Below are positions 1-64,000 of a DNA stretch of 64,000 nucleotides, one piece after another. Every line of letters begins with the position of its first letter. The stretch's first letter is position 1. The stretch comes from Macrolepiota albuminosa (Eukaryota > Basidiomycota > Agaricomycetes > Agaricales > Agaricaceae): the NCBI GenBank assembly GCA_027475525.1, contig JAMWFC010000049.1, positions 5,068,947 to 5,132,946 on the forward strand. The letters run 5' to 3'. Made by a program: the position numbers and the translations under genes. The notes below the pieces were generated by a model that searched no databases, was not told where the DNA came from, and was given only the letters and a program-made list of their open reading frames with translations.

Positions 1-2503
1 GACCTCTATGTCCTAGCTCGTCATGCATGGCGCGCAAGACTCGTAAGCGACGTTCTGGTTTGATGATCAGCTTGTGAGCGCCATCTCGATTCCGTCGCCA
101 AAGTCGGTTGTCGGTAAAGAAGAACCGGGTAGCGTATCGGATAAAGGTCGCGTATTGTTCGTCGGTAAGGCCTGCGGGTCGCTTAAGGTCTTGTAGCCAT
201 TGTTCAACAATTAATAAGCAGCTGTCTTCTGCCTTTGCTTTGGCGGATCGGGGGACGGCATCGTAGGTCAGGTTTCTACTGTCTTCTCTTAGCGGATGGG
301 GCTCTTGTACGACTTTTACTGGAGGCGAATTTTGACTGAAAATGCTTGCCGTGTAGAATGTGAGGGGTGCGCTAAAGGTCTCGGGGCGGTAAGGGACAAT
401 GGGATGTAGAAGGATGCTGGCAGGCTGTTGCCGTCGTAGTAAGGGAATTGGCTGTTGTATGAGGTGCACGAAACCATGTAGTCAGTCGATCCAGTCCTCG
501 AAATTGCTATCAGCCTGTGGATCCACTGCCGGGTCGCCAGGCTGCCGTGGTCACCTAGAAAGTCCATCTGGTCCGTGGAAAGAGCTCTTGACGTGAACCA
601 GTTCAAAGTGAAACATGAGGATAGCGACTACCCACCGGTTCATGCTAGCGGATGGCTGGATGTCGGGATTCTGCAGCATGCCTTTGATGTACCTCGCGTC
701 GACTTCAACAATTAGGTTCCGCACGCCAATCAAATACATCTTTAGCGACTGGAAGGCTTTGAAGAGTCCATAGAGTTCTAGCTTAGGCTGACTGTAGCGA
801 GACTCCCGGTCGTTTAGCGTGATAGACCCAAAGCAGTTGTAACGTCGCTGTTTCCGATTGTTGCTAAGGCACTGGCACAGGAAGTAGCCAACGGCAATGT
901 ACGAGGTATCCACCACCAAGATAACAGGGTCGGCAGAGGTATAATCGATGGGGACTAGGGGCTTGGCGTCTTGTAGGGCTTTTACTAAGTTGCGTTGGGC
1001 AGTGACCTGGTCTGGCCCAAATTCGAAGGGCTCGTTGGCGCGGGTGAGTCGGTTAAGAGCATGTGCACGATGGGCAAAGTTTTTGACAAATATCCTGAGA
1101 ACGCCAATGGTGCCAAGAAAGGCGCGAACTTCAGATAAGTCGCGGCAAGGACCCCATCGCTCCAAGAGTGCTAGGCGAGACTCGTCGGGAACGCGTCCGT
1201 CGGGAGTGCAGATGTGACCAAGTATTTTGAATTTTGGCGCGCAAAGGAGGAGTTTGTGACCGCTAAAGGTTCCACCGCTATACTTCATACGTTGGAGGAC
1301 TCGGTTGAGCAACTGGAAAAACTCCCATAGCGCTAAGCGAATTTTGGAGTTGTCGGGATGGGTCGCTGGTAAACCGTTTACGAGTCGCCAGTCTTTGGGG
1401 CCTTTGACGCCAATGTTATCAATGAAGCTAAGGACATGGTGTGGTATCTCGGGTTGGAGGATGAATGTGATGTCGTCATGGAATATGGGGACTGAGTTTG
1501 TCCAGCCCATCGGCAAGGTAACTAGGCGCAAGGCGCCAAACGGAGTTTGAAAGGTAGTGAGATCCCGGGAAGAGGGGTGTATCAGGCGTTCGTTGTAGCC
1601 AATGTAGAGGTCAAGGGTGGCGCCACAAATGCGCCCGGCAAAGGACTCGGCAAAATGGTCAGGAAAAGGCGGTACGCCAGAGTGTCGTATTGTAACTCTA
1701 TTCAGCGGCTCAAGACTGTGAACTATGCGTAGATTGCCGTTCTTTTTGAGGACACAGAACCAACGGGAGCGGTAAGAACTATTGGAGGGCTCGTAGACGC
1801 CAGCCTTAATCTTGGTCCTAATGATTTGGCAGACCTCGGCTTCGATCCCAGGCGGTAACGGTCGGTTGTGCTCAGTCCACAGTACGTGAGGGATGGTCGG
1901 GATGACGACAGGCGGGAAGAAATCTGTACGTAGACTGCCGCGTTCGGAGTCCTCCCAAGCAAAGGCTTTGTCTTGCTTAGCGACAAGATCGGTAAGGACG
2001 TTCAACTCATCTTTGGTCAAAAATCCTGTGTCGTGTTCCTTGGCGAACTGCTGTTGGCGTTCTGTGGTAAAACGTCCTGTGGGCTGAAAGGGTGGCGGAT
2101 TTGGTGATAAGGTTGGCATGTTGGCAAGAGGGTCGCCAATGATCTGGCGCTCGATTCTAAAATATACAGAAGTGGAAAGGGGAACTGTAGCCTGAGGAGC
2201 GGCAAGTCCAAGAACGGCAGGAGACGAGGCTCCGGGAAGGGTAGTGAGATAGGTATCTGTAAACGCAGTATTCTGAAAAGATTCGGAAGCGGTAAGGTAC
2301 AAGTAGGCAAGAGAGGAGTCGGTAATATTTTGATTTTTCTGGGAAATCTCTGCGTCGGTAGCGGGTAAAGTAGTTAAAACGTCTTCGGCAAGAAAAGCAG
2401 TAGACATAACATTTACAAGACCAGTTGAATGGTCATATTCTAGCGTTAGCGCCACATCTCCGTGATCGTCGCCAATCACCTCCTCGATGGTCTGTGAAAA
2501 CAC
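1..2503 (-). pseudogene. pol: Pol of element A: RT-RNase H, premature TGA, start of integrase
   Basis: Matches element B Pol. The RT motif, FIDD in B, reads FIDN here (codon AAC at 1415-1417), so a catalytic Asp is lost. RNase H follows (VDTSYIAVGYF, VEVDARYIKG). At 551-553 a CGA Arg codon of B is TGA in A, ending the ORF just after RNase H. The same frame stays open beyond it to the window edge and encodes the integrase lead-in, up to the His zinc-binding region (HDELGHR). A 35-residue Lys-rich segment present in B (about 20872-20976) is missing near 2160. Confidence 0.9.
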
Positions 2504-3681
2504 CTGTGGGGTCGTTCGTTGGCGTGCTGGTCGGTAAACTCCGGGGGCTTAGCGAGGGCGCCTTTTCGTTGTCCCCTAGGAAACGTTGGCACCGTTCGTC
2601 GGATTCCGGAATTGGGGTCGCTGATTGTTAGTGTCGTCTCGTCGTCGGTAACAGTCTTGACGACTGATCGCGCCAAGACGTCGAAAGGTCTGCCGAGAAG
2701 TAAATCGTATGCTGGTGAACGTAAGATGTGTATTTGGAGGTAAAACATAATGTTGCCAAGGGTGCACGGCACATTCTTGGCGAGGCCTAGGGATCTGTCT
2801 ACCGTGCCGTTAGCACTCTGCATGTTTAGTATAACGGTAGGGTCGTAAATAAGGCCTAGATCGTTAGCGACTTCAGCTGCCATGGAAATGATTTGAGACC
2901 CGCTATCCACAATCGCTTCTACCTTGTGCTTGTTGTCGACGGTTAGCGCTACTGACCGAATAGCGTGCAATTCTTGAGCAACGGTAAGAATGGCCGGGTC
3001 TTCTTCATGGTCTACTGACCTAAGGTAGGTCTCTACAGGGTCCACAGAGGTGGCGTTAGCGATGGGGTCGGCAGGAGTGTCCAATGAGTCGATGGTAACG
3101 GAAAACCCGGGAAGCGCGTTGTCGAGGTCCTTGACCTCGGCAACGGTTGTCGCCAAGGGACGTCGAGGAGTAACGGCGGTCTTGACCTGATTGCGAACGT
3201 CGGGAGCAATACTACAAAGTTCTTCAACTGATAAGGTGACGGCGGTTTTCATAATGCGGTTGAAGACGTGGTTGGATTTCTCTATGTCGAAAATTGGCGC
3301 GGTTGGTCGGTAACCACCCTCAGGACGTTTCTCGGGAGCGGCAAAGTTTTGTTGTGCGGGAGCATGATAACGGTCGGGAATCCCTGAATAGGGATGAAGA
3401 GGCGGCAAAGGTGGTTCGGGAGCGGTAGCGGACGACGATGGTTCTGGAGTGGTAGCTGGCGGTGCGGCAGGAGGTGCGGCAGGAGCAGGTGTCGGTAACT
3501 TGCTAGCGGGAGGCATTGGCTTATATCCTTTAAGAGGCTGTTTGGGCTGCTTAACTTCAACCCCATCAAACACCTGATTCTTAAGCGAATCCAATTCCTG
3601 CTGTAGCTTGGCGATACGCTCTTCCCGTGAGAAAGTAGGGCGGTCGCCAACGCTGTCAAAGTGTAAGACCTCGTGGATCAT
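2476..3681 (-). pseudogene. Gag C-terminus and aspartic protease of element A
   Basis: Continues B's Gag-Pro polyprotein after the frameshift in the upstream gag. It holds a Pro/Ala-rich linker and then a retropepsin-like domain with the catalytic triplet in IVDSGSQ and the later DLLLGRPF motif. In element B these residues are part of one 770-codon ORF with Gag. The 3' end overlaps the pol ORF in the -1 frame, as in B. Without the frameshift it could be an active protease; as it stands it has no start of its own. Confidence 0.85.
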
Positions 3682-4778
3682 CTGCTGTTGGGTCGCCTGT
3701 TCGGGGTCGGGGTTGGCATTGCCAGAAAGCGTGCCGGTAACGATTTGTCCTGGATTGCGCCTATGCCATTCATCAACTCGCTCCTGGAAGGACTTCTTGT
3801 CCAGGTAGTTGGGAATGGTGGCGCCAGAGGTAAGAATATCTTGCCGTCGATAGCCCTTCGAATTCTCCCTTGCCGAATATAATTTTTAAGAGTAGCGCAG
3901 CGTCCTCTGGTCATGGTATGGCCAATTTCCCCACAGAAGTGGCCAGGGCCAGGTGCGGGTACGTTAGCGGGTCGGTTAGAAGTGAGATTTGTCGTGATCA
4001 TGGTTTCAATGCGCGTCATAGCAGAAGCGACAGCGGCGGTAATAGCAGCATTGAGCTCCTCTTTCTTAACGAAGTCGGTAGTGGGAGGCGGGATGGGAAT
4101 TATACCGTTAGTTCGCTCAGGGGGTGGGCTCGTCCTAGCACGTGATATACCAACGCCAGTGTCCGTTCCCTTGAGAACCCATTTACCGGCTTCAAAGACG
4201 TCGGCAACGTTATAGGGCTCGTCTGGGTGATGGGCCTGATGGACTATCTCTAGGCGACGAGCAATACGAGTCCAAAGCGAAGTCGGGATGCCTTGTTGGA
4301 ACAGGCGACGTTCCTCGTTAATATAGAGCTTGCCGTTCTGCAGAAGCCACCTAGCGATTTTCTGGAACTCGCGGTAATAGGTAGAGAATGTGCCAAGCGA
4401 AGATGTACCGTTGTCGAAAGATTCCTGTACTAATTTCTGCAACTCGTTTACCGTGTATCGGGTAGCTTCCTCTGCGCCAGGGTACAGCTGGATTACTGCC
4501 GTTTTCCAGTCCTCATACAAAGCGCCTTGAGCTGGAACTGGCGGTACGGCAGGAACAAAGACGGCAAACTCGGTCAAACCTGTCCACGTCTCTGCCGTGT
4601 CATACAATACGTATCTTGCCGCGTACTCCTTCATCTGTGTGTGGTCGGTAATGTTACAATCCCTGAATAGATACTCTAATTCCTTGAAATATTGGGAAAG
4701 CTCCTGTGGCTTGGACTCGTCCCATTTCGGTGCCGAGAAGTGATTGCGTGGCGGCATGCGCTGAGCTGGTTGTTCCAT
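3678..4778 (-). pseudogene. gag: Gag of element A, frameshifted
   Basis: Starts at an ATG (4778) matching the Gag ATG of element B and is near-identical to B's Gag over about 300 residues. This is the capsid/nucleocapsid polyprotein that packages element RNA. Two lesions are visible. The zinc knuckle, CHFC...H...C in B, begins GHFC here, so the first metal-binding Cys is Gly. A one-base deletion around 3830-3845 then throws the ORF out of frame, so the last ~50 residues are not Gag-like and the protease region continues in another frame (2476-3681). Confidence 0.88.
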
Positions 4779-5140
4779 AGCGACTGTGTTGGCGAGTTCG
4801 GTTAGCGGTTGTGGGGAAGGAGTTCTTGATATTGGCGACGGGGTAAGCGAAATGACGAGTTGAGAAAGCGGTGTTAACGGAGTGAGGGGTGTGACTGGTT
4901 GTGGTATGGCAAGGGGCGACGCTAAGGGGTCGTCGGTGCTATAATCGAGGGAATGCGGGAAGAGATCAGGAAATGCATCTACAGTGGCGTTCTGTAGTTC
5001 CTGTGCTAGAGAGAGACCCGGTAAGGCACCAGGTGGTTGTGGAGTTGACGGGTGGGAAGGGGCAATGCCTTCTGCCGACTGCTCTAGCAGATGGCGCCTA
5101 CGCTGGAGACGGGTTTCTGGCGGAATTCTGCCCTAGAGAT

Positions 5141-5158
5141 CCCTCGCGGTGGGCTCCA
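5141..5158 (-). other. Primer binding site of element A
   Basis: Three bases inside the LTR end the minus strand reads TGGAGCCCACCGCGAGGG, beginning with the TGG that pairs with a tRNA CCA end. Elements B and G carry the same site (G with one difference). The primer tRNA would end in ...GGTGGGCTCCA; its identity was not determined. Confidence 0.8.
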
Positions 5159-5161
5159 ATT

Positions 5162-6099
5162 TGATGACGCCCAAAGTTTGGTCAGTAACAAATGTAACAG
5201 AAGTGTTACCGTACCAATTGCTTGCGTTGGGCGCGCTAAAAGTGATGTGAGGAGTCCCGGGCAGGTCCCAGAGAACGCGTCTGTGAAAAAAAGGTAAAAG
5301 TCGGTAACGGGGTCGGCAAGTGTCAAGCACCAAGGTAAAGCGCTTAAGTAAAATGCGGTAAGTGGACACGGCAAGGGCAGCGACAAGAACACGGTAAGCT
5401 TAGCGTAGTTTAAGCGTCAATGATGCCTGCCGTAGCTGCAAGGCGCGAATAGGTCAAAAGTTGGCGAGAGTCTGCAACTGCCGACGAGTTCAACATTGCC
5501 GACCGTAAATGAGCTCTTGAGCGTAAGAGAGACTGACGAAAGAGGAGCAGGAAATTCTGGTCTGTTGTTCTGATGATCATTGTACAAGTCGGTAAGTACT
5601 TTTATACTACAAAGAGTTCGCCGTCGCCAGTGGTCAAAGAGCGGTAAACTAGAAAATTTCATAGGGGTAGCTCCAACGGTTTCAGATCCCTGCCGTCCAT
5701 TCAAGACCCTTAGCGCCACCAGGCGGCAGATCGCGGTGCTAAACCATCAGTCCATCACCTTTCTGTCTGTCCAAAAGGCTAAGCGATGCCAGGTGCCAAA
5801 TCGAAGCGCTAAGCGGTGTCGGACGCCAAGGTCAAACGCCAAGCTGTCCGTCAGTTTTTGATAGATGATCAGGCTTCTTGCTAAGCGCTGTCGTCAGTGA
5901 CTGATGCCATCTGTCAGTTGTCATTCTTGCTGCCGTCGGCGCTATCATTGATTGGATCTGCTTCTTGCCGTGTCCGGCCGTCAGGAATGGCTTAAAATAG
6001 GTAGAACGTGTGCGCTAAGTTCGGAATGAGTGCGGCAAGGTTTCCAGAGCCGGTGCCGAGCCTGCCGTTGATGCGCCTAACCTGTATAGGGTCCTATCA
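5162..6099 (-). repeat. 5' LTR of element A (938 bp)
   Basis: Bounded by TGATAGGACC at the outer end (6099) and GCGTCATCA at the inner end (5162), the same TG...CA ends as the two LTRs of element B. Internal sequence matches B's LTRs with scattered substitutions and small indels. The primer binding site follows directly. Confidence 0.92.
5600..5606 (-). promoter_or_regulatory. Probable LTR TATA box of element A
   Basis: On the minus strand the LTR reads TATAAAA here, at the same LTR position as the TATATATA stretch at 17403 in element B. It would set the start of the retrotransposon transcript. Assigned by sequence and position only. Confidence 0.45.
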
Positions 6100-6330
6100 G
6101 CGAGGGTTCGGAGTAACCCACAAAGGGCCTTGCCCATGCATCCATACAATAATGTACAACCTTTAGCTCTGTAAATAAAAAAATCACATTTAAATAATAC
6201 AAAGTTCTTCTTAGCTCAATAACAGCGAGGAAGTCAAAGAATTTGCTCCAAGCTGTAGTGTTCCCATGAAGTCACAAGATGTCATAAGTGGGGAGAGCAA
6301 AGAGGTGTTCGTACTTCTAATAGACTATGT
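6100..6330. other. Spacer between elements A and C
   Basis: AT-rich sequence with no ORF, RNA gene or repeat that I recognise. It continues at 28829 on the other side of element C, which inserted into it. Confidence 0.6.
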
Positions 6331-6335
6331 GTACC
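6331..6335. repeat. Target-site duplication of element C, left copy (GTACC)
   Basis: GTACC directly precedes the LTR at 6336 and recurs directly after the other LTR at 28824-28828, showing that 6336-28823 is one insertion. Confidence 0.95.
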
Positions 6336-6568
6336 TGTAACGAAGTTACAGGGATTGTGAGAGCTTAGGTTCACACTGCACAGAATCAGACCAGTCCGGT
6401 CTATTGACTATGTAGTATAAACACAAAATAAGCTGCTTTGTAAGCAGCTGGGTAACTAATTATATACGAATGTAAATAATATTATATTATAATAAATATA
6501 ATATAATATTTACTACTATACAGTAAGTAAAGCTATGTGGCCAACGCCACATAGCGGACTACGCTACA
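6336..6568 (-). repeat. 3' LTR of element C (233 bp)
   Basis: Identical to 28591-28823. It starts TGTAACGAAG and ends ACGCTACA on the plus strand. It contains five perfect inverted repeats: 6336-6350, 6388-6402, 6431-6449, 6478-6510 (13-bp A/T arms) and 6532-6555 (10-bp arms GCTATGTGGC/GCCACATAGC, loop CAAC). Confidence 0.96.
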
Positions 6569-6597
6569 CACCCCCCAATCAGACCGAGCTACGGTCT
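6569..6597 (-). other. Polypurine tract and adjoining hairpin of element C
   Basis: On the minus strand ATTGGGGGGTG (6569-6579) abuts the 3' LTR and is the expected plus-strand primer. Just upstream lies the inverted repeat AGACCG/CGGTCT (6581-6597). Element D has the same arrangement with different loop bases. Confidence 0.8.
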
Positions 6598-6613
6598 CGA
6601 GATAATACGACGG

Positions 6614-9600
6614 TCATGCCGTCAGTAAGTCTGGGACGGGGGCAATGGGAGAGTCCCCAGGCTCCCGGAATGGATCGGCAGTCGCGTCGTCCATGTCGTA
6701 GTCGAGGAGTTCATCCTCGGGTGCGGGCGCGTAAGAAGTGCCCGAAGGCCCTGCTACTGGCAGGGAATTGTCATAGTCCCGGAGGGGGGACAGTGTGAGA
6801 TTGGGGTCGATGGTCGACCCCGGGACAGGTGGTTGGGGATCAGGCAGATCCCCGGTGTCGGACGGGTACTGGCGCGTCCAGATTTCGCGGGCATGAATGT
6901 CTTGCCCGATGAAGAGGTACATCCCCTTGGCGAGCACGTCGTCGTATGCACGACGACTGTCCTGCTGCTGGAGCATCAGGCGTTGGCGATCGCCGATGGT
7001 GGCCTCGCGCCACCCATCCCACTGAGGGATGGACTGGGGTGTACCGTAGTGGTCGAGGCGTTGTAGCCTCTCGTCATCGATAGCAGCCGCCTCGTTGTAG
7101 AGCCGGCTGTCGCTGAAGAATAGATGGGCCAAGTAGGTGACCCCATAAGTGTATGCGTGGTCAGCCCAGCTGACCGGGATTTGATTGTGAAGAAGGACGC
7201 GTAACGTGTCCGAAGTGGAGAACACGGAAGCTGACGCTTCCGGAATGTCCACAGCCCAAACCTCGAAGGTAGGGTCATCGGCGTGGATGGGCTCAAAGAC
7301 TTGCCCCGTGGCCGCCTTGTACTCAGCCACGGCCTCTTTATAGAGGCCTGGCCTGGCAAAGACGTAGGCTAGGTACTTGTGTACCGTGGCCTTGGAGGGG
7401 CGGCTGGCGCTGAGGGCGCGTACAAGCGCAAACCCAAAGAGGCTGCGCCAGTGAATGCGCATGGCCCGGTCCATGGCCAGACCGGTCCACACGTTGGACA
7501 TCCCAGGGCATCCATAGAGGAGGGCGTATGAGCCCAGGTAGTCCAAAGCAAATGGTTGCTTTGGATCAGGGGGGGTAAGGCCGACGAAGGCAATTTTTCC
7601 TCCCTCTTTGCAGCGATAGAGCCGCAACGGCACAATCATTTGCGGGAAACTCTCCCGCTCCTCTGGACTCGCAAAGGGTACCACGATAGTCCTATACTCG
7701 ACCTCGTCGAGTAAATGAGACATAGCTCTGTCTCAGGCCGTAGGGTGGCAGTTGAGCGCCACCCGCTTGAATTCGTTGAGCAAGAGGTAGCCCAACTGAC
7801 GCTGACAAAGCGGCGTAAACTGGTTGTTAACCAGTGCGTGAAGTCTGCGGACTTCTCGAGGACTGCGGGGAAACCCGCGAGGTGCAACTTGGTACACCTT
7901 ACTGTTGTGGGGCGTCGCGGCGGCGTTGCCCTGTTTATCGTCCTTGAAGGACCTGGCTGCGCGGGCTTCTTGCCCGACGAAGATGGTATTGGTCATTGGC
8001 GACCAATAGAATTGGGGAGCCAACCCCGCGCCAAAGAATGAGTTCTGGCGCTCAATAGTGTGATCACGGTAGATCACCACACCGAGCGCATCAGGGATGC
8101 GCCCGGTTTCATCCTCAAGGAGGGCGGCCCCTCGTTTGGCGCTGTTCTGCGCCCGACGCTCCATCTTGGCTCGTCGATTGCTGTTGCGCCGTTCGCGCGC
8201 CATACGCTGTGCCGCCGTCTCGTGCGGCACTGGGGATTCCATACGAGCCTCTTCAGGCTCCTCATACCACTCGTCGTCAGAGGGCGGGGAAGGCAGCCTC
8301 TCTGGCTCCAACTTCTCAGATCGTGGGTCCATTGCCCACACACACTGTGGGAGTTGGGCTGGCAGGCCCTCTACCAGTATAGCGGGTAAAAAGGGGATGT
8401 TAGCCCCTGGGGCCCCTTTCGGGGCATCCTCGGGGAAGTGCACGTTGACGTAGGCGCGCCCTTCCGGTTGCTTACCCCGACGATCCTTTTGGGGTTGTGA
8501 GGCCTTGGCCTCAGTGGGGCGTGTGCTCACGCCCCTGGAACTCTGCTCCCCAGAGTACGTGGTGGATACCATGGATACTGGTCGCGAAGACGTGACCTCA
8601 GACGCGCCGCTGGCGAGGCGCTGGATAAGCTGGGGGGCAGCTGGAGCAGGAACATCTTCATAGGGGAGGATGTCCCGTCCTAGACCGGCCTCCCGGCCGG
8701 GGGCAGCAACGCTCGACTTAATTGAGCGGGAGGGTGCGTCCTCCACTCCTTGCCGACGCGCCCTTTTGCTGGAGTCAGTGTCCCGACTCGGGGGTGTAGT
8801 CTGCCGCTTACGAGTGGCCGAAAGGGCAAGGAGATCAGTTTTGCGCTGAGCGCGCATATGATCCATGTCGTCCATCATCCGGCAGATGAGGATGACTGCC
8901 TCCGCATCGCGGAGGAATGATGACTCTGTGGGTACATTGTACCCGTTATCTCCCAGACGTTGGAGAAGGGTAGCCAGGACTAAGTCCTGGCTGTGAGTGG
9001 GCTCGACAGCCCGTGCTTTTCCTTTGTCGCGTCGAGGACGCGACTCTTCTTCCGAGCTGGGCTTGGATTGGTGCGGCATTTCCAGCCGCTGTAGCAAGGA
9101 GAGCTTGGCCAAGCTCTCCGTCGGCGCATCAGCCGATGAACTGATGCTCCGTTCTGTATTGAGAGTTTCTGTACTCTCAATGGCTGCGGTGGCCTGCCCG
9201 AGGGATGCTTTGCGTCCCTCTAGATTGTCAATTGGTACTGTGGTTGACAGGGAAATCGACCGGCCTCCCTTGGCTTGCGACTCATGCGAGTCGCTGTACT
9301 GGGGCATTGCACCCCAAGCCCCCATCCAAGCCGGGGGGTACGGCATCATTACGGGCACACCACCCATCCCAGGGTAGTGCGCCGGGGCGGTAAACTGGGG
9401 AAAAGGATGTGTCCCCAGTTGCCCTGTTGCCGGTACAGGGGCAAGTTGCCTCCATGCTGACGCTGCTTGGGGGCTGACTAGCCCCCCGTAGGCCTGTTGT
9501 TGGAATTGGCCCTCGGTGTGATGTGGCGCATAAGCGCCCGGTGCTGGTTGTTGGGGCTGATAGCCGCCCACAGGTGCGTTCTGGGGCATGAAGTTGCCCT

Positions 9601-9838
9601 GCATGGTTTGAAGTGGCGGATAGCCACTGATCACCGGCTGCTGCGGCAGGTAGCCCGCCACTGGTGGTTGCTGCTGCTGTGGGAAGCCCACAGCTGGTTG
9701 CAATTGTCCCCACTGGGGTGCATTTTGGATCAGCGGGGGAGCCATCTGCCCCCCCCCTTCAGCCGATGGTAAGACCGACGGCGTACTCTCAAACTGCTGC
9801 TGCTGCTGGTCACTCACATCCACGGGCATGCTGTCCAT
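6614..9838 (-). pseudogene. Third ORF of element C, function unknown, one in-frame TGA
   Basis: Begins at an ATG in a good context (ACCATGG, 9838), about 100 nt after the integrase stop, and runs to within 46 nt of the 3' LTR. It is 1,075 codons long with a single internal TGA at 7733-7735; both parts are in one frame. The N-terminal ~250 residues are Gln/Pro/Gly-rich and look disordered. Then come a Ser/basic region and two conserved blocks (GRIPDALGV...; ...IHWRSLFGFAL..., ...PQWDGWRE) shared with ORF3 of element D (33415-36363). No signal peptide, membrane span or envelope-like feature is obvious. I do not recognise the family. Confidence 0.75.
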
Positions 9839-9940
9839 GGTTGGGAAAAAAAGCAAAAAAGAAATTTCGCCTTTTAAGACGTGTTTCAGCCACAGCTGCT
9901 GACCAACTCAGCCAAGCCGCGATCAGCACTGCCAATCAAA

Positions 9941-12900
9941 TTAAGCGCCGGCATGCTTACTTAATTGATGTGGGCGCTTAACGCCCTTCAACTCCAAATA
10001 ACGGTCAAGTGCCGCTAACTTGGAGCAATGGGAGTGTGGCTCCCATGTTGTGTCCCTCAGGGACCATTGTACTTCAAACTTGAGCGTGTTACGCTCAGTC
10101 CACCGGTGCCCAATTATGCACTCGATGAACCATTCGTCATCATCTCGAGCCCCAAAATCATAGGGGCCCGGGGTTGCCCTGTTAGGGAACAGCGCATCGT
10201 CAGACGCGCTGTAAGGTCGCAACAGCGACACATGAAACTTAGGAACGATGCGTCGTTCCTGTAATGCCAGAGGCAGCTCCAACACGTAGTTGGAGGTACT
10301 TGGCTCCGCGTCTAGGACGCGGTATGGGCCTACCCATTTTGGGCAGAGTTTACTCGCCCGTCCCTTTGGGAGCCTCAGATTACGCGTTGATAGGTATACC
10401 AACGCTCCTACAGCTATTGGCAGGTCTGCTCGCCTACGGTGATTGGCGTTTTTCGCCTGGAAGACTCGCGCCTCTATGATGGCGTCATGCGCCGCTGCGA
10501 TGTTCTCCAGGGCCTGCCTGGCGAACTCAACAACTCCACGGTGAGCCACCATATCAGCACGAACTTCGTGCAGCATGGAGGGCAAGTACCCTCCATTGAG
10601 TTCAAAGGGCGCATACCCTGTGGTATCAGAGATACTCGCATTAATCGCGAACTCAGTAAGTGGACACCAGTCCACCCAGTCCCGTTGGTTCGGGCGAACA
10701 ACTGCCCTCAAAATCTGACCTATACTGCGGTTAGCCCGCTCTGTCTGCCCATCCGTTTGAGGATGGAAGGACGTCGACATGAGGAGTCGCGCTCCTAGCA
10801 GTTTGTGGAGTTCTCTCCACCATTGAGACGTGAACTTTGAGTCACAATCGCTCACAATGGTGCTAGGCAGCCCATGCAGCCTAACAATCTCCCTCAGGTA
10901 GATCCACGACAGCTCCTTAGCCGTCAACGTAGTTCGCACCGGTATGAGGTGCACCATGCTTGTCATGCGACATATGACTACCCAGAGGTAATCAAACCCT
11001 CTGGACTCGGGAAAGGGACCTACGAAGTCCATTCCGATTGAGTCCCAGGGTTTCACCAGCACGGGTAGCTGGTGTAGCTTCCCGGGAGGGGATCCAGGGG
11101 GCAACTTTGCCCTCTGACACGCTGCGCATGACGCGCAAAACTTAGTCACTTCTTGGGCCATACGTGGCCACCAATACCATCTCCGGATGTAGCCCAACGT
11201 CCGGGCGGCACCAAAGTGCCCCACCAGGGCATGGGCCTGGTCCAAGACCCGCGTAACAATGGTACGTGTATGGGGGAGGCATACCACTGCCACCCCTTGA
11301 CGGTTCTCCGTCGTGATGAGTCCACCAGGCTCATGCCTGAACCGAGGATGGTCGTCAGGATTGGCGATTATCTTGGTGAAGAGAGGATTATCACCATAGT
11401 CCTGCACCACCTCCTGCCGGAAGTCGTCATTGACCAGGCTAGGAGGCTGGGATGAAGGCAATTCGCCTTCGAGCATCTCCGCAAGCGTAACGGGTACATC
11501 GTGGCGCTTGGGCTCCCTAGTGGACGCTGGGTCCACGGCTTCATGCTCCTTGAGCAACTGGGCGGCTACGTCCTGTTCTTCACGCTGCTCTCTGAGGCGA
11601 GTGCTTCGCCTCCGTTCATCGTCACGCATAGCGCGTACTTCCAGGACATGCTCCCTGAGCTCCTGGTATCAGTGGAGAGGTAAATCCTCTCCATCAGGGT
11701 CTATGCGGCAGTCTGCCTGCACATACTCATGAGGCTCGTGAGCCTCCCCGACTACATCACTCTCAAAGTAGCGCGACAAGCAGTCGGCCACTTTGTTGAG
11801 TTCACCTTTAACATAGGTGATGTCGAACTGGTATCTCGACATGTAGTCTATCCACCGTCGCTGGTGCGGCGACAAGTTCACCTGAGTTTTAAAGAACTCA
11901 AGGGCCTTGTGGTCCGTTATGATGTGGATGGGGTATCCCATCAGCTTATCCTCCCACTTGAGGAGGGCCTCGAGTATGGCAAGAGTCTCCAGCTCGTGCA
12001 CCGCATAGTTTTGCTGGGCCGTCGTGAACTTCTTCGACATGAACCCTGCTGGGCGGCACGTCTGCCAGCTGCTTCCCTGGCCGTACATGGCTCCGACGCC
12101 TGTCTTGGACGCGTCGCAAATGAGCCATATTGGCTCGTCCCGTCTAGGGTCGATTGGTTGAATCACCGGAGTCTTCGTACAGATCCGTTTGACCATCTCG
12201 AAGCACCGCTGGTGCAACGGCCTCCAATTGAACGGTGACCCATTCTGCGTCATGGCCATAAGTGGCCCAGTATAGGCTGTGACATCGGGCAAGAAGCTCG
12301 ATATGTAGTTGACAAGGCCAACGAATCGTTGGATGTCATTGTAGTTTCGGGGCGTGCGCCACTCCCGAATACGATCGAGCTTGTCCTGATCAGGGTGGAT
12401 ACCCCGCTCGTCTATGACATGCCCTAAGCAGTCTATACTCTGAGCGTAGAGCTCACATTTTTTCCACTTCAAGTACAACTTGTACTTGCGCAGTCGTTCG
12501 AATATGACTCTGAGGTGCTGCTCATGCTCCTCCATGGTATCCGAGTAGATGAATATGTCATCTAAGTAGACGTGCATGAAACATCCTATTACGTCTCGGA
12601 AGATAGAGGTCATTAGCCTCTGGAAAGTTGCTGGAGCATTGCAGTCTCCAATCTGCATTATATTGCTTGTGAATGTACCCATGATCGACGCAAATACGGT
12701 CTTGGGTACGTCCTCGGTGCGAATGCGCACCTGCTCATAAGCGTCAGTAAGGTCAATCTTTGAGCGATACTTTGCCCGAGCCACGTCTTCCCGGATCACC
12801 TCTTGATCTGGTAAAGGAGTTACATCCTTTATAGTATTGTCATTGCGCTGACGCGCATCAAGAGCTGTTCGAAGGGTTCCATCCTTCTTTGGGATGCACA

Positions 12901-13843
12901 ATAACGGTGCAGCTTGAGCGGTGGTGCATGGGGACCACCATTGAGCATTCAAATAGCGATTAGTCTTATCGTGTAGTTGCTCCTGGAGGGCGCACGGACA
13001 GCGCGGCAAGTGGTACTTATACTGCTTGTTCTCGTCTATGAGGTTAATCTCATGGTTAACCTCCCGCCATGGTGGGAGCTCCTCCTTGGTCCCATTGACC
13101 ATGTCGGCAAATTCTTCTTGCCATTGCTGACGCAACCGAGGAATATCTTCCTCACGAAGGCTTGTCGCCTTCTGCTTCCCCTTCATACGCACCGGGGGAA
13201 GTACTTCCACCGTCTCTGAGGGTGGCCGAGGCGGCGGTGCATACTGCTTGCGCATTGCGAGCACCTGATTGACACTGTCATCAGGTATATGTAGTCTCAG
13301 CGGGGCACCCGCTGCCGCTGCCTTATAAGCCACAAGGCTTCTTCCCTCACGTACAAGCGAGTACGCTATGGATACCTCGTCCGGGGCTGGCTGGCGATAC
13401 GCTGGTTTGACGGTCATCCGTCTCTGGTGCGCATTTCATGCACACGTGGCTGCCACCAGCTGGTTCCACTCTTGCGGCATTCAGGGGTCGTATGCCCAGT
13501 CGTACTCCGGTAGGGGAGCTGGTCGTTCCCATAGAGACCGTGTGTCCCCCTCTACTGAGGCTTCCGCCTCTCGAATGCTGTCTTTCAAGTCTTCCAACTT
13601 GACTCGTGAGGACATAGGTGGACATACATCCACTGAGTCCTCCCATCGTCTTGCCTTTCGATGGCGTTTGTCCGGAGGCCTTGCGCCTCGAATCTCAGGA
13701 GCAATTATTCGCTCGTTGCTCCTCTTGGAGGCTTGATACTCCTCCTCGCTCATCATTACCACGTTGTGGTCTGCGCTCAGTCCAGGCATAGCCTGCACTT
13801 CCTCCTCCACATCCTCCACGGCCGGCACTCTGCGCCGGCCAAG
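9941..13843 (-). pseudogene. pol: Pol of element C: RT, RNase H, integrase, chromodomain; internal TGAs
   Basis: Same frame as gag-pro, separated from it by the TGA at 13844. The RT has YRSKIDLTDAYEQ and the active site YLDD. RNase H has ICDASKTGVGAM and TDHKALEFF. The integrase has the His/Cys zinc-binding region (H...H...CxxC) and DDE residues in GMDF, VSDCD and TERANR. The C-terminus is a chromodomain (EWFIECIIGHR...VQW...TWEP), which in chromoviruses reads histone marks to target insertion. In-frame TGA codons lie at 13481, 13436 and 11669. At 13481 and 11669 element D has an Arg codon (CGA). VSDCD is usually VSDRD, again an Arg loss. Confidence 0.92.
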
Positions 13844-13846
13844 TCA
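13820..13846 (-). promoter_or_regulatory. Candidate stop-readthrough site between gag-pro and pol of element C
   Basis: TGA CTT (TGA at 13844-13846) is followed after three bases by a perfect hairpin with 7-bp arms GGCCGGC/GCCGGCC (13820-13840). Gag-pro and pol are in one frame on either side. The stop is at the homologous position in elements D and E, each also followed by a hairpin. Confidence 0.6.
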
Positions 13847-16800
13847 TGGAGAGTCCTTGCGTTTCTCCGTAGTGCGATGATGTCGCAGACGATTATCAGT
13901 GTTGTCTGCTGTAGCTCGTTCGGCTGGGATCACTTTCCCATTCACTAGCACCTGAGAATGGTCAAAGTCTAATATGACTTTGTTATGCCGCATGAATGGC
14001 GTTCCCAGTATCATGTTGTAGCGATCGAAGTTCGCTACATCCATGTATTCACGGCTACGTGAGCCCGGCGTTTGGACATTCACATTTGTCCCATACTGCA
14101 CCATGGCTCGGCTCCCTACGGTGCCCAGCTGTAACGCCAATGGCGTATCCAACTCCTGCACGGATATTCCGTACACATGGGCAAACTGGGGCGTTATGCC
14201 CGATGTGGTACTCCCAGAGTCCCATAGGGTCCATGCCTTGTGGCCGTCTACGTCCACATACGAGACCAGGCACTCCTTGTCTGCTCGTTTCAATGTAGGG
14301 CGCTGCAAAGTGCCCTCTGCATGACGAAGGGTCACCTTCTTCATCCAAACTACGTTATTCCGTTTGGGATCATTTGTGGACGGCCAATCCGTCATCGCCG
14401 CTGTCGCGACTGTAATACTCATTGTCGTAGACGTCGTCATATACGTCGACTGTGACATACTCCTCCCCCTCCATGACCACACTCTCGGGCTCGGCGCCCG
14501 ATGCCTCCTCTGGGGGCTCCTGGTCGTTTGTGGGGTGCTCCGCCTCAGACTCGGCAGATACGTCTCCATCACTCCCACTCGCGGCTGCAGTATGTGCAGC
14601 TCGAAGGTGGGCGCAGGGTGTATACCCCTTCCTCGGGGGTCCTGGCCTCGCAGGGCAGTTGGTAGCATAGTGGCCTGGTTGGCCACATGCAAAACAGGTC
14701 CCCGACTGTCCCGGTGGGTTGGCCGGCTTGAAGTCCGGCCTTGGTTTAGGACGTTCTCCGTCCGGCGCCCGCTCTGGGTGTGGGCGGCTCTGCCCCCGGT
14801 TCGCAGCAGAGGTTCTGCATACCACAAACCGCGTGTTGCGGTCACGGTCCAAATTGGTCTTTTTGGCCAGGAAGGTCCCCACATGCTGACCCTGTGAAGG
14901 TGTCCCACCAGGCGGTAGTTGCCTGGATCCCCCTTTGTGTCCACTCCGATGTTTGTAGTGGTTAGCAGTCTTCAGAGACTGCTCATACCGGATGGCATAT
15001 GCCACGAATTCTTCCACATCGTTGACTTCTGGGGACAATCCATCCTCACGTATCAAATAGCGGCGCATATCCGCTGGAATGCCATCCAAGAACGTTTCGA
15101 GCATTGTATACCCGTCCGGGTATACGGCCATGTTCTGGGCATGGTCATTAAGGGTATCATAGAACCCTTGTACTCCCAACTTCTCGGTGTACTTGGCGGA
15201 CTGGAAGTCCCGCCTTGCATCCTGAAGCGTTGAGGGGTGTACGAATCAATCGTACAGTCCTGTAAGGACTCCTTTAAACGTCCAGTCATATTGGACACGG
15301 TTGACGTGCAGTACTGCCCGTTGAAACCAACCCATGGCCTCTCCGGCCAAGAACTCAGGCAGAACAAAGATTCGTTCTCGTTCCATACGGTCACCTCCGT
15401 ATAAGCACATGGCAAGATGGGTGCATACATCCATCGCCCAATCTTCCAGGTCGCTGAACTTGGACGCGCCTGTATAGGCGCAAATGTGCCTACTGTCTGC
15501 TTTACGCAGCTTCACCCCGTCTGGTAACCGTAAGGTTACACCCAGGGCATCATCGACTACTCGATGCAGGTGATTGTGCATGGCTTCACGATGCATTCGG
15601 ATGGCCTCCCGCTGACCTGGGGATCTAGTCGCCAAATCAGCGGCTTGGGGAAGCGACTTCCCTCGTCCACCTTGCGGAGGACATCCCGAACCTCCTCGAC
15701 TGTGGGCATAATTGCCCTCGTCTCGAGGGATCGACCTAGGGCCGTCATCCCGGCCGTTACCAGGGACATCACGTCTCGTGGCGCCATCTCGATCAAGGAA
15801 GTCTCTTCGATCATGATCGTTACGCCGCCCTGGAACTGGAGAAGCTTGATTCTCCTGACCCTGCATGACGAATTGACGACGCATCTCGTCAATGGGCTTA
15901 GTGCCCTCAAATACGATGCCCTGATCGTTGATAAGGGACTGTCCCTTAGTCCTTAGGTCGCCATTGCGCATACGCTGATACGCAACTCTGTCGCTCAACG
16001 TTTCGGCCATGGGCATGCACGGCATCACGGATGCCTCGCTTTCCACTTTGAGCACAGTGCTATCGTGCCCATCCGGACCTGACATATCTGTCCTATGGTC
16101 ATGGTTACGCATGTGCGGGGGCTCCTCACGCCACCCTTGTCCTGCTGGAGTATAAAAAGTACTCACCGGTCTTACTTCGGGCACTTCTTGCGCCCGTGCT
16201 AGTGCCTCCACTAGCTCGATTCCGACATCTTGATTGCGTCGTGCCGAGCATTCCTCGGACGTGTGGCTCCAGGGGGTCGAGACCCCCGATTGCCGTGTGG
16301 CCTTACGCTGCACATACATTTGCAGCTCCATAGTGAGCACTCTCACCATCAAATCAGTATATTTCGTACTGAATACATTGGGCACTTCGTGCCCTTGTCG
16401 CCTAAGTGCTACTATATGGGCTGACGCGTAGCGCTCGAGTCGCGCTTGGGTGGTGTATTTCATCACCTCTGGGTGCAAGTCCCAGAACACCCGCAAGCGC
16501 ACAGTGTACACGGTTTTCAGCCGCTGTTCCTCTGCTCCGGCGTTGTCATCACTTGACGACTCCATCACCTCCTCTGGAAGCTCTACAACCTCCGGAGCTT
16601 CCTCCACTGCTGGGGTGCGCGGGAATCGATCTTCCGCGCGGTATACTTCAGGCCTTGCAGCCTCCTCCGGTACCTCTTCTAAGCGGGCTTCCGCTACTTT
16701 AGAAGGCATTGGACCCGCTGTGGACCACCTGGTCCCACTGCTCCGGCTCGCAGGGAGGGTTCTCCCAGTCCGTACTGACGACTCGGCGTCTCCTGGGGCG

Positions 16801-16901
16801 CCATAGGCGCCGGTTGACTGTTGGCCGTCCTGCGGGGGTCCTTTGGAAGCCAATCGGCTAGACCGTCGCGGTCCTCCTGGCAGCTGCGTAACTGGGGGCG
16901 T
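13844..16901 (-). pseudogene. gag: Gag-protease of element C, main part
   Basis: Continues from the N-terminal piece at 28219-28459 across the element B insertion. It contains a retrotransposon Gag capsid domain (LEDWAMDV...YGGD...AMGWFQRAVLH), then a CCHC zinc knuckle CFACGQPGHYATNC, an acidic stretch, and an aspartic protease with DSGSTTSGITPQF and NMILGTPF. Lesions: TGA at 15246-15248, where element D has Arg (CGG) and a CGA codon is the likely precursor, and a +1 frameshift near 14370-14385 between the acidic stretch and the protease. Element D has neither. Confidence 0.9.
16898..16901. repeat. Target-site duplication of element B, left copy (GCGT)
   Basis: GCGT precedes the LTR at 16902 and follows the other LTR at 28219-28222. 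A duplication of 4 bp is the safest reading; the next base is shared with the LTR, so 5 bp cannot be excluded. Confidence 0.8.
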
Positions 16902-17855
16902 TGATAGGACCCTATACAGGTTAGGCGCATCAACGGCAGGCTCGGCACCGGCTCCGGAAACCTTGCCGCACTCATTCCGAACTTAGCGCACGCGTTCTAC
17001 CCATTTTAAGCCATTTCTGACGGCCGCGCACGGCAAGAAGCAGATCCAATCAATGATAGCGCCGACGGCAGCAAGAATGACAACTGACAGATGGCATCAG
17101 TCACTGACGACAGCGCTTAGCGAGAAGCTTGATGATCTATCAAAAACTGACGGACAGCTTGGCGTTTGACCTTGGCGTCTGACACCGCTTACCGTCTCGA
17201 TTTGGCGCCCAACGTCGCTTAGGTGTTCTGACAGACAGAAGGGTGATGGAGTGATGGTTTAGCTTCGCGATCTGTCGCCTGGCGTCGCTAAGGCTCTTGA
17301 ATGGACGGTAGGGATCTGAAACCGTTGGAGCTACCCCTTTGAAATTTTCCAGTTTACCGCACTCTGGCGTCATTAGCCACTGGCGACGGCGAACTTATTG
17401 TAGTATATATATTGCTTACCGACTTGTACATACATCATAACATCAGAACAATAGACCACAGTTTACTCCCCTTTCCTCAGTCTCCCTTACGCTCAAGAGC
17501 TCATTTACGCTACGGTCGGCAACGTCGAACTCATCGGTAGTTACAGACGCTCGCCAACACTCGACACACTCGCGCCTTGCAACTACGGCAGGCATTATCG
17601 ACGCTTAGACTTCGCTAAGCTTACCGTGCTCTTGCCGCTCACCTTTGCCGTGTTAACTTACCGCTTCTTCCTAGGCGCTTTACCTTAGCGCTTACACTTG
17701 CCGACACCCGTTACCGACTTTTCACCTTTTTCACCGACGCGTTCTCTGGGACCTGCCCGGGACTCCTCAAATTACTTTTAGCGCGCCCAACGCACACTCT
17801 TGGTACGGTAACACAAAAGTTACATTTGTTACTGACCAAACTTTGGGCGTCATCA
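16902..17855 (+). repeat. 5' LTR of element B (954 bp)
   Basis: TGATAGGACC...GCGTCATCA. It matches 27265-28218; the only difference I noted is CTCATTCC here and CTCGTTCC there, a CpG transition. I counted 23 TTRSCG/CGSYAA hexamers in this LTR. Confidence 0.97.
17403..17411 (+). promoter_or_regulatory. Probable LTR TATA box of element B
   Basis: TATATATAT in mid-LTR, about 450 bp before the LTR end, at the position where element A's LTR has TATAAAA. Promoter role inferred. Confidence 0.45.
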
Positions 17856-17858
17856 AAT

Positions 17859-17876
17859 TGGAGCCCACCGCGAGGG
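17859..17876 (+). other. Primer binding site of element B
   Basis: TGGAGCCCACCGCGAGGG begins three bases after the 5' LTR. It should pair with the 3' end of a tRNA ending in GGTGGGCTCCA. From 17877 to the Gag ATG at 18236 is leader sequence with no other feature recognised; an in-frame TTG-started extension (18110) is less likely than the ATG. Confidence 0.85.
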
Positions 17877-18235
17877 ATCTCTAGGGCAGAATTCCGCCAG
17901 AAACCCGTCTCCAGCGTAGGCGCCGCCTGCTAGACCAGTCGGCAGAAGGCATAGCTCCTTCCCACCCATCAACTCCACAACCACCTGGTGCCTTACCGGG
18001 TCTCTCTCTCGCCCAGGAACTACAGAACGCCACTGTAGACGCTTTTCCTGATCTCTTCCCGCATTCCCTCGATTATAGTGCCGACGACCCCTTAGCGTCG
18101 CCCTTTACTTTGCCGCAACCAATCACCCCAATTACTCCGCTAACGCCTCTTTCTCAACTCATTTCGCTTACCCCGTCGCCAATCTCCAGAACTCCTTCCC
18201 CACTACCGCTAACCGAACTCGCCAACACAGTCGCT

Positions 18236-20548
18236 ATGGAACAACAAGTCCAACGCATGCCGCCACGCAACCACTTCTCGGCACCGAAATGGGACGAGAC
18301 CAAGCCACGGGAGCTCTCCCAGTATTTTAAGGAGTTGGAGTATCTATTCAGAGATTGTAACATTACCGACCACACGCAGATGAAGGAGTACGCGGCAAGA
18401 TACGTATCGTATGACACGGCAGAGACGTGGACAGGTTTGACCGAGTTTGCCGCCTTTGTCCCTGCCGCACCGCCAGTTCCAGCCCAAGGCGCTTCGTATG
18501 AGGACTGGAAGACGGCAGTAATCCAGCTGTACCCTGGCGCTGAGGAGGCTACCCGCTACACGGTAAACGAGTTGCAGAAATTAGTTCAGGAATCTTTCGA
18601 CAACGGCACTTCTTCTCTTGGCGCATTCTCTACGTATTACCGCGAGTTCCAGAAAATCGCTAGGTGGCTCCTGCAGAACGGCAAGCTCTATATTAACGAG
18701 GAGCGTCGCCTATTTCAGCAGGGCATCCCGACTTCACTGTGGACTCGTATTGCCCGTCGCCTAGAGATAGTTCATCAGGCTCATCACCCAGACGAGCCCT
18801 ATAACGTTGCCGACGTCTTTGAAGCCGGTAAATGGGTTCTCAAGGGAACGGACACTGGCGTTGGACTGCAGCGCGCTAGAACGAGCCCACCCCCTGAGCA
18901 AACTAACGGTATCATTCCCATCCCGCCTCCTGTTGCCGACTTCGTTAAGAAAGAGGAGCTCAATGCTGCTATTACCGCCGCTGTCGCTTCCGCTATGACC
19001 CGTATCGAAACTATGATTACCACCAACCTGACTGCTAACCGACCCGCTAACGTACCCGCACCTGGCCCTTGCCACTTCTGTGGGGAAATTGGCCACACCA
19101 TGACTAGAGGACGCTGCGCTACCCTCGAGAATTACGTTCGCCAAGGTAGAATTCGACGAGCTATCGACGGCAAGATAGTCCTCACCACTGGCGCCACCAT
19201 CCCCAACTACCCAGACAAGAAGTCCTTCCAGGAGCGAGTTGATGAGTGGCATAGGCGCAACCCAGGACAAATCGTTACCGGCACGCTATCTGGCAACGCT
19301 AACCCCGACCCCGAGCAGGCGACCCAACAGCAGATGATTCACGAGGTCCTACATTTCGACAGCGTTGGCGACCACCCTACTTTCTCGCGGGAAGAGCGTA
19401 TCGCCAAGCTCCAACAGGAGTTGGATTCGCTAAAGAACCAGGTTTTTGATGGGGTTGAAGTTAAGCAGCCCAAACAACCTCTTAAAGGATATAAGCCAAT
19501 GCCTCCCGCTAGCAAGTTACCGACACCTGCTCCTGCCGCACCTCCTGCCACTGCCCCTGCTCCTGCTTCAGAACCATCGTCGACCGCTACCGCTCCCGAA
19601 CCGCCTTTGCCGCCTCTCCATCCCTACTCAGGGATTCCCGACCGATATCATGCTCCCGCACAACGAAATTTTGCCGCTCCCGAGAAACGTCCTGAGGGTG
19701 GCTACCGACCTACCGCGCCAATATTCGATATCGAGAAATCGAACCACGTTTTTAACCGCATCATGAAAACCCACGTCACCTTGTCAGTAGAAGAACTTTG
19801 TAGTATTGCTCCCGACGTCCGCAACCAGGTCAAGACGGCAGTCACTCCCCGACGACCCTTGGCGACAGCCGTTGCCGAGGTTGATGAACTCGACGACGCG
19901 CTACCTGGTTTTTCCGTTACCGTCGACCCTCCCGACACTGAAGACACTCTTGCCGACCCCATCGCTAACGCCACCTCTGTGGACCCAGTGGAGACCTACC
20001 TTAGGTCAGTCGACCACGGCGAAGACCCGGCAATCCTTACCGTCGCCCAAGAATCGCACGCTATCCGCTCGGTAGCGCTAACCGTAGACAACAAGCACGA
20101 AGTAGAGGCAATCGTGGATAGCGGGTCTCAGATTATTTCTATGGCAGCGGAAGTCGCTAACGATCTAGGCCTCATATACGACCCTACCGTTATATTAAAC
20201 ATGCAGAGCGCTAACGGAACGGTAGACAGATCCCTAGGCCTCGCCAAGAATGTGCCGTGCACCCTTGGCGACATTACGTTTTATCTTCAGATCCACATTT
20301 TACGCTCCCCCGCATACGACCTACTACTTGGCAGACCTTTCGACGTCTTGGCGCGATCAGTCGTCAAGACAGTTACCGACGAGGAAACGACCCTCACCAT
20401 TAGCGACCCCAACTCCGGAATCCGACGAACGGTGCCAACGTTCCCTAGGGGACAACGAAAAGGCGCCCGCGCTAAGCCCCCGGAGTTTACCGACCAACAC
20501 GCCAACGAGCCTCCACACCGGTGTTTTCACAGACCATCGAGGAGGTGA
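18236..20548 (+). CDS. gag: Gag-protease polyprotein of element B (770 aa)
   Basis: Start chosen at the ATG at 18236, which is conserved in element A. Order: Gag capsid domain (about residues 10-240), a linker, a zinc knuckle CHFC...GH...C with an unusual C-x2-C-x4-H-x6-C spacing (near residue 280), a Pro/Ala-rich stretch, and a retropepsin-like protease with IVDSGSQ and DLLLGRPF. It would form the particle and cleave the polyproteins. It ends in TGA within the pol ORF, which is in the -1 frame; pol is open from 20476, giving a 73-nt overlap. No classical slippery heptamer is visible there. Confidence 0.95.
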   Translation: MEQQVQRMPPRNHFSAPKWDETKPRELSQYFKELEYLFRDCNITDHTQMKEYAARYVSYDTAETWTGLTEFAAFVPAAPPVPAQGASYEDWKTAVIQLYPGAEEATRYTVNELQKLVQESFDNGTSSLGAFSTYYREFQKIARWLLQNGKLYINEERRLFQQGIPTSLWTRIARRLEIVHQAHHPDEPYNVADVFEAGKWVLKGTDTGVGLQRARTSPPPEQTNGIIPIPPPVADFVKKEELNAAITAAVASAMTRIETMITTNLTANRPANVPAPGPCHFCGEIGHTMTRGRCATLENYVRQGRIRRAIDGKIVLTTGATIPNYPDKKSFQERVDEWHRRNPGQIVTGTLSGNANPDPEQATQQQMIHEVLHFDSVGDHPTFSREERIAKLQQELDSLKNQVFDGVEVKQPKQPLKGYKPMPPASKLPTPAPAAPPATAPAPASEPSSTATAPEPPLPPLHPYSGIPDRYHAPAQRNFAAPEKRPEGGYRPTAPIFDIEKSNHVFNRIMKTHVTLSVEELCSIAPDVRNQVKTAVTPRRPLATAVAEVDELDDALPGFSVTVDPPDTEDTLADPIANATSVDPVETYLRSVDHGEDPAILTVAQESHAIRSVALTVDNKHEVEAIVDSGSQIISMAAEVANDLGLIYDPTVILNMQSANGTVDRSLGLAKNVPCTLGDITFYLQIHILRSPAYDLLLGRPFDVLARSVVKTVTDEETTLTISDPNSGIRRTVPTFPRGQRKGARAKPPEFTDQHANEPPHRCFHRPSRR

Positions 20549-23500
20549 TTGGCGACGATCACGGAGATGTGGCGCTAATGCTAGAATATGACCATTCAAC
20601 TGGTCTTGTAACTGTTATGTCTACTGCTTTTCTTGACCAAGACGTTTTAACTACTTTACCCACTACCGACGCAGAGCTTTCCCAGAAAAATCAAAACATT
20701 ACCGACTCCTCTCTTGCCTACTTGTACCTTACCGCTTCCGAGTCATTTCAAAATATTGCGTCTACCGATACGTATCTCACTACTCTTCCCGGAGCCTCGT
20801 CTCCTGCCGTTCTTGGACTTGCCGCTCCTCAGGCTACTGTTCCCCTTTCCACCTCTGTATATAACCAAGCTAACCCTCCCAAAAGGAAAGGGGTTCAAGT
20901 TAAAAAGAAATATAAGCCAGTTGCGCTTAAAACAAAACCCATCGCTACGCACTCTCCCGAGACGTTTAGGATCGAGCGCCAAATTATTGGCGACCCTCTT
21001 GCCGACATACCGACCTTATCGCCGAATCCGCCACCCTTTCAGCCCACAGGACGTTTTACCGAGGAACGCCAGCAGCAGTTCGCCAAGGAGCACGACACAG
21101 GATTTTTGACCAAAGATGAGTTGAATGTCCTTACCGATCTTGTCGCTAAGCAAGACAAAGCCTTCGCCTGGGAGGACTCAGAACGCGGCAGCCTTCGCAC
21201 AGATTTCTTCCCGCCTGTCGTAATCCCGACCATCCCTCACGTGCCGTGGACTGAGCACAACCGACCGTTACCGCCTGGAATCGAAGCCGAGGTCTGCCAG
21301 ATTATTAGGACTAAGATACAGGCTGGCGTCTACGAGCCCTCTAATAGTTCTTACCGCTCCCGTTGGTTCTGTGTTCTCAAAAAGAACGGCAATCTACGCA
21401 TAGTTCACAGTCTTGAGCCGCTGAATAGAGTAACCATACGACACTCTGGCGTACCGCCTTTCCCTGACCACTTTGCCGAGTCCTTTGCCGGGCGTATTTG
21501 TGGCGCCACCCTTGATCTTTACGTTGGCTATGATGAACGCTTAATCCACCCTTCTTCCCGTGACCTCACTACGTTTCAAACTCCGTTTGGCGCCTTGCGC
21601 CTAGTCACCTTACCGATGGGCTGGACAAACTCTGTCCCCATATTTCATGACGACATCACATTCATCCTCCAACCCGAGATACCGCATAACGTCTTAAGCT
21701 TCATTGATGACGTTGGCGTCAAAGGTCCCAAAGACTGGCGACTCGTAAACGGCTTACCGGCGACCCATCCCGAGAACCACAACATTCGCTTAGCGCTATG
21801 GGAGTTTTTCCAGCTGCTCAATCGAGTTCTCCAACGTATGAAGTATAGCGGTGGTACCTTTAGCGGCCACAAACTCCTCCTATGCGCGCCAAGGTTCAAG
21901 ATACTTGGTCACATCTGCACTCCCGACGGTCGTGTTCCCGACAAGTCTCGCTTAGCACTCCTAGAGCGCTGGGGTCCTTGCCGCGACTTATCTGAAGTTC
22001 GCGCCTTTCTTGGCACCGTTGGCGTTCTTAGGATATTCGTCAAAAACTTTGCCCATCGCGCACACGCCCTTAACCGACTCACCCGCGCTAACGAGCCCTT
22101 CGAATTTGGGCCAGACCAGGTCACTGCCCAACGCGACTTAGTAAAAGCCCTACAAGACGCCAAGCCCCTAGTCCCCATCGATTATACCTCTGCCGATCCT
22201 GTCGTCTTGGCGGTGGATACCTCGTACATTGCCGTTGGCTACTTCTTGTGCCAATGCCTTAGCGGCAATCGGAAACAGCGACGCTACAACCGCTTTGGGT
22301 CTATCACGCTAAATGACAGGGAGTCTCGCTACAGTCAGCCTAAGCTAGAGCTCTATGGACTCTTCAAAGCCTTCCGGTCGCTAAAGATGTACTTGATTGG
22401 CGTGCGGAATCTGATTGTTGAAGTCGACGCTAGGTACATCAAGGGCATGCTGCAGAATCCTGATATCCAGCCGTCCGCTAGCATGAATCGGTGGGTAGTC
22501 GCCATCCTCATGTTCCATTTTGAGCTGGTACACGTCAAGAGCTCTTTCCACGGCCCAGATGGACTCTCTAGGCGACCACGGCAGCCTGGCGACCCGGTAG
22601 TGGACCCTCAGGCTGATAGCGATTTCGAGGACTGGATCGACCGCTTACATGGTTTCGTGCACCTCATACAACAGCCAATCCCCCTATTACGACGGCAACA
22701 GCCTACCAGCATCCGTCTACATCCCATTGTCCCTTACCGCCCCGAGAGCTTTAGCGCACCCCTCACGTTCTACACGGCAAGCATCCTTGGACAAGACTTG
22801 CCTCCAGTAAAAGTCGTACAGGAACCCCAGTCGCTAAGAGAAGACAGCAAAAACCTGACCTACGATGCCGTCCCCCGATCCGCCAAGGCAAAGGCAGAAG
22901 ACAGCCGCTTGTTAATAGTCGAGCAATGGATACAAGACCTTAAGCGACCCCCAGACTTTACCGACGAACAATACGCTACCTTTATCCGCTATGCTACCCA
23001 CTTTTTCTTTACCGACAACCGCCTTTGGCGACGAAATCGAGATGGCGCTCATAAGCTAATCATCAAGCCAGAAGGTCGCTTACGAGTCCTGCGCGCCATG
23101 CATGACGAGCTAGGACATAGAGGCCTGTACGCTACCCGAGCTTCTCTGCTAGAACGATTCTGGTGGCCACACGCTAGTGCCGACATCGCCTGGTACATCA
23201 GGACTTGCCACCTCTGCCAGATTCAACAGACACGCCAAGTGCTCATACCGCCAACCGTTGCCACGCCAGCTCCCCTCTTCAGCAAAATCTACGTCGACAC
23301 CATGCACATGCCCAAATCTGGTCGCTACAAGTACATCATTCAAGGTCGTTGCTCGCTAATCCACTGGCCTGAATTTCGAATGCTCCAAAGAGAAAATACC
23401 GACGCGGTCGCCAAGTGGCTATTTGAGGACGTCATCTGCCGTTGGGGAGCGCTAAGAGAAATCGTTACGGATAACGGTGCGCCCATTATCAAAGCGCTAA

Positions 23501-24270
23501 CATACCTCGCCAAGAAATACAACATTCACCACATTCGAGTATCTGGCTACAACAAGCGCGCCAATGGCCTGGTAGAGAGACCCCACTTTGACGTTCGGCA
23601 AGCGCTCTTCAAGGCAGTCGATGGCGACGAGTCTCGTTGGAGCGAAGTGACTTATTCAGTGTTCTGGTCGGAAAGAGTTACTATTCGTAAGCGCATGGGT
23701 TGTTCTCCCTATTACGCGGCTACTGGCACCCATCCTTTACTCCCTGCCGACATCATAGAAGCGACCTACCTTCAACCAGCACCCAACAGTATCTTGGCGA
23801 CTACCGACCTGATCGCCAGACGAGCTATTGACCTTCAACGAAGGAAAGAAGATTTAGAGCGACTCCACGAGGTAGTTTTTAGCGCCCGTCGCCAAGCAGC
23901 CCTACGATTCGAAACTGAGCATAGCGCTACCATCAAAGATTACAACTTCCCGAGAGGGGCGCTAGTGCTCATGCGCAACTCCAAAATCGAAACTTCATAC
24001 AACAAGAAAATGCGACCACGCTATCTTGGACCTTTGGTTGTCATCTCTCGTAACCGTGGAGGCGCTTACGTACTCTGTGAATTAGATGGTTCAGTACTGC
24101 ATCGACCGGTTGCTGCATTTCGCCTATTGCCGTATCTCGCTAGGGAACAAATCGACTTGCCGTTGGAAGCGCTAGATATCGACACCGCCAAGCTTAGAGA
24201 ACTTGAAGAAACCGAATTATTGGACGATGATGACTTGCCGACTTTGGTTGAAGAAGAAGAAATTGACTAG
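20521..24270 (+). CDS. pol: Pol polyprotein of element B: RT, RNase H, integrase
   Basis: Open from 20476; the given start is a GTG and production by -1 frameshift or reinitiation is more likely. Near residues 118-152 is a Lys-rich segment (PKRKG...KKKYKP), a possible nuclear localisation signal, absent from element A. The RT active site is FIDD (D codons at 21706-21711, residues 396-397). RNase H has AVDTSYIAVGYF, an ELYG glutamate and EVDARYIKG. The integrase has H-x4-H...CHLC, then DDE residues in YVDTM, VTDNG and LVERP. There is no chromodomain, and the tail is acidic. No stops or frameshifts were found. Confidence 0.95.
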   Translation: MFSQTIEEVIGDDHGDVALMLEYDHSTGLVTVMSTAFLDQDVLTTLPTTDAELSQKNQNITDSSLAYLYLTASESFQNIASTDTYLTTLPGASSPAVLGLAAPQATVPLSTSVYNQANPPKRKGVQVKKKYKPVALKTKPIATHSPETFRIERQIIGDPLADIPTLSPNPPPFQPTGRFTEERQQQFAKEHDTGFLTKDELNVLTDLVAKQDKAFAWEDSERGSLRTDFFPPVVIPTIPHVPWTEHNRPLPPGIEAEVCQIIRTKIQAGVYEPSNSSYRSRWFCVLKKNGNLRIVHSLEPLNRVTIRHSGVPPFPDHFAESFAGRICGATLDLYVGYDERLIHPSSRDLTTFQTPFGALRLVTLPMGWTNSVPIFHDDITFILQPEIPHNVLSFIDDVGVKGPKDWRLVNGLPATHPENHNIRLALWEFFQLLNRVLQRMKYSGGTFSGHKLLLCAPRFKILGHICTPDGRVPDKSRLALLERWGPCRDLSEVRAFLGTVGVLRIFVKNFAHRAHALNRLTRANEPFEFGPDQVTAQRDLVKALQDAKPLVPIDYTSADPVVLAVDTSYIAVGYFLCQCLSGNRKQRRYNRFGSITLNDRESRYSQPKLELYGLFKAFRSLKMYLIGVRNLIVEVDARYIKGMLQNPDIQPSASMNRWVVAILMFHFELVHVKSSFHGPDGLSRRPRQPGDPVVDPQADSDFEDWIDRLHGFVHLIQQPIPLLRRQQPTSIRLHPIVPYRPESFSAPLTFYTASILGQDLPPVKVVQEPQSLREDSKNLTYDAVPRSAKAKAEDSRLLIVEQWIQDLKRPPDFTDEQYATFIRYATHFFFTDNRLWRRNRDGAHKLIIKPEGRLRVLRAMHDELGHRGLYATRASLLERFWWPHASADIAWYIRTCHLCQIQQTRQVLIPPTVATPAPLFSKIYVDTMHMPKSGRYKYIIQGRCSLIHWPEFRMLQRENTDAVAKWLFEDVICRWGALREIVTDNGAPIIKALTYLAKKYNIHHIRVSGYNKRANGLVERPHFDVRQALFKAVDGDESRWSEVTYSVFWSERVTIRKRMGCSPYYAATGTHPLLPADIIEATYLQPAPNSILATTDLIARRAIDLQRRKEDLERLHEVVFSARRQAALRFETEHSATIKDYNFPRGALVLMRNSKIETSYNKKMRPRYLGPLVVISRNRGGAYVLCELDGSVLHRPVAAFRLLPYLAREQIDLPLEALDIDTAKLRELEETELLDDDDLPTLVEEEEID

Positions 24271-24692
24271 AAAAGACTATATACTGATAAGCTTTCATTT
24301 TCTATTACTTATCTTACTTATCTTTCTTGCCGTCACTTATATACTATATTCAACAGACATTTCTTTACGTAGTCAAGTCGCAGCGCTAGCGTGTCGCCAA
24401 CGCTTAGCGCCTTGCGCAACTCTCGCCAAGGGTTTTTCGCTATGATGAATTACTGAGCGTTTCCCTTTTCCTCAAAAATTTGTCTAAGTCCCCCTCATAT
24501 GATTCATCTTACTAAAACCTACCCTAGGATGCTTACCGCTTACTGTCGCTTAGCTATACTTTGTTTGCTGCTGCGCTAACTCAAATTATAAAGCTTCCCC
24601 TCACACTTGGCAAGAACGCGGCAAGAAAAATATATGCGAGTCCGGCAATGAGTAAAATATCTACAAAACGGCCTATCTACGCTAAGGACCGT
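24271..24692. other. Spacer between pol and the antisense gene of element B
   Basis: About 420 bp between two convergent genes. It carries several TTRSCG hexamers but no ORF or RNA gene that I can support. Confidence 0.6.
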
Positions 24693-27095
24693 TTACTCGC
24701 TACTGTCCTCCATCGGCAGGGAATCGTCGGACACGGGCAAAGATGAGTCTCGAAGCGGCAAGAGGTCGCCCGGCAGGATGTTGTTGGCCGCTTGCCAATC
24801 CAGGGCGGCTTGGCAATCTGCCTGATAGTCCCGAAGGACACTAAGGCTGCGGCCAAGGTTGGAATACCGCAACCTTAGCGCCATTAGCTGCCCTCGGACC
24901 CGCTCCCGCTCTCGTCCCATTACCGCCTCCATCGTTGCCGCCCTCCTGGAAAATCGCTCCAACATCTCCCGCGGATTGAGCGCCACCACTGGGTATACGA
25001 GGTCTTGCCCCAGCCAGTTGAAGGCGTCGCCAGTGACCGTTGGCTGCGGCTGGGGGGTCCACGAGGGATTGACCCTAGCGATCACGGGGCGCCTAGGCTC
25101 CAGCCCGGCAACGTCCTCGGGGTCTGAAACCTCCCAAGGGGCGGCGTTGCCATAGGGAGGCAACCACCGCCACTCAGGCTCTTCCCGGGTAACTCCTGCC
25201 CCCTCCTCTCCTTCCACTACCTCCCTTACCGATGCCTCTTCATCGCCCCCTTCCCGCTGAGTCGCCAACGTTTCGTCGGCCGCCAGATCCTCACTGCCTC
25301 CCGCTACCGCTACCGCCTCCTCTGCACCCATGTCGTCCTCCCCGTCCGCGTCCTTGTCACCAACCGTGGCCTCAGGCTCTTCCCTTGGCGGCGGATCCAT
25401 TACCGCGTCATCCTCGTCGGGAAGTGGCAAAGAAGCCACTCGCAGGTGGATGGGGGAGAGCAAGTTGCTAGGCCCGGCTTCGGTGTCCCTTGGCGGAAGG
25501 CGGCTAGCGGCAAGCGCCTTTTCGAGATCCTCCATCTCAACGTCCTCGGGGGTGGGGGGAGGAGATTCCACTACCCGCGCGCGCTTAGCCTTGCCCTTCC
25601 CCTTGGCAGGTGAAGGGACTTGTCGTTTTAAGGGGACCGCCGTCCCTTGGCGCTCCCCGGCGCCACGAGTACCGACTGTTTCGTTTTCATCCCCTTGGCG
25701 AGTCGGCAGCGCCAGGGAACTCTTGCTGATTCCAGCCGCGTCGCCAGCGGCCTGCTTCTTCCTCTCCCCCTCGACGAACTCCCGCGCCCTTCTGACGAGT
25801 ACGGCACGCTTGAAAGTGCGCTCCACTACCGCGTCGGGAGCCCCACCGCGTTCACGACTCTTGGCGCCGTCCAAGGTGCAAGCCCGTTTTAGCGTCCCGC
25901 ACCGGTAGCAGGGCTGACCACCGGTGGGGTACCAACACCCCTCTGGGTCGTTGTCGGCCCAGCACTTGTCGCACTACAGAAGTGTCAACAGACGCGGTAA
26001 GAAGAGCTACAGCACTTACCGCTCCTTGGGAGTCCTTGAACTCCCGTCTTGCCGCCGGACTTGCCGTCTTCTTATCCTTCATTTCCGGCAAGACTACTCC
26101 CGCTTCCATTCCCTCATCTAAAACCGCCTCATCTCGTCGCGCTACCAACAATCCCTTCAGCTCTCCGTCGCTAAAGGAAGTTTGTGTTGGCGCCTGCCAA
26201 CTAGGCGGTTAGTGGAAAAAGTACCTTGGCGCGACCAACTCACAGTGTAACGAGGGGCGGCAGCCTTACGAGACTTAGAACGAGATAAACAAAAGTCGGC
26301 AGCGGTAAGAAAGCCTAAACTTACCTTCTTCTTCAAAGTCTTCCCAGGCTTGACCGGAGAGCCCGATTTGCTTGCCGGCAGTGCAGGGCTCTGAGCACTA
26401 CCGGCGCGGGAATCCTTCACATCTGACATCTGCCTCCTGGCAACTGGCGACTTCTCGCTAGCAACCAGGGACTCGCCAACGACCTCTCGCTCCTCCAACG
26501 CCTTGGTCCTCTCTTTGGCGTCTTGAGAAGCCTCTGCCAGCACGGTCTCGCGAATTGCCGCCATCTCGGCGTCCACCTGCAAATTGGCGAGAGGCGCCAA
26601 CACCTCTTGTTTACTGTGGGGGGATAACTCAGACCAAAGCTAAGTCAGAAGAATGGGTTAGGAATACTTACTCAGGCGCAGGCGCGCTTACCGTCATCGG
26701 CAAGGCGCCAGAGAGGATGTCCTCCAGTTCGTCCTCAATGGTTGGAACGAGAGGAGGCGCCTAGGGAACTCAATCAGCTAGCGACACGGCAGGCAACAAA
26801 AGCAACTTACGAAACGAGGAAAGGGCGCTAACCAGTCGGCGCCACGATTGTCCACGTACCGCGCCCGACACCACTCCCGCACTTCGATTTCTCTGTCCCA
26901 GCCGACGCCAAGGACGCGAACTTCGTACCAGCGCTCCAACAACTTCATCACGGCAACAACCAAGTTTGGAGGCGCCTCCGCGCCCACACCCTCGATGCGC
27001 TTGACAAAGTTGTTGGCCTTGGCGATGTAGGAAGAGGCGGCGTCTTGAGCCTCGCGAGATGGAACTGGAGGCGGAGTTGGAATTTGGAAAGACAT
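24693..27095 (-). CDS. Antisense five-exon accessory gene of element B with Zn2Cys6-like cluster (705 aa)
   Basis: Exons on the minus strand: 27095-26811, 26760-26672, 26613-26325, 26193-26020 and 25973-24693. All four introns (50, 58, 131, 46 bp) have GT-AG ends and all joins keep one frame, giving 706 codons including the stop. Residues 1-95 form a mixed alpha-helical-looking domain. Exon 5 opens with a Cys cluster at residues 280-311 spaced C-x2-C-x8-C-x8-C-x2-C-x6-C. This resembles the fungal Zn2Cys6 DNA-binding domain except that the first loop is 8 instead of 6. A basic KGKGKAKRAR tract, a long acidic region and an Arg/Glu-rich probable coiled coil follow. It lies between pol and the 3' LTR, facing pol. 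Function unknown; DNA binding is inferred. Confidence 0.82.
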
Positions 27096-27255
27096 ATTTT
27101 TTTAATAGAGCGCCAGGTAAAGAGGTGGAGGAGAAACGAAGTCCAAATTCACGCGCCAGGACTATAAACAAAATCTCAAGAACGCACGGACCACCTGTCA
27201 CAAAAGCGGTAACGGTAGCCTTATTTGGTGACTGAGGACAGTCAATTTTTCAGTT

Positions 27256-27264
27256 GGGGGGAGA
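27256..27264 (+). other. Polypurine tract of element B
   Basis: GGGGGGAGA directly precedes the TGATAGG start of the 3' LTR, as expected for plus-strand priming. Confidence 0.85.
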
Positions 27265-28218
27265 TGATAGGACCCTATACAGGTTAGGCGCATCAACGGC
27301 AGGCTCGGCACCGGCTCCGGAAACCTTGCCGCACTCGTTCCGAACTTAGCGCACGCGTTCTACCCATTTTAAGCCATTTCTGACGGCCGCGCACGGCAAG
27401 AAGCAGATCCAATCAATGATAGCGCCGACGGCAGCAAGAATGACAACTGACAGATGGCATCAGTCACTGACGACAGCGCTTAGCGAGAAGCTTGATGATC
27501 TATCAAAAACTGACGGACAGCTTGGCGTTTGACCTTGGCGTCTGACACCGCTTACCGTCTCGATTTGGCGCCCAACGTCGCTTAGGTGTTCTGACAGACA
27601 GAAGGGTGATGGAGTGATGGTTTAGCTTCGCGATCTGTCGCCTGGCGTCGCTAAGGCTCTTGAATGGACGGTAGGGATCTGAAACCGTTGGAGCTACCCC
27701 TTTGAAATTTTCCAGTTTACCGCACTCTGGCGTCATTAGCCACTGGCGACGGCGAACTTATTGTAGTATATATATTGCTTACCGACTTGTACATACATCA
27801 TAACATCAGAACAATAGACCACAGTTTACTCCCCTTTCCTCAGTCTCCCTTACGCTCAAGAGCTCATTTACGCTACGGTCGGCAACGTCGAACTCATCGG
27901 TAGTTACAGACGCTCGCCAACACTCGACACACTCGCGCCTTGCAACTACGGCAGGCATTATCGACGCTTAGACTTCGCTAAGCTTACCGTGCTCTTGCCG
28001 CTCACCTTTGCCGTGTTAACTTACCGCTTCTTCCTAGGCGCTTTACCTTAGCGCTTACACTTGCCGACACCCGTTACCGACTTTTCACCTTTTTCACCGA
28101 CGCGTTCTCTGGGACCTGCCCGGGACTCCTCAAATTACTTTTAGCGCGCCCAACGCACACTCTTGGTACGGTAACACAAAAGTTACATTTGTTACTGACC
28201 AAACTTTGGGCGTCATCA
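27265..28218 (+). repeat. 3' LTR of element B (954 bp)
   Basis: Same ends and length as the 5' LTR, one CpG-type difference noted. A short ORF on the minus strand recurs in both LTRs only because the LTRs are copies. Confidence 0.97.
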
Positions 28219-28459
28219 GCGTTAATCCCCCGGGCATCTTGTCCTGGAGGCGTTGCGGACTGTCCTGCTGTGAGCTTTCAGCTCTCCAGGCCTCGCTCTC
28301 ATTCCCAGCCAGGTCGGCACTCTGACCTCGGTCTCGAGCCTTGGGTCTTACCTGACCCGCATTGGACGCTGACGCGTCCTGGGTGTCTGCTGGGTCTCCC
28401 CGTAGGTCGTGGGCATTTTGCCTGCCATCAGTGGGCGCTGCAGGTATGGGATTACTCAT
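28219..28459 (-). pseudogene. gag: Gag N-terminus of element C, separated by insertion of B
   Basis: An ATG at 28459 opens an ORF that reaches the inner edge of element B's 3' LTR at 28219. Base 28219 occupies the codon position that 16898 has in the gag frame on the other side, so the two halves join in frame once B and one GCGT copy are removed. The ORF that seems to continue into B's LTR (to 28130) is an artefact of the insertion. Confidence 0.85.
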
Positions 28460-28590
28460 CGATCCCCTGTTTGAAATTTGCACGGTGTGGCTGTGCAAGA
28501 AGCTCGAGAAGCTGATAGAGTTCTGTCAACGAACTCAACGACTGACGTCGGATGCTAGGCAATAGATCCTAGCTGGCGGATTCAAAAAAA
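28460..28590 (-). other. 5' leader of element C, without a recognisable TGG primer site
   Basis: Next to the LTR the minus strand reads TTTTTTTGAATCCGCC. Element D has TTTTTTTAAATCTTC at the same place. Neither begins with the TGG expected for a tRNA 3'-end primer, so self-priming or an internal tRNA fragment may be used. Confidence 0.5.
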
Positions 28591-28823
28591 TGTAACGAAG
28601 TTACAGGGATTGTGAGAGCTTAGGTTCACACTGCACAGAATCAGACCAGTCCGGTCTATTGACTATGTAGTATAAACACAAAATAAGCTGCTTTGTAAGC
28701 AGCTGGGTAACTAATTATATACGAATGTAAATAATATTATATTATAATAAATATAATATAATATTTACTACTATACAGTAAGTAAAGCTATGTGGCCAAC
28801 GCCACATAGCGGACTACGCTACA
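28591..28823 (-). repeat. 5' LTR of element C (233 bp)
   Basis: Identical in all 233 positions to 6336-6568. Contains the same five inverted repeats. Confidence 0.96.
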
Positions 28824-28828
28824 GTACC
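28824..28828. repeat. Target-site duplication of element C, right copy (GTACC)
   Basis: Matches 6331-6335. Confidence 0.95.
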
Positions 28829-29288
28829 CTTGAGCTTTGATTCTGTCCAGATCATCCTGGCTTGTTGGTTCTCAGAGTGCTCCTTCCATACTGTTCCAAG
28901 GCCTCAAGAAGTATCTATCTGTCTGTGTGCTTACGGTTGGGACAGGGAGACGATTGAGCAATGACGTGCCCAGTGAGAACTGGCTCTGGGCTGGTCGGGG
29001 CCTATCGAGTTATATCAGACTCTATAAGGATCAAATCAGATCCAGACAAAACCTGTAATTTACCCACTTCTCAGATTTTCTTACGGTCCTGTAAGGTCCT
29101 ATCGGTTTGCATCTGAATGTGTATAAGTTTCTATCTGGCCTCATCTGGCCTCGTCCTGTTTAGTCCGAAAACAACAGAATCAATTCATCTGAATATATCT
29201 GAATATATCAGGTCTTATCACGTCTGGTCTGAGAATTACAGAATGTATTTTCAACGATGTATCTGATACCATCTGTTTACTACTGAAA
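28829..29288. other. Stretch without recognised genes
   Basis: Low-GC sequence with many imperfect 'atctg' and 'ctgtaaggtcctatc' words, which may be an old degraded repeat. No coding feature is supportable. Confidence 0.4.
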
Positions 29289-30022
29289 TTATCTGATTAC
29301 CACCAAAACTATCTGCCACTTAATTTCAAATGTATTCTGAAGATCGACTAAGTTTAATTGAGCTAAAGTGACAAAGCAGCAAGCATAACTTAGAGGTTGT
29401 GATGAATTCTTGTCGGGAACATTCAGCAAAGTTGATGTGGCATTCTCAGTTGTCTGTCCTCTCTTCTTCTGTGCCTTGATTTCTTCTTTCGAAAGCTGCT
29501 GATATTTCTGTGAGATTGGCTTGGTGAGTATTATGTACACGGGCAAATCAACATAGTGTACTTCTTTTGTTGGCCCATCACAGCATTTCCATGCTATAGC
29601 AAACTCCCCTTCAGTGGCATTGGGATGCGATGTAAGGTAGTCGATGAGATAAAGATTCCTGTACATGAACATGTAAATATTTCAATGAAAAATTGAATAT
29701 GATAACATACCGAGCTGTCGTAACTCCATCTTTTGCCTTGAGTGGTTTTGCATTTGATTTCTTGATGATGGGATTTGGTTCAGTTGGTGCGATTTGAGGA
29801 ATCAAGATCGGTGGTGGTGGAACACAAATATTTTTCCTGTAAAAATTTGTTAGTTCGTGGTCCTTGCTGTGATTGATCAACTTGCAAGGGATTAAGGATC
29901 CTATGAGTCTTTGGCTGTTGAAAATGAGGTGGCTCTGACTCAGAAGCAGTTGATGCCAGCAGTGATGGTGATTCGGGGGAGGGTGTGACTGTGATTGACA
30001 TATACAATGGTGCTACATGCAA
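29289..30022 (-). CDS. Hypothetical gene fragment, spliced, function unknown
   Basis: One splice junction is convincing. The minus strand exon ending at 29711 (..DGVTTA) joins 29658 (..NLYLIDYL) across a 52-bp GT-AG intron (29659-29710), with the Arg codon split over the junction. The downstream exon runs to a TAA at 29289. Upstream, an ATG at 30022 opens a Ser/Pro-rich exon. A second intron with a good branch site (ACTAAC) is likely near 29840-29890, but the frame across it does not close cleanly. I do not recognise the protein. It may be a decayed host gene or part of another repeat. Confidence 0.35.
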
Positions 30023-30141
30023 TGATTGAATTGGTACCTGTGATGTGGCAGGGTCAGTTCAGCATCGAGAAGGAATAAAGCAGTAAACAAAGATGCAACA
30101 ACTACAGAGGACATGAACAATGGGTCCTGCAAGGGAGATGG

Positions 30142-31088
30142 TGATGCGAAATGTAAGTTTTTATTTGTTTTAAGTTGCCCAAATGAAATTGAGCAAGTCT
30201 TAATTTAAATATCAAACTTGTATTCATGAAGTTCTGGGGACTTAGTTACACATGCATACACGTTGTAAAAGTGTTGTAATTTTAATTGTTTTAGTTGAAA
30301 TGTAAACTTAATAAGAGTTCACACTTGAAATGTGGGTACAAAATAGTATTAAAACTAAAACCCGAAGTCAGTCTACTGCTGTTGGCCTAAGATGTCCGCT
30401 CCCTGGGGACTCCGAGCTGTGGCAAGTCAACTGCTTGCCTGACTCCCCCAAAATCCCATCTCTTTTATATGTTTTCCTTCTACGCACGGACCATCACATA
30501 CTCATGCAGCAACAAGCTTATTTGTGGTGTTTGGTATATTTGGCGACTCGGCGTGGCTGTTACTGGGTCTGGGCACCAATAGGTCATGTCACCAAAGCCT
30601 TGTTGGAGGCTAATCTTTTCCCTGTTGATCTCTCTGGCTATTCCTTCTTCCTTTCCCTTATTCGTTTCCCAGCCCTCTTTACTCTTTGTCATCCTTCCCA
30701 CCTTTCCTCTGTGGTTCCTTCGACCTTGTTTTGTGCTTGGTGGCTGTGGAGACTGTTTCGCAGGGAGGTATCACGGATGGAGGGAGCACAAAGCTTTTTG
30801 GAACAGAATGTCAGGTTGATGGAGTGGTGGCAGTGCTGATGGGATTTCAAGATTTTGGAGCTGCTGCCGAGATCCTGCCTTTGCTGAGCACCACCACTGG
30901 TCGGTGATTTCTGTGCTATCAAACTTTGATGGCACTTCCTCACCTGCATGTTTACTGTTTTCTGGTTCGCATTATTGCATAGTTTGGGTTGGGTTTTGCC
31001 CTGTGTCTACAGTTTTCAGCACTTTTGTGGGTATACTGGGCTCATCACTTCTTAGTAGCTGTCTGCCTCGTGTGAGGCAGACATATCA
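30142..31088 (-). repeat. 3' LTR of element G (947 bp)
   Basis: On the minus strand it runs from TGATATGTCTG (31088) to CGCATCA (30142). It is similar along its length to the two parts of the 5' LTR. ORFs inside it are not meaningful. Confidence 0.75.
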
Positions 31089-31100
31089 CCTCCCCCATAC
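31089..31100 (-). other. Polypurine tract of element G
   Basis: Minus strand ATGGGGGAGG immediately precedes the 3' LTR start. Confidence 0.6.
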
Positions 31101-31802
31101 TATGGAATGACTGCCCCCAGTCATCACAGGTCACATGGTGAGTCCAATTTTCCTATTGTTCCTGTCTTTCTGGGCAAAATAGATCTTTCCCCCTCTTTAC
31201 AGTAGGTAGCAAAAAATAAATATTGTTTATTCCCGGTTTCTCTTTTTGCACTCAATTGCTCCTTTTTCCTGCTCTTTTAAAATGGCAGGGGTAACCCTCA
31301 TTTCTGAGTATGGCCCCCCCTGGTGCTCCCACTGCCCCTTGCAAAATGGTCGCTCCCAAATCCCATCCTCAAGTCGTTATTATGACTCTGCCTCCCAAAC
31401 CCATTGCTATGCCAAGGTGTAAATGGAGTACTCTGTTCTGTTGGTAACTAGTGACAACAGTAAGTATTTATAGTAAAAATGAGTTTACCATTGATAGGCT
31501 TCTACTCGGGCTGAGCACATCAAGGGACATTATAGGCTTACTGACATTTGACAAACTGAAGACTCAAGTGATCTTCTAGGACTTAGGATATTTCTAACTT
31601 TGGTGCCCTGTTGCAAGCCTTATTTATCAGCCCTATCCAACATTTTCCAGTCCTTCAGCACACACTATCAGTTGACTTCAAGGAATTAGGAGGCCTAGGA
31701 CCCATAGCATTAGCACAATAGCAGGGAGGTAGCTCTGATCAAATCCTGATCACTTTCAGAAGAGATTAGCATTAGACACTGCCATTTGACAAGGCACCTC
31801 AA
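31101..31802. other. Internal non-coding part of element G
   Basis: About 700 bp between the Gag remnant and the polypurine tract. No protease, RT or other domain is seen in any frame. Confidence 0.5.
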
Positions 31803-32228
31803 TCAGAAGTCTAAAAGAATCAATACCCCATTTCCTACAACACTATCCAGCTTTTTGGCTTCAGCCCTGAATTTCCTGATTAAGGAGTGTAGCTCAGGGG
31901 CATCGCCTCTGCTTAGCCTGGCATGCTCCTTACAGATCCGATCCAGGTTTGCCATACTCCCTGCATCATCCATAGCTTCAGGGTATGATTCCTTAAAAGG
32001 ATATCTATCCTCAAAACTATCAAACCCTCTCCATTCCTGCTCAGTTTGTGCATCCACATATTCCAATATCCTCTTCTTCTTTTTTCCATCCTCTACAATG
32101 CCTGCATGATTGAATAGAGACTGCATTCTCTGCAGAAACCTGTGAACCTCAGCAGGCTCACTGCTTCTGAACTTGGGTGCATCTCTACTTTCAGGCAATG
32201 GCATTTTGTATCGCATGGGTTGCTCCAT
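31803..32228 (-). pseudogene. gag: Partial Gag of element G
   Basis: ATG at 32228 (MEQPMRYKMPLPESRDAP...). A Gag-like segment follows (APKFRSSEPAEVHRFLQRM..., RILEYVDAQTEQEW...), with the layout of the N-terminal capsid region of A/B Gag (APKW...YFKELEYLF..YAARYV). It stops after about 140 residues with no zinc knuckle. The frame is open upstream to 32507 without an ATG, which may be leader. It could still supply a capsid-interacting fragment, but is most simply a deletion remnant. Confidence 0.6.
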
Positions 32229-32533
32229 AATGCTAGTCAACTTAGTTGGCTCAGGCAATGAAGACTTAGGTGTTTGTGGTGTAGGCGTGTACTTCTCAGT
32301 CCAAAGTTTTTGTTTACAAAGTACAGCGTCTGGATCCGGGAGACTAGCAACTGTGCCTTTGGAGGATGCATGAGTTTCTCTTCTCCTGGGAGAAATAATA
32401 GTTTTTGTCCTTGGTGTAGTAACCTTAGGTGTGCCGGGCCAAGAACCTGGCAGTGCAAAACTAATGTTTCTTTTTAGGTGGTTGGACTCCAAATGGAGAT
32501 CCGACAAAGTATTTGATTGTGCAACAAAAGCCC

Positions 32534-32550
32534 CCTCACGGTGGGCTCCA
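32534..32550 (-). other. Primer binding site of element G
   Basis: Minus strand TGGAGCCCACCGTGAGG, two bases inside the LTR end. It differs from the site of A and B at one position (T for C, a CpG transition). Confidence 0.75.
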
Positions 32551-32552
32551 GA

Positions 32553-32876
32553 TGATGTGAAATGTAAGTTTTATTTTATTTTTAAGTTGTCCAAGTGAAA
32601 TTGAACAAGACTTAGGTTTTAAAAATAAAACTCCAGTTCACTAGGTTCTGGGGGTTTTAGCTACACGCATGCACATGTTGTAAAAGCGTTATAATTTTTA
32701 TTGATTTAATTTGAATGAAACTTAAAGTCACACTCAAAATTGGGAGCAAATAGTATTAATACTGTATCCCAAAGTCAATCTAATCACTTTGGCCTAAGAT
32801 GTCTACTCCCTGGGGACTCCGAGCTGTGGCAAGTTAATTGCTTGCCCAACTCTCCCCAAATTCCACCCTTCTTATA
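32553..32876 (-). repeat. 5' LTR of element G, inner part (324 bp)
   Basis: Runs from the primer site to the element D insertion. It resumes at 44287 after D and its TTATA duplication. Confidence 0.75.
32872..32876. repeat. Target-site duplication of element D, left copy (TTATA)
   Basis: TTATA precedes the LTR at 32877 and follows the other LTR at 44282-44286. Confidence 0.93.
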
Positions 32877-33052
32877 TGTAACCTGGGGTTACTAGTTAGA
32901 ACTATCTGTGTATTTCACACAGTGCTAAATCAGACCGCAATATCGGATTTGACTAGTACTTAGTGCGAAAACAAGATGTTGGCTTACGTAATACTCTACT
33001 AATTGATTATAGCGTCGTTGACGCTGATGGTAATACGGATGACCCCGTTACA
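32877..33052 (-). repeat. 3' LTR of element D (176 bp)
   Basis: TGTAACCTGG...CCCCGTTACA on the plus strand. Built largely of inverted repeats, for example CTGTGT/ACACAG and AGCGTC/GACGCT. Confidence 0.95.
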
Positions 33053-33082
33053 TACCCCCCAATGAGACCGAATACTCGGTCT
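33053..33082 (-). other. Polypurine tract and adjoining hairpin of element D
   Basis: Minus strand ATTGGGGGGTA abuts the 3' LTR. The inverted repeat AGACCGA/TCGGTCT (33065-33082, loop ATAC) sits just upstream, as in element C. Confidence 0.8.
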
Positions 33083-33414
33083 TGAGAAAGGGAGGTAGAG
33101 CGAGATGAAAGATGCACGGTAGTGCAACAACGGATGAATGCACGCGTGTTGCGTGGCTGGAAGGCGTTAGTACTCATGCGCACTGAGGATGTGTCGGCCG
33201 GACACAAGAGACAGCAGTCCTTATCAGACACAGGCGCAGGGGACGCCAGCAGTAGAAGCAAATAGTATATATAAACAAAATATAAAAAAAAAACAAAAAA
33301 GATGACCCCTCCTCTGGGTCCGCTGTATCTACACGCAACTCTAGAGTGCGTATCAGCTCAAATGGTTCGAGTGAGATACTCGGAATGGACGTACACAATA
33401 AAGTATACAAGGGT

Positions 33415-36363
33415 CTAGGACCCGGATGATGATGCTCCCACGACAGCGCCCGTCTCAGTCACCATTGCCTCCTCCTCCAGTGCGACGTTAATCGCGGGAG
33501 GGGGAGGCGCCGATTCCGTCCTCAGTGGGGTTATAGGCCCCTCGACTGCAGGCGTGTCTACCACCATAGGCTCTGTTAGTGCGACGTTAATCGCTGAAGC
33601 GGTGGTGGTAAGCGTACCCTGCTCTGCCGTGCGTGGCAGGAGATTGACCCGGCCTGGGTCCATGTCCGCTGCGGGCAGGTCATGCGCTGCCAAGCGTTTT
33701 AGGAGGTTGACCTGATTCGGGTCCATGCCAATCAAGTAATAGAGGCCGTTGGCCTCAGGATTTTCCGGGAGCTTGCTCTCCTCGTGGTGCTTGAACATCA
33801 GACGATAGTGATCGTCTTCAGTCATCTCCCGCCATCCATCCCATTGTGGGATTGCAGCGGGGGTGCCATACTTGGAGAGGCGCTCCATGCGCTCGTCGTC
33901 GACCTGCTTAAAGATGTCCATAGACATTGTGGGGGAATGGAACTGCTGTTCCAGGAAGACTACGCCGTACGTGTACGCGTGGTCCACCCATTCCAGCGGA
34001 ATCCGGTTGTGTAAAAGGACGCGTAACGCGTCGTCGTCGGAGAAGTTCCGTGCATGGTCGTCGGGCACGTGAACTTGGTGAATTTCGAGCTGCGGCCCAT
34101 GTTGGGGCTCAAATGGCTGCTCGGGGAACATGGCGTCATACGAGGCAATCGCCTCTCGATACAGCCCTGGTCAGGCCACGACGAGGGTCATGCGCCGTAC
34201 GATCACCGGCTTGGCTGCGCTGTTAGCGCACAATGCTCAACATAAGGCGAACCCAAAGAGGGTCCGCCAGTGCATGCGGTAGGCATGATCCACGGCAATA
34301 CCTTGATAGGTATTCTCCAGCCCAGGTCGGCCAAAGACCAGCGCGTACTGCGCTAGTTGGTCAAGGTCGAACGGTGTGGCTGGATCCTGAGCGCGCATTA
34401 CGTGCAACGCCGTGGTGCCATCGTCTTTTGTGCGCAAAAAGCGCCCCGGAATGTGTCGTCGCTCGACAAGAGCGAGGTCGTCAGGGCCCTGCATCGGGTT
34501 GACGAGTTCTTGATACTGAGGCTCCTTCATCAGGAGCTGCATGGTTCGATCATGCAGAGCCTCCACTGTTCGCTGCGCGAACATCTGGAGCTCTGTGATC
34601 AACATATAGGCGACGATTCTGTCGCGCCGCGGGACGTGCACATTAGCATAATACTTGTAGAGCCGGTCCAGCTCTAGAGGGGTGCGGGGAAGACCGCGTG
34701 GGGCGTGCTTGTATACAATCGTGCCTGGGATGTGGGCAGGATGGCCAGAGGAATATTCATATGACGCCGCTCTATTGGCGTCAGCTCCCATCAACACCGT
34801 ATTCGTGGCATACGAATAATAGGTGCAATGGCTGAGTGCTCCTCTAAAGCACGAGTTCATTCGCTCGATATCGAGCGGACCCCACACCTTCACCCCCAAG
34901 CCATCGGGGATCCTCCCCGAACATTCGTCCTCAGCCCTCGACTTCTGGGCCTTTAGCTCCTTGGCGCAAATCGCCTTCTTCTTTGCAATGCGCTTATTGC
35001 GCGCTACTCGTTGGAATCGGTCTGCGGCCAATTCCCCCTCCTCCCCGTCCTCCTCCTGCTCCGAGCTCGACTCTCCATAGTCGCTCTCGTCGGACAGGAA
35101 TGGTACTGGGTTTTTGCCTTTATCAGGCCTAGTCTTCCCCCTCGAGGTCGCCACCAGACCATCATACTGCTCCGGCGTACGGGGGTCTGGGGTCAAGACG
35201 ACCACGGGATACTTTGCTGGAGGGGCCGGTACAAACACCGGCAACATGAACAACATCTGGACTTCTCCCGCTCGTGCGGGAATGCCAGCAGGAAAGAGTA
35301 TAACCTCCAATTTGGAGGCATCGAGGGGCGGCTTGCGGCCGCGACGCTGATGAGACGGCCCCGACTTGGTCAGAGCGGACGGTTCTGGTTGTGGCTGAGC
35401 CACCGGAGGGGCAGGCGCATTTCGCGCCAGAGTATTCCCTCCAGGCCCAGCGCAAGGAGTAACAGTAACGGGCGCTCTTGGCGCCACAGCGACGGGTTTG
35501 GACCCCCTAGGTGGGGCCCGAGATGATGCGGGTTCCCGCTGACCCAAGGACAGACCTGCCAAGGGTTCACTGACGGCAGCCAGCGACTCTGATGAGGCCT
35601 GCGGGCCCGACTCGGGTAGCCGCGATGACAAAGCCACGGGCTGAGGAGGCTGCTCCTGGCACGCGAATTGCGCTTCCGACGACATCCTTGCCTGTGGAGG
35701 AACGACCGGTCGACTGGGCTGATATCTCGCCCTCTTGACCTCAGCGGTCGATTCCTCACTCGTGGCGATTTTGCGCTTAGACGCGCGGTCGATCTGCTCC
35801 AGCGCTGCGACGCGCTGCCTCTTCATCAGCTCGATCTGATCGAGCAGTCCCTCCATTACCATTACGGCCAAACTGTCCTGCAGAAAGGACGCAGTTGCAG
35901 GGACTGGCTGTCCCGCTGCTTCCAGTCTGCCCAACAACACATCTGACCCAGCTACACTCTGCGCTTGTGGCGCAGGCTCCTCATACGACTCTGCTGCGGG
36001 CCGATGAGCCCATGGAACTGACGGCGGCCCTGTCACCACACCCGCATACGTCGGATACGACGCAGACGGGCGTGAGGACGGTTCCTGATAGTACCGTTCT
36101 TGACGCAAGCTATCCTCCGGGCGCCCATAGCGCCCATCATCATTGATCTCCATCTCTTGCGAGTGGAGGGGTGTTTGGTATGGGAGCGGCTCCTCGCGGC
36201 CCAGATAGGCCACGCCCGCTGACTGCAACTGACTCGCCGCCGGATATGGCGGCTGCCTCTGAAACTGGGGAAACTGGGATGACGTCTGTATATTCGGGGG
36301 TCTCCCCCCTCCACTAGAGCCTTGCCGGCTCTGATCACCCTTTTGCGGCCCCCAATAGGCCAT
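33415..36363 (-). pseudogene. Third ORF of element D, function unknown, two in-frame TGAs
   Basis: ATG at 36363; 983 codons in one frame with TGA at 34237-34239 and 34171-34173. At both positions ORF3 of element C has Arg. The N-terminal third is Pro/Gln/Ser-rich. The middle is basic, then an acidic patch. The conserved blocks with element C are GRIPDGLGV, APRGLPRTP, HWRTLFGFAL, ALRVLLHNRIP, DHAYTYGV and PQWDGWRE. It lies where retroviruses carry env, but no signal peptide or membrane anchor is seen. Unknown family; its retention in two diverged elements argues for a function. Confidence 0.75.
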
Positions 36364-36740
36364 TCTAAAGCGACACGTAGACTACGTGTATTGGGACTGA
36401 GGGAAGAAAGAAAAAAACAATCTCCCAACTCTGCTAGTGGTGTAAACAACCACAAATACATGCCACCCGGCTTCCCACCGGCGATCATAGTTGCATAAAT
36501 GGTCACAAACAGCAGCCACAATTAGTAGCCACCCGGTTATTCACCGGCTATCAAAGTGGACTTCGTCCACATTCCACCACCACATGCGCATTATGCGCGT
36601 TTTGCTAGCTGTTGAGGGTGTTTCACACCCTGCAACTCTAGGTACCTGTCCATTGCTTCAAGGTCTTTGCAGTTCACTAGCGGTTCCCAGGTAGTATCAC
36701 CTAGGCTCCACCTCACCTCAAATTCGAGGCTTCCCTTCGT

Positions 36741-39700
36741 CTACCGATGACCTATGAGGTCATCTACGAACCACTCCTGGTCATTGCCAGTTCCAAAGTC
36801 ATACGGCTCCGGAGTTGCTCGATTAGGAAAGAGCGCATCACTACTGGCCATATACAGTCGCAATAGCGACACATGAAATTTGGGGACTATCCTTCGCGCT
36901 TGCAGCACATGGGGTAGTTCCAGCACGTAGTTAGACGTGCTCAGCTCCGCTTCAAGGACCTTATACGGTCCAATCCACTTTGGACACAACTTACTCGCTC
37001 TGCCTTTCGGCAGGTTTAGGTTCTTCGTAGAAAGGTACACTAGGTTCCCTTTCTCGATGTCTGGTTCCTCGCGTCTGCGATTATTCGCATGTTTGGTTTG
37101 CCAGACGCGCAATTCTATAATTGCATCATGGGCATCTGCCAGATTCCTTAGCGCGTTGCGCGCAAACTGCTTGACTCCCACATGAATAACTTCGTCCGTA
37201 CGAAGTTCACGAATCATGGATGGCATGTAGCCATTGTTGAGTTCAAAGGGTGAGTACCCTGTGGTTTCCGATATACTCGCGTTTATCGCGAATTCCACGA
37301 GTGGACATCTATCCACCCAGTCCTTCTGATCAGGACGTACGAACGCTCGCAAGATTTGCGCGATATTTCTATTCGCACGTTCCGTTTGACCATCCGTTTG
37401 CGGATGAAACGATGTCGACATGAGCAACTTTGCTCCTAGCAGCTTGTGCAACTCCTTCCACCATTTGGAAGTAAACTTAGCATCTCGATCGCTCACGATC
37501 GAACTGGGCAGCCCATGGAGACGTACTATCTCCTTGAGATAGATCCACGACAAGTCTGACGTGGTCATGGTGGTTCTCACCGGAATGAGATGGACCATAC
37601 TGGTCATTCTGCAGATCACTACCCACAGGTAGTTAAAGCCTTTCAACTCGGGGAACGGACCTATAAAGTCCATCCCAATCGAATCCCAAGGTTTGACCGG
37701 GATGGGTAGCGAATGCAGCTTTCCCGGTGGCTTCAAAGTCGACACTTTCGACTGTTGACATAGCTCGCATGTCGAGCAGAATTGGCTCGTCTCTTTGGCC
37801 ATTTGCGGCCACCAGTACCAGCGTCGCACATAGTCCAGCGTTTTCTGAGTTCCGAAGTGGCCCACTACTTTATGGGCCTGGTCCAGGATAGTCGTAATCA
37901 ACGACCTCTCCCGGGGAATGCAGATGACTTTGGACCCCGTGGGTCTGGTAAGGTAGACAAGCTGCTGCTCCGTCCTGAAGCGCGGATGCGCTTGGATATT
38001 GTTCAGAATCTCTACGAAGAGATTATCATCCTTGTATCCTTGCTGGATACGTGTGCGGAATTGCGCATTGCCTAAGTCGGCCGGTGCAGGCGTATGGTCC
38101 TGTGACTCCAGCGCTTGCTGGAGCGTCATATCAGTACCTCTCATAGGCACCTCTTGCCTCATCTCTTCCCTTGGCTGAGGGGCCTCATGGTCCACTAGCA
38201 CCTGAGCCTCGATATCGCGAGTCTCTCGCTGCTCCTGCAGTCGCTTACTGCGACGTGTTTCCTGCGCTCGCATGGCGTGTAACTCGACCCTATGTTCCCT
38301 GATTTCATGGAATCGATGCAGAGGCAAATCCTCGCCCTCTGGGTCAATACGTTTGTCCGCCTGGACATAGTCATGCACGTCATGGACGTCATCTCGAGTA
38401 TCACTCTCGAAATATCGAGATAGGCAATCCGCCACTTTGTTCAGTTCACCTTTTACATAGGTGATGTCGAACTGATACCGCGACATGTAGTCGATCCAGC
38501 GACGTTGTCGCGGAGACAGGTGCACCTGAGTCTTGAAGAACTCTAGTGCTTTGTGATCCGTGATAATATGGATCTTATATCCCATCAGTTTATCCTCCCA
38601 CTTTAGGAGGGCTTCCAGTATTGCGAGTGTTTCTAACTCGTGCACAGCATAATTCTGCTGAGCAGCAGTGAATTTACGGGACATAAATCCCGCTGGTCGG
38701 CAAGTCTGCCATGTTTTACCCTGGCCAAACATGGCCCCAACCCCAGTCTTTGACGCATCGCAAATGAGCCAGATGGGCTCGTCGATGCGTGGGTCAATTG
38801 GCCGGATGACCAGCGTTTTCGCGCATATGCGCTTAATCATCTCAAAACACCGCTGATGCAGCGGTCTCCAATGAAACGGTGACCCATTCTGGGTCATGGC
38901 CATAAGTGGCCCAGTGTATGCAGTGACGTCTGGCAAGAAATTGCCAATATAGTTCACCAGTCCGACAAATCGTTGGATATCATTATATGTGCGTGGAGTA
39001 CGCCACTCTCGGATTTGGTCGAGCTTATCCGTATCAGGATGAATGCCCTTCTCATCAATGACGTGACCGAGACAATCTATACTCGTTGCGTACAACTCGC
39101 ACTTCTTCCATTTGAGATAGAGGCTGGCCTTCCATAGTCATTCAAATATGACTCGTAGGTGCTGCTCATGCTCCTCAATGGAGTCAGAAAATATGAATAT
39201 ATCGTCTAAATAAACGTGCATAAACTTCCCGATTACATCTCGGAAGATTGAGGTCATTAACCTCTGAAATGTCGCCGGTGCATTACAATCACCAATCTGC
39301 ATGATGTTACTCACGAACGTCCCCATCAGGGACGAGAACAGTGTCTTCGGTATGTCCTCTTCGCGGATGCGAACCTGCTCGTACGCGTCTGTGAGGTCAA
39401 TTTTCGACCGATACTTTGCTGTCGCAACATCTTCTCGTATCACTTCCTGATCTGGAAGAGGTGTTACATCCTTGACAGTATTATCATTGCGCTGTCGCGC
39501 ATCCAATGCCATCCGCAACGTTCCATCCTTCTTGGGGATACAAAGCAATGGTGCAGCTTGCACCGCTGGTCGTGGTTCCCACCACTTCGCGTTTATGTAT
39601 CTATTCGTCTTTTCACGAAGTTGATCCTGAAGTGCTCGCGGGCAGCGAGGCAAATGATACTTGTACTGCTTGTTATTGTCAATGAGGTTGATCTCATGAT

Positions 39701-40493
39701 TAACCTCCCGCCACGGAGGAAGCTCCTCCTTCGTTCCATTGACGATATCAGCGAACTCCCGTTGCCATTGCTGGCGCAATCGAGGAATATCCTCCTCTGT
39801 AAGGCTCAAAGCCTTGCCTTTTCCTTTGGCTACGCGTGCTATACGCGGTTGAACCTTTGGTTCAAATCGCTCCCGTAAGGCACGTACATGCTCCTCTGTG
39901 AGGTCTCCCGGATTCAACCTTACAACCGGTTGTTTCCTCGTCGTACTCGCCGACGACTGCACACTCCTCGCCTTCAGCGAGAATCCGTCAAATACGATAT
40001 CCAATGTTTCGGATATCTCGTCCTCTCGTGCGTGACGGTACACTTCTCCCGTCTGGGTCGCTTGCCCACTTCCCATAGCCTGCGTCACCATTGACGCTAC
40101 CAACTCGTTCCACTCCCGTGGCATTCGTGGGTCATACGCCCATTGCACTCCTGGCCGAGGCACTGGTCGATCCATTAGCGACCTAGTGCTACCCACAGTT
40201 CCCATCGTACTGTATCCCTCGTCCTTGACGAGATCCTCCACCTTTACTCGAGAGCTAGTCGGCTGGCATTCCAGCGACTCCACCACGCGTTTACTACGCT
40301 CATTCTTGCACTGCACAGCCTGTTTAGGCTTTCCATTGGTACACCCAGTCACATCCGGGTGCTTCCCCTTCTTCAGAGTTCCTTGAAACTCTTCCTCAGT
40401 CATCAGTATAGCCGGCGAATCAGCCGGCAGGCTTTTCGGTGGGGCCTGTTCGTCCTCCACCTCCTGAACAGTCGCTCTCCTGCGACCATCTAG
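36741..40493 (-). pseudogene. pol: Pol of element D: RT, RNase H, integrase, truncated chromodomain
   Basis: Begins right after the UGA at 40494, same frame as gag-pro. The RT has YRSKIDLTDAYEQ and YLDD. TGA at 39138-39140 replaces the Arg in VIFERL (CGA in element C). RNase H (ICDASKTGVGAM, TDHKALEFF), the integrase His/Cys region and the DDE residues (GMDF, VSDRD, TERANR) are intact. TAG at 36741-36743 replaces the Trp after IGHR, cutting the chromodomain; the frame remains open beyond it and still encodes TTWEP. Two point reversions would reopen the whole ORF, so the copy is recent. Confidence 0.92.
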
Positions 40494-40500
40494 TCAGTTG
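40471..40500 (-). promoter_or_regulatory. Candidate UGA-CUAG readthrough site between gag-pro and pol of element D
   Basis: The minus strand reads AAC TGA CTA GAT G, then a hairpin with arms GTCGC/GCGAC (40471-40486). UGA followed by CUAG is the best-known leaky stop context in eukaryotes. Gag-pro and pol are in the same frame. Element E conserves the stop, the CUAG and the hairpin, with paired changes. Confidence 0.72.
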
Positions 40501-43500
40501 CGCTCATCACGCCGCTTCTCAGTTGCGCAATAGCGCCTCAAACGACCATCTGTATCGTTCAACACCACTTTCTCCGCCTTCAGCGGCGTACCATTCACAA
40601 CGACCATGTCGTTCACGAAATCCAGCGACACCTTGTTCTTACGCATGAACGGCGTACCGATAATCATGTCATAGCGATCAAAATTCGCTATATCCACGTA
40701 TTCCTTCGTCGACGTTCCTGACGTCTTTATTTTCACCTCCACGCCAAACTGCACCATAGCGCGACTCCCCACAGTCCCCAGCTGGAGCATCAAGGGCTCC
40801 TCCAGTTCATGAACGCAAATCACGTTGACGTGAGCAAACTGGGGCGTAATGCCTGTAGTGGTACTCCCGGAGTCCCACAACGTCCATGCCGGATGTCCGT
40901 TGACATCAACATACGTGACCAGGCACTCCTTCTCTTTGGGAGTATAGTGTGGCCGCTGCAACTTATTAGTTGCCTTCTGCAGGGTTACGCGTCTCATTCG
41001 GACGCGCTGATCTCCACGGCACTCCGTCAGTGCAAACAGGTGTTCCTCCTCGTCATCACGAGCATAGTAGTTGCTGTCGTACACATCCACTGCGACGTAT
41101 TCATCGCCATCAATCTGGACGCTCTCAGCGTCATCCACTTCCGACCCGTCAGCCTCTGCTTGCAGCTCCTCCTCGGTTTCCTCGACGATTTCATCGTCCT
41201 CGTCGTCACTGACGACATCGCTCGGTGCCGCAGCCGTATGGGCCGCTCGGATGTGTGCCTTAGGAGGGGCGGGACACTCCTTAGCAAAGTGCCCGCTCCT
41301 GCCACAATTGTAGCACGCTGAGGGGTCCCCGGCAGGCCTTCTCTGGCCCACTCCTGGAACTCCAGCAGTTTTACCCGCCATACGCGCTGCAGGCGCCACT
41401 ACTCCTCTTGGTGCTACTTGATTCTGACCCGAAACGGGTCGACTGTCCTTCGCTGGCAATTGTCCAGCAGGTTTCGATCGAGGCCGTTGGCCTCCAGGAA
41501 TTGTCTTGCGAACCACGAATCGCGGATTGCGATTGTTCTCCATCTCCGTCCGCTTGGCTAGGAAGGTTCCCACCTTCACTGCCTGACGGTTCACTGGTCC
41601 TCGGCGTGAACTACGCTGCTCATAATGGTTTGCAGTCCGTGTCGACTGCTCATAACGGATGGCATACGCCAAAAATTCAGTCACAGTGTTGACCTCCGGA
41701 GACAAGTTATCGTCGCGTATCAACGCTCTCCTCATGTCTGCGGGTATTCCGTCCAGGAATGTCTCGCGGATAGTGTATTCGTCTGGATAGACGGCCATAT
41801 TCTGTGCATGACCCACAAGGTCATCATAAAAGGTCTGGACGCCAGTCTTAGCGTCATACACTGCCTTTCTAAAGGCATCGCGAGCTTCCTGCATCGTAGC
41901 AGCGTTAACGAACCGATTATACAGTCCTATCAGGACCTCTTTAAATGTCCAGTGCGATTTGTCGCGATTAATGTGGAGAACATGGCGACGGAACCAATTC
42001 CGAGCCTCTCCTTCCATAAATTCGTGTAGCACGAATATCCTTTCCTGGTCCATGTCGTCTCCACCATAGCAGCAGGCTGCGAGGTGGTAGCACACGTCCA
42101 TGGCCCAGTCCTCCAGTTGCGAGAACCTATGTCCTCCAGCGTACGCACGTATGTGCTTACCATCAGATTTACGGGGGCTTACCCCAGCAGGGAACTTAAA
42201 TCTGACTCCAAGGGAGTCATCCACCAGACGAGTGAGGCGGTCATGCATATGATCCATATGGATCCTGACCGCTTCATTCATTCCCGGCGTAGTTTCACGC
42301 AAATCATGAGGTGCGGGCATCGAAAATGCCCGAGGACTGCGAAACAGGTGCTCATTGACCACTCTTTCCGGCCGTGCGGTGGGCTGTTGCCTCACTTGTT
42401 GCTCTGCTGGTAATCCACCAGCCTGCCTGCCCCTGTCACGACGATTATTATTGTCCTGATCGTCATTCCTACGATCACGATCTCCACCGTCGTGATTGCG
42501 ATGATTTGGCTCCCTCCGTTCGTAGTGACCACTACTGTCGTCACTACCACCCGGATCTCTGTCCGGTTCAGCAGTCCGAGCCGCAAATTGTCGCCGCATG
42601 TCATCGACAGGCGTTACGCCCTCACGCCCTTCAAAGACTACCCCCTGGTCGTCAATGAACGACTCACCATGATCGCGCAAGTCCTGGTTGCGTATCCTTT
42701 GGTAATTGACGCGTTCATTCCAGTTGTCCACTAGGTGGACGCGTCGCACTACGCGTCGTGGTCGCGTTCGCTCCTCAAGAATGTGGACTTCATCCACCTC
42801 TTCCTTGATTGTAACTTGCTTACGAGGTGTCTTAACCTCCTGCACTGCAAGTGCTGCCTCTGGCTCTGCCGGAGTCGTCGTTACAGTCTCCACCTCAGAC
42901 AATGCCTGCTGAGGCACTCCGCTAACAATGCGTTGACGGTTTGCGGCGTTCTGGCGCCGAATGTAGTCTTGCTGAGACTCATCAGCCTGACGAGGCGCAT
43001 TGAGCAATTCCATCGCATCCATGATTAGTGGCGCTCGTCTGCGCACACTCATCTCACATTCTACGGAGTCGGCTGGAGTAGCCGTTGAGACTGCTGACCC
43101 TCGCGCCGCTTTGCGCTTAAGGTATTCCACTACTTCGAGTTCGAAGATGCGCACAAACAATTTGATATATTCACTCGAATCTGCACGGGGTACATCGTGG
43201 CTCCTAGCCGCCAGCAACTGTAAGTGCTTCACTACATAAAGCTGAAGACGCTTTCGCGTCAATTCCTTCACGACCGCCGGATATCGGTCCAATACTAGCT
43301 GCAACTGGATAGATAAGGTCGAATGCGACCTTTTGCTTTCCTCATCATCTGAGGACTCCAACTCGGACTCTAAGTCCATAACTCTCCTGAGGCCGTCATG
43401 CCTCACTTGCGGCTGTTTGCCGGCTCGTCGGTGCAACTCTGGACTTCCAGGCGTTGTTAACGCCTTGTCCAACCTTACGACATTGTCGTCTTCCCTACTG

Positions 43501-43994
43501 ACCACTATTGCTGGTCCTTGCTTCTGTACTTGTGTCGTCAACGACGACGGTCCCGGTTCAGTGGCAGCATTGGCCACATATTCCAAATGCTGTTCCGTAG
43601 GTGCAGTCCGGAATGGGGTGCTATGCGCAAACGCGCTGCCTTGTACCATTTCCGAGTACTGGGTAACGTCCGGTTGACCCTCCGAGGGAGCTGAAGAGCT
43701 CTCGGGCAATACCGGATACATCAGTGAGGGCATTTGGCTCGCTGGCAGCGACACTCCTGAGACCGCGGATCTATCTCCTGGTTTTCCACCAGGTCGTACA
43801 ATGGACATCATCCGTGATACGGATAGCCCACCAGGCATTCCATAGCTTGCGCTGACATCGCGAGGGGTCTTTTCGTCCCGCTTTGGCGGGGGTTGGTATG
43901 CTGACGCAGATTGCGTCTTCACAGCCTGAAGCACAGGTAAGTCACCTGCGTCTGCAGCTGAGAACGGAGGATCCGGATCAAGAGAGCCAGTCAT
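40494..43994 (-). CDS. gag: Gag-protease polyprotein of element D (1,166 aa)
   Basis: ATG at 43994. The N-terminal ~500 residues are low-complexity and charged. A retrotransposon Gag capsid domain follows (LEDWAMDVCYHLA...GEARNWFRRHVLH...ETFLDGIPADMRRALI), then a zinc knuckle CYNCGRSGHFAKEC, an acidic region, and an aspartic protease with LWDSGSTTTGITPQF and MIIGTPF. Entirely open, unlike the corresponding region of element C. It ends at the UGA that probably allows readthrough into pol. Confidence 0.94.
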   Translation of the reverse strand: MTGSLDPDPPFSAADAGDLPVLQAVKTQSASAYQPPPKRDEKTPRDVSASYGMPGGLSVSRMMSIVRPGGKPGDRSAVSGVSLPASQMPSLMYPVLPESSSAPSEGQPDVTQYSEMVQGSAFAHSTPFRTAPTEQHLEYVANAATEPGPSSLTTQVQKQGPAIVVSREDDNVVRLDKALTTPGSPELHRRAGKQPQVRHDGLRRVMDLESELESSDDEESKRSHSTLSIQLQLVLDRYPAVVKELTRKRLQLYVVKHLQLLAARSHDVPRADSSEYIKLFVRIFELEVVEYLKRKAARGSAVSTATPADSVECEMSVRRRAPLIMDAMELLNAPRQADESQQDYIRRQNAANRQRIVSGVPQQALSEVETVTTTPAEPEAALAVQEVKTPRKQVTIKEEVDEVHILEERTRPRRVVRRVHLVDNWNERVNYQRIRNQDLRDHGESFIDDQGVVFEGREGVTPVDDMRRQFAARTAEPDRDPGGSDDSSGHYERREPNHRNHDGGDRDRRNDDQDNNNRRDRGRQAGGLPAEQQVRQQPTARPERVVNEHLFRSPRAFSMPAPHDLRETTPGMNEAVRIHMDHMHDRLTRLVDDSLGVRFKFPAGVSPRKSDGKHIRAYAGGHRFSQLEDWAMDVCYHLAACCYGGDDMDQERIFVLHEFMEGEARNWFRRHVLHINRDKSHWTFKEVLIGLYNRFVNAATMQEARDAFRKAVYDAKTGVQTFYDDLVGHAQNMAVYPDEYTIRETFLDGIPADMRRALIRDDNLSPEVNTVTEFLAYAIRYEQSTRTANHYEQRSSRRGPVNRQAVKVGTFLAKRTEMENNRNPRFVVRKTIPGGQRPRSKPAGQLPAKDSRPVSGQNQVAPRGVVAPAARMAGKTAGVPGVGQRRPAGDPSACYNCGRSGHFAKECPAPPKAHIRAAHTAAAPSDVVSDDEDDEIVEETEEELQAEADGSEVDDAESVQIDGDEYVAVDVYDSNYYARDDEEEHLFALTECRGDQRVRMRRVTLQKATNKLQRPHYTPKEKECLVTYVDVNGHPAWTLWDSGSTTTGITPQFAHVNVICVHELEEPLMLQLGTVGSRAMVQFGVEVKIKTSGTSTKEYVDIANFDRYDMIIGTPFMRKNKVSLDFVNDMVVVNGTPLKAEKVVLNDTDGRLRRYCATEKRRDERN

Positions 43995-44105
43995 GGAAGC
44001 ACGTTTTCAGCGTGATGCCAACAGAGAATCGAGAGGTTTTGATGAGAGTTGCCTAGTCGGTAACAAGCCTAGAGTCTAAAGCCGATAGCAGAAGATTTAA
44101 AAAAA
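43995..44105 (-). other. 5' leader of element D
   Basis: Short leader beginning TTTTTTTAAATC next to the LTR on the minus strand. No TGG primer site. Confidence 0.5.
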
Positions 44106-44281
44106 TGTAACCTGGGGTTACTAGTTAGAACTATCTGTGTATTTCACACAGTGCTAAATCAGACCGCAATATCGGATTTGACTAGTACTTAGTGCGAAAA
44201 CAAGATGTTGGCTTATGTAATACTCTACTAATTGATTATAGCGTCGTTGACGCTGATGGTAATACGGATGACCCCGTTACA
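44106..44281 (-). repeat. 5' LTR of element D (176 bp)
   Basis: One difference from 32877-33052, a CpG to TpG change. Confidence 0.95.
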
Positions 44282-44286
44282 TTATA
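44282..44286. repeat. Target-site duplication of element D, right copy (TTATA)
   Basis: Matches 32872-32876. Confidence 0.93.
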
Positions 44287-44932
44287 CCATTTTCATTGTG
44301 CACGGACCACGTCATACTAGTGTGTTTAGCCAGCTTTGACCTGCCACCGGTGCTGAGCATCCGGGTTGACATGTTGCCGGGTCTGGGCCGTGGTGGCTGT
44401 GTTGCTGTCACTTGGTAGTGAGGCTAAATGTTTCCCCACTGTTTTGTCGGCTAAACCTTGTTCTCTTTTTCCCTCCTGTCTTCTCTTCTGCTCCTGGCTT
44501 CTCTGCTCTTTTTCTGGCGCTTCCGGTTGTTGTTTTTGCAGTGGGATTGGTGGTGTAGGTTTAGAGTGAATGGTGATGTGGGTAGGGAATTGACAATGGG
44601 TGTGTCAAGTCTTCGATCATGATTGGTTCATGATCATTTGATGGGATCGATCTCAGGGTTTTGGCCGTGATCATATCACCATCAAACCCTGCCGTGTCTG
44701 CCATTATATCATAGACTTTGTTGTTTCGGGTGCTGGCTGAGTTGTCCGGTGGTGTGCTGGTTGGTGTCCTGAGGTGCATGCGTCCTGGTCTATGGTTTTC
44801 GACCATTACAAGTGCTTACAGTTTTCAGCTATCTTGTATAGACTTTTTAGGACTTTTCAATAAAACTAGTGTTTTATATATTTGTCATCCTTTTTCCTCA
44901 GTTTCTGTCTCCGCTTTGAGACAGACGTATCA
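44287..44932 (-). repeat. 5' LTR of element G, outer part (646 bp)
   Basis: Continues the LTR after element D and ends at CAGACGTATCA, matching the outer end of the 3' LTR at 31088. Shared words include GCACGGACCA near the junction. Confidence 0.7.
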
Positions 44933-44937
44933 ATGAT

Positions 44938-47900
44938 AGCCTATCTACTGAACATGAAGACACTGAGGTTGTTGCGGATAGGGTATGTATTCAAAAGTTA
45001 ACATATACTTCAGTACTGACAATTTATACCAGAGCTACTACCATTGCACTAAAGTTAGAGTCATTGAAGATTCTATGCTGCATCTTCAGAACAATCAGGT
45101 AAAGTTATCTGTTTTTGCTTATCTTATTTGGTGTTCACCTCGTCATATGCATGTGGCTTAGCGTGTAAATCAGCTGAATGAGGAGTGGGTCAGAGTCAAT
45201 GCTCTGAACAATCAGCTATCACAGGTAAGAATATTTTCAGTCATTTCAAAGGCCCACTCTAAAAAGATTTTTTGTTAGATACAACAAGAACAAGTCGTAA
45301 CTGCATGGCATGCAAGAGGAATATATGGCAGAATGTCTTCCCAACTGCAGTCTGTCACCAGTGAAAAAGATTTCGCAGTCGAGGAATTAGCAGAGGTTGC
45401 TCAGGTCCTGGATGTGGCCTCTCCAACTGAAGAACACATTCAATCTTTGTCTCTTGTGGCCAGTAATGAGCCGGCTTCAAACCAAATCTCAGCCACCAAC
45501 AATCTTGTTCAGTGTGCCCAGGCTCTCCAGGCAGCAGCCATCACATCACATGCCCTTGATGAGCAGAGTCAAGATTACGAACGTTGATTTACATGTAAGT
45601 ACAAGCAACACTTGCAGCAGGTACTTGATGAACGTGAGCAGCGCTTTCAACACAAATTCAAGGAATGACTTCAACAGGAGCGTCAAATCATTTCTGCGCA
45701 ACTGGAGGCGGCTACTCAACAGCGGTTGCAGGAACTTGAGCACAATCATGAGCATTTATATCAATCCAAAATAGGTTGCATGCAAGAAGAACACCAGTGA
45801 GAAACTGCAGAGCTCACTAGAACTCGTAAAGAACTGGAGAATAGGATCCAAGAACTAGAACAAGTTAGATCTGAGGCAAGTCTACATTAAATATAACTTC
45901 CTTATAAGTTGATTGAATTTGGAAATAACAGGAATCTCGAGAACGTGAGCAACACTTTCAAGAAGAACACCGCATGCAAGAGGAACACCAGCAGGAAACT
46001 GTAGAGCTCACTAGAGCTTGTGAAGCACTGGAGAATAGGATCCAAGAACTAGAACAAGTTAGAACTGAGGCGAGTTTATAAAGATTAATTGAATTTGCGA
46101 ACAACAGGAATCTCAAGAACGCAAGCAACACTTTCAAGAAGAACTTGAGTAACGCCTTCAGCTGCAATGACAGAACCTTGCAACCCAAACAGCAGCTGAA
46201 ATCCAGCAGCGCTTGGATGAACAGGGTCGCATCCATGAACAATCCCTTCAAGCTCAAGTGAGCCATATTGAAGAGGAGCACCAGCAACAAATCACAGAGT
46301 CCACTATTGCTCATGAAGAGATGGAGAGCAGGATCCAGGAACTCAAAGAAGCTCAAATTCAGGTATAACCATTCATACTTTTTGAACAAGTATCGTTATT
46401 TCTATTGTTCACAGGTGGCAAATGCAACTGAGCAAGCTCGTACTTCTGCTGAAGCAGCTTCTTGCTCTGAGGCAGCCTTTGAATCCATTCTCAACCACAA
46501 TACTGAGGTCATATCAGATCTTCAAGGACAAGTTGAGGCAAGTTAAGTTCTATTCATGAAGAGGCTTATTTCTAACCACAAGCACAGCGTCTCAAAGCCC
46601 AAATTGCTTCCAATAACTCCCATCATGCATCAAGCAATTTGGGTGCCTCTGTACAACGTCCATTAAGTAACACTTTGTCAGATCAGGTGCATGACAGACT
46701 TCCAGCAGATCCTCAATTGGCTAGAATCCACGTATGTACAGTTCTCTCAATAACAAGTCTATTTTGTGGTTCATACTCTTTACTAGGCAACCCAAGACAG
46801 GCATTCTCAAAGATGAGCCTCCTTTGAGTTGGCAAGTGTTAAAGAGACAATTACCCCCCTTCTCCGTATTTCACGGCCATACTCTTCCGTGACTCCCCGA
46901 ACTCCTTGTCTACGTCTTCCTACTCTGCAGCCTTTGTCTCCTGCTTTTCCTGTGCCTGCCTCAAGGGGTCCACATTCTTCATCTCTACGCCAACCATTTA
47001 CACCAGCTCATCGCCAAAGACCACCAATTGGAGACAATTATCTTTGCTCTCCCTTTGCTTCAAATCAAGCTTCAAGTCATGTCTCAAGTCCAACACCATC
47101 TCAGAGGTCCATGCCAGGACTCCCAGATGATGTCTACTCCATGTTAACCAATCTTAGCGGTGCTGTCAACTCACTCCGTGAAGAGTGGAATGAAACTCGA
47201 AACTCATTTTCTGCAATGAACAGCAGTTTCTGTTTCTCAAAGGATATCCCGTCATTCCCCTTACAAGGCTCTTTCTAACTGACGCATCAAAGAACAATCC
47301 CGTGTTGATATGATGGCAAGTCTCGATTATGGATTCAGTTGTTGTCCTTTGCTTACGTTGCCCAATAGAAAGTAGTTCGCGATGCATTGAAGCCCAAACT
47401 TGGTATCACACATGATAGAGACATCAAGGAAGCAACTAAAGACCATTGGCATATGGCATCCCCTGAGGAGGTCAACAATTTCGACAATGGTGTAATTCCT
47501 GCCCCCTCATTGACTCCATTCCATCCTTACTAGGATGAGATACGGTGTCCCTGGAACGAATCCTTAGCTGAACAGTTTATAGACGAGATTCTGGCTGCTG
47601 GTAATGAACTGGGTAGTGAGACGAGAGAGAATGTTAAGACTCACTTCTTTCAGCGTCTATCAACTCTCAAGAAAGAGCTCACACGTCAGACTCCTCGATT
47701 TCACGAAACTGAAGTCCAAGCAACTCAACGAGCAGAAAGACAACATCTGATCACATTGGCAAGGGGCCGCGTACAGAATCGACAGATTACCGTAAGGTCT
47801 TCTACTCTATGAAGTATGACTGAGCTGATCCTTGGCAACACAGCTTTTTAAGTCTCGAGAGCAGATATGCAGAGAAGGGCTTAACAAGTCTGACCGTGCT

Positions 47901-48300
47901 ATTTGGGAGGTGCTCCTTCAGCTTGTTCTTACACTTGGGATGGAAGGACAGAGTTCTGATGAATCTGAAGATGAACCTGAAACTTTCTCTGTTTGGCGCC
48001 GGCCCTGGCATAATGAGCACATTACAGAACTCCTCCAGTTCATCGACAGTCATTGAGAGACTTTGAACAACTATGGGAATAATCGGTCTGGAAAGCCTTT
48101 CAGGAAGAGAGGGCGCAAGAGCAATCCACCACTCACCCAGGACCGGCCCATCATGAGGCTACCTTATAATCTCTACAGCAATGAGTTTCTCAATACAAGG
48201 CGTCTAGACCAACTCAACCACCTGGATGTTCAAAGCGCCATCGAGTTGCCAGAATTTAGTATGTTCTCTGTCCAAGTCCTGGAACCTGTTGTGAATTGAT
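44938..48300 (+). pseudogene. Coiled-coil family gene, copy 1, multi-exon, degraded
   Basis: The 5' end is lost at the element G LTR; the first recognisable exon (STEHEDTEVVADR) is followed by GTATGT. Several short exons match copy 2 (59192-61320): a VRVIEDSMLHLQNN-type exon, a QLNEEW-type exon, and Gln/Glu-rich coiled-coil exons ending in DRLPADPQLAR. Beyond 46829 are a Ser/Pro-rich exon, a segment PSLTPFHPY..CPWNESLAEQF, and a C-terminal block with MRLPYNLYSNEFL. In-frame TGA/TAG codons interrupt several exons (near 45585, 45667, 45797, 46149, 47531). No enzymatic motif was seen; the family is not one I can name. Confidence 0.6.
45778..46165 (+). repeat. Tandem duplication of an exon-intron unit (about 194 bp, two copies)
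   Basis: The unit starting GCATGCAAGA(A/G)GAACACCA and including CTGGAGAATAGGATCC (45834 and 46028) occurs twice, 194 bp apart, with the same intron between coiled-coil exons. A third, more diverged exon of the same type follows near 46265. Confidence 0.75.
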
Positions 48301-48938
48301 GCTCACGCTGTTTCCAGTGAACTGGCGCCACGTCCTGAACCATCACGCCCAGCATTGTTGCGCACCAGACCATCACATCATTCGTATTATAAGTATGTAT
48401 ATTCCCTGTTTTCTTGCTTACTCGTTGTATTAACACGAGTCACAGTAGTGATGCAGATGCCTAGTTGGCAACATTCCTATCATAGACGAACCAAATCCTA
48501 AATCGAAAGGTATTGACCTGATGCAGCAAGTCGATTTTATATTTTAGCAAGACAAGTAGTTATGAGTTTCTATTGCTAACAATACATATCAAGCTTGCAT
48601 GTTCCTTTATAATTTCATTGCCTCTTCTTCAGTTTCACTCAAGTTCTTTGCCTTCTTATTAATATCATCCTCAACATTTCCTAACACATCCTAGAAGCTG
48701 TTTGCCATGCTGAGATGGCACGATCACGCAATTGTTACAAATTTGAAAGTGACCTTCGACCCATTGGTAGCTGTTTGCCTACCCTCAATCATGCCAGAGA
48801 TCAACATCGTGACGATGCAGAGCTAGTCAATCATCGGCAATCACACATGTGGCTTTGTTACGCTCTGACCACCTTCATAACAGTCAGTCGCTAAATATCC
48901 GCTCTCCCTCATCGACATGACAAGCGTCCATCCACGAT
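48301..48938. other. Stretch without a supportable gene
   Basis: Mostly AT-rich. A possible decayed first exon of the bestrophin gene lies around 48700-48800, but no clear homology or splice site supports it. Confidence 0.35.
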
Positions 48939-50490
48939 TTGAGTCATAAATTGATCACTGATACTTCGGTTTCAGTGGTTAGCGCTGTGTCCAAATTGAC
49001 GCCCCATAAATTGGTTATCTCGAGCACTCTTCTGACTGTATTGGGTACCGTACTTGCTCTCGTTATATCGTTTAGGACGTCATCAGCATATGAACGGTGT
49101 GTAGACTATCTTATTGTGATTTCTATCTTCATTTAACGTCGACAGGTATCAAGAGGGTAAAAAGCTGTGGACAAGCATTGCAGTCACCTTGAACAACCTT
49201 GCCACACTGGTAAGGCTCATCATCATTTACTGTCGAAGTCGATTTTACAGGTGCTGTGTCTTTAACAGTTTTGGATCCAAGTTCCGGCCAAACAAGATAT
49301 CCCAGGTGTGTCTGAAGAACAGATGGTAATCATGAAGAAGAAGACCATGATCAACTTGGTAAGCGCTTCCTGACCTGCTAACCTCGAGTTACTCATCTTC
49401 TCCTCTGAAAAGATACAAGCTTTCTCGGTTGCTGTAAAGGTACGCAATCACACGAGTTCTCACGAAATTGTTTGTGGACTTTTTCCCCCATAGCACTTCC
49501 TCTGAGGCGAACATGGAGTGTACTACCAGGATCTTTACCCTCTGATTTGCTTCCTTCCACGCTACGCCAATGGAGGTGCTCCTTCGCCGCATGACAAACT
49601 TCCCTTGTGGAGTTCATCTGATGGTTACGAAGAATTCCACCAGAATAGGAACAAAAATCCCCGTTCCGCTCCCGACACCCCGAATCATCACCACCTGCAG
49701 CGCACTGAAGCTCTTCCTACTTATTCTGAGAATGGCTCTTTTATAGAGGACAACAATTCACGGACTTCGTGGTTCCGTTCCTTTAAGAGGAATAGCAAGT
49801 GTTCGGCTCGCAATTCTTTTGATCCTGAGAAGGTCTTGCCGGAAGTCGACAGTCATCACCCTCTAAAGCCCTCACGTAACCCGCCTTCGACATCACTTCA
49901 TGACTATATCCCTCTTCTAAGATTGTTTGCTTGGTTCGGCAGGGTGTTGATGAATAAAAAGCTGACGGAGCAAGAGATAGAGGAGAGGTTGAAGAGAAAG
50001 AAGCTTGACCAGGTCGAGAGCAACGTCCCTTTGGAAATTTGCCTGGTTCTGTCAGGGTGAGTGTCCTTGCTTTGCTGTCCGTCGCGAAGCTGATTGTTTT
50101 CATGCACAAAAGTTATGCTGCGTGTAAGTCAACACCCTATAATTTTGATCAAGTCTTCACCTCATTGGTTGGTCACAGCCCTCATGCAGGCAGGCCTCTT
50201 GCCGCCGGCCGTTTCTGTTGGAATTGTTGCCAATATCTCCTCATTGCTATCCAACCTTGAACGCATTAGAAATACCCATTTGCCTACCAGGCTCATTCGA
50301 GGATGTCTCTGTGGGTACATTCACCGACATCCTGATACCCGATCACCAAATCATCTGATCTCTTTGCCTTAGGTTGTACCTTTTATTCCTTCCCGTATGC
50401 ATCATGTTCTCTTGTGTCAAACTCCGCAACTTATGTACTCTACAGTTCCAAATTTTCAATTTCTTTGGATGGTGGACGATCCCAGGCTTC
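48939..50490 (+). pseudogene. Bestrophin-like (UPF0187/RFP-TM) anion channel gene, decayed
   Basis: Spliced reading gives the family's hallmark order. A hydrophobic segment ends in VISFRTSSAYER (donor 49097), then YQEGKKLWTSI (49146-49209), FWIQVPA (49269-49358), IQAFSVAVK (49413-49439), HFL-GEHG and LICFLPRYANG (from 49494), PLEICLVLSG (to 50056), NLERIRNT and finally FFGWWTIPGFS. The exon at 49494 has TGA at 49503-49505 where the family normally has Arg (HFLRGEHG). Near 50270 one base is missing within the RNTP(I)PFAYQAH motif. Introns are 50-60 bp GT-AG. It would be a membrane chloride channel if intact. Confidence 0.75.
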
Positions 50491-51423
50491 AGTAAGTCAT
50501 TCTCCCTCCACCATATAGTGATGCACTCCCACATTTCCTGACTAACTAGCTATCTCAGGCTGTGCAAATTCCAACTCAACGAGTCACCAACTTTCCTCAG
50601 ACCATGCCTAGTCTTGGTATCATTGCAATGACCACTACAACTCAAAGTCGATATCATGCGTCTGCCTATCCCATTGCTGGGTGTCTGGTACACTTCGAGG
50701 CTATTGTCGACCCTCAGAATCTTCTCAACATTTCCTGTGAAACCCTCCAGCAAAACAAGATCTCCACGTGCCCCATGTAGGTCCCTGCTTCTTTGACGAC
50801 GATGACGATGCACGTGAGGGGTGCTGGGGGCCGGGAGTCGACATTGGTGATGAAGTGGCAGAGGCTTGTGGAGAGGTGAAGTAGGACAAGGACGAGGTGG
50901 ATCACGACGATGTGGAAGGCAGGAGAGGCGGAGCGTGCGGCAAAATCGAAGTTGCCTCGAGCATTGTTCCGCTCGACAAGGCTCCCAATCCTGATGTCGA
51001 AATTGTGTAGGACATCAGCGGTGAGAGATTTTCCTGCTGTGAGGATCCAGACCTGGACCTCGACATTAGTGGTGAGGCATCAATAAACATCATACAAGTG
51101 TCCATACTGATGACCGGCGTAGACGGTTCCCTCAGCCGGTGTTGTAGTGGCACTGCCGCAGGTCTTTTTGGCATCTTCTCGAGCAGATCAGGGACATGAC
51201 CGCCCCACTGGCAGTTGGTAACGGTGTAGAAGTGGGTGAAACTTTGCGGCAGGATGAGAAGCTCAGTTTGGCAGTTGAGGCAAGCCGGACTAATCATGAT
51301 GTTACCAAACTCGTACGTCTTTGATCTCCTGAACCTTGACTAACTGGCTCAAACTTTTGACTATGTAGACTAAGCAGACCTTGGGTGTGCAAATTCTGCC
51401 AACGGCCTCATTGAGAACCTCCA
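50491..51423. other. Stretch without a supportable gene
   Basis: May include the decayed C-terminus of the bestrophin gene. ORFs here are short and on both strands, with no motif. Confidence 0.35.
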
Positions 51424-52943
51424 TTGTCGGCGTTCTCTAGGGATCCAGAAATAACAGGAGTTGATCCTGCGGCTGTCAACCTTCAGGACTCAGTATCGAC
51501 TCAACTGTCGAGGCAGTCCCCGTCTATATACCCTCCATCTAGTTCGACCACCTCTGAACCAGATTTGCCGCCATCTCCACAATCAGTGGTCTACGAGAAC
51601 GACAGACATGATTCTTCATATGATCCCATGGTCAATGAAACACAAATATATGACAGGGACAATGTCTCTTATCGTCTTCAACTGCTGGTCAACACCTCCC
51701 ACCTGCACGCTCAAAACCATCCACAGCAGACTTTGCAGCCATGGAAAAAACTGTTCAGAAGAAGCCGTCGACTCCGACGTTTTTTCAGCGGCTCCGTGGC
51801 AAATCAAAATCAAAACCGACGACTCCGACTGGATCATCCCCAGGCTTCGATCCCGCTGGGCCAGCATTGCGAACTCCTGCTGACTCTATTAACCACTGCT
51901 CATCTACAGCCACGGCCACCACGAGGGTCCTCCCAATTTCAACGCGGGTCTCCTGTCGAAACTCACACAGGCAGAGTGGTTGTGGTCCGCAAAAAGATGG
52001 AAGATGTAGCAGTCGCTGCGAAGCAAGCCAAGCAGGAAATGAAAGCTAGGGCATTGCGACGTGATCAAGGTTCCCCGAACAGGCAAAAAATATTTCCTGA
52101 TGTCATTGATCCAACGGATGTTGTTGACCTGCCGCCGCCGTCTTCAAATTATCCGTTTGCCATACAGGCCTCAGCGTTGGTGTCCAGGAGTCTCTAGGTG
52201 CAGCATTACTTGCTGATCATCTACCACCCCCACAAAGTCCTGGTATGTCAATCTCTGACCGTGATGATCACTGGAGAAAGGCTCTATTGCATGAGGCTGT
52301 CCATCACTTGCTGGATAACACGCCTGATACATCGTTTTCGATGCTACAAGGAACATCAATGCCTTTAACTTCGCCGCTGGTAGAGCATTCTCAGTCTTCC
52401 CGAGTACTTGAGACCCACTCAATACCATTGCTGGATCAGCGGATTACCAGTGATTCGCGGTTTTCGGGTACACCGCTCTCTATATCTATGAAGAAATCCA
52501 GTCAAAGTGTCACTTTAACTTCCTCAAAGTCTAGGTCCAGCCGACAAGGTAGCAGCAAGCTTTCACCGAGTGATGTCTCATCCGGTGTGCCGCCCCTTCG
52601 TTCGACAACACCTTCTGAGCCACTCACTCCACTCACGCCTGCTCCTCGAAAGCATGTCCTCAATCTCTCGCATTCCACATCACAGAATGAACTAGAACAC
52701 CATGGTCAGTCCGCGGAAGGATCATCACGTGCAACTTTAAGGAAAGCGGTGTCTTCCCCCAGTCTTTCGGAGGCATACGGGCCTGGTGCTCTGAGTTTGG
52801 ATCCAACGCCACCCCCGCTGTCTACACCCACTCAGTCATTTGTGTCCCTGAATGTATTGCAGGAAAAGCCAAGCCATGTCACGTTACAATCCTTCACGAC
52901 TAAACACGATCAAGAGTTGGCTGATGGCGGTAGTACTCCCTGA
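51424..52943 (+). pseudogene. Ser/Pro-rich hypothetical protein, frame-disrupted
   Basis: Coding character moves between two frames. KKPSTPTFFQRLRGKSKSK (51741 onward) is in one frame, VVVRKKMEDVAVAAKQAKQ... and FPDVIDPTDVVDLPPPSSNYPFAIQ (about 51960-52170) in another, then GVQESLGAALLADHLPPP and MSISDRDDHWRKALLHEAV (to 52943) back in the first. The last part is Ser/Thr/Pro-rich and probably disordered. Either two indels or unrecognised introns explain this. No catalytic motif or membrane segment is present, and I cannot assign a function. Confidence 0.45.
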
Positions 52944-53285
52944 AGATCTTGTGCGATGTCGGCCATGAATGGTCGTGCATCTTTGTCGTCTGAATATTCA
53001 CAACCATCACCAACAATGTCAGCCTTCCGTGACGCACTGCCTGACATGAATGGGGCCACTAATTCGAGCTCTTCTTGATTGTAGTATGGCCTATAGACCT
53101 ATGACTATTCTGTAATTAGTGCAGGTCGTATCCTTATTTGTGTCGGTGCCGAGCCGCTGGTGACTTCCTGATCCACTCCTTCAGTGACTCGCTGATCGAG
53201 TCGATCTCTGTTTCTTTGAGTGAAAATACAAAATTGTGTTTCTTCTGAACATTTTCCTCTGTAAAATTGTAAAAAGTTTCAATTT
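52944..53285. other. Stretch between the Ser/Pro-rich gene and element F
   Basis: AT-rich, no gene. The 3' terminal repeats of element F may lie here or up to 53460 but were not identified. Confidence 0.4.
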
Positions 53286-55003
53286 CTATTTAAGGAAGAA
53301 AAGGATAAAATTATCAAAGAAAAACGTAGAAAGAAAAAGGGTTCTGTCTTTTGATGCATACTTTGAAAGTAAATTTGGTTTCGGGCTTTCGTTCATTGGG
53401 AAAATAGCTATATTGTAATATTGTAACAGTAACCGTAATATCATGACATATACTAGTCTAGATACACGCACGCGATATGGGCATTGAAAGCGGTTCCAAA
53501 GAATGCCACTCCAATAGGGGCAAGCGGCATCGACGAGTGAGAACCCAACGAACCACCGAAACGAGAAGGCCGCATATCGGAATAAGAGAATGTAAAGAAC
53601 GCAAGACGATAGCCCACTAAAATGGGCATTGAGAAAAATACCAGAGTTCTGCATGATAGGTCGTAGAAATTCGAGGTATAAAGGAGCCAGTAATTCCAGA
53701 GAGCGCCAATATCTTAAGAACGCATCAGATGACCATCGTCCCAAGACCTTTACGATGTCTGGAGGCACACCTGCTAAAAGCAGATGAGTGGTACCACCAA
53801 TACGCAAACAGTGGCCAGAAATGAGCGGGAAATTTCGGTCACGGAAAACAGAATTGAGGCGATCCAAGAATTTTTGCTCAAATGGATACGAGAGCCGTTT
53901 CTTGACACGTAAGTCGTGAGCAAATCGTCGTCACATAAATAATTCAATGATCTGTGCAATTCGAGAGCAGCAAGGGGATCGAGAAGAGATTGTCTTGCGA
54001 GCATCACATCCTCGCCCTTCCTCCCTCCCATCTTCGTGTTTGGTAAGTGAAGAACTCTTGAACCACTCCAGGAACTAGGGTTCCACAAATCTGACCACTT
54101 TGGGAACAAGGAAGGATCAGATCCAACCTCTCGGATGGGAACAAATTCACCAAGACGAATCTGGGCCCAAAAACATGCAACTGCGCAAAAATAAATGCAA
54201 GTGTCCATCGGTGACTTCCAATCAATAGTAGATTCCAATGCGAGCAACATGTCAAGAGTTGGAGGAGGTCTAGGAGGCTTAAAGGATGAAGAAGGTCTTT
54301 GGTTTTTGACGCCTTTGATAACATATTTTAACTGAAGACCTCCCTGATAAGGTGCGCCATTTTGAATGTGCCAAGCCTTTATTGCTGCACATTTTGCTGC
54401 TACCATATCACCTGCCACCTTTCCAGCAAAAGAAGAAGCAAAATCACAAAGAACCGATTCCGGAATAGGCAGATGTGGTGAAATAGCGACAGGACGTGAT
54501 GTGCAGTATGCGAGAAATTGCCGTACAGATGCTGAGTATCGTTTCGATGTTGATGTCTTCCATGCTTTACTTATTGTTCCCCTAGCTGATTTAGAAGGTG
54601 TCAAAGATGGACTATCTGTGTATGTTGGCCTCCGACTGTAATGAGAACGAGTCCGGGAAGGTCTAGTTGACTGATCAGTCATGTTACTAGTATTCCCAGT
54701 ACTGATATACCCAACAGGTAAACCGTGCACTCTGCCCACTCTACAAGTAGGATGTACCATTTGCGTGGGGATCTGCATAAGATGTGAAAGATGCGAGGGT
54801 GGTTGTAGATGCGAGGGTGTTTGAACCGAAGGGTGCGTCAGATGTGAGGGTGGTTGAAGCATGTTATGATTGAGAAATGAAGGTGTGTCAAGTGTATCAT
54901 GTGTGTGTAGATTTGACCGTGTACGCTGTGCCAAAAACTTGGAAACAAAATCAGATGCCAAATCGTTCATAAAGTCGTTCATGTGGGTTTGCATGAAGTA
55001 CAA
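53286..55003 (-). pseudogene. Tyrosine recombinase of element F, frameshifted
   Basis: The N-terminus has short repeats of PSHL. The core-binding region is around residues 140-240. The first catalytic Arg is in IRLGEF (residue 283 of the 53774-55003 ORF). After a one-base frameshift near 53875 the second part (53286-53867) supplies HCLR (His and second Arg, residues 19 and 22) and the nucleophile Tyr in FLRYWR (residue 53). The enzyme would integrate the circular cDNA without target duplication. Confidence 0.87.
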
Positions 55004-56455
55004 GATACAATAAACGACGAGAAGGAAATATTCCTCGAGAAGGAGCGTCGGCTAAATTCTGTTCAGAGGCAATCCATGTGACACTTACCCATATAGAATG
55101 AGATTGAAAGTTTGAAACAATATGGCGTAAAATGAAATTAGACGCAGAATTTCTTGACCGGCCTGCCGCAAGAGCGCCAACGCATCCAGCATTGTCAGAC
55201 CTTAGAACAATATGACAATTCTTGTAGCCCGCTGAGATAAATGCGCGGACCGCCAGATCGATAGCCACCATCTCCACCCAACCTATGTCTCGTTCGGAAT
55301 TCTTCCATCCCGGTAATAGTTCCCAGGCTAACCATTTCCGTTCAAGGCGAATCCAATACCCCATGAAGTTGAAGCATCGACATGCACTATTACGTCAAGC
55401 GGTTCGGGAGGACGAATAATGCGTAACAAACACTCTGAAGAGAGTCGAGTTTTCCACCAATCTATATTTTCCATAACCGCCGGTGTAATCCTATGCTTAA
55501 TCCATGGTTGTGCCTCCGAAGGGAAAGTCGATCGAAAACGGTATAAAGCAGGAAGATGAGAACGGCCTTCAGGGATAACCAAAATGACATGATTTAGGGT
55601 TCCAATGAGAGATTCGACGTCTCGGAGCGAAACCAAGTGGCCCAACTTCCACACCAGAAGTTTTCCCAAGTATTTATCACGTTTCAATTCCGGTAGAGAG
55701 ACTGTCTTGTGAGATAAGGACCATTCGAAACCAATATAGGTAAAGTTTTCTGCAAATGGCACGAATTTTTCCACAGCCCAAGGCCAACCTAAGTCAGAAG
55801 CGACACTCCAAATCAAGTCTTCGGAATACGTGTAAAACAGGCTTGAGTCTGCATGATGATGTGGATATCGAAAGAAAATGAAATCGTCTACCCATTTAAG
55901 AACTGCCTCAACTCCTCTTGCTCGGTAAATATGAACAATGGCATCGGCAACCCAACCGAAAATGCCAGGTGCAGGTGAAATGCCGAAATTTAACCTATGA
56001 TCGAAGATGACCTTGTCGTCGATAGAAAGTGCCGTGTATAATCGTTCCTGTGGCCGTGTAGGGATAATGCGAAATGCTGATTCGACATCGAAAACTGCCA
56101 CCTGAGTATGAAGCGGGGCATCTGCCACGAGAAGCCAACAAGCTGAAAATGAACCCCATTCACACTGGAAACGCTTTGAATCAATGACAGAATTGACAGA
56201 TTGAATGGAAGGGTTATTTCGAGGATAAGAGTGATCTACTGTGATGCGAAGTTTGCCTCTAGAACTTTCGATAACGTTAAGGGGTGCTGTGCAATAATGT
56301 CCAAACAATTTATGGATAAGAGAAGGGGGGTATCCTGTAGAAACGCGGCCTAGTGAACATTCCTTTTCGTACTTCTCGACAACGAATTTATGATGCTCAG
56401 GAGAGCGATAATGATTAGGAGGGGAAAATGTTTCGCCTAAGGTAAATGTCTCCAA
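54951..56455 (-). pseudogene. RT-RNase H of element F, frameshifted
   Basis: The RT has SAFRIIPTRPQER and the active site KWVDDF (YxDD equivalent). RNase H follows: HVDASTSWGIGFAL, VEMVAIDLAVRAF, LRSDNAGCVGAL and SEQNLADAPSRG, giving all four acidic residues. The frame changes at about 55340-55350 inside RNase H (ORF 55328-56455, then 54951-55364), a single-base indel. The N-terminus probably extends upstream (NPGFSLGLETFTLGETF), but stops interrupt it. Confidence 0.85.
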
Positions 56456-56754
56456 ACCTAGTGAAAAACCAGGATTTAGCTAAGCACGTGTTATTCAAGT
56501 CCTGACAAAACTTTTCGAGGCATAAAACGGAGTATGAAGCTCAAGCTTAAGGAAGTGGATATCTGTAACGTTTTGCCTAAAATGGAACACGTCGGAATTG
56601 CACTCGACAAACCAGTTGGACTACCTGTCCCATTAGAACAAACATCGTTACTATACTGTGACCCGTTACGCAGAGTGGACAAGGCTCTGGTACTGCCAGT
56701 CATTTTCCATAGCGAGAACCCGAACCGCTACAATATCCAAACCCCCTCTACCCC

Positions 56755-58141
56755 GATATTCCAGGATCACTACATCAACGTTCCTATTGATCTCAGCCAA
56801 ATATTGTTCATCTGCACTGCAAATTCGCTGGAGACTATTTCTGCACCGCTCTTGGATCGTTGTGAAGTTTCTAGTCCGTATATTTTATCCCCTCTTTACT
56901 CGAATATTCATAACAATCGTCCAGGATACACGTACGATGAGAAAATGCATATTGCCCGTCGCTTCCTTCTGCCAAAGCAACTTCAGGCCAACGGTTTGGA
57001 CGAGTCTCATATAACCCTAATAGAGCCTGCTCTGTTGCACATCGCCACGCGATATACTCTAGAAGCTGGCGTTAGGAGCCTCGAACGTGCCATTGGAAGT
57101 GTCGTGAGATACAAGGCTGTTGAGTGGGCTGAGTTCATGGATGATGGCGGAGATGCGCGAGAAGTGGGACAGGATGACGGCGCTGTGGTGGTGGCAGACA
57201 AGGACGGCGGAAAGCAAGCGTACAGACGGGTTGTCGAGGAACACGAAATTGAGATGATCTTGGGCATCGCGAGGTGGGACGGTGAAGAGCGAGAAAGGGA
57301 AGAAAGGAAGGGTGTTGTATATGGTCTTGTTGTCATGGGTCAGGGAGAGGGTGGCACACTTCCTGTTGAAACGATCGTTGTGCCAGGAAGCGGACGGGTC
57401 AAGTTGACAGGCAGTTTGAGAGATGTGCGTTGACTTTCTATTTGTGTGTCTCATTTCTGATGGATGCTCATCAACTTAACAATAGGTCATTAAAGAGAGC
57501 GCCGAGCTGGCATTAAGCTGGGTCAAGACTCATACTTATGATTTATGTATCACAAATACTCAGGCTCAGGATCTGACAGTTCTAGAATTAATCGATATCC
57601 GCCTTCATTTGCCCTCTGGAGCCCAGAAGAAGGACGGACCGAGCGCTGGCGTTGCAATGGTGCGTTCAGTGAGGGTACCATAATAATTCTATTGATATCA
57701 TTTGCAGACGTGTGCCTTTGTCTCTTTGCTAACTGGAGCGTGCGTACCAAGCAACATTGCTATGACTGGCGAGGTATGTGGCATATATATATATTCTTTC
57801 TGAAGACGGCAAATTCACTGCGGCAAAAAGATCACTCACTCTTCGCCGTCGTGTCACCCCTGTTGGCAGAATTAAAGAGAAGGTGTGAGCGTTCTCGCTG
57901 TTTTCCCTCAGAAATTGGCCGCTCATCGATGTACCAGGTCCTCGGTGCCCATTGGGCCCAGATTTCGAAAGTCATACTTCCCTGGGCCAACCGTAAGGAT
58001 GAACATGATGTTGCGCTCGAAATCCGCAACGAGATGGAGTTTGTCTTTGTGCGAACTGTCAGAAAGGCGTTGGAAGCGGCTTCCGGCAAGAAGACCATCG
58101 GGTGGAGGAGGGAAACTTTGCTCATGGAAAGTCGATTGTAG
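56755..58141 (+). pseudogene. Peroxisomal-type Lon protease, 3' part only
   Basis: Starts inside the AAA+ module (FQDHYINVPIDLSQILFICTAN) and lacks the LAN domain and Walker A/B motifs. Exons: to 57424, 57486-57659, 57708-57773, 57831-57882, 57938-58141, with GT-AG introns. Catalytic Ser lies in DGPSAGVAM and catalytic Lys in RIKEKV. The C-terminus ESRL ends in SRL, a type 1 peroxisomal targeting signal. A 4-bp duplication (CACTCACT, 57833-57840) breaks the frame at the start of the fourth exon. The sequence upstream of 56755 is not Lon-like, and element F lies head-on there, so a rearrangement has removed the 5' part. Confidence 0.85.
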
Positions 58142-58177
58142 TCAGCCCTCCCCGGTTTCGATTTCAAATGTTGTATA

Positions 58178-58941
58178 TTAATCTAGCTTGTTCCTTGTAC
58201 AATCACAGGACTGGTGGGCAACGTCCACCGCCCTCACTTGTTCAGTCGTTAGTTCAGACTCACTCACTGTGCAATCCCTTTCTGGAACTTCCTCAGTATA
58301 TGGTTTGCGGCTGGTCACGGGCGTGGATCCCATAATTGAGTTTCTGCTAAATACAGGGTAGGCTTCCACTGCTAATTTAGAGGTCTTGCCAGGGCGCTCA
58401 TCAGCGCCAGGCTTTTCATCGGGAGGCTCTCCCTTAATGGTACCACCACTTGGTGAAAAGTGGGCATCCCCACCTTTGAAAGGTCTGGGGGCATCCGCAC
58501 ATGCAGCAGGACTACCAGCCTGTATGCTGACGGCGGAGGGATACGCAGATCCTGTGGAGCTCCCCAGCCCGGTAAGCTCCGAAGAGCCCTCCATGACTGG
58601 GTCTCGTTCCAGGTCTTCCTCAGCTAATGGCTCTGCTACTTTCTGAGCCAGTTTTGCTGAGCGGAGACGGGTTCTATAGGATTCGTTTTTTTTAGGAGTT
58701 TGAGTTGTAGCTGTTCAAAATATGTGACGTTTGCGTGATCTACATGGTAACACCCCACGAGATAGAGTTAAGAAAGCTTAGAGTCTTTGAGAAGGAACAG
58801 GTTTAAGTCCTAATAGATTGAAGAAGAACTACTGCCAAGCGTACAAGTACCCATAACGTAATACTAACTGCATAACGCGGCTGAGAGAATAGCCGAGAGA
58901 GAGAGAGAGGGCAATGGTTCAGCCATTGGTGGGCCGTTACA
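58178..58941 (-). mobile_element. Possible truncated 5' end of a C/D-type element
   Basis: A candidate LTR (58745-58941) followed on the minus strand by a leader and an open frame rich in Ser/Pro/Gly/Glu (58178-58594 from an ATG). This would be a Gag N-terminus by position. The element stops abruptly next to the Lon gene. Similarity to C and D is at the LTR ends only; the ORF is not recognisably homologous. Confidence 0.35.
58745..58941 (-). repeat. Candidate LTR, 197 bp
   Basis: The minus strand begins TGTAACGGCCC and ends GGGGTGTTACCA. Element D's LTRs begin TGTAACGGGG and end CCCCAGGTTACA. It also holds the inverted repeat AATGG/CCATT near its start and a (GA)n run. Confidence 0.4.
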
Positions 58942-59100
58942 CAACTTTGTCCTCATTATTTTTGTTAAACGCGCCTTGTTTGCTACTTATGTTCTCTTCT
59001 TTTTGATGTTCAAGGCAATCGGGTCAGTACAAGGTTACTTCATCGTGCCTGTCAGGCACGGACTAACATTTGGACAGCTCACCCACTCTGCAGGTTGTGG

Positions 59101-59107
59101 TATAAAA
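59101..59107 (+). promoter_or_regulatory. Probable TATA box of coiled-coil gene copy 2
   Basis: TATAAAA, 85 bp upstream of the ATG at 59192, in otherwise non-coding sequence. Confidence 0.45.
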
Positions 59108-59191
59108 TGTTCATCGACTCGAACCTCTCATTGACACAGCTCATCTGTATACAAATTGTTACACCACAATTTGAGTCCACACTTTTGCTCA

Positions 59192-61320
59192 ATGCCTCTG
59201 AACTTCTTTTTTGGAGCCTCTTCCTCCCCACCCGATATCCAGTCCGCTCGGCATACTGGTAATGACTCTCAGGCGACTACAGTCAGATCCACCAACAATA
59301 CCTCAACAATTGAGGAAGTAGAGCCCTCTTCAGGTGCTATGTATGGTACTTGCAAGAGGCTCTCATTGGCCAGCACCACCTCCTCACCAGAAGGTTCCAG
59401 CTCGTATCCGCAACACTCAGAGTGCCCTTCAATCCTCTGATAATCTTGCTTTTCTTCATTCCGGACCTTCTTCTGAGGTGGCGATTATGGGTGATATGCA
59501 TGTCAGTCTTCAATCTATGCACAAGTCTCATATTGATGACATTTGGTACACAGACAAGTGACGACCATCTGGCTCAGGAGTTTACGGACATTTCAGAACC
59601 TAATTTGGCTGTGATACAGTCTAGTAGCTCAGTAAGAAATATTGATTGTTTCACTTCTCCTGGTGCGATAACTCTATACTTGTAGACTTCATTGAAGCGC
59701 CATAGCAGTGACACCAACAATGAAGATGTTGAGACAGGCCCCGATGGAGTGAGTACCTGCTACGGTGTGACTTTTTCCGTCTTTATAGTGATCGCCCTTT
59801 GGCACTAGAGCTACTGCTACCGCACCAAGTATAGAGTCATTGGAGATCCTTCGCTTTATATCCAGAACACCCTGGTAAGGCTATTTTTGCATTCTCTATC
59901 ATTGTTTGAGCTTCTATCTTTTTTTTTTCTTTCTACAGCTCTTGGATCAGCTCGATGAAGAGAGAGTTAAAATAGAGTTGCTTACTGCCCAACTTGAGCA
60001 AGCGAGTTCATCGGTGGCCGATCTTCCAAATTGTATGGCTCAAAGATACTTCACAGGCACAACATAACCAAGTTAGATCTGCATGGCTAGCACGAGGCGT
60101 ATTTGATTCTGTAGTCGTAAAATCAAATGCTGAACTTAATGCAGTACAGGCTCAGGCCATTCAAGAATCCCAGAGCAGTTCTCAGCTGCTTTCAGTAACT
60201 TCAGCCCAGCGAGACCAAGTGCTTCAGGAGCTTCAAGAGGCTTTACACAATCAAGCAAGTCTTCAAGCGGAATTTGACACGCACTTGCAGCAGGCACTCA
60301 CGGAACGTCAAGAATTCGAACAACGCCAGCAGAACTTACAGTGAGAGCTGGAAAGCTGCCAGCAAACCCTTCGAGAACAAAAGCAACGGTTTCAGCAGGA
60401 ACAACAGGACCTTTCCACACGGAATGCCAACAAGATTGAACAGATCTTGAAGGAACACAATTGCAAGCATGAGCAATCTCGTCAGGCTGAAATCAACCGC
60501 CTCCACATCGAATGTCAGCAACAAATCATAGATTCAACAACCCATGCTAGAGAAGAGATGGAGAACAGGATCGGGGAACTAGAGAGAATTCAAGCTCAAG
60601 TGAGGATGTCACCTATTGCCCTGACGTCATGGTTACTCATCTGAATAGGAACTTCAAAAACGAGAACATCACTTTCACCAAGAGCTAAATCAATTACTTA
60701 CTGAAGAGCACCAGGCTCTTTCTGCACACACAGCAACTGAAGTATGTGAGCGGTTAGAAGAACAAGATTACAGACATCAACAAGAGCTTCACTCTGAAGC
60801 CACTCGCTTGCAAACAGAGCACCAGCAACAGCTTGCCATTGCCGTCAGGGCTTGTGAAGAGGTGGAAAACAGAATACGAGAACTGGAGGAAACTCAAGCT
60901 CATGTAAGCGCAATGTCTTCTCTTCCTCTTTCCACACTTAATGGCATTGATACAGGCGTCAAACTTGGCTGAGCAGGCCCATCTATCTGCAGAGGCGGCT
61001 GCTCGTTCAGAACAAGCATATGAAAATATTATGATATTCACAACAAAGAGATCATTGCACTTCAGGCTGAGCTTGATGATCGTAACCAAAGATTAGAGGT
61101 GAGTCTGAACAATATCAACATAGTAGCTCTTTTAACAGCTTAGCAGCAACTACAAGCTCAGCAAAGCTCCCATCTTACTCAAACTTTGGCTCAAGGATCT
61201 TCCCAAGCATTATCTGAGAGGTCTTTATCAAATATTGGCACATTTTCTAGCCTTTCAGACCGTGCACATGGAAAGCTTCCAGCGGATCCTCAATTGGCAA
61301 GAATGAGGGTATGTCTGGCT
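59192..61320 (+). pseudogene. Coiled-coil family gene, copy 2, truncated by element E
   Basis: ATG at 59192 (MPLNFFFGASSSPP). Later exons match copy 1: SDTNNEDVETGPDG, RVIGDPSLYIQNT, LLDQLDEERVKIELLTAQLEQ, SAWLARGVFD, then Gln/Glu-rich coiled-coil exons and GKLPADPQLARMR at 61306. Introns are short GT-AG. Interruptions include TGA near 60342. The last intron donor (GTATGT, 61308) has lost its acceptor because sequence of element E begins at about 61375. Unlike copy 1, no C-terminal domain follows. Function unknown. Confidence 0.55.
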
Positions 61321-61374
61321 CTTCTCAACAATTTATCAGTGTTATTTATTCTTTGTATTGGGCTGCCAACATGG

Positions 61375-64000
61375 AACCAGAATGCTGCAAACCATCAACA
61401 CATTGTCAGTGGAGTGCCTCAACAGGCATTATCTGAAGTAGAGACTGTGACAGTGACTCCAGCAGAGCCAGAGGCACTACTTGTGGTGCAAGGAGTTAAG
61501 ACACCTTGAAAGCAAGTCACTATCAAAGAAGAAATGGACAAGATCCACATTCTTGAGGAGCAAATGCGACCATGACACGTAGTACGATGCGTCTACCTAG
61601 TGGACAACTAGAACAAACACATCAATTACCAGAGGATGTGCAACCAGGACTTGCACAATCATGGTGAGTCATTGATTGATGACCAGGGGGTAGCCTTTGA
61701 AGGGCATGAAGGTGTAATGCCTGTCGATGACATGCGGCGACAATTCGTGGCTCAAACTGCTAAATTGGACAGACATCCAGATGGTAGTGATGTTAGTAAT
61801 GGTAACTACGAGAGGAGGGAGCCGAATCATCACAATAACGATGGTGGGGGTTGTGATCAGAGATAGAACAATTGAGACAATAATAATTGTTGTAATGATG
61901 GCAGGCATGCTGGTGGATCACCAGTGGAGAAAGAAGTGAGGCAACAACCCCACGGCTGGAAAGAACAGCCAATGAACACCTGTTTTGCAGTCCTCAGGCA
62001 TTTTCAATGCCTGCACCTCATGAGTTGTGTGAAACTATGTCTGGAATGAATGAGGCAGTCAGGATTCATATGGATCATATGCATGACCATCTCACTTGTC
62101 TGGTGGATGACTCTCTTGGAGTCAGGTTTAAATTTCCTGCTGAGGTAAGTCCCCACAAATCTGATGGTAAGCACATACGTGCATATGCTGGAGGGCATAG
62201 GTTCTCCCAGCTGGAGGATTAGGCCATGGACATCTGTTACCACCTGGCAGCCTGCTGCTATGGTGGAGACAACATGGACCAGGAGAGAATATTTGTGCTA
62301 CACAAATTTATGGAGGGAGAGGCTTGGAGTTGGTTCCGCCACCATGTTCTTCACATTAATCGCAACAAATTGCATTGGATGTTTAAAGAGGTCTTCATAG
62401 GACTGTATAATTGCTTTGTCAATGCTGCAACAATGCAGGAAGCTCAGGATGCCTTTAGAAAGGCAGTGTATGATGCTAAGACTGGTATCCAGACATTTTA
62501 TGATGACCTGGTGGATCATGCACAGGATATGGCCATCTATCCAGACAAATACACCATTTGCAAGACATTCCTGGATGGAATACCTGCAGATATGAGGAGA
62601 GTGTTGATATGTGACAACAATTTGTCTCTGGAGGTCAATACTGTGACCAAATTCTTGGCGTATGCCATTTGGTATGAGCAGTTGACATGTACTGCAAATC
62701 ATTATGAACAGCATAGCTCACGCTGAGGACTGGTGAACTGTCAAGCAGTGAAGGTGGGAACCTTCCTGGCCAAATGGTCAGAGATGGAGAATAATCGCAA
62801 TCCACAATTCGTTGTCTGCAAGACAATTCCTGGAGGCCAATGGCCTTGATCAAAGCCTGCTGGATATTTGCCAGCAAAAGATAGTTGACCCTTTTTGAGT
62901 CAAAACCAAGTAACAGCTAGAGGGGGTGTAGCACCTGCAACGCATATGGTGAGCAAACCCACTGGGGTTTCTGGAGCAGCTCAGAGAAGGCCTGCCAGGG
63001 ATCCCTCAGCATGCTAGAACTGTTTAAGGTCAGGCATTTCACTAAGGAATGTCCTGCCCTGCCCAAGGCACACATCTGGGTGGCCTATACAGCTGCAGCT
63101 CCTAGCAAGGTTGTCAGTGACAATGAGGACGATGAGGTTGTCAAAGAGGCAGAGGAAGAGCTGCAAGTAGAGGCTGAGGGCTCAGAAGTGGATGATGCTG
63201 AAAGTGTCCAGATTGATGGCAACAAATGTATTGCAGTGGACATGTACAACAGTGACTATTACACTTGTGATGACAAGGAGGAACACCTGTTTGCACTGAC
63301 TGAGTGCTGTGGAGATCAACACATCCAAATGAGACGTGTAACCCTGCAGAAGGCAACTAATAAGTTGCAGTGGCCACATTATACTTCCAAGGAGAAGGAG
63401 TGCTTGGTCACCTATGTTGATGTCAATGGACATCTGGCATGGATGTTGTGGGACTCAGGGAGTACCACTATGGGCATTATGCCCCAATTTGCTCATGTCA
63501 ATGTGATATGTGTTCATGAGCTGGAGGAGCCATTGATGCTCCAGTTGAGGTAGGAAGTTGCGCCATGGTGCAGTTTAGCACTGAAGTAAGAATAAAAATG
63601 GCAGGGACATTGACCAAAGAGTATGTGGACATAGCAAATTTTGATCACTACAACATGATCATTGCTACACCATTTATGTGTAAGAACAAGGTGTCCTTGG
63701 ACTTTGTGAATGACATGGTTGTGAATGGTATGTCTTTGAAGGCAGAGAAAGTCATGTCAAATGACAGAATGGTCACCTGAGGTGCTATTGTGCAACTGAA
63801 AAGCGGCATGATGAATGCAACTGACTAGATGGTCACAAGAGAGTGACTGTACAGGAGGTGGAGGACAAGCAAGTCCCACCAAAAAGCCTGCTGGCAGATT
63901 TGCCGGCTATACTGATGATGTCTGAGGAAGAGTTTCAAGGAACTCTGAAGAAGGGGAAGCACCTGAATGTGGTCAGGTGTACAAATGGAAAGCCTAAGCA
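61375..64000 (+). mobile_element. Element E: CpG-depleted relic of the element D family (gag-pro and start of pol)
   Basis: Colinear with element D gag from NAANRQRIVSGVPQQ onward. The capsid domain, protease (LWDSGSTTMGIMPQF) and post-stop region (PPKSLLADLPAIL, EEEFQGTLKKGKH) are easily aligned. Most D Arg codons (CGN) are Cys, His, Gln or stop here, and CpG is nearly absent. The zinc knuckle is destroyed (near 63020). It is truncated at its 5' end and runs off the right edge. Confidence 0.9.
63822..63847 (+). promoter_or_regulatory. Relic readthrough site of element E
   Basis: AAC TGA CTA GAT G followed by arms GTCAC/GTGAC (63832-63847). In D the arms are GTCGC/GCGAC, so both arms changed and pairing is kept. 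Confidence 0.6.

What the first reader, a model, noticed from the sequence alone, without database searches (positions are those of the whole stretch)
16902..28218. Element B is saturated, coding and non-coding alike, with one degenerate hexamer TTRSCG
Seen directly: TTACCG, TTGCCG, TTAGCG, TTGGCG and their complements recur throughout. Hand counts were 23 in the 954-bp LTR, 8 in 22141-22440 (RNase H) and 5 in 18901-19200 (gag), 36 in about 1.55 kb against about 3 expected at even base composition. Two 300-bp control stretches in elements C (9001-9300) and D (37441-37740) gave none. The motif crosses gene boundaries and sits on both strands, so codon usage alone does not explain it. Inference: a binding site accumulated across the element, for a host factor or an element-encoded protein. 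A known parallel is the VANC proteins of plant VANDAL transposons, which bind short motifs accumulated in their own copies and remove DNA methylation.
Basis: partly seen in the sequence, partly recalled or inferred. Interest (0 to 1): 0.92.

Follow-up and report, generated by a model that had tools for sequence, protein, structure and literature searches.

The report
Retrotransposon saturated with self-recognition word
A mushroom retrotransposon carries about 200 copies of one short DNA word spread through its genes and non-coding parts, apparently kept there by selection, and most likely read by a DNA-binding protein that the element encodes on its opposite strand.

Summary
Element B (16902-28218) holds 200 TTRSCG sites on both strands, 17.7/kb; dinucleotide shuffles give 26.9. 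Codon-preserving shuffles never reach the observed count in gag, pol or the antisense exon (0 of 500 each). Controls C, D and background are near their shuffles. The dense zone ends at the element's edges.

The sites look selected. From B to the related copy A, 117 of 152 are kept versus 85 of 169 anagram controls. A distant copy (L006, synonymous divergence 1.6) shares only 26 of 43 aligned sites with B, yet has 44 where neutral simulation gives 18.

B is a gypsy-type LTR retrotransposon. Its antisense gene (model 732 aa) encodes a six-cysteine, zinc-cluster-like protein with dN/dS about 0.1. In another lineage with a different cysteine domain the enriched core is TASCG without TGSCG (1.5 kb of one copy, noticed post hoc).

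Best explanation: a self-binding factor marks its own family's chromatin, probably against host CpG silencing. It works like plant VANC but is not shown to be a member. Neither binding nor anti-silencing is demonstrated.

The parts
16902..28218 (+). Element B: LTR retrotransposon carrying 200 TTRSCG sites, inserted into element C
   Evidence: Two 954-bp LTRs differing at 1 base, TG...CA ends, GCGT on both sides; 200 sites
16902..17855 (+). 5' LTR, 23 sites
   Evidence: 23 vs 2.6 in shuffles
18110..20548 (+). gag-like ORF with DUF4100 and aspartyl protease; 46 sites
   Evidence: Pfam PF13975 5.9e-08, PF13352 3e-06; codon shuffle 46 vs 9.8
20521..24270 (+). pol ORF: RNase H and integrase H2C2; 60 sites
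   Evidence: PF17921 2.8e-15, PF17917 2.6e-11; codon shuffle 60 vs 11.6; 1291 proteins at E <= 0.001 among 7988 scored candidates
24271..24692 (.). Non-coding stretch between pol and the antisense gene; 9 sites
   Evidence: 9 vs 1.3 in shuffles
24693..27095 (-). Antisense gene, 732-aa model with four introns (26810-26761, 26671-26614, 26243-26194, 26019-25974)
   Evidence: Exon model by script, one possible splice model; dN/dS 0.08-0.13 in 8 of 8 copies compared; relatives found only in Termitomyces
25878..25973 (-). Six-cysteine domain CX2CX8CX8CX2CX6C of the antisense protein, proposed reader of the motif
   Evidence: Pattern scan; first 66 residues 88-98% identical to B in 10 copies while the rest is 75-92%
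27265..28218 (+). 3' LTR
   Evidence: Repeat and alignment
1..6102 (-). Element A (5' part; the rest lies left of the window in L069): sister copy about 90% identical, 95 sites

Best explanation
B belongs to a large family of gypsy-type LTR retrotransposons in a mushroom-forming fungus (inferred: all relatives found for its antisense protein are in Termitomyces). On the antisense strand the family encodes a protein with a six-cysteine, zinc-cluster-like domain, an acidic middle and a C-terminal helix. The element has accumulated about 200 recognition sites for that protein, TTRSCG, throughout coding and non-coding sequence, and selection keeps the number up. I infer that the protein returns to the nucleus, coats every family copy by this word and holds its chromatin open. 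Each site contains a CpG, so binding would occupy about 200 of the CpGs that the host otherwise appears to methylate and mutate. The element would thus recognise itself and resist silencing without touching host genes. Shown: the saturation, its edges, conservation and upkeep of the sites, purifying selection on the protein, and CpG decay of an old repeat. Suggested by one 1.5-kb piece: the word changes with the domain. Inferred: binding, coating and anti-silencing.
For: Saturation independent of codons and composition in every segment tested except the short leader, where 8 of 200 shuffles reach the count. Sites conserved beyond matched controls, 117/152 vs 85/169, p 1e-6; in the LTR 19/23 vs 7/17. 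Substitutions inside sites fall most often on the free A/G position 3 in all five comparison groups. Density held under turnover: of 43 aligned sites in copy L006 (78% identical, antisense-exon dS 1.6) 26 are also sites in B; the stretch has 44 sites in L006 and 48 in B, while neutral simulation from B gives 18.2 +- 3.7, maximum 33 of 2000 runs (the simulation ignores coding constraint). Cost accepted in protein: pol departs from residues conserved in at least 80% of relatives at 18 of 73 motif codons vs 62 of 546 others, p 0.004. Antisense protein maintained: dN/dS 0.08-0.13 with dS 0.29-1.63. Word follows domain: L071 has the domain ...LPCYRCDALKRGCAFNGIRTRERG (28 of the first 45 exon residues identical to B, exon 41% over 288 aligned); there TASCG is 23 vs 7.3 (0 of 2000 shuffles) and TGSCG 8 vs 7.3, with TTRSCG still 9 vs 3.3 (10 of 2000); in L070 TTGSCG is 18 vs 2.4 and TTASCG 4 vs 1.3. 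Host pressure: transitions at 41% of CpG positions in a relic of D vs 12% of other C/G. All 60 loci L009-L068, fetched by similarity to the antisense gene or pol, carry 10.8-17.3 sites/kb (B itself is in twice, A once); the 7 loci without the domain carry 1.7-4.0.
Against: No binding data. The six-cysteine domain hits no Pfam family at E up to 10 apart from a chance match, no PDB fold and no significant PDB sequence, and the models were low confidence. The changed word in the second lineage rests on one 1.5-kb piece and was picked after looking: in its list of 5-mers GATGA (z 4.5) and CATCA (4.4) score as high as TACCG (4.4). Whether L071 lies in an LTR element beside pol was not verified. CpGs inside sites do not decay significantly more slowly than others in the A-B comparison (22/198 vs 103/661, p 0.14). 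The multi-copy comparisons that show slower decay (165/1827 vs 1020/7529; 74/2130 vs 463/7200) are not independent and cannot separate protection from selection. In the antisense last exon site conservation is weak (7/15 vs 6/17). In L006 the conservation excess is modest (26/43 vs 21/57, p 0.026). The four modelled introns hold only 2 sites in 204 bases.
Confidence: 0.6

Rival explanations
1. The antisense protein reads the motif but acts as an ordinary transcription activator, or as a copy-number repressor, of its own family; many sites simply titrate or strengthen binding.
For: The last exon has an acidic stretch (31 D/E vs 6 K/R in residues 191-290) and a confident C-terminal helix (residues 334-396, block pLDDT mostly 93-95). 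The LTR is the densest segment tested (24.1/kb).
Against: A promoter factor needs sites in the LTR, not through the whole of gag and pol at a visible cost to conserved residues.
Confidence: 0.25
2. A host protein, not the element's own, reads the motif (for example a silencing or chromatin factor).
For: The domain's fold and DNA contact are unproven. Host factors could also drive accumulation.
Against: Selection keeps the sites, which is odd for a silencing target. C and D in the same genome lack them. The word seems to differ between lineages of the same genome that differ in the element's own domain. The background is at 1.4/kb.
Confidence: 0.12
3. RNA-level signal, such as packaging by Gag or codon or translation effects.
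For: TTACCG is strongly sense-biased (39:7 in B, 23:3 in A read along the element).
Against: The other three words occur on both strands (31:21, 18:27, 30:27 in B). LTR and the stretch after pol are saturated, and codon shuffles fail. The TTACCG bias has a simpler reading: its complement CGGTAA makes a splice donor (G|GTAA) in the sense RNA; one of the four modelled antisense introns uses exactly such a site.
Confidence: 0.03
4. Mutation bias or gene conversion, without selection on the word.
For: CpG decay is strong in this genome.
Against: Decay removes the word. Neutral simulation loses it. C and D in the same genome are not affected.
Confidence: 0.03

Closest known systems
VANC proteins and VANDAL transposons of Arabidopsis (PMC5735166: abstract, section list and part 1 of 2 of the Results read; PMC10398659: abstract and section list read)
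   Same: TE-encoded protein, a short degenerate motif in the element's own copies, and related proteins with different targets and motifs in related elements (VANC21 and VANC6).
   Different: DNA transposons in a plant. VANC21 localises to non-coding regions and VANC targets often form tandem repeats. Here: LTR retrotransposon in a fungus, sites dispersed at about one per 57 bp in coding and non-coding DNA, a protein with no Pfam family, and methylation loss untested.
[quoted passage not shown]
   Same: Same place and orientation of the extra gene; some of those proteins are nuclear.
   Different: Their functions are stated as unknown; no saturated motif is reported in the passages I read.
TET/JBP-encoding DNA transposons of fungi (PMC12730594, passages read)
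   Same: Proposed TE-borne counter to cytosine methylation in fungi.
   Different: An enzyme acting on methylcytosine, in DNA transposons and some Helitrons; that paper found no retrotransposon with one. Here a DNA-word reader in a retrotransposon.
DNA uptake sequences of Neisseria and Pasteurellaceae (recalled, no call)
   Same: A short self-recognition word written through coding sequence.
   Different: Bacterial genomes, natural transformation, far lower density.

Membership tests
Gypsy-type LTR retrotransposon | Near-identical LTRs, TG..CA, target duplication | tested here: met
   954-bp LTRs with 1 difference, TG...CA, GCGT on both sides
Gypsy-type LTR retrotransposon | Protease, RNase H, integrase in that order | tested here: met
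   No reverse transcriptase Pfam hit in B itself; some of its pol homologues carry PF00078. The Ty3/gypsy name itself rests on this domain order, no tree was built
VANC-type anti-silencing system | Protein encoded by the transposon | tested here: met
   Antisense gene in B, dN/dS about 0.1
VANC-type anti-silencing system | Motif accumulated in own copies | tested here: met
VANC-type anti-silencing system | Sites in non-coding regions, often as tandem repeats | tested here: not met
   gag and pol saturated; sites dispersed
VANC-type anti-silencing system | Related proteins paired with different motifs | tested here: inconclusive
   L071 has TASCG, not TGSCG, with a different domain; one 1.5-kb piece, post hoc
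VANC-type anti-silencing system | Sequence-specific binding and loss of DNA methylation | not testable with these tools
   Needs ChIP/DAP-seq and bisulfite data
VANC-type anti-silencing system | Homology to VANC proteins | not tested
   No VANC sequence was compared; the 59 proteins listed in the profile search for the antisense protein are all named Termitomyces (only 7990 candidates scored)
Zn2Cys6 (GAL4-type) DNA-binding domain | Six cysteines CX2CX6CX5-12CX2CX6-8C (recalled spacing) | tested here: inconclusive
   Found CX2CX8CX8CX2CX6C; first spacer longer and without the usual basic residues
Zn2Cys6 (GAL4-type) DNA-binding domain | Match to a Pfam zinc-cluster profile | tested here: not met
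   No such hit at E up to 10
Antisense aORF between pol and 3' LTR | Position and orientation | tested here: met
   24693-27095 minus, between pol and 3' LTR

The most novel reading that the evidence does not exclude
A self-identity code in retrotransposons: each lineage pairs its own zinc-cluster protein with its own degenerate word (TTRSCG in B, TTGSCG-leaning in L006/L070, TASCG in L071) and rewrites its whole sequence, genes included, to carry the word every 50-60 bp, so that one trans-acting protein keeps all family copies, and only those, out of host silencing.
Probability: 0.35. Interest if true: 0.95.

Novelty: new variant of a known kind. Interest (0 to 1): 0.87.

Why it matters
If true, self-recognition through an accumulated word is not a peculiarity of one plant transposon group but arose independently in fungal retrotransposons, and goes far enough to reshape protein-coding sequence. 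[quoted passage not shown] It also offers a natural experiment in DNA-binding specificity: several lineages in one genome, each with a protein variant and many of its sites, readable from sequence alone.

Tried and rejected
Codon usage: rejected (0 of 500 shuffles in each of five coding stretches of A and B). Base or dinucleotide composition: rejected (0 of 200 for B and for the A part in the window). General feature of TEs in this genome: rejected for C (left arm 6336-16893) and D, which are at shuffle level. RNA-only signal: rejected by sites on both strands, in the LTR and in the stretch after pol. Saturation of introns is not shown: 2 sites in 204 intron bases of the model. Phasing: no helical period (9.5-11.5 bp, 76 of 1000 random placements reach the maximum) and none at 140-220 bp (910 of 1000). 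Footprint spacing: sites 6-10 bp apart are depleted in A and B (8 vs 28.1), and a 13-bp spacing is in excess (12 vs 3.0 in B, 9 vs 2.6 in A); but L006 shows neither (6 vs 3.2; 0 vs 0.6), and A and B are related, so I give it little weight. Protection of motif CpGs from decay: not significant in A vs B (p 0.14). Structure of the cysteine domain: two models of low confidence there, no PDB match. Relatives of pol outside this genome as DNA: none in viral contigs or in genome contigs. One search timed out and was rerun faster.

Papers: nine searches. By the titles and abstract openings listed, none concerns a fungal retrotransposon with a saturated motif or an antisense zinc-cluster gene; the word DUF4100 is in no held paper. 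That is a statement about these searches of open-licence papers only.

I lowered the novel case from 0.40 to 0.35 because the L071 word was chosen post hoc.
Full report
THE OBSERVATION. B, 16902-28218, holds 200 TTRSCG sites on both strands (17.7/kb), against 26.9 +- 4.8 in 200 dinucleotide shuffles, none of which reaches it. Element A, a sister copy in inverse orientation, has 95 in 1-6102 against 12.7. C (left arm 6336-16893) and D have 17 each, against 18.3 and 19.4. The 44283-64000 background has 28 against 19.6, reached by 9 of 200 shuffles. The dense zones stop at the edges of A and B (first site in B at 16963, last at 28169, none in 28219-28590). Ranked by excess over base composition, the four hexamers that compose TTRSCG are the top four in B and in A. 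By raw count in the shorter fetched pieces the picture is less clean: 2 of the four words in the top four in 55 of 63 family pieces, 3 in 7, 1 in 1; in 7 other pieces 0 in 6 and 1 in 1.

SPECIFICITY. With the first and last two letters fixed, 4 of 16 combinations at positions 3 and 4 are strongly enriched: TTACCG 39, TTAGCG 39, TTGCCG 46, TTGGCG 53 against 5.0-6.6 expected. The other 12 run from 0 to 12 against 3.9-8.3. CTRSCG is a second, weaker form (79 vs 26.9). Flanks lean to C on both sides.

NOT CODONS. Codon-preserving shuffles give gag 46 vs 9.8, pol 60 vs 11.6, antisense last exon 15 vs 3.8, A pol part 32 vs 7.3, A gag part 18 vs 4.2, each 0 of 500. Seven C and D ORFs are at shuffle level. 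The LTR (23 vs 2.6), the non-coding stretch after pol (9 vs 1.3) and the 5' part of the antisense gene with its leader (22 vs 3.1) are saturated too; the 254-base leader of the element is less clear (2 vs 0.4, reached by 8 of 200). The four modelled introns, 204 bases in all, hold 2 sites.

SELECTION ON THE SITES. Controls were the 11 anagrams of TTRS followed by CG, so that CpG decay is matched. From B to A (about 90% identical), 117 of 152 sites are kept against 85 of 169 controls, p 1e-6. By segment: LTR 19/23 vs 7/17, gag 34/45 vs 27/58, pol 32/39 vs 30/45, stretch after pol 8/8 vs 5/8, antisense last exon 7/15 vs 6/17, antisense 5' part 17/22 vs 10/24. Changes inside sites fall most often on position 3 in all five groups compared. 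L006 is a more distant copy (78% identity; antisense exon dN 0.17, dS 1.63). Of its 43 sites in gapless alignment 26 are also sites in B, against 21 of 57 controls (p 0.026), yet the stretch has 44 sites in L006 and 48 in B. Mutating B's stretch at random with the observed spectrum gives 18.2 +- 3.7, maximum 33 in 2000 runs; this model ignores coding constraint. Sites are lost and replaced, and the number is held. In pol, B departs from residues conserved in at least 80% of relatives (11 aligned) at 18 of 73 motif codons against 62 of 546 others, p 0.004: the word seems to be paid for in protein.

THE ELEMENT. B is an LTR retrotransposon: 954-bp LTRs with one difference, TG...CA, GCGT at both ends, gag-like ORF with DUF4100 and protease, pol with RNase H and H2C2 integrase. 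Pol has 1291 relatives at E up to 0.001 among 7988 scored candidates; of the 120 listed the few with an organism name are Mycena and Agrocybe. B sits inside element C, whose 233-bp LTRs lie at 6336-6568 and 28591-28823.

THE ANTISENSE GENE. On the minus strand, ATG at 27095, stop at 24693, four introns, 732 aa in the model (one possible splice model). It carries CDKCWADNDPEGCWYPTGGQPCYRCGTLKRACT, six cysteines spaced CX2CX8CX8CX2CX6C, then a basic stretch, an acidic middle (31 D/E vs 6 K/R in residues 191-290) and a C-terminal helix. There is no Pfam zinc-cluster hit, no significant PDB sequence and no PDB fold match, so 'zinc cluster' is by cysteine pattern only. dN/dS is 0.08-0.13 in 8 of 8 copies compared. 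The domain region is the best conserved part in 10 of 10 copies. All 13 and then 59 relatives found are named Termitomyces (about 8000 candidates scored each). The host is therefore probably a related mushroom; I did not identify it.

THE FAMILY. The antisense exon gives 114 matches from 99 scored of 1231 candidates; further places come up with Termitomyces queries. These are lower bounds. The 60 loci L009-L068 carry 10.8-17.3 sites/kb (they include B itself twice and A once); the 7 loci of L001-L008 without the domain carry 1.7-4.0; these 7 were fetched because they hold a double site.

THE WORD SEEMS TO CHANGE WITH THE DOMAIN. The P0171 search turned up a further class with open frame 420. 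One piece, L071 (1501 bases), has CDKCWSENDPEGCWFPTASLPCYRCDALKRGCAFNGIRTRERG; its exon is 41% identical to B's over 288 aligned residues. There TASCG is 23 against 7.3 (0 of 2000 shuffles), TGSCG 8 against 7.3, and TTRSCG as a whole still 9 against 3.3 (10 of 2000). In the exon alone, codon shuffles give TASCG 17 vs 7.0 (1 of 2000), TGSCG 5 vs 6.9 and TTRSCG 5 vs 2.5 (176 of 2000). The first T is relaxed (CTASCG 10, TTASCG 7, ATASCG 3, GTASCG 3). L070, of the L006 class, leans the other way: TTGSCG 18 vs 2.4, TTASCG 4 vs 1.3. This is what a reader encoded by each element predicts.

HOST PRESSURE. A relic of D at 61377-64000 shows transitions at 162 of 396 CpG positions (41%) against 12% of other C/G, as expected where repeats are CpG-methylated or hypermutated; the direction D to relic is assumed. 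Motif CpGs do not decay significantly less in A vs B (22/198 vs 103/661, p 0.14).

MECHANISM. The simplest account is that the antisense protein binds TTRSCG over all family copies and keeps them open or unmethylated. An activator needing only LTR sites does not explain saturation of gag and pol. A host reader does not easily explain lineage-specific words in one genome. The parallel is VANC (PMC5735166), with real differences: kingdom, TE class, coding saturation, dispersed sites, a protein with no known family. Binding and anti-silencing are not shown.

Noticed in passing
L071 (G000:C108:85700-87200): Another lineage of the antisense gene with a changed cysteine domain and TASCG, not TGSCG, as its enriched core.
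   Followed up: partly
16902-28218 and 1-6102: TTACCG is strongly biased to the element's sense strand (39:7 in B, 23:3 in A), perhaps because its complement CGGTAA makes a splice donor; one of four modelled antisense introns starts in such a site.
   Followed up: partly
61377-64000 against 40321-42954: Relic of a D-type element with CpG decay (transitions at 41% of CpG positions vs 12% of other C/G), a sign of CpG methylation or a RIP-like process in this fungus.
   Followed up: partly
6336-28823: Element C (233-bp identical LTRs) is split by the insertion of B; nested insertion.
   Followed up: no
G000:C114, last 1.45 Mb of 6.49 Mb: 14 of 19 merged family places on this contig lie in its last 1.45 Mb; clustering, perhaps centromeric or heterochromatic (coordinates entered by hand, lower bound).
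   Followed up: no
L040, L044, L048, L049, L052: Copies with pol 95-96% identical to B sit beside antisense genes of different open-frame lengths; perhaps the antisense gene is exchanged between elements, though open-frame length is a weak marker.
   Followed up: no
45778-46371: Three direct copies of a 107-base unit (100, 89 and 64%), unexplained.
   Followed up: no
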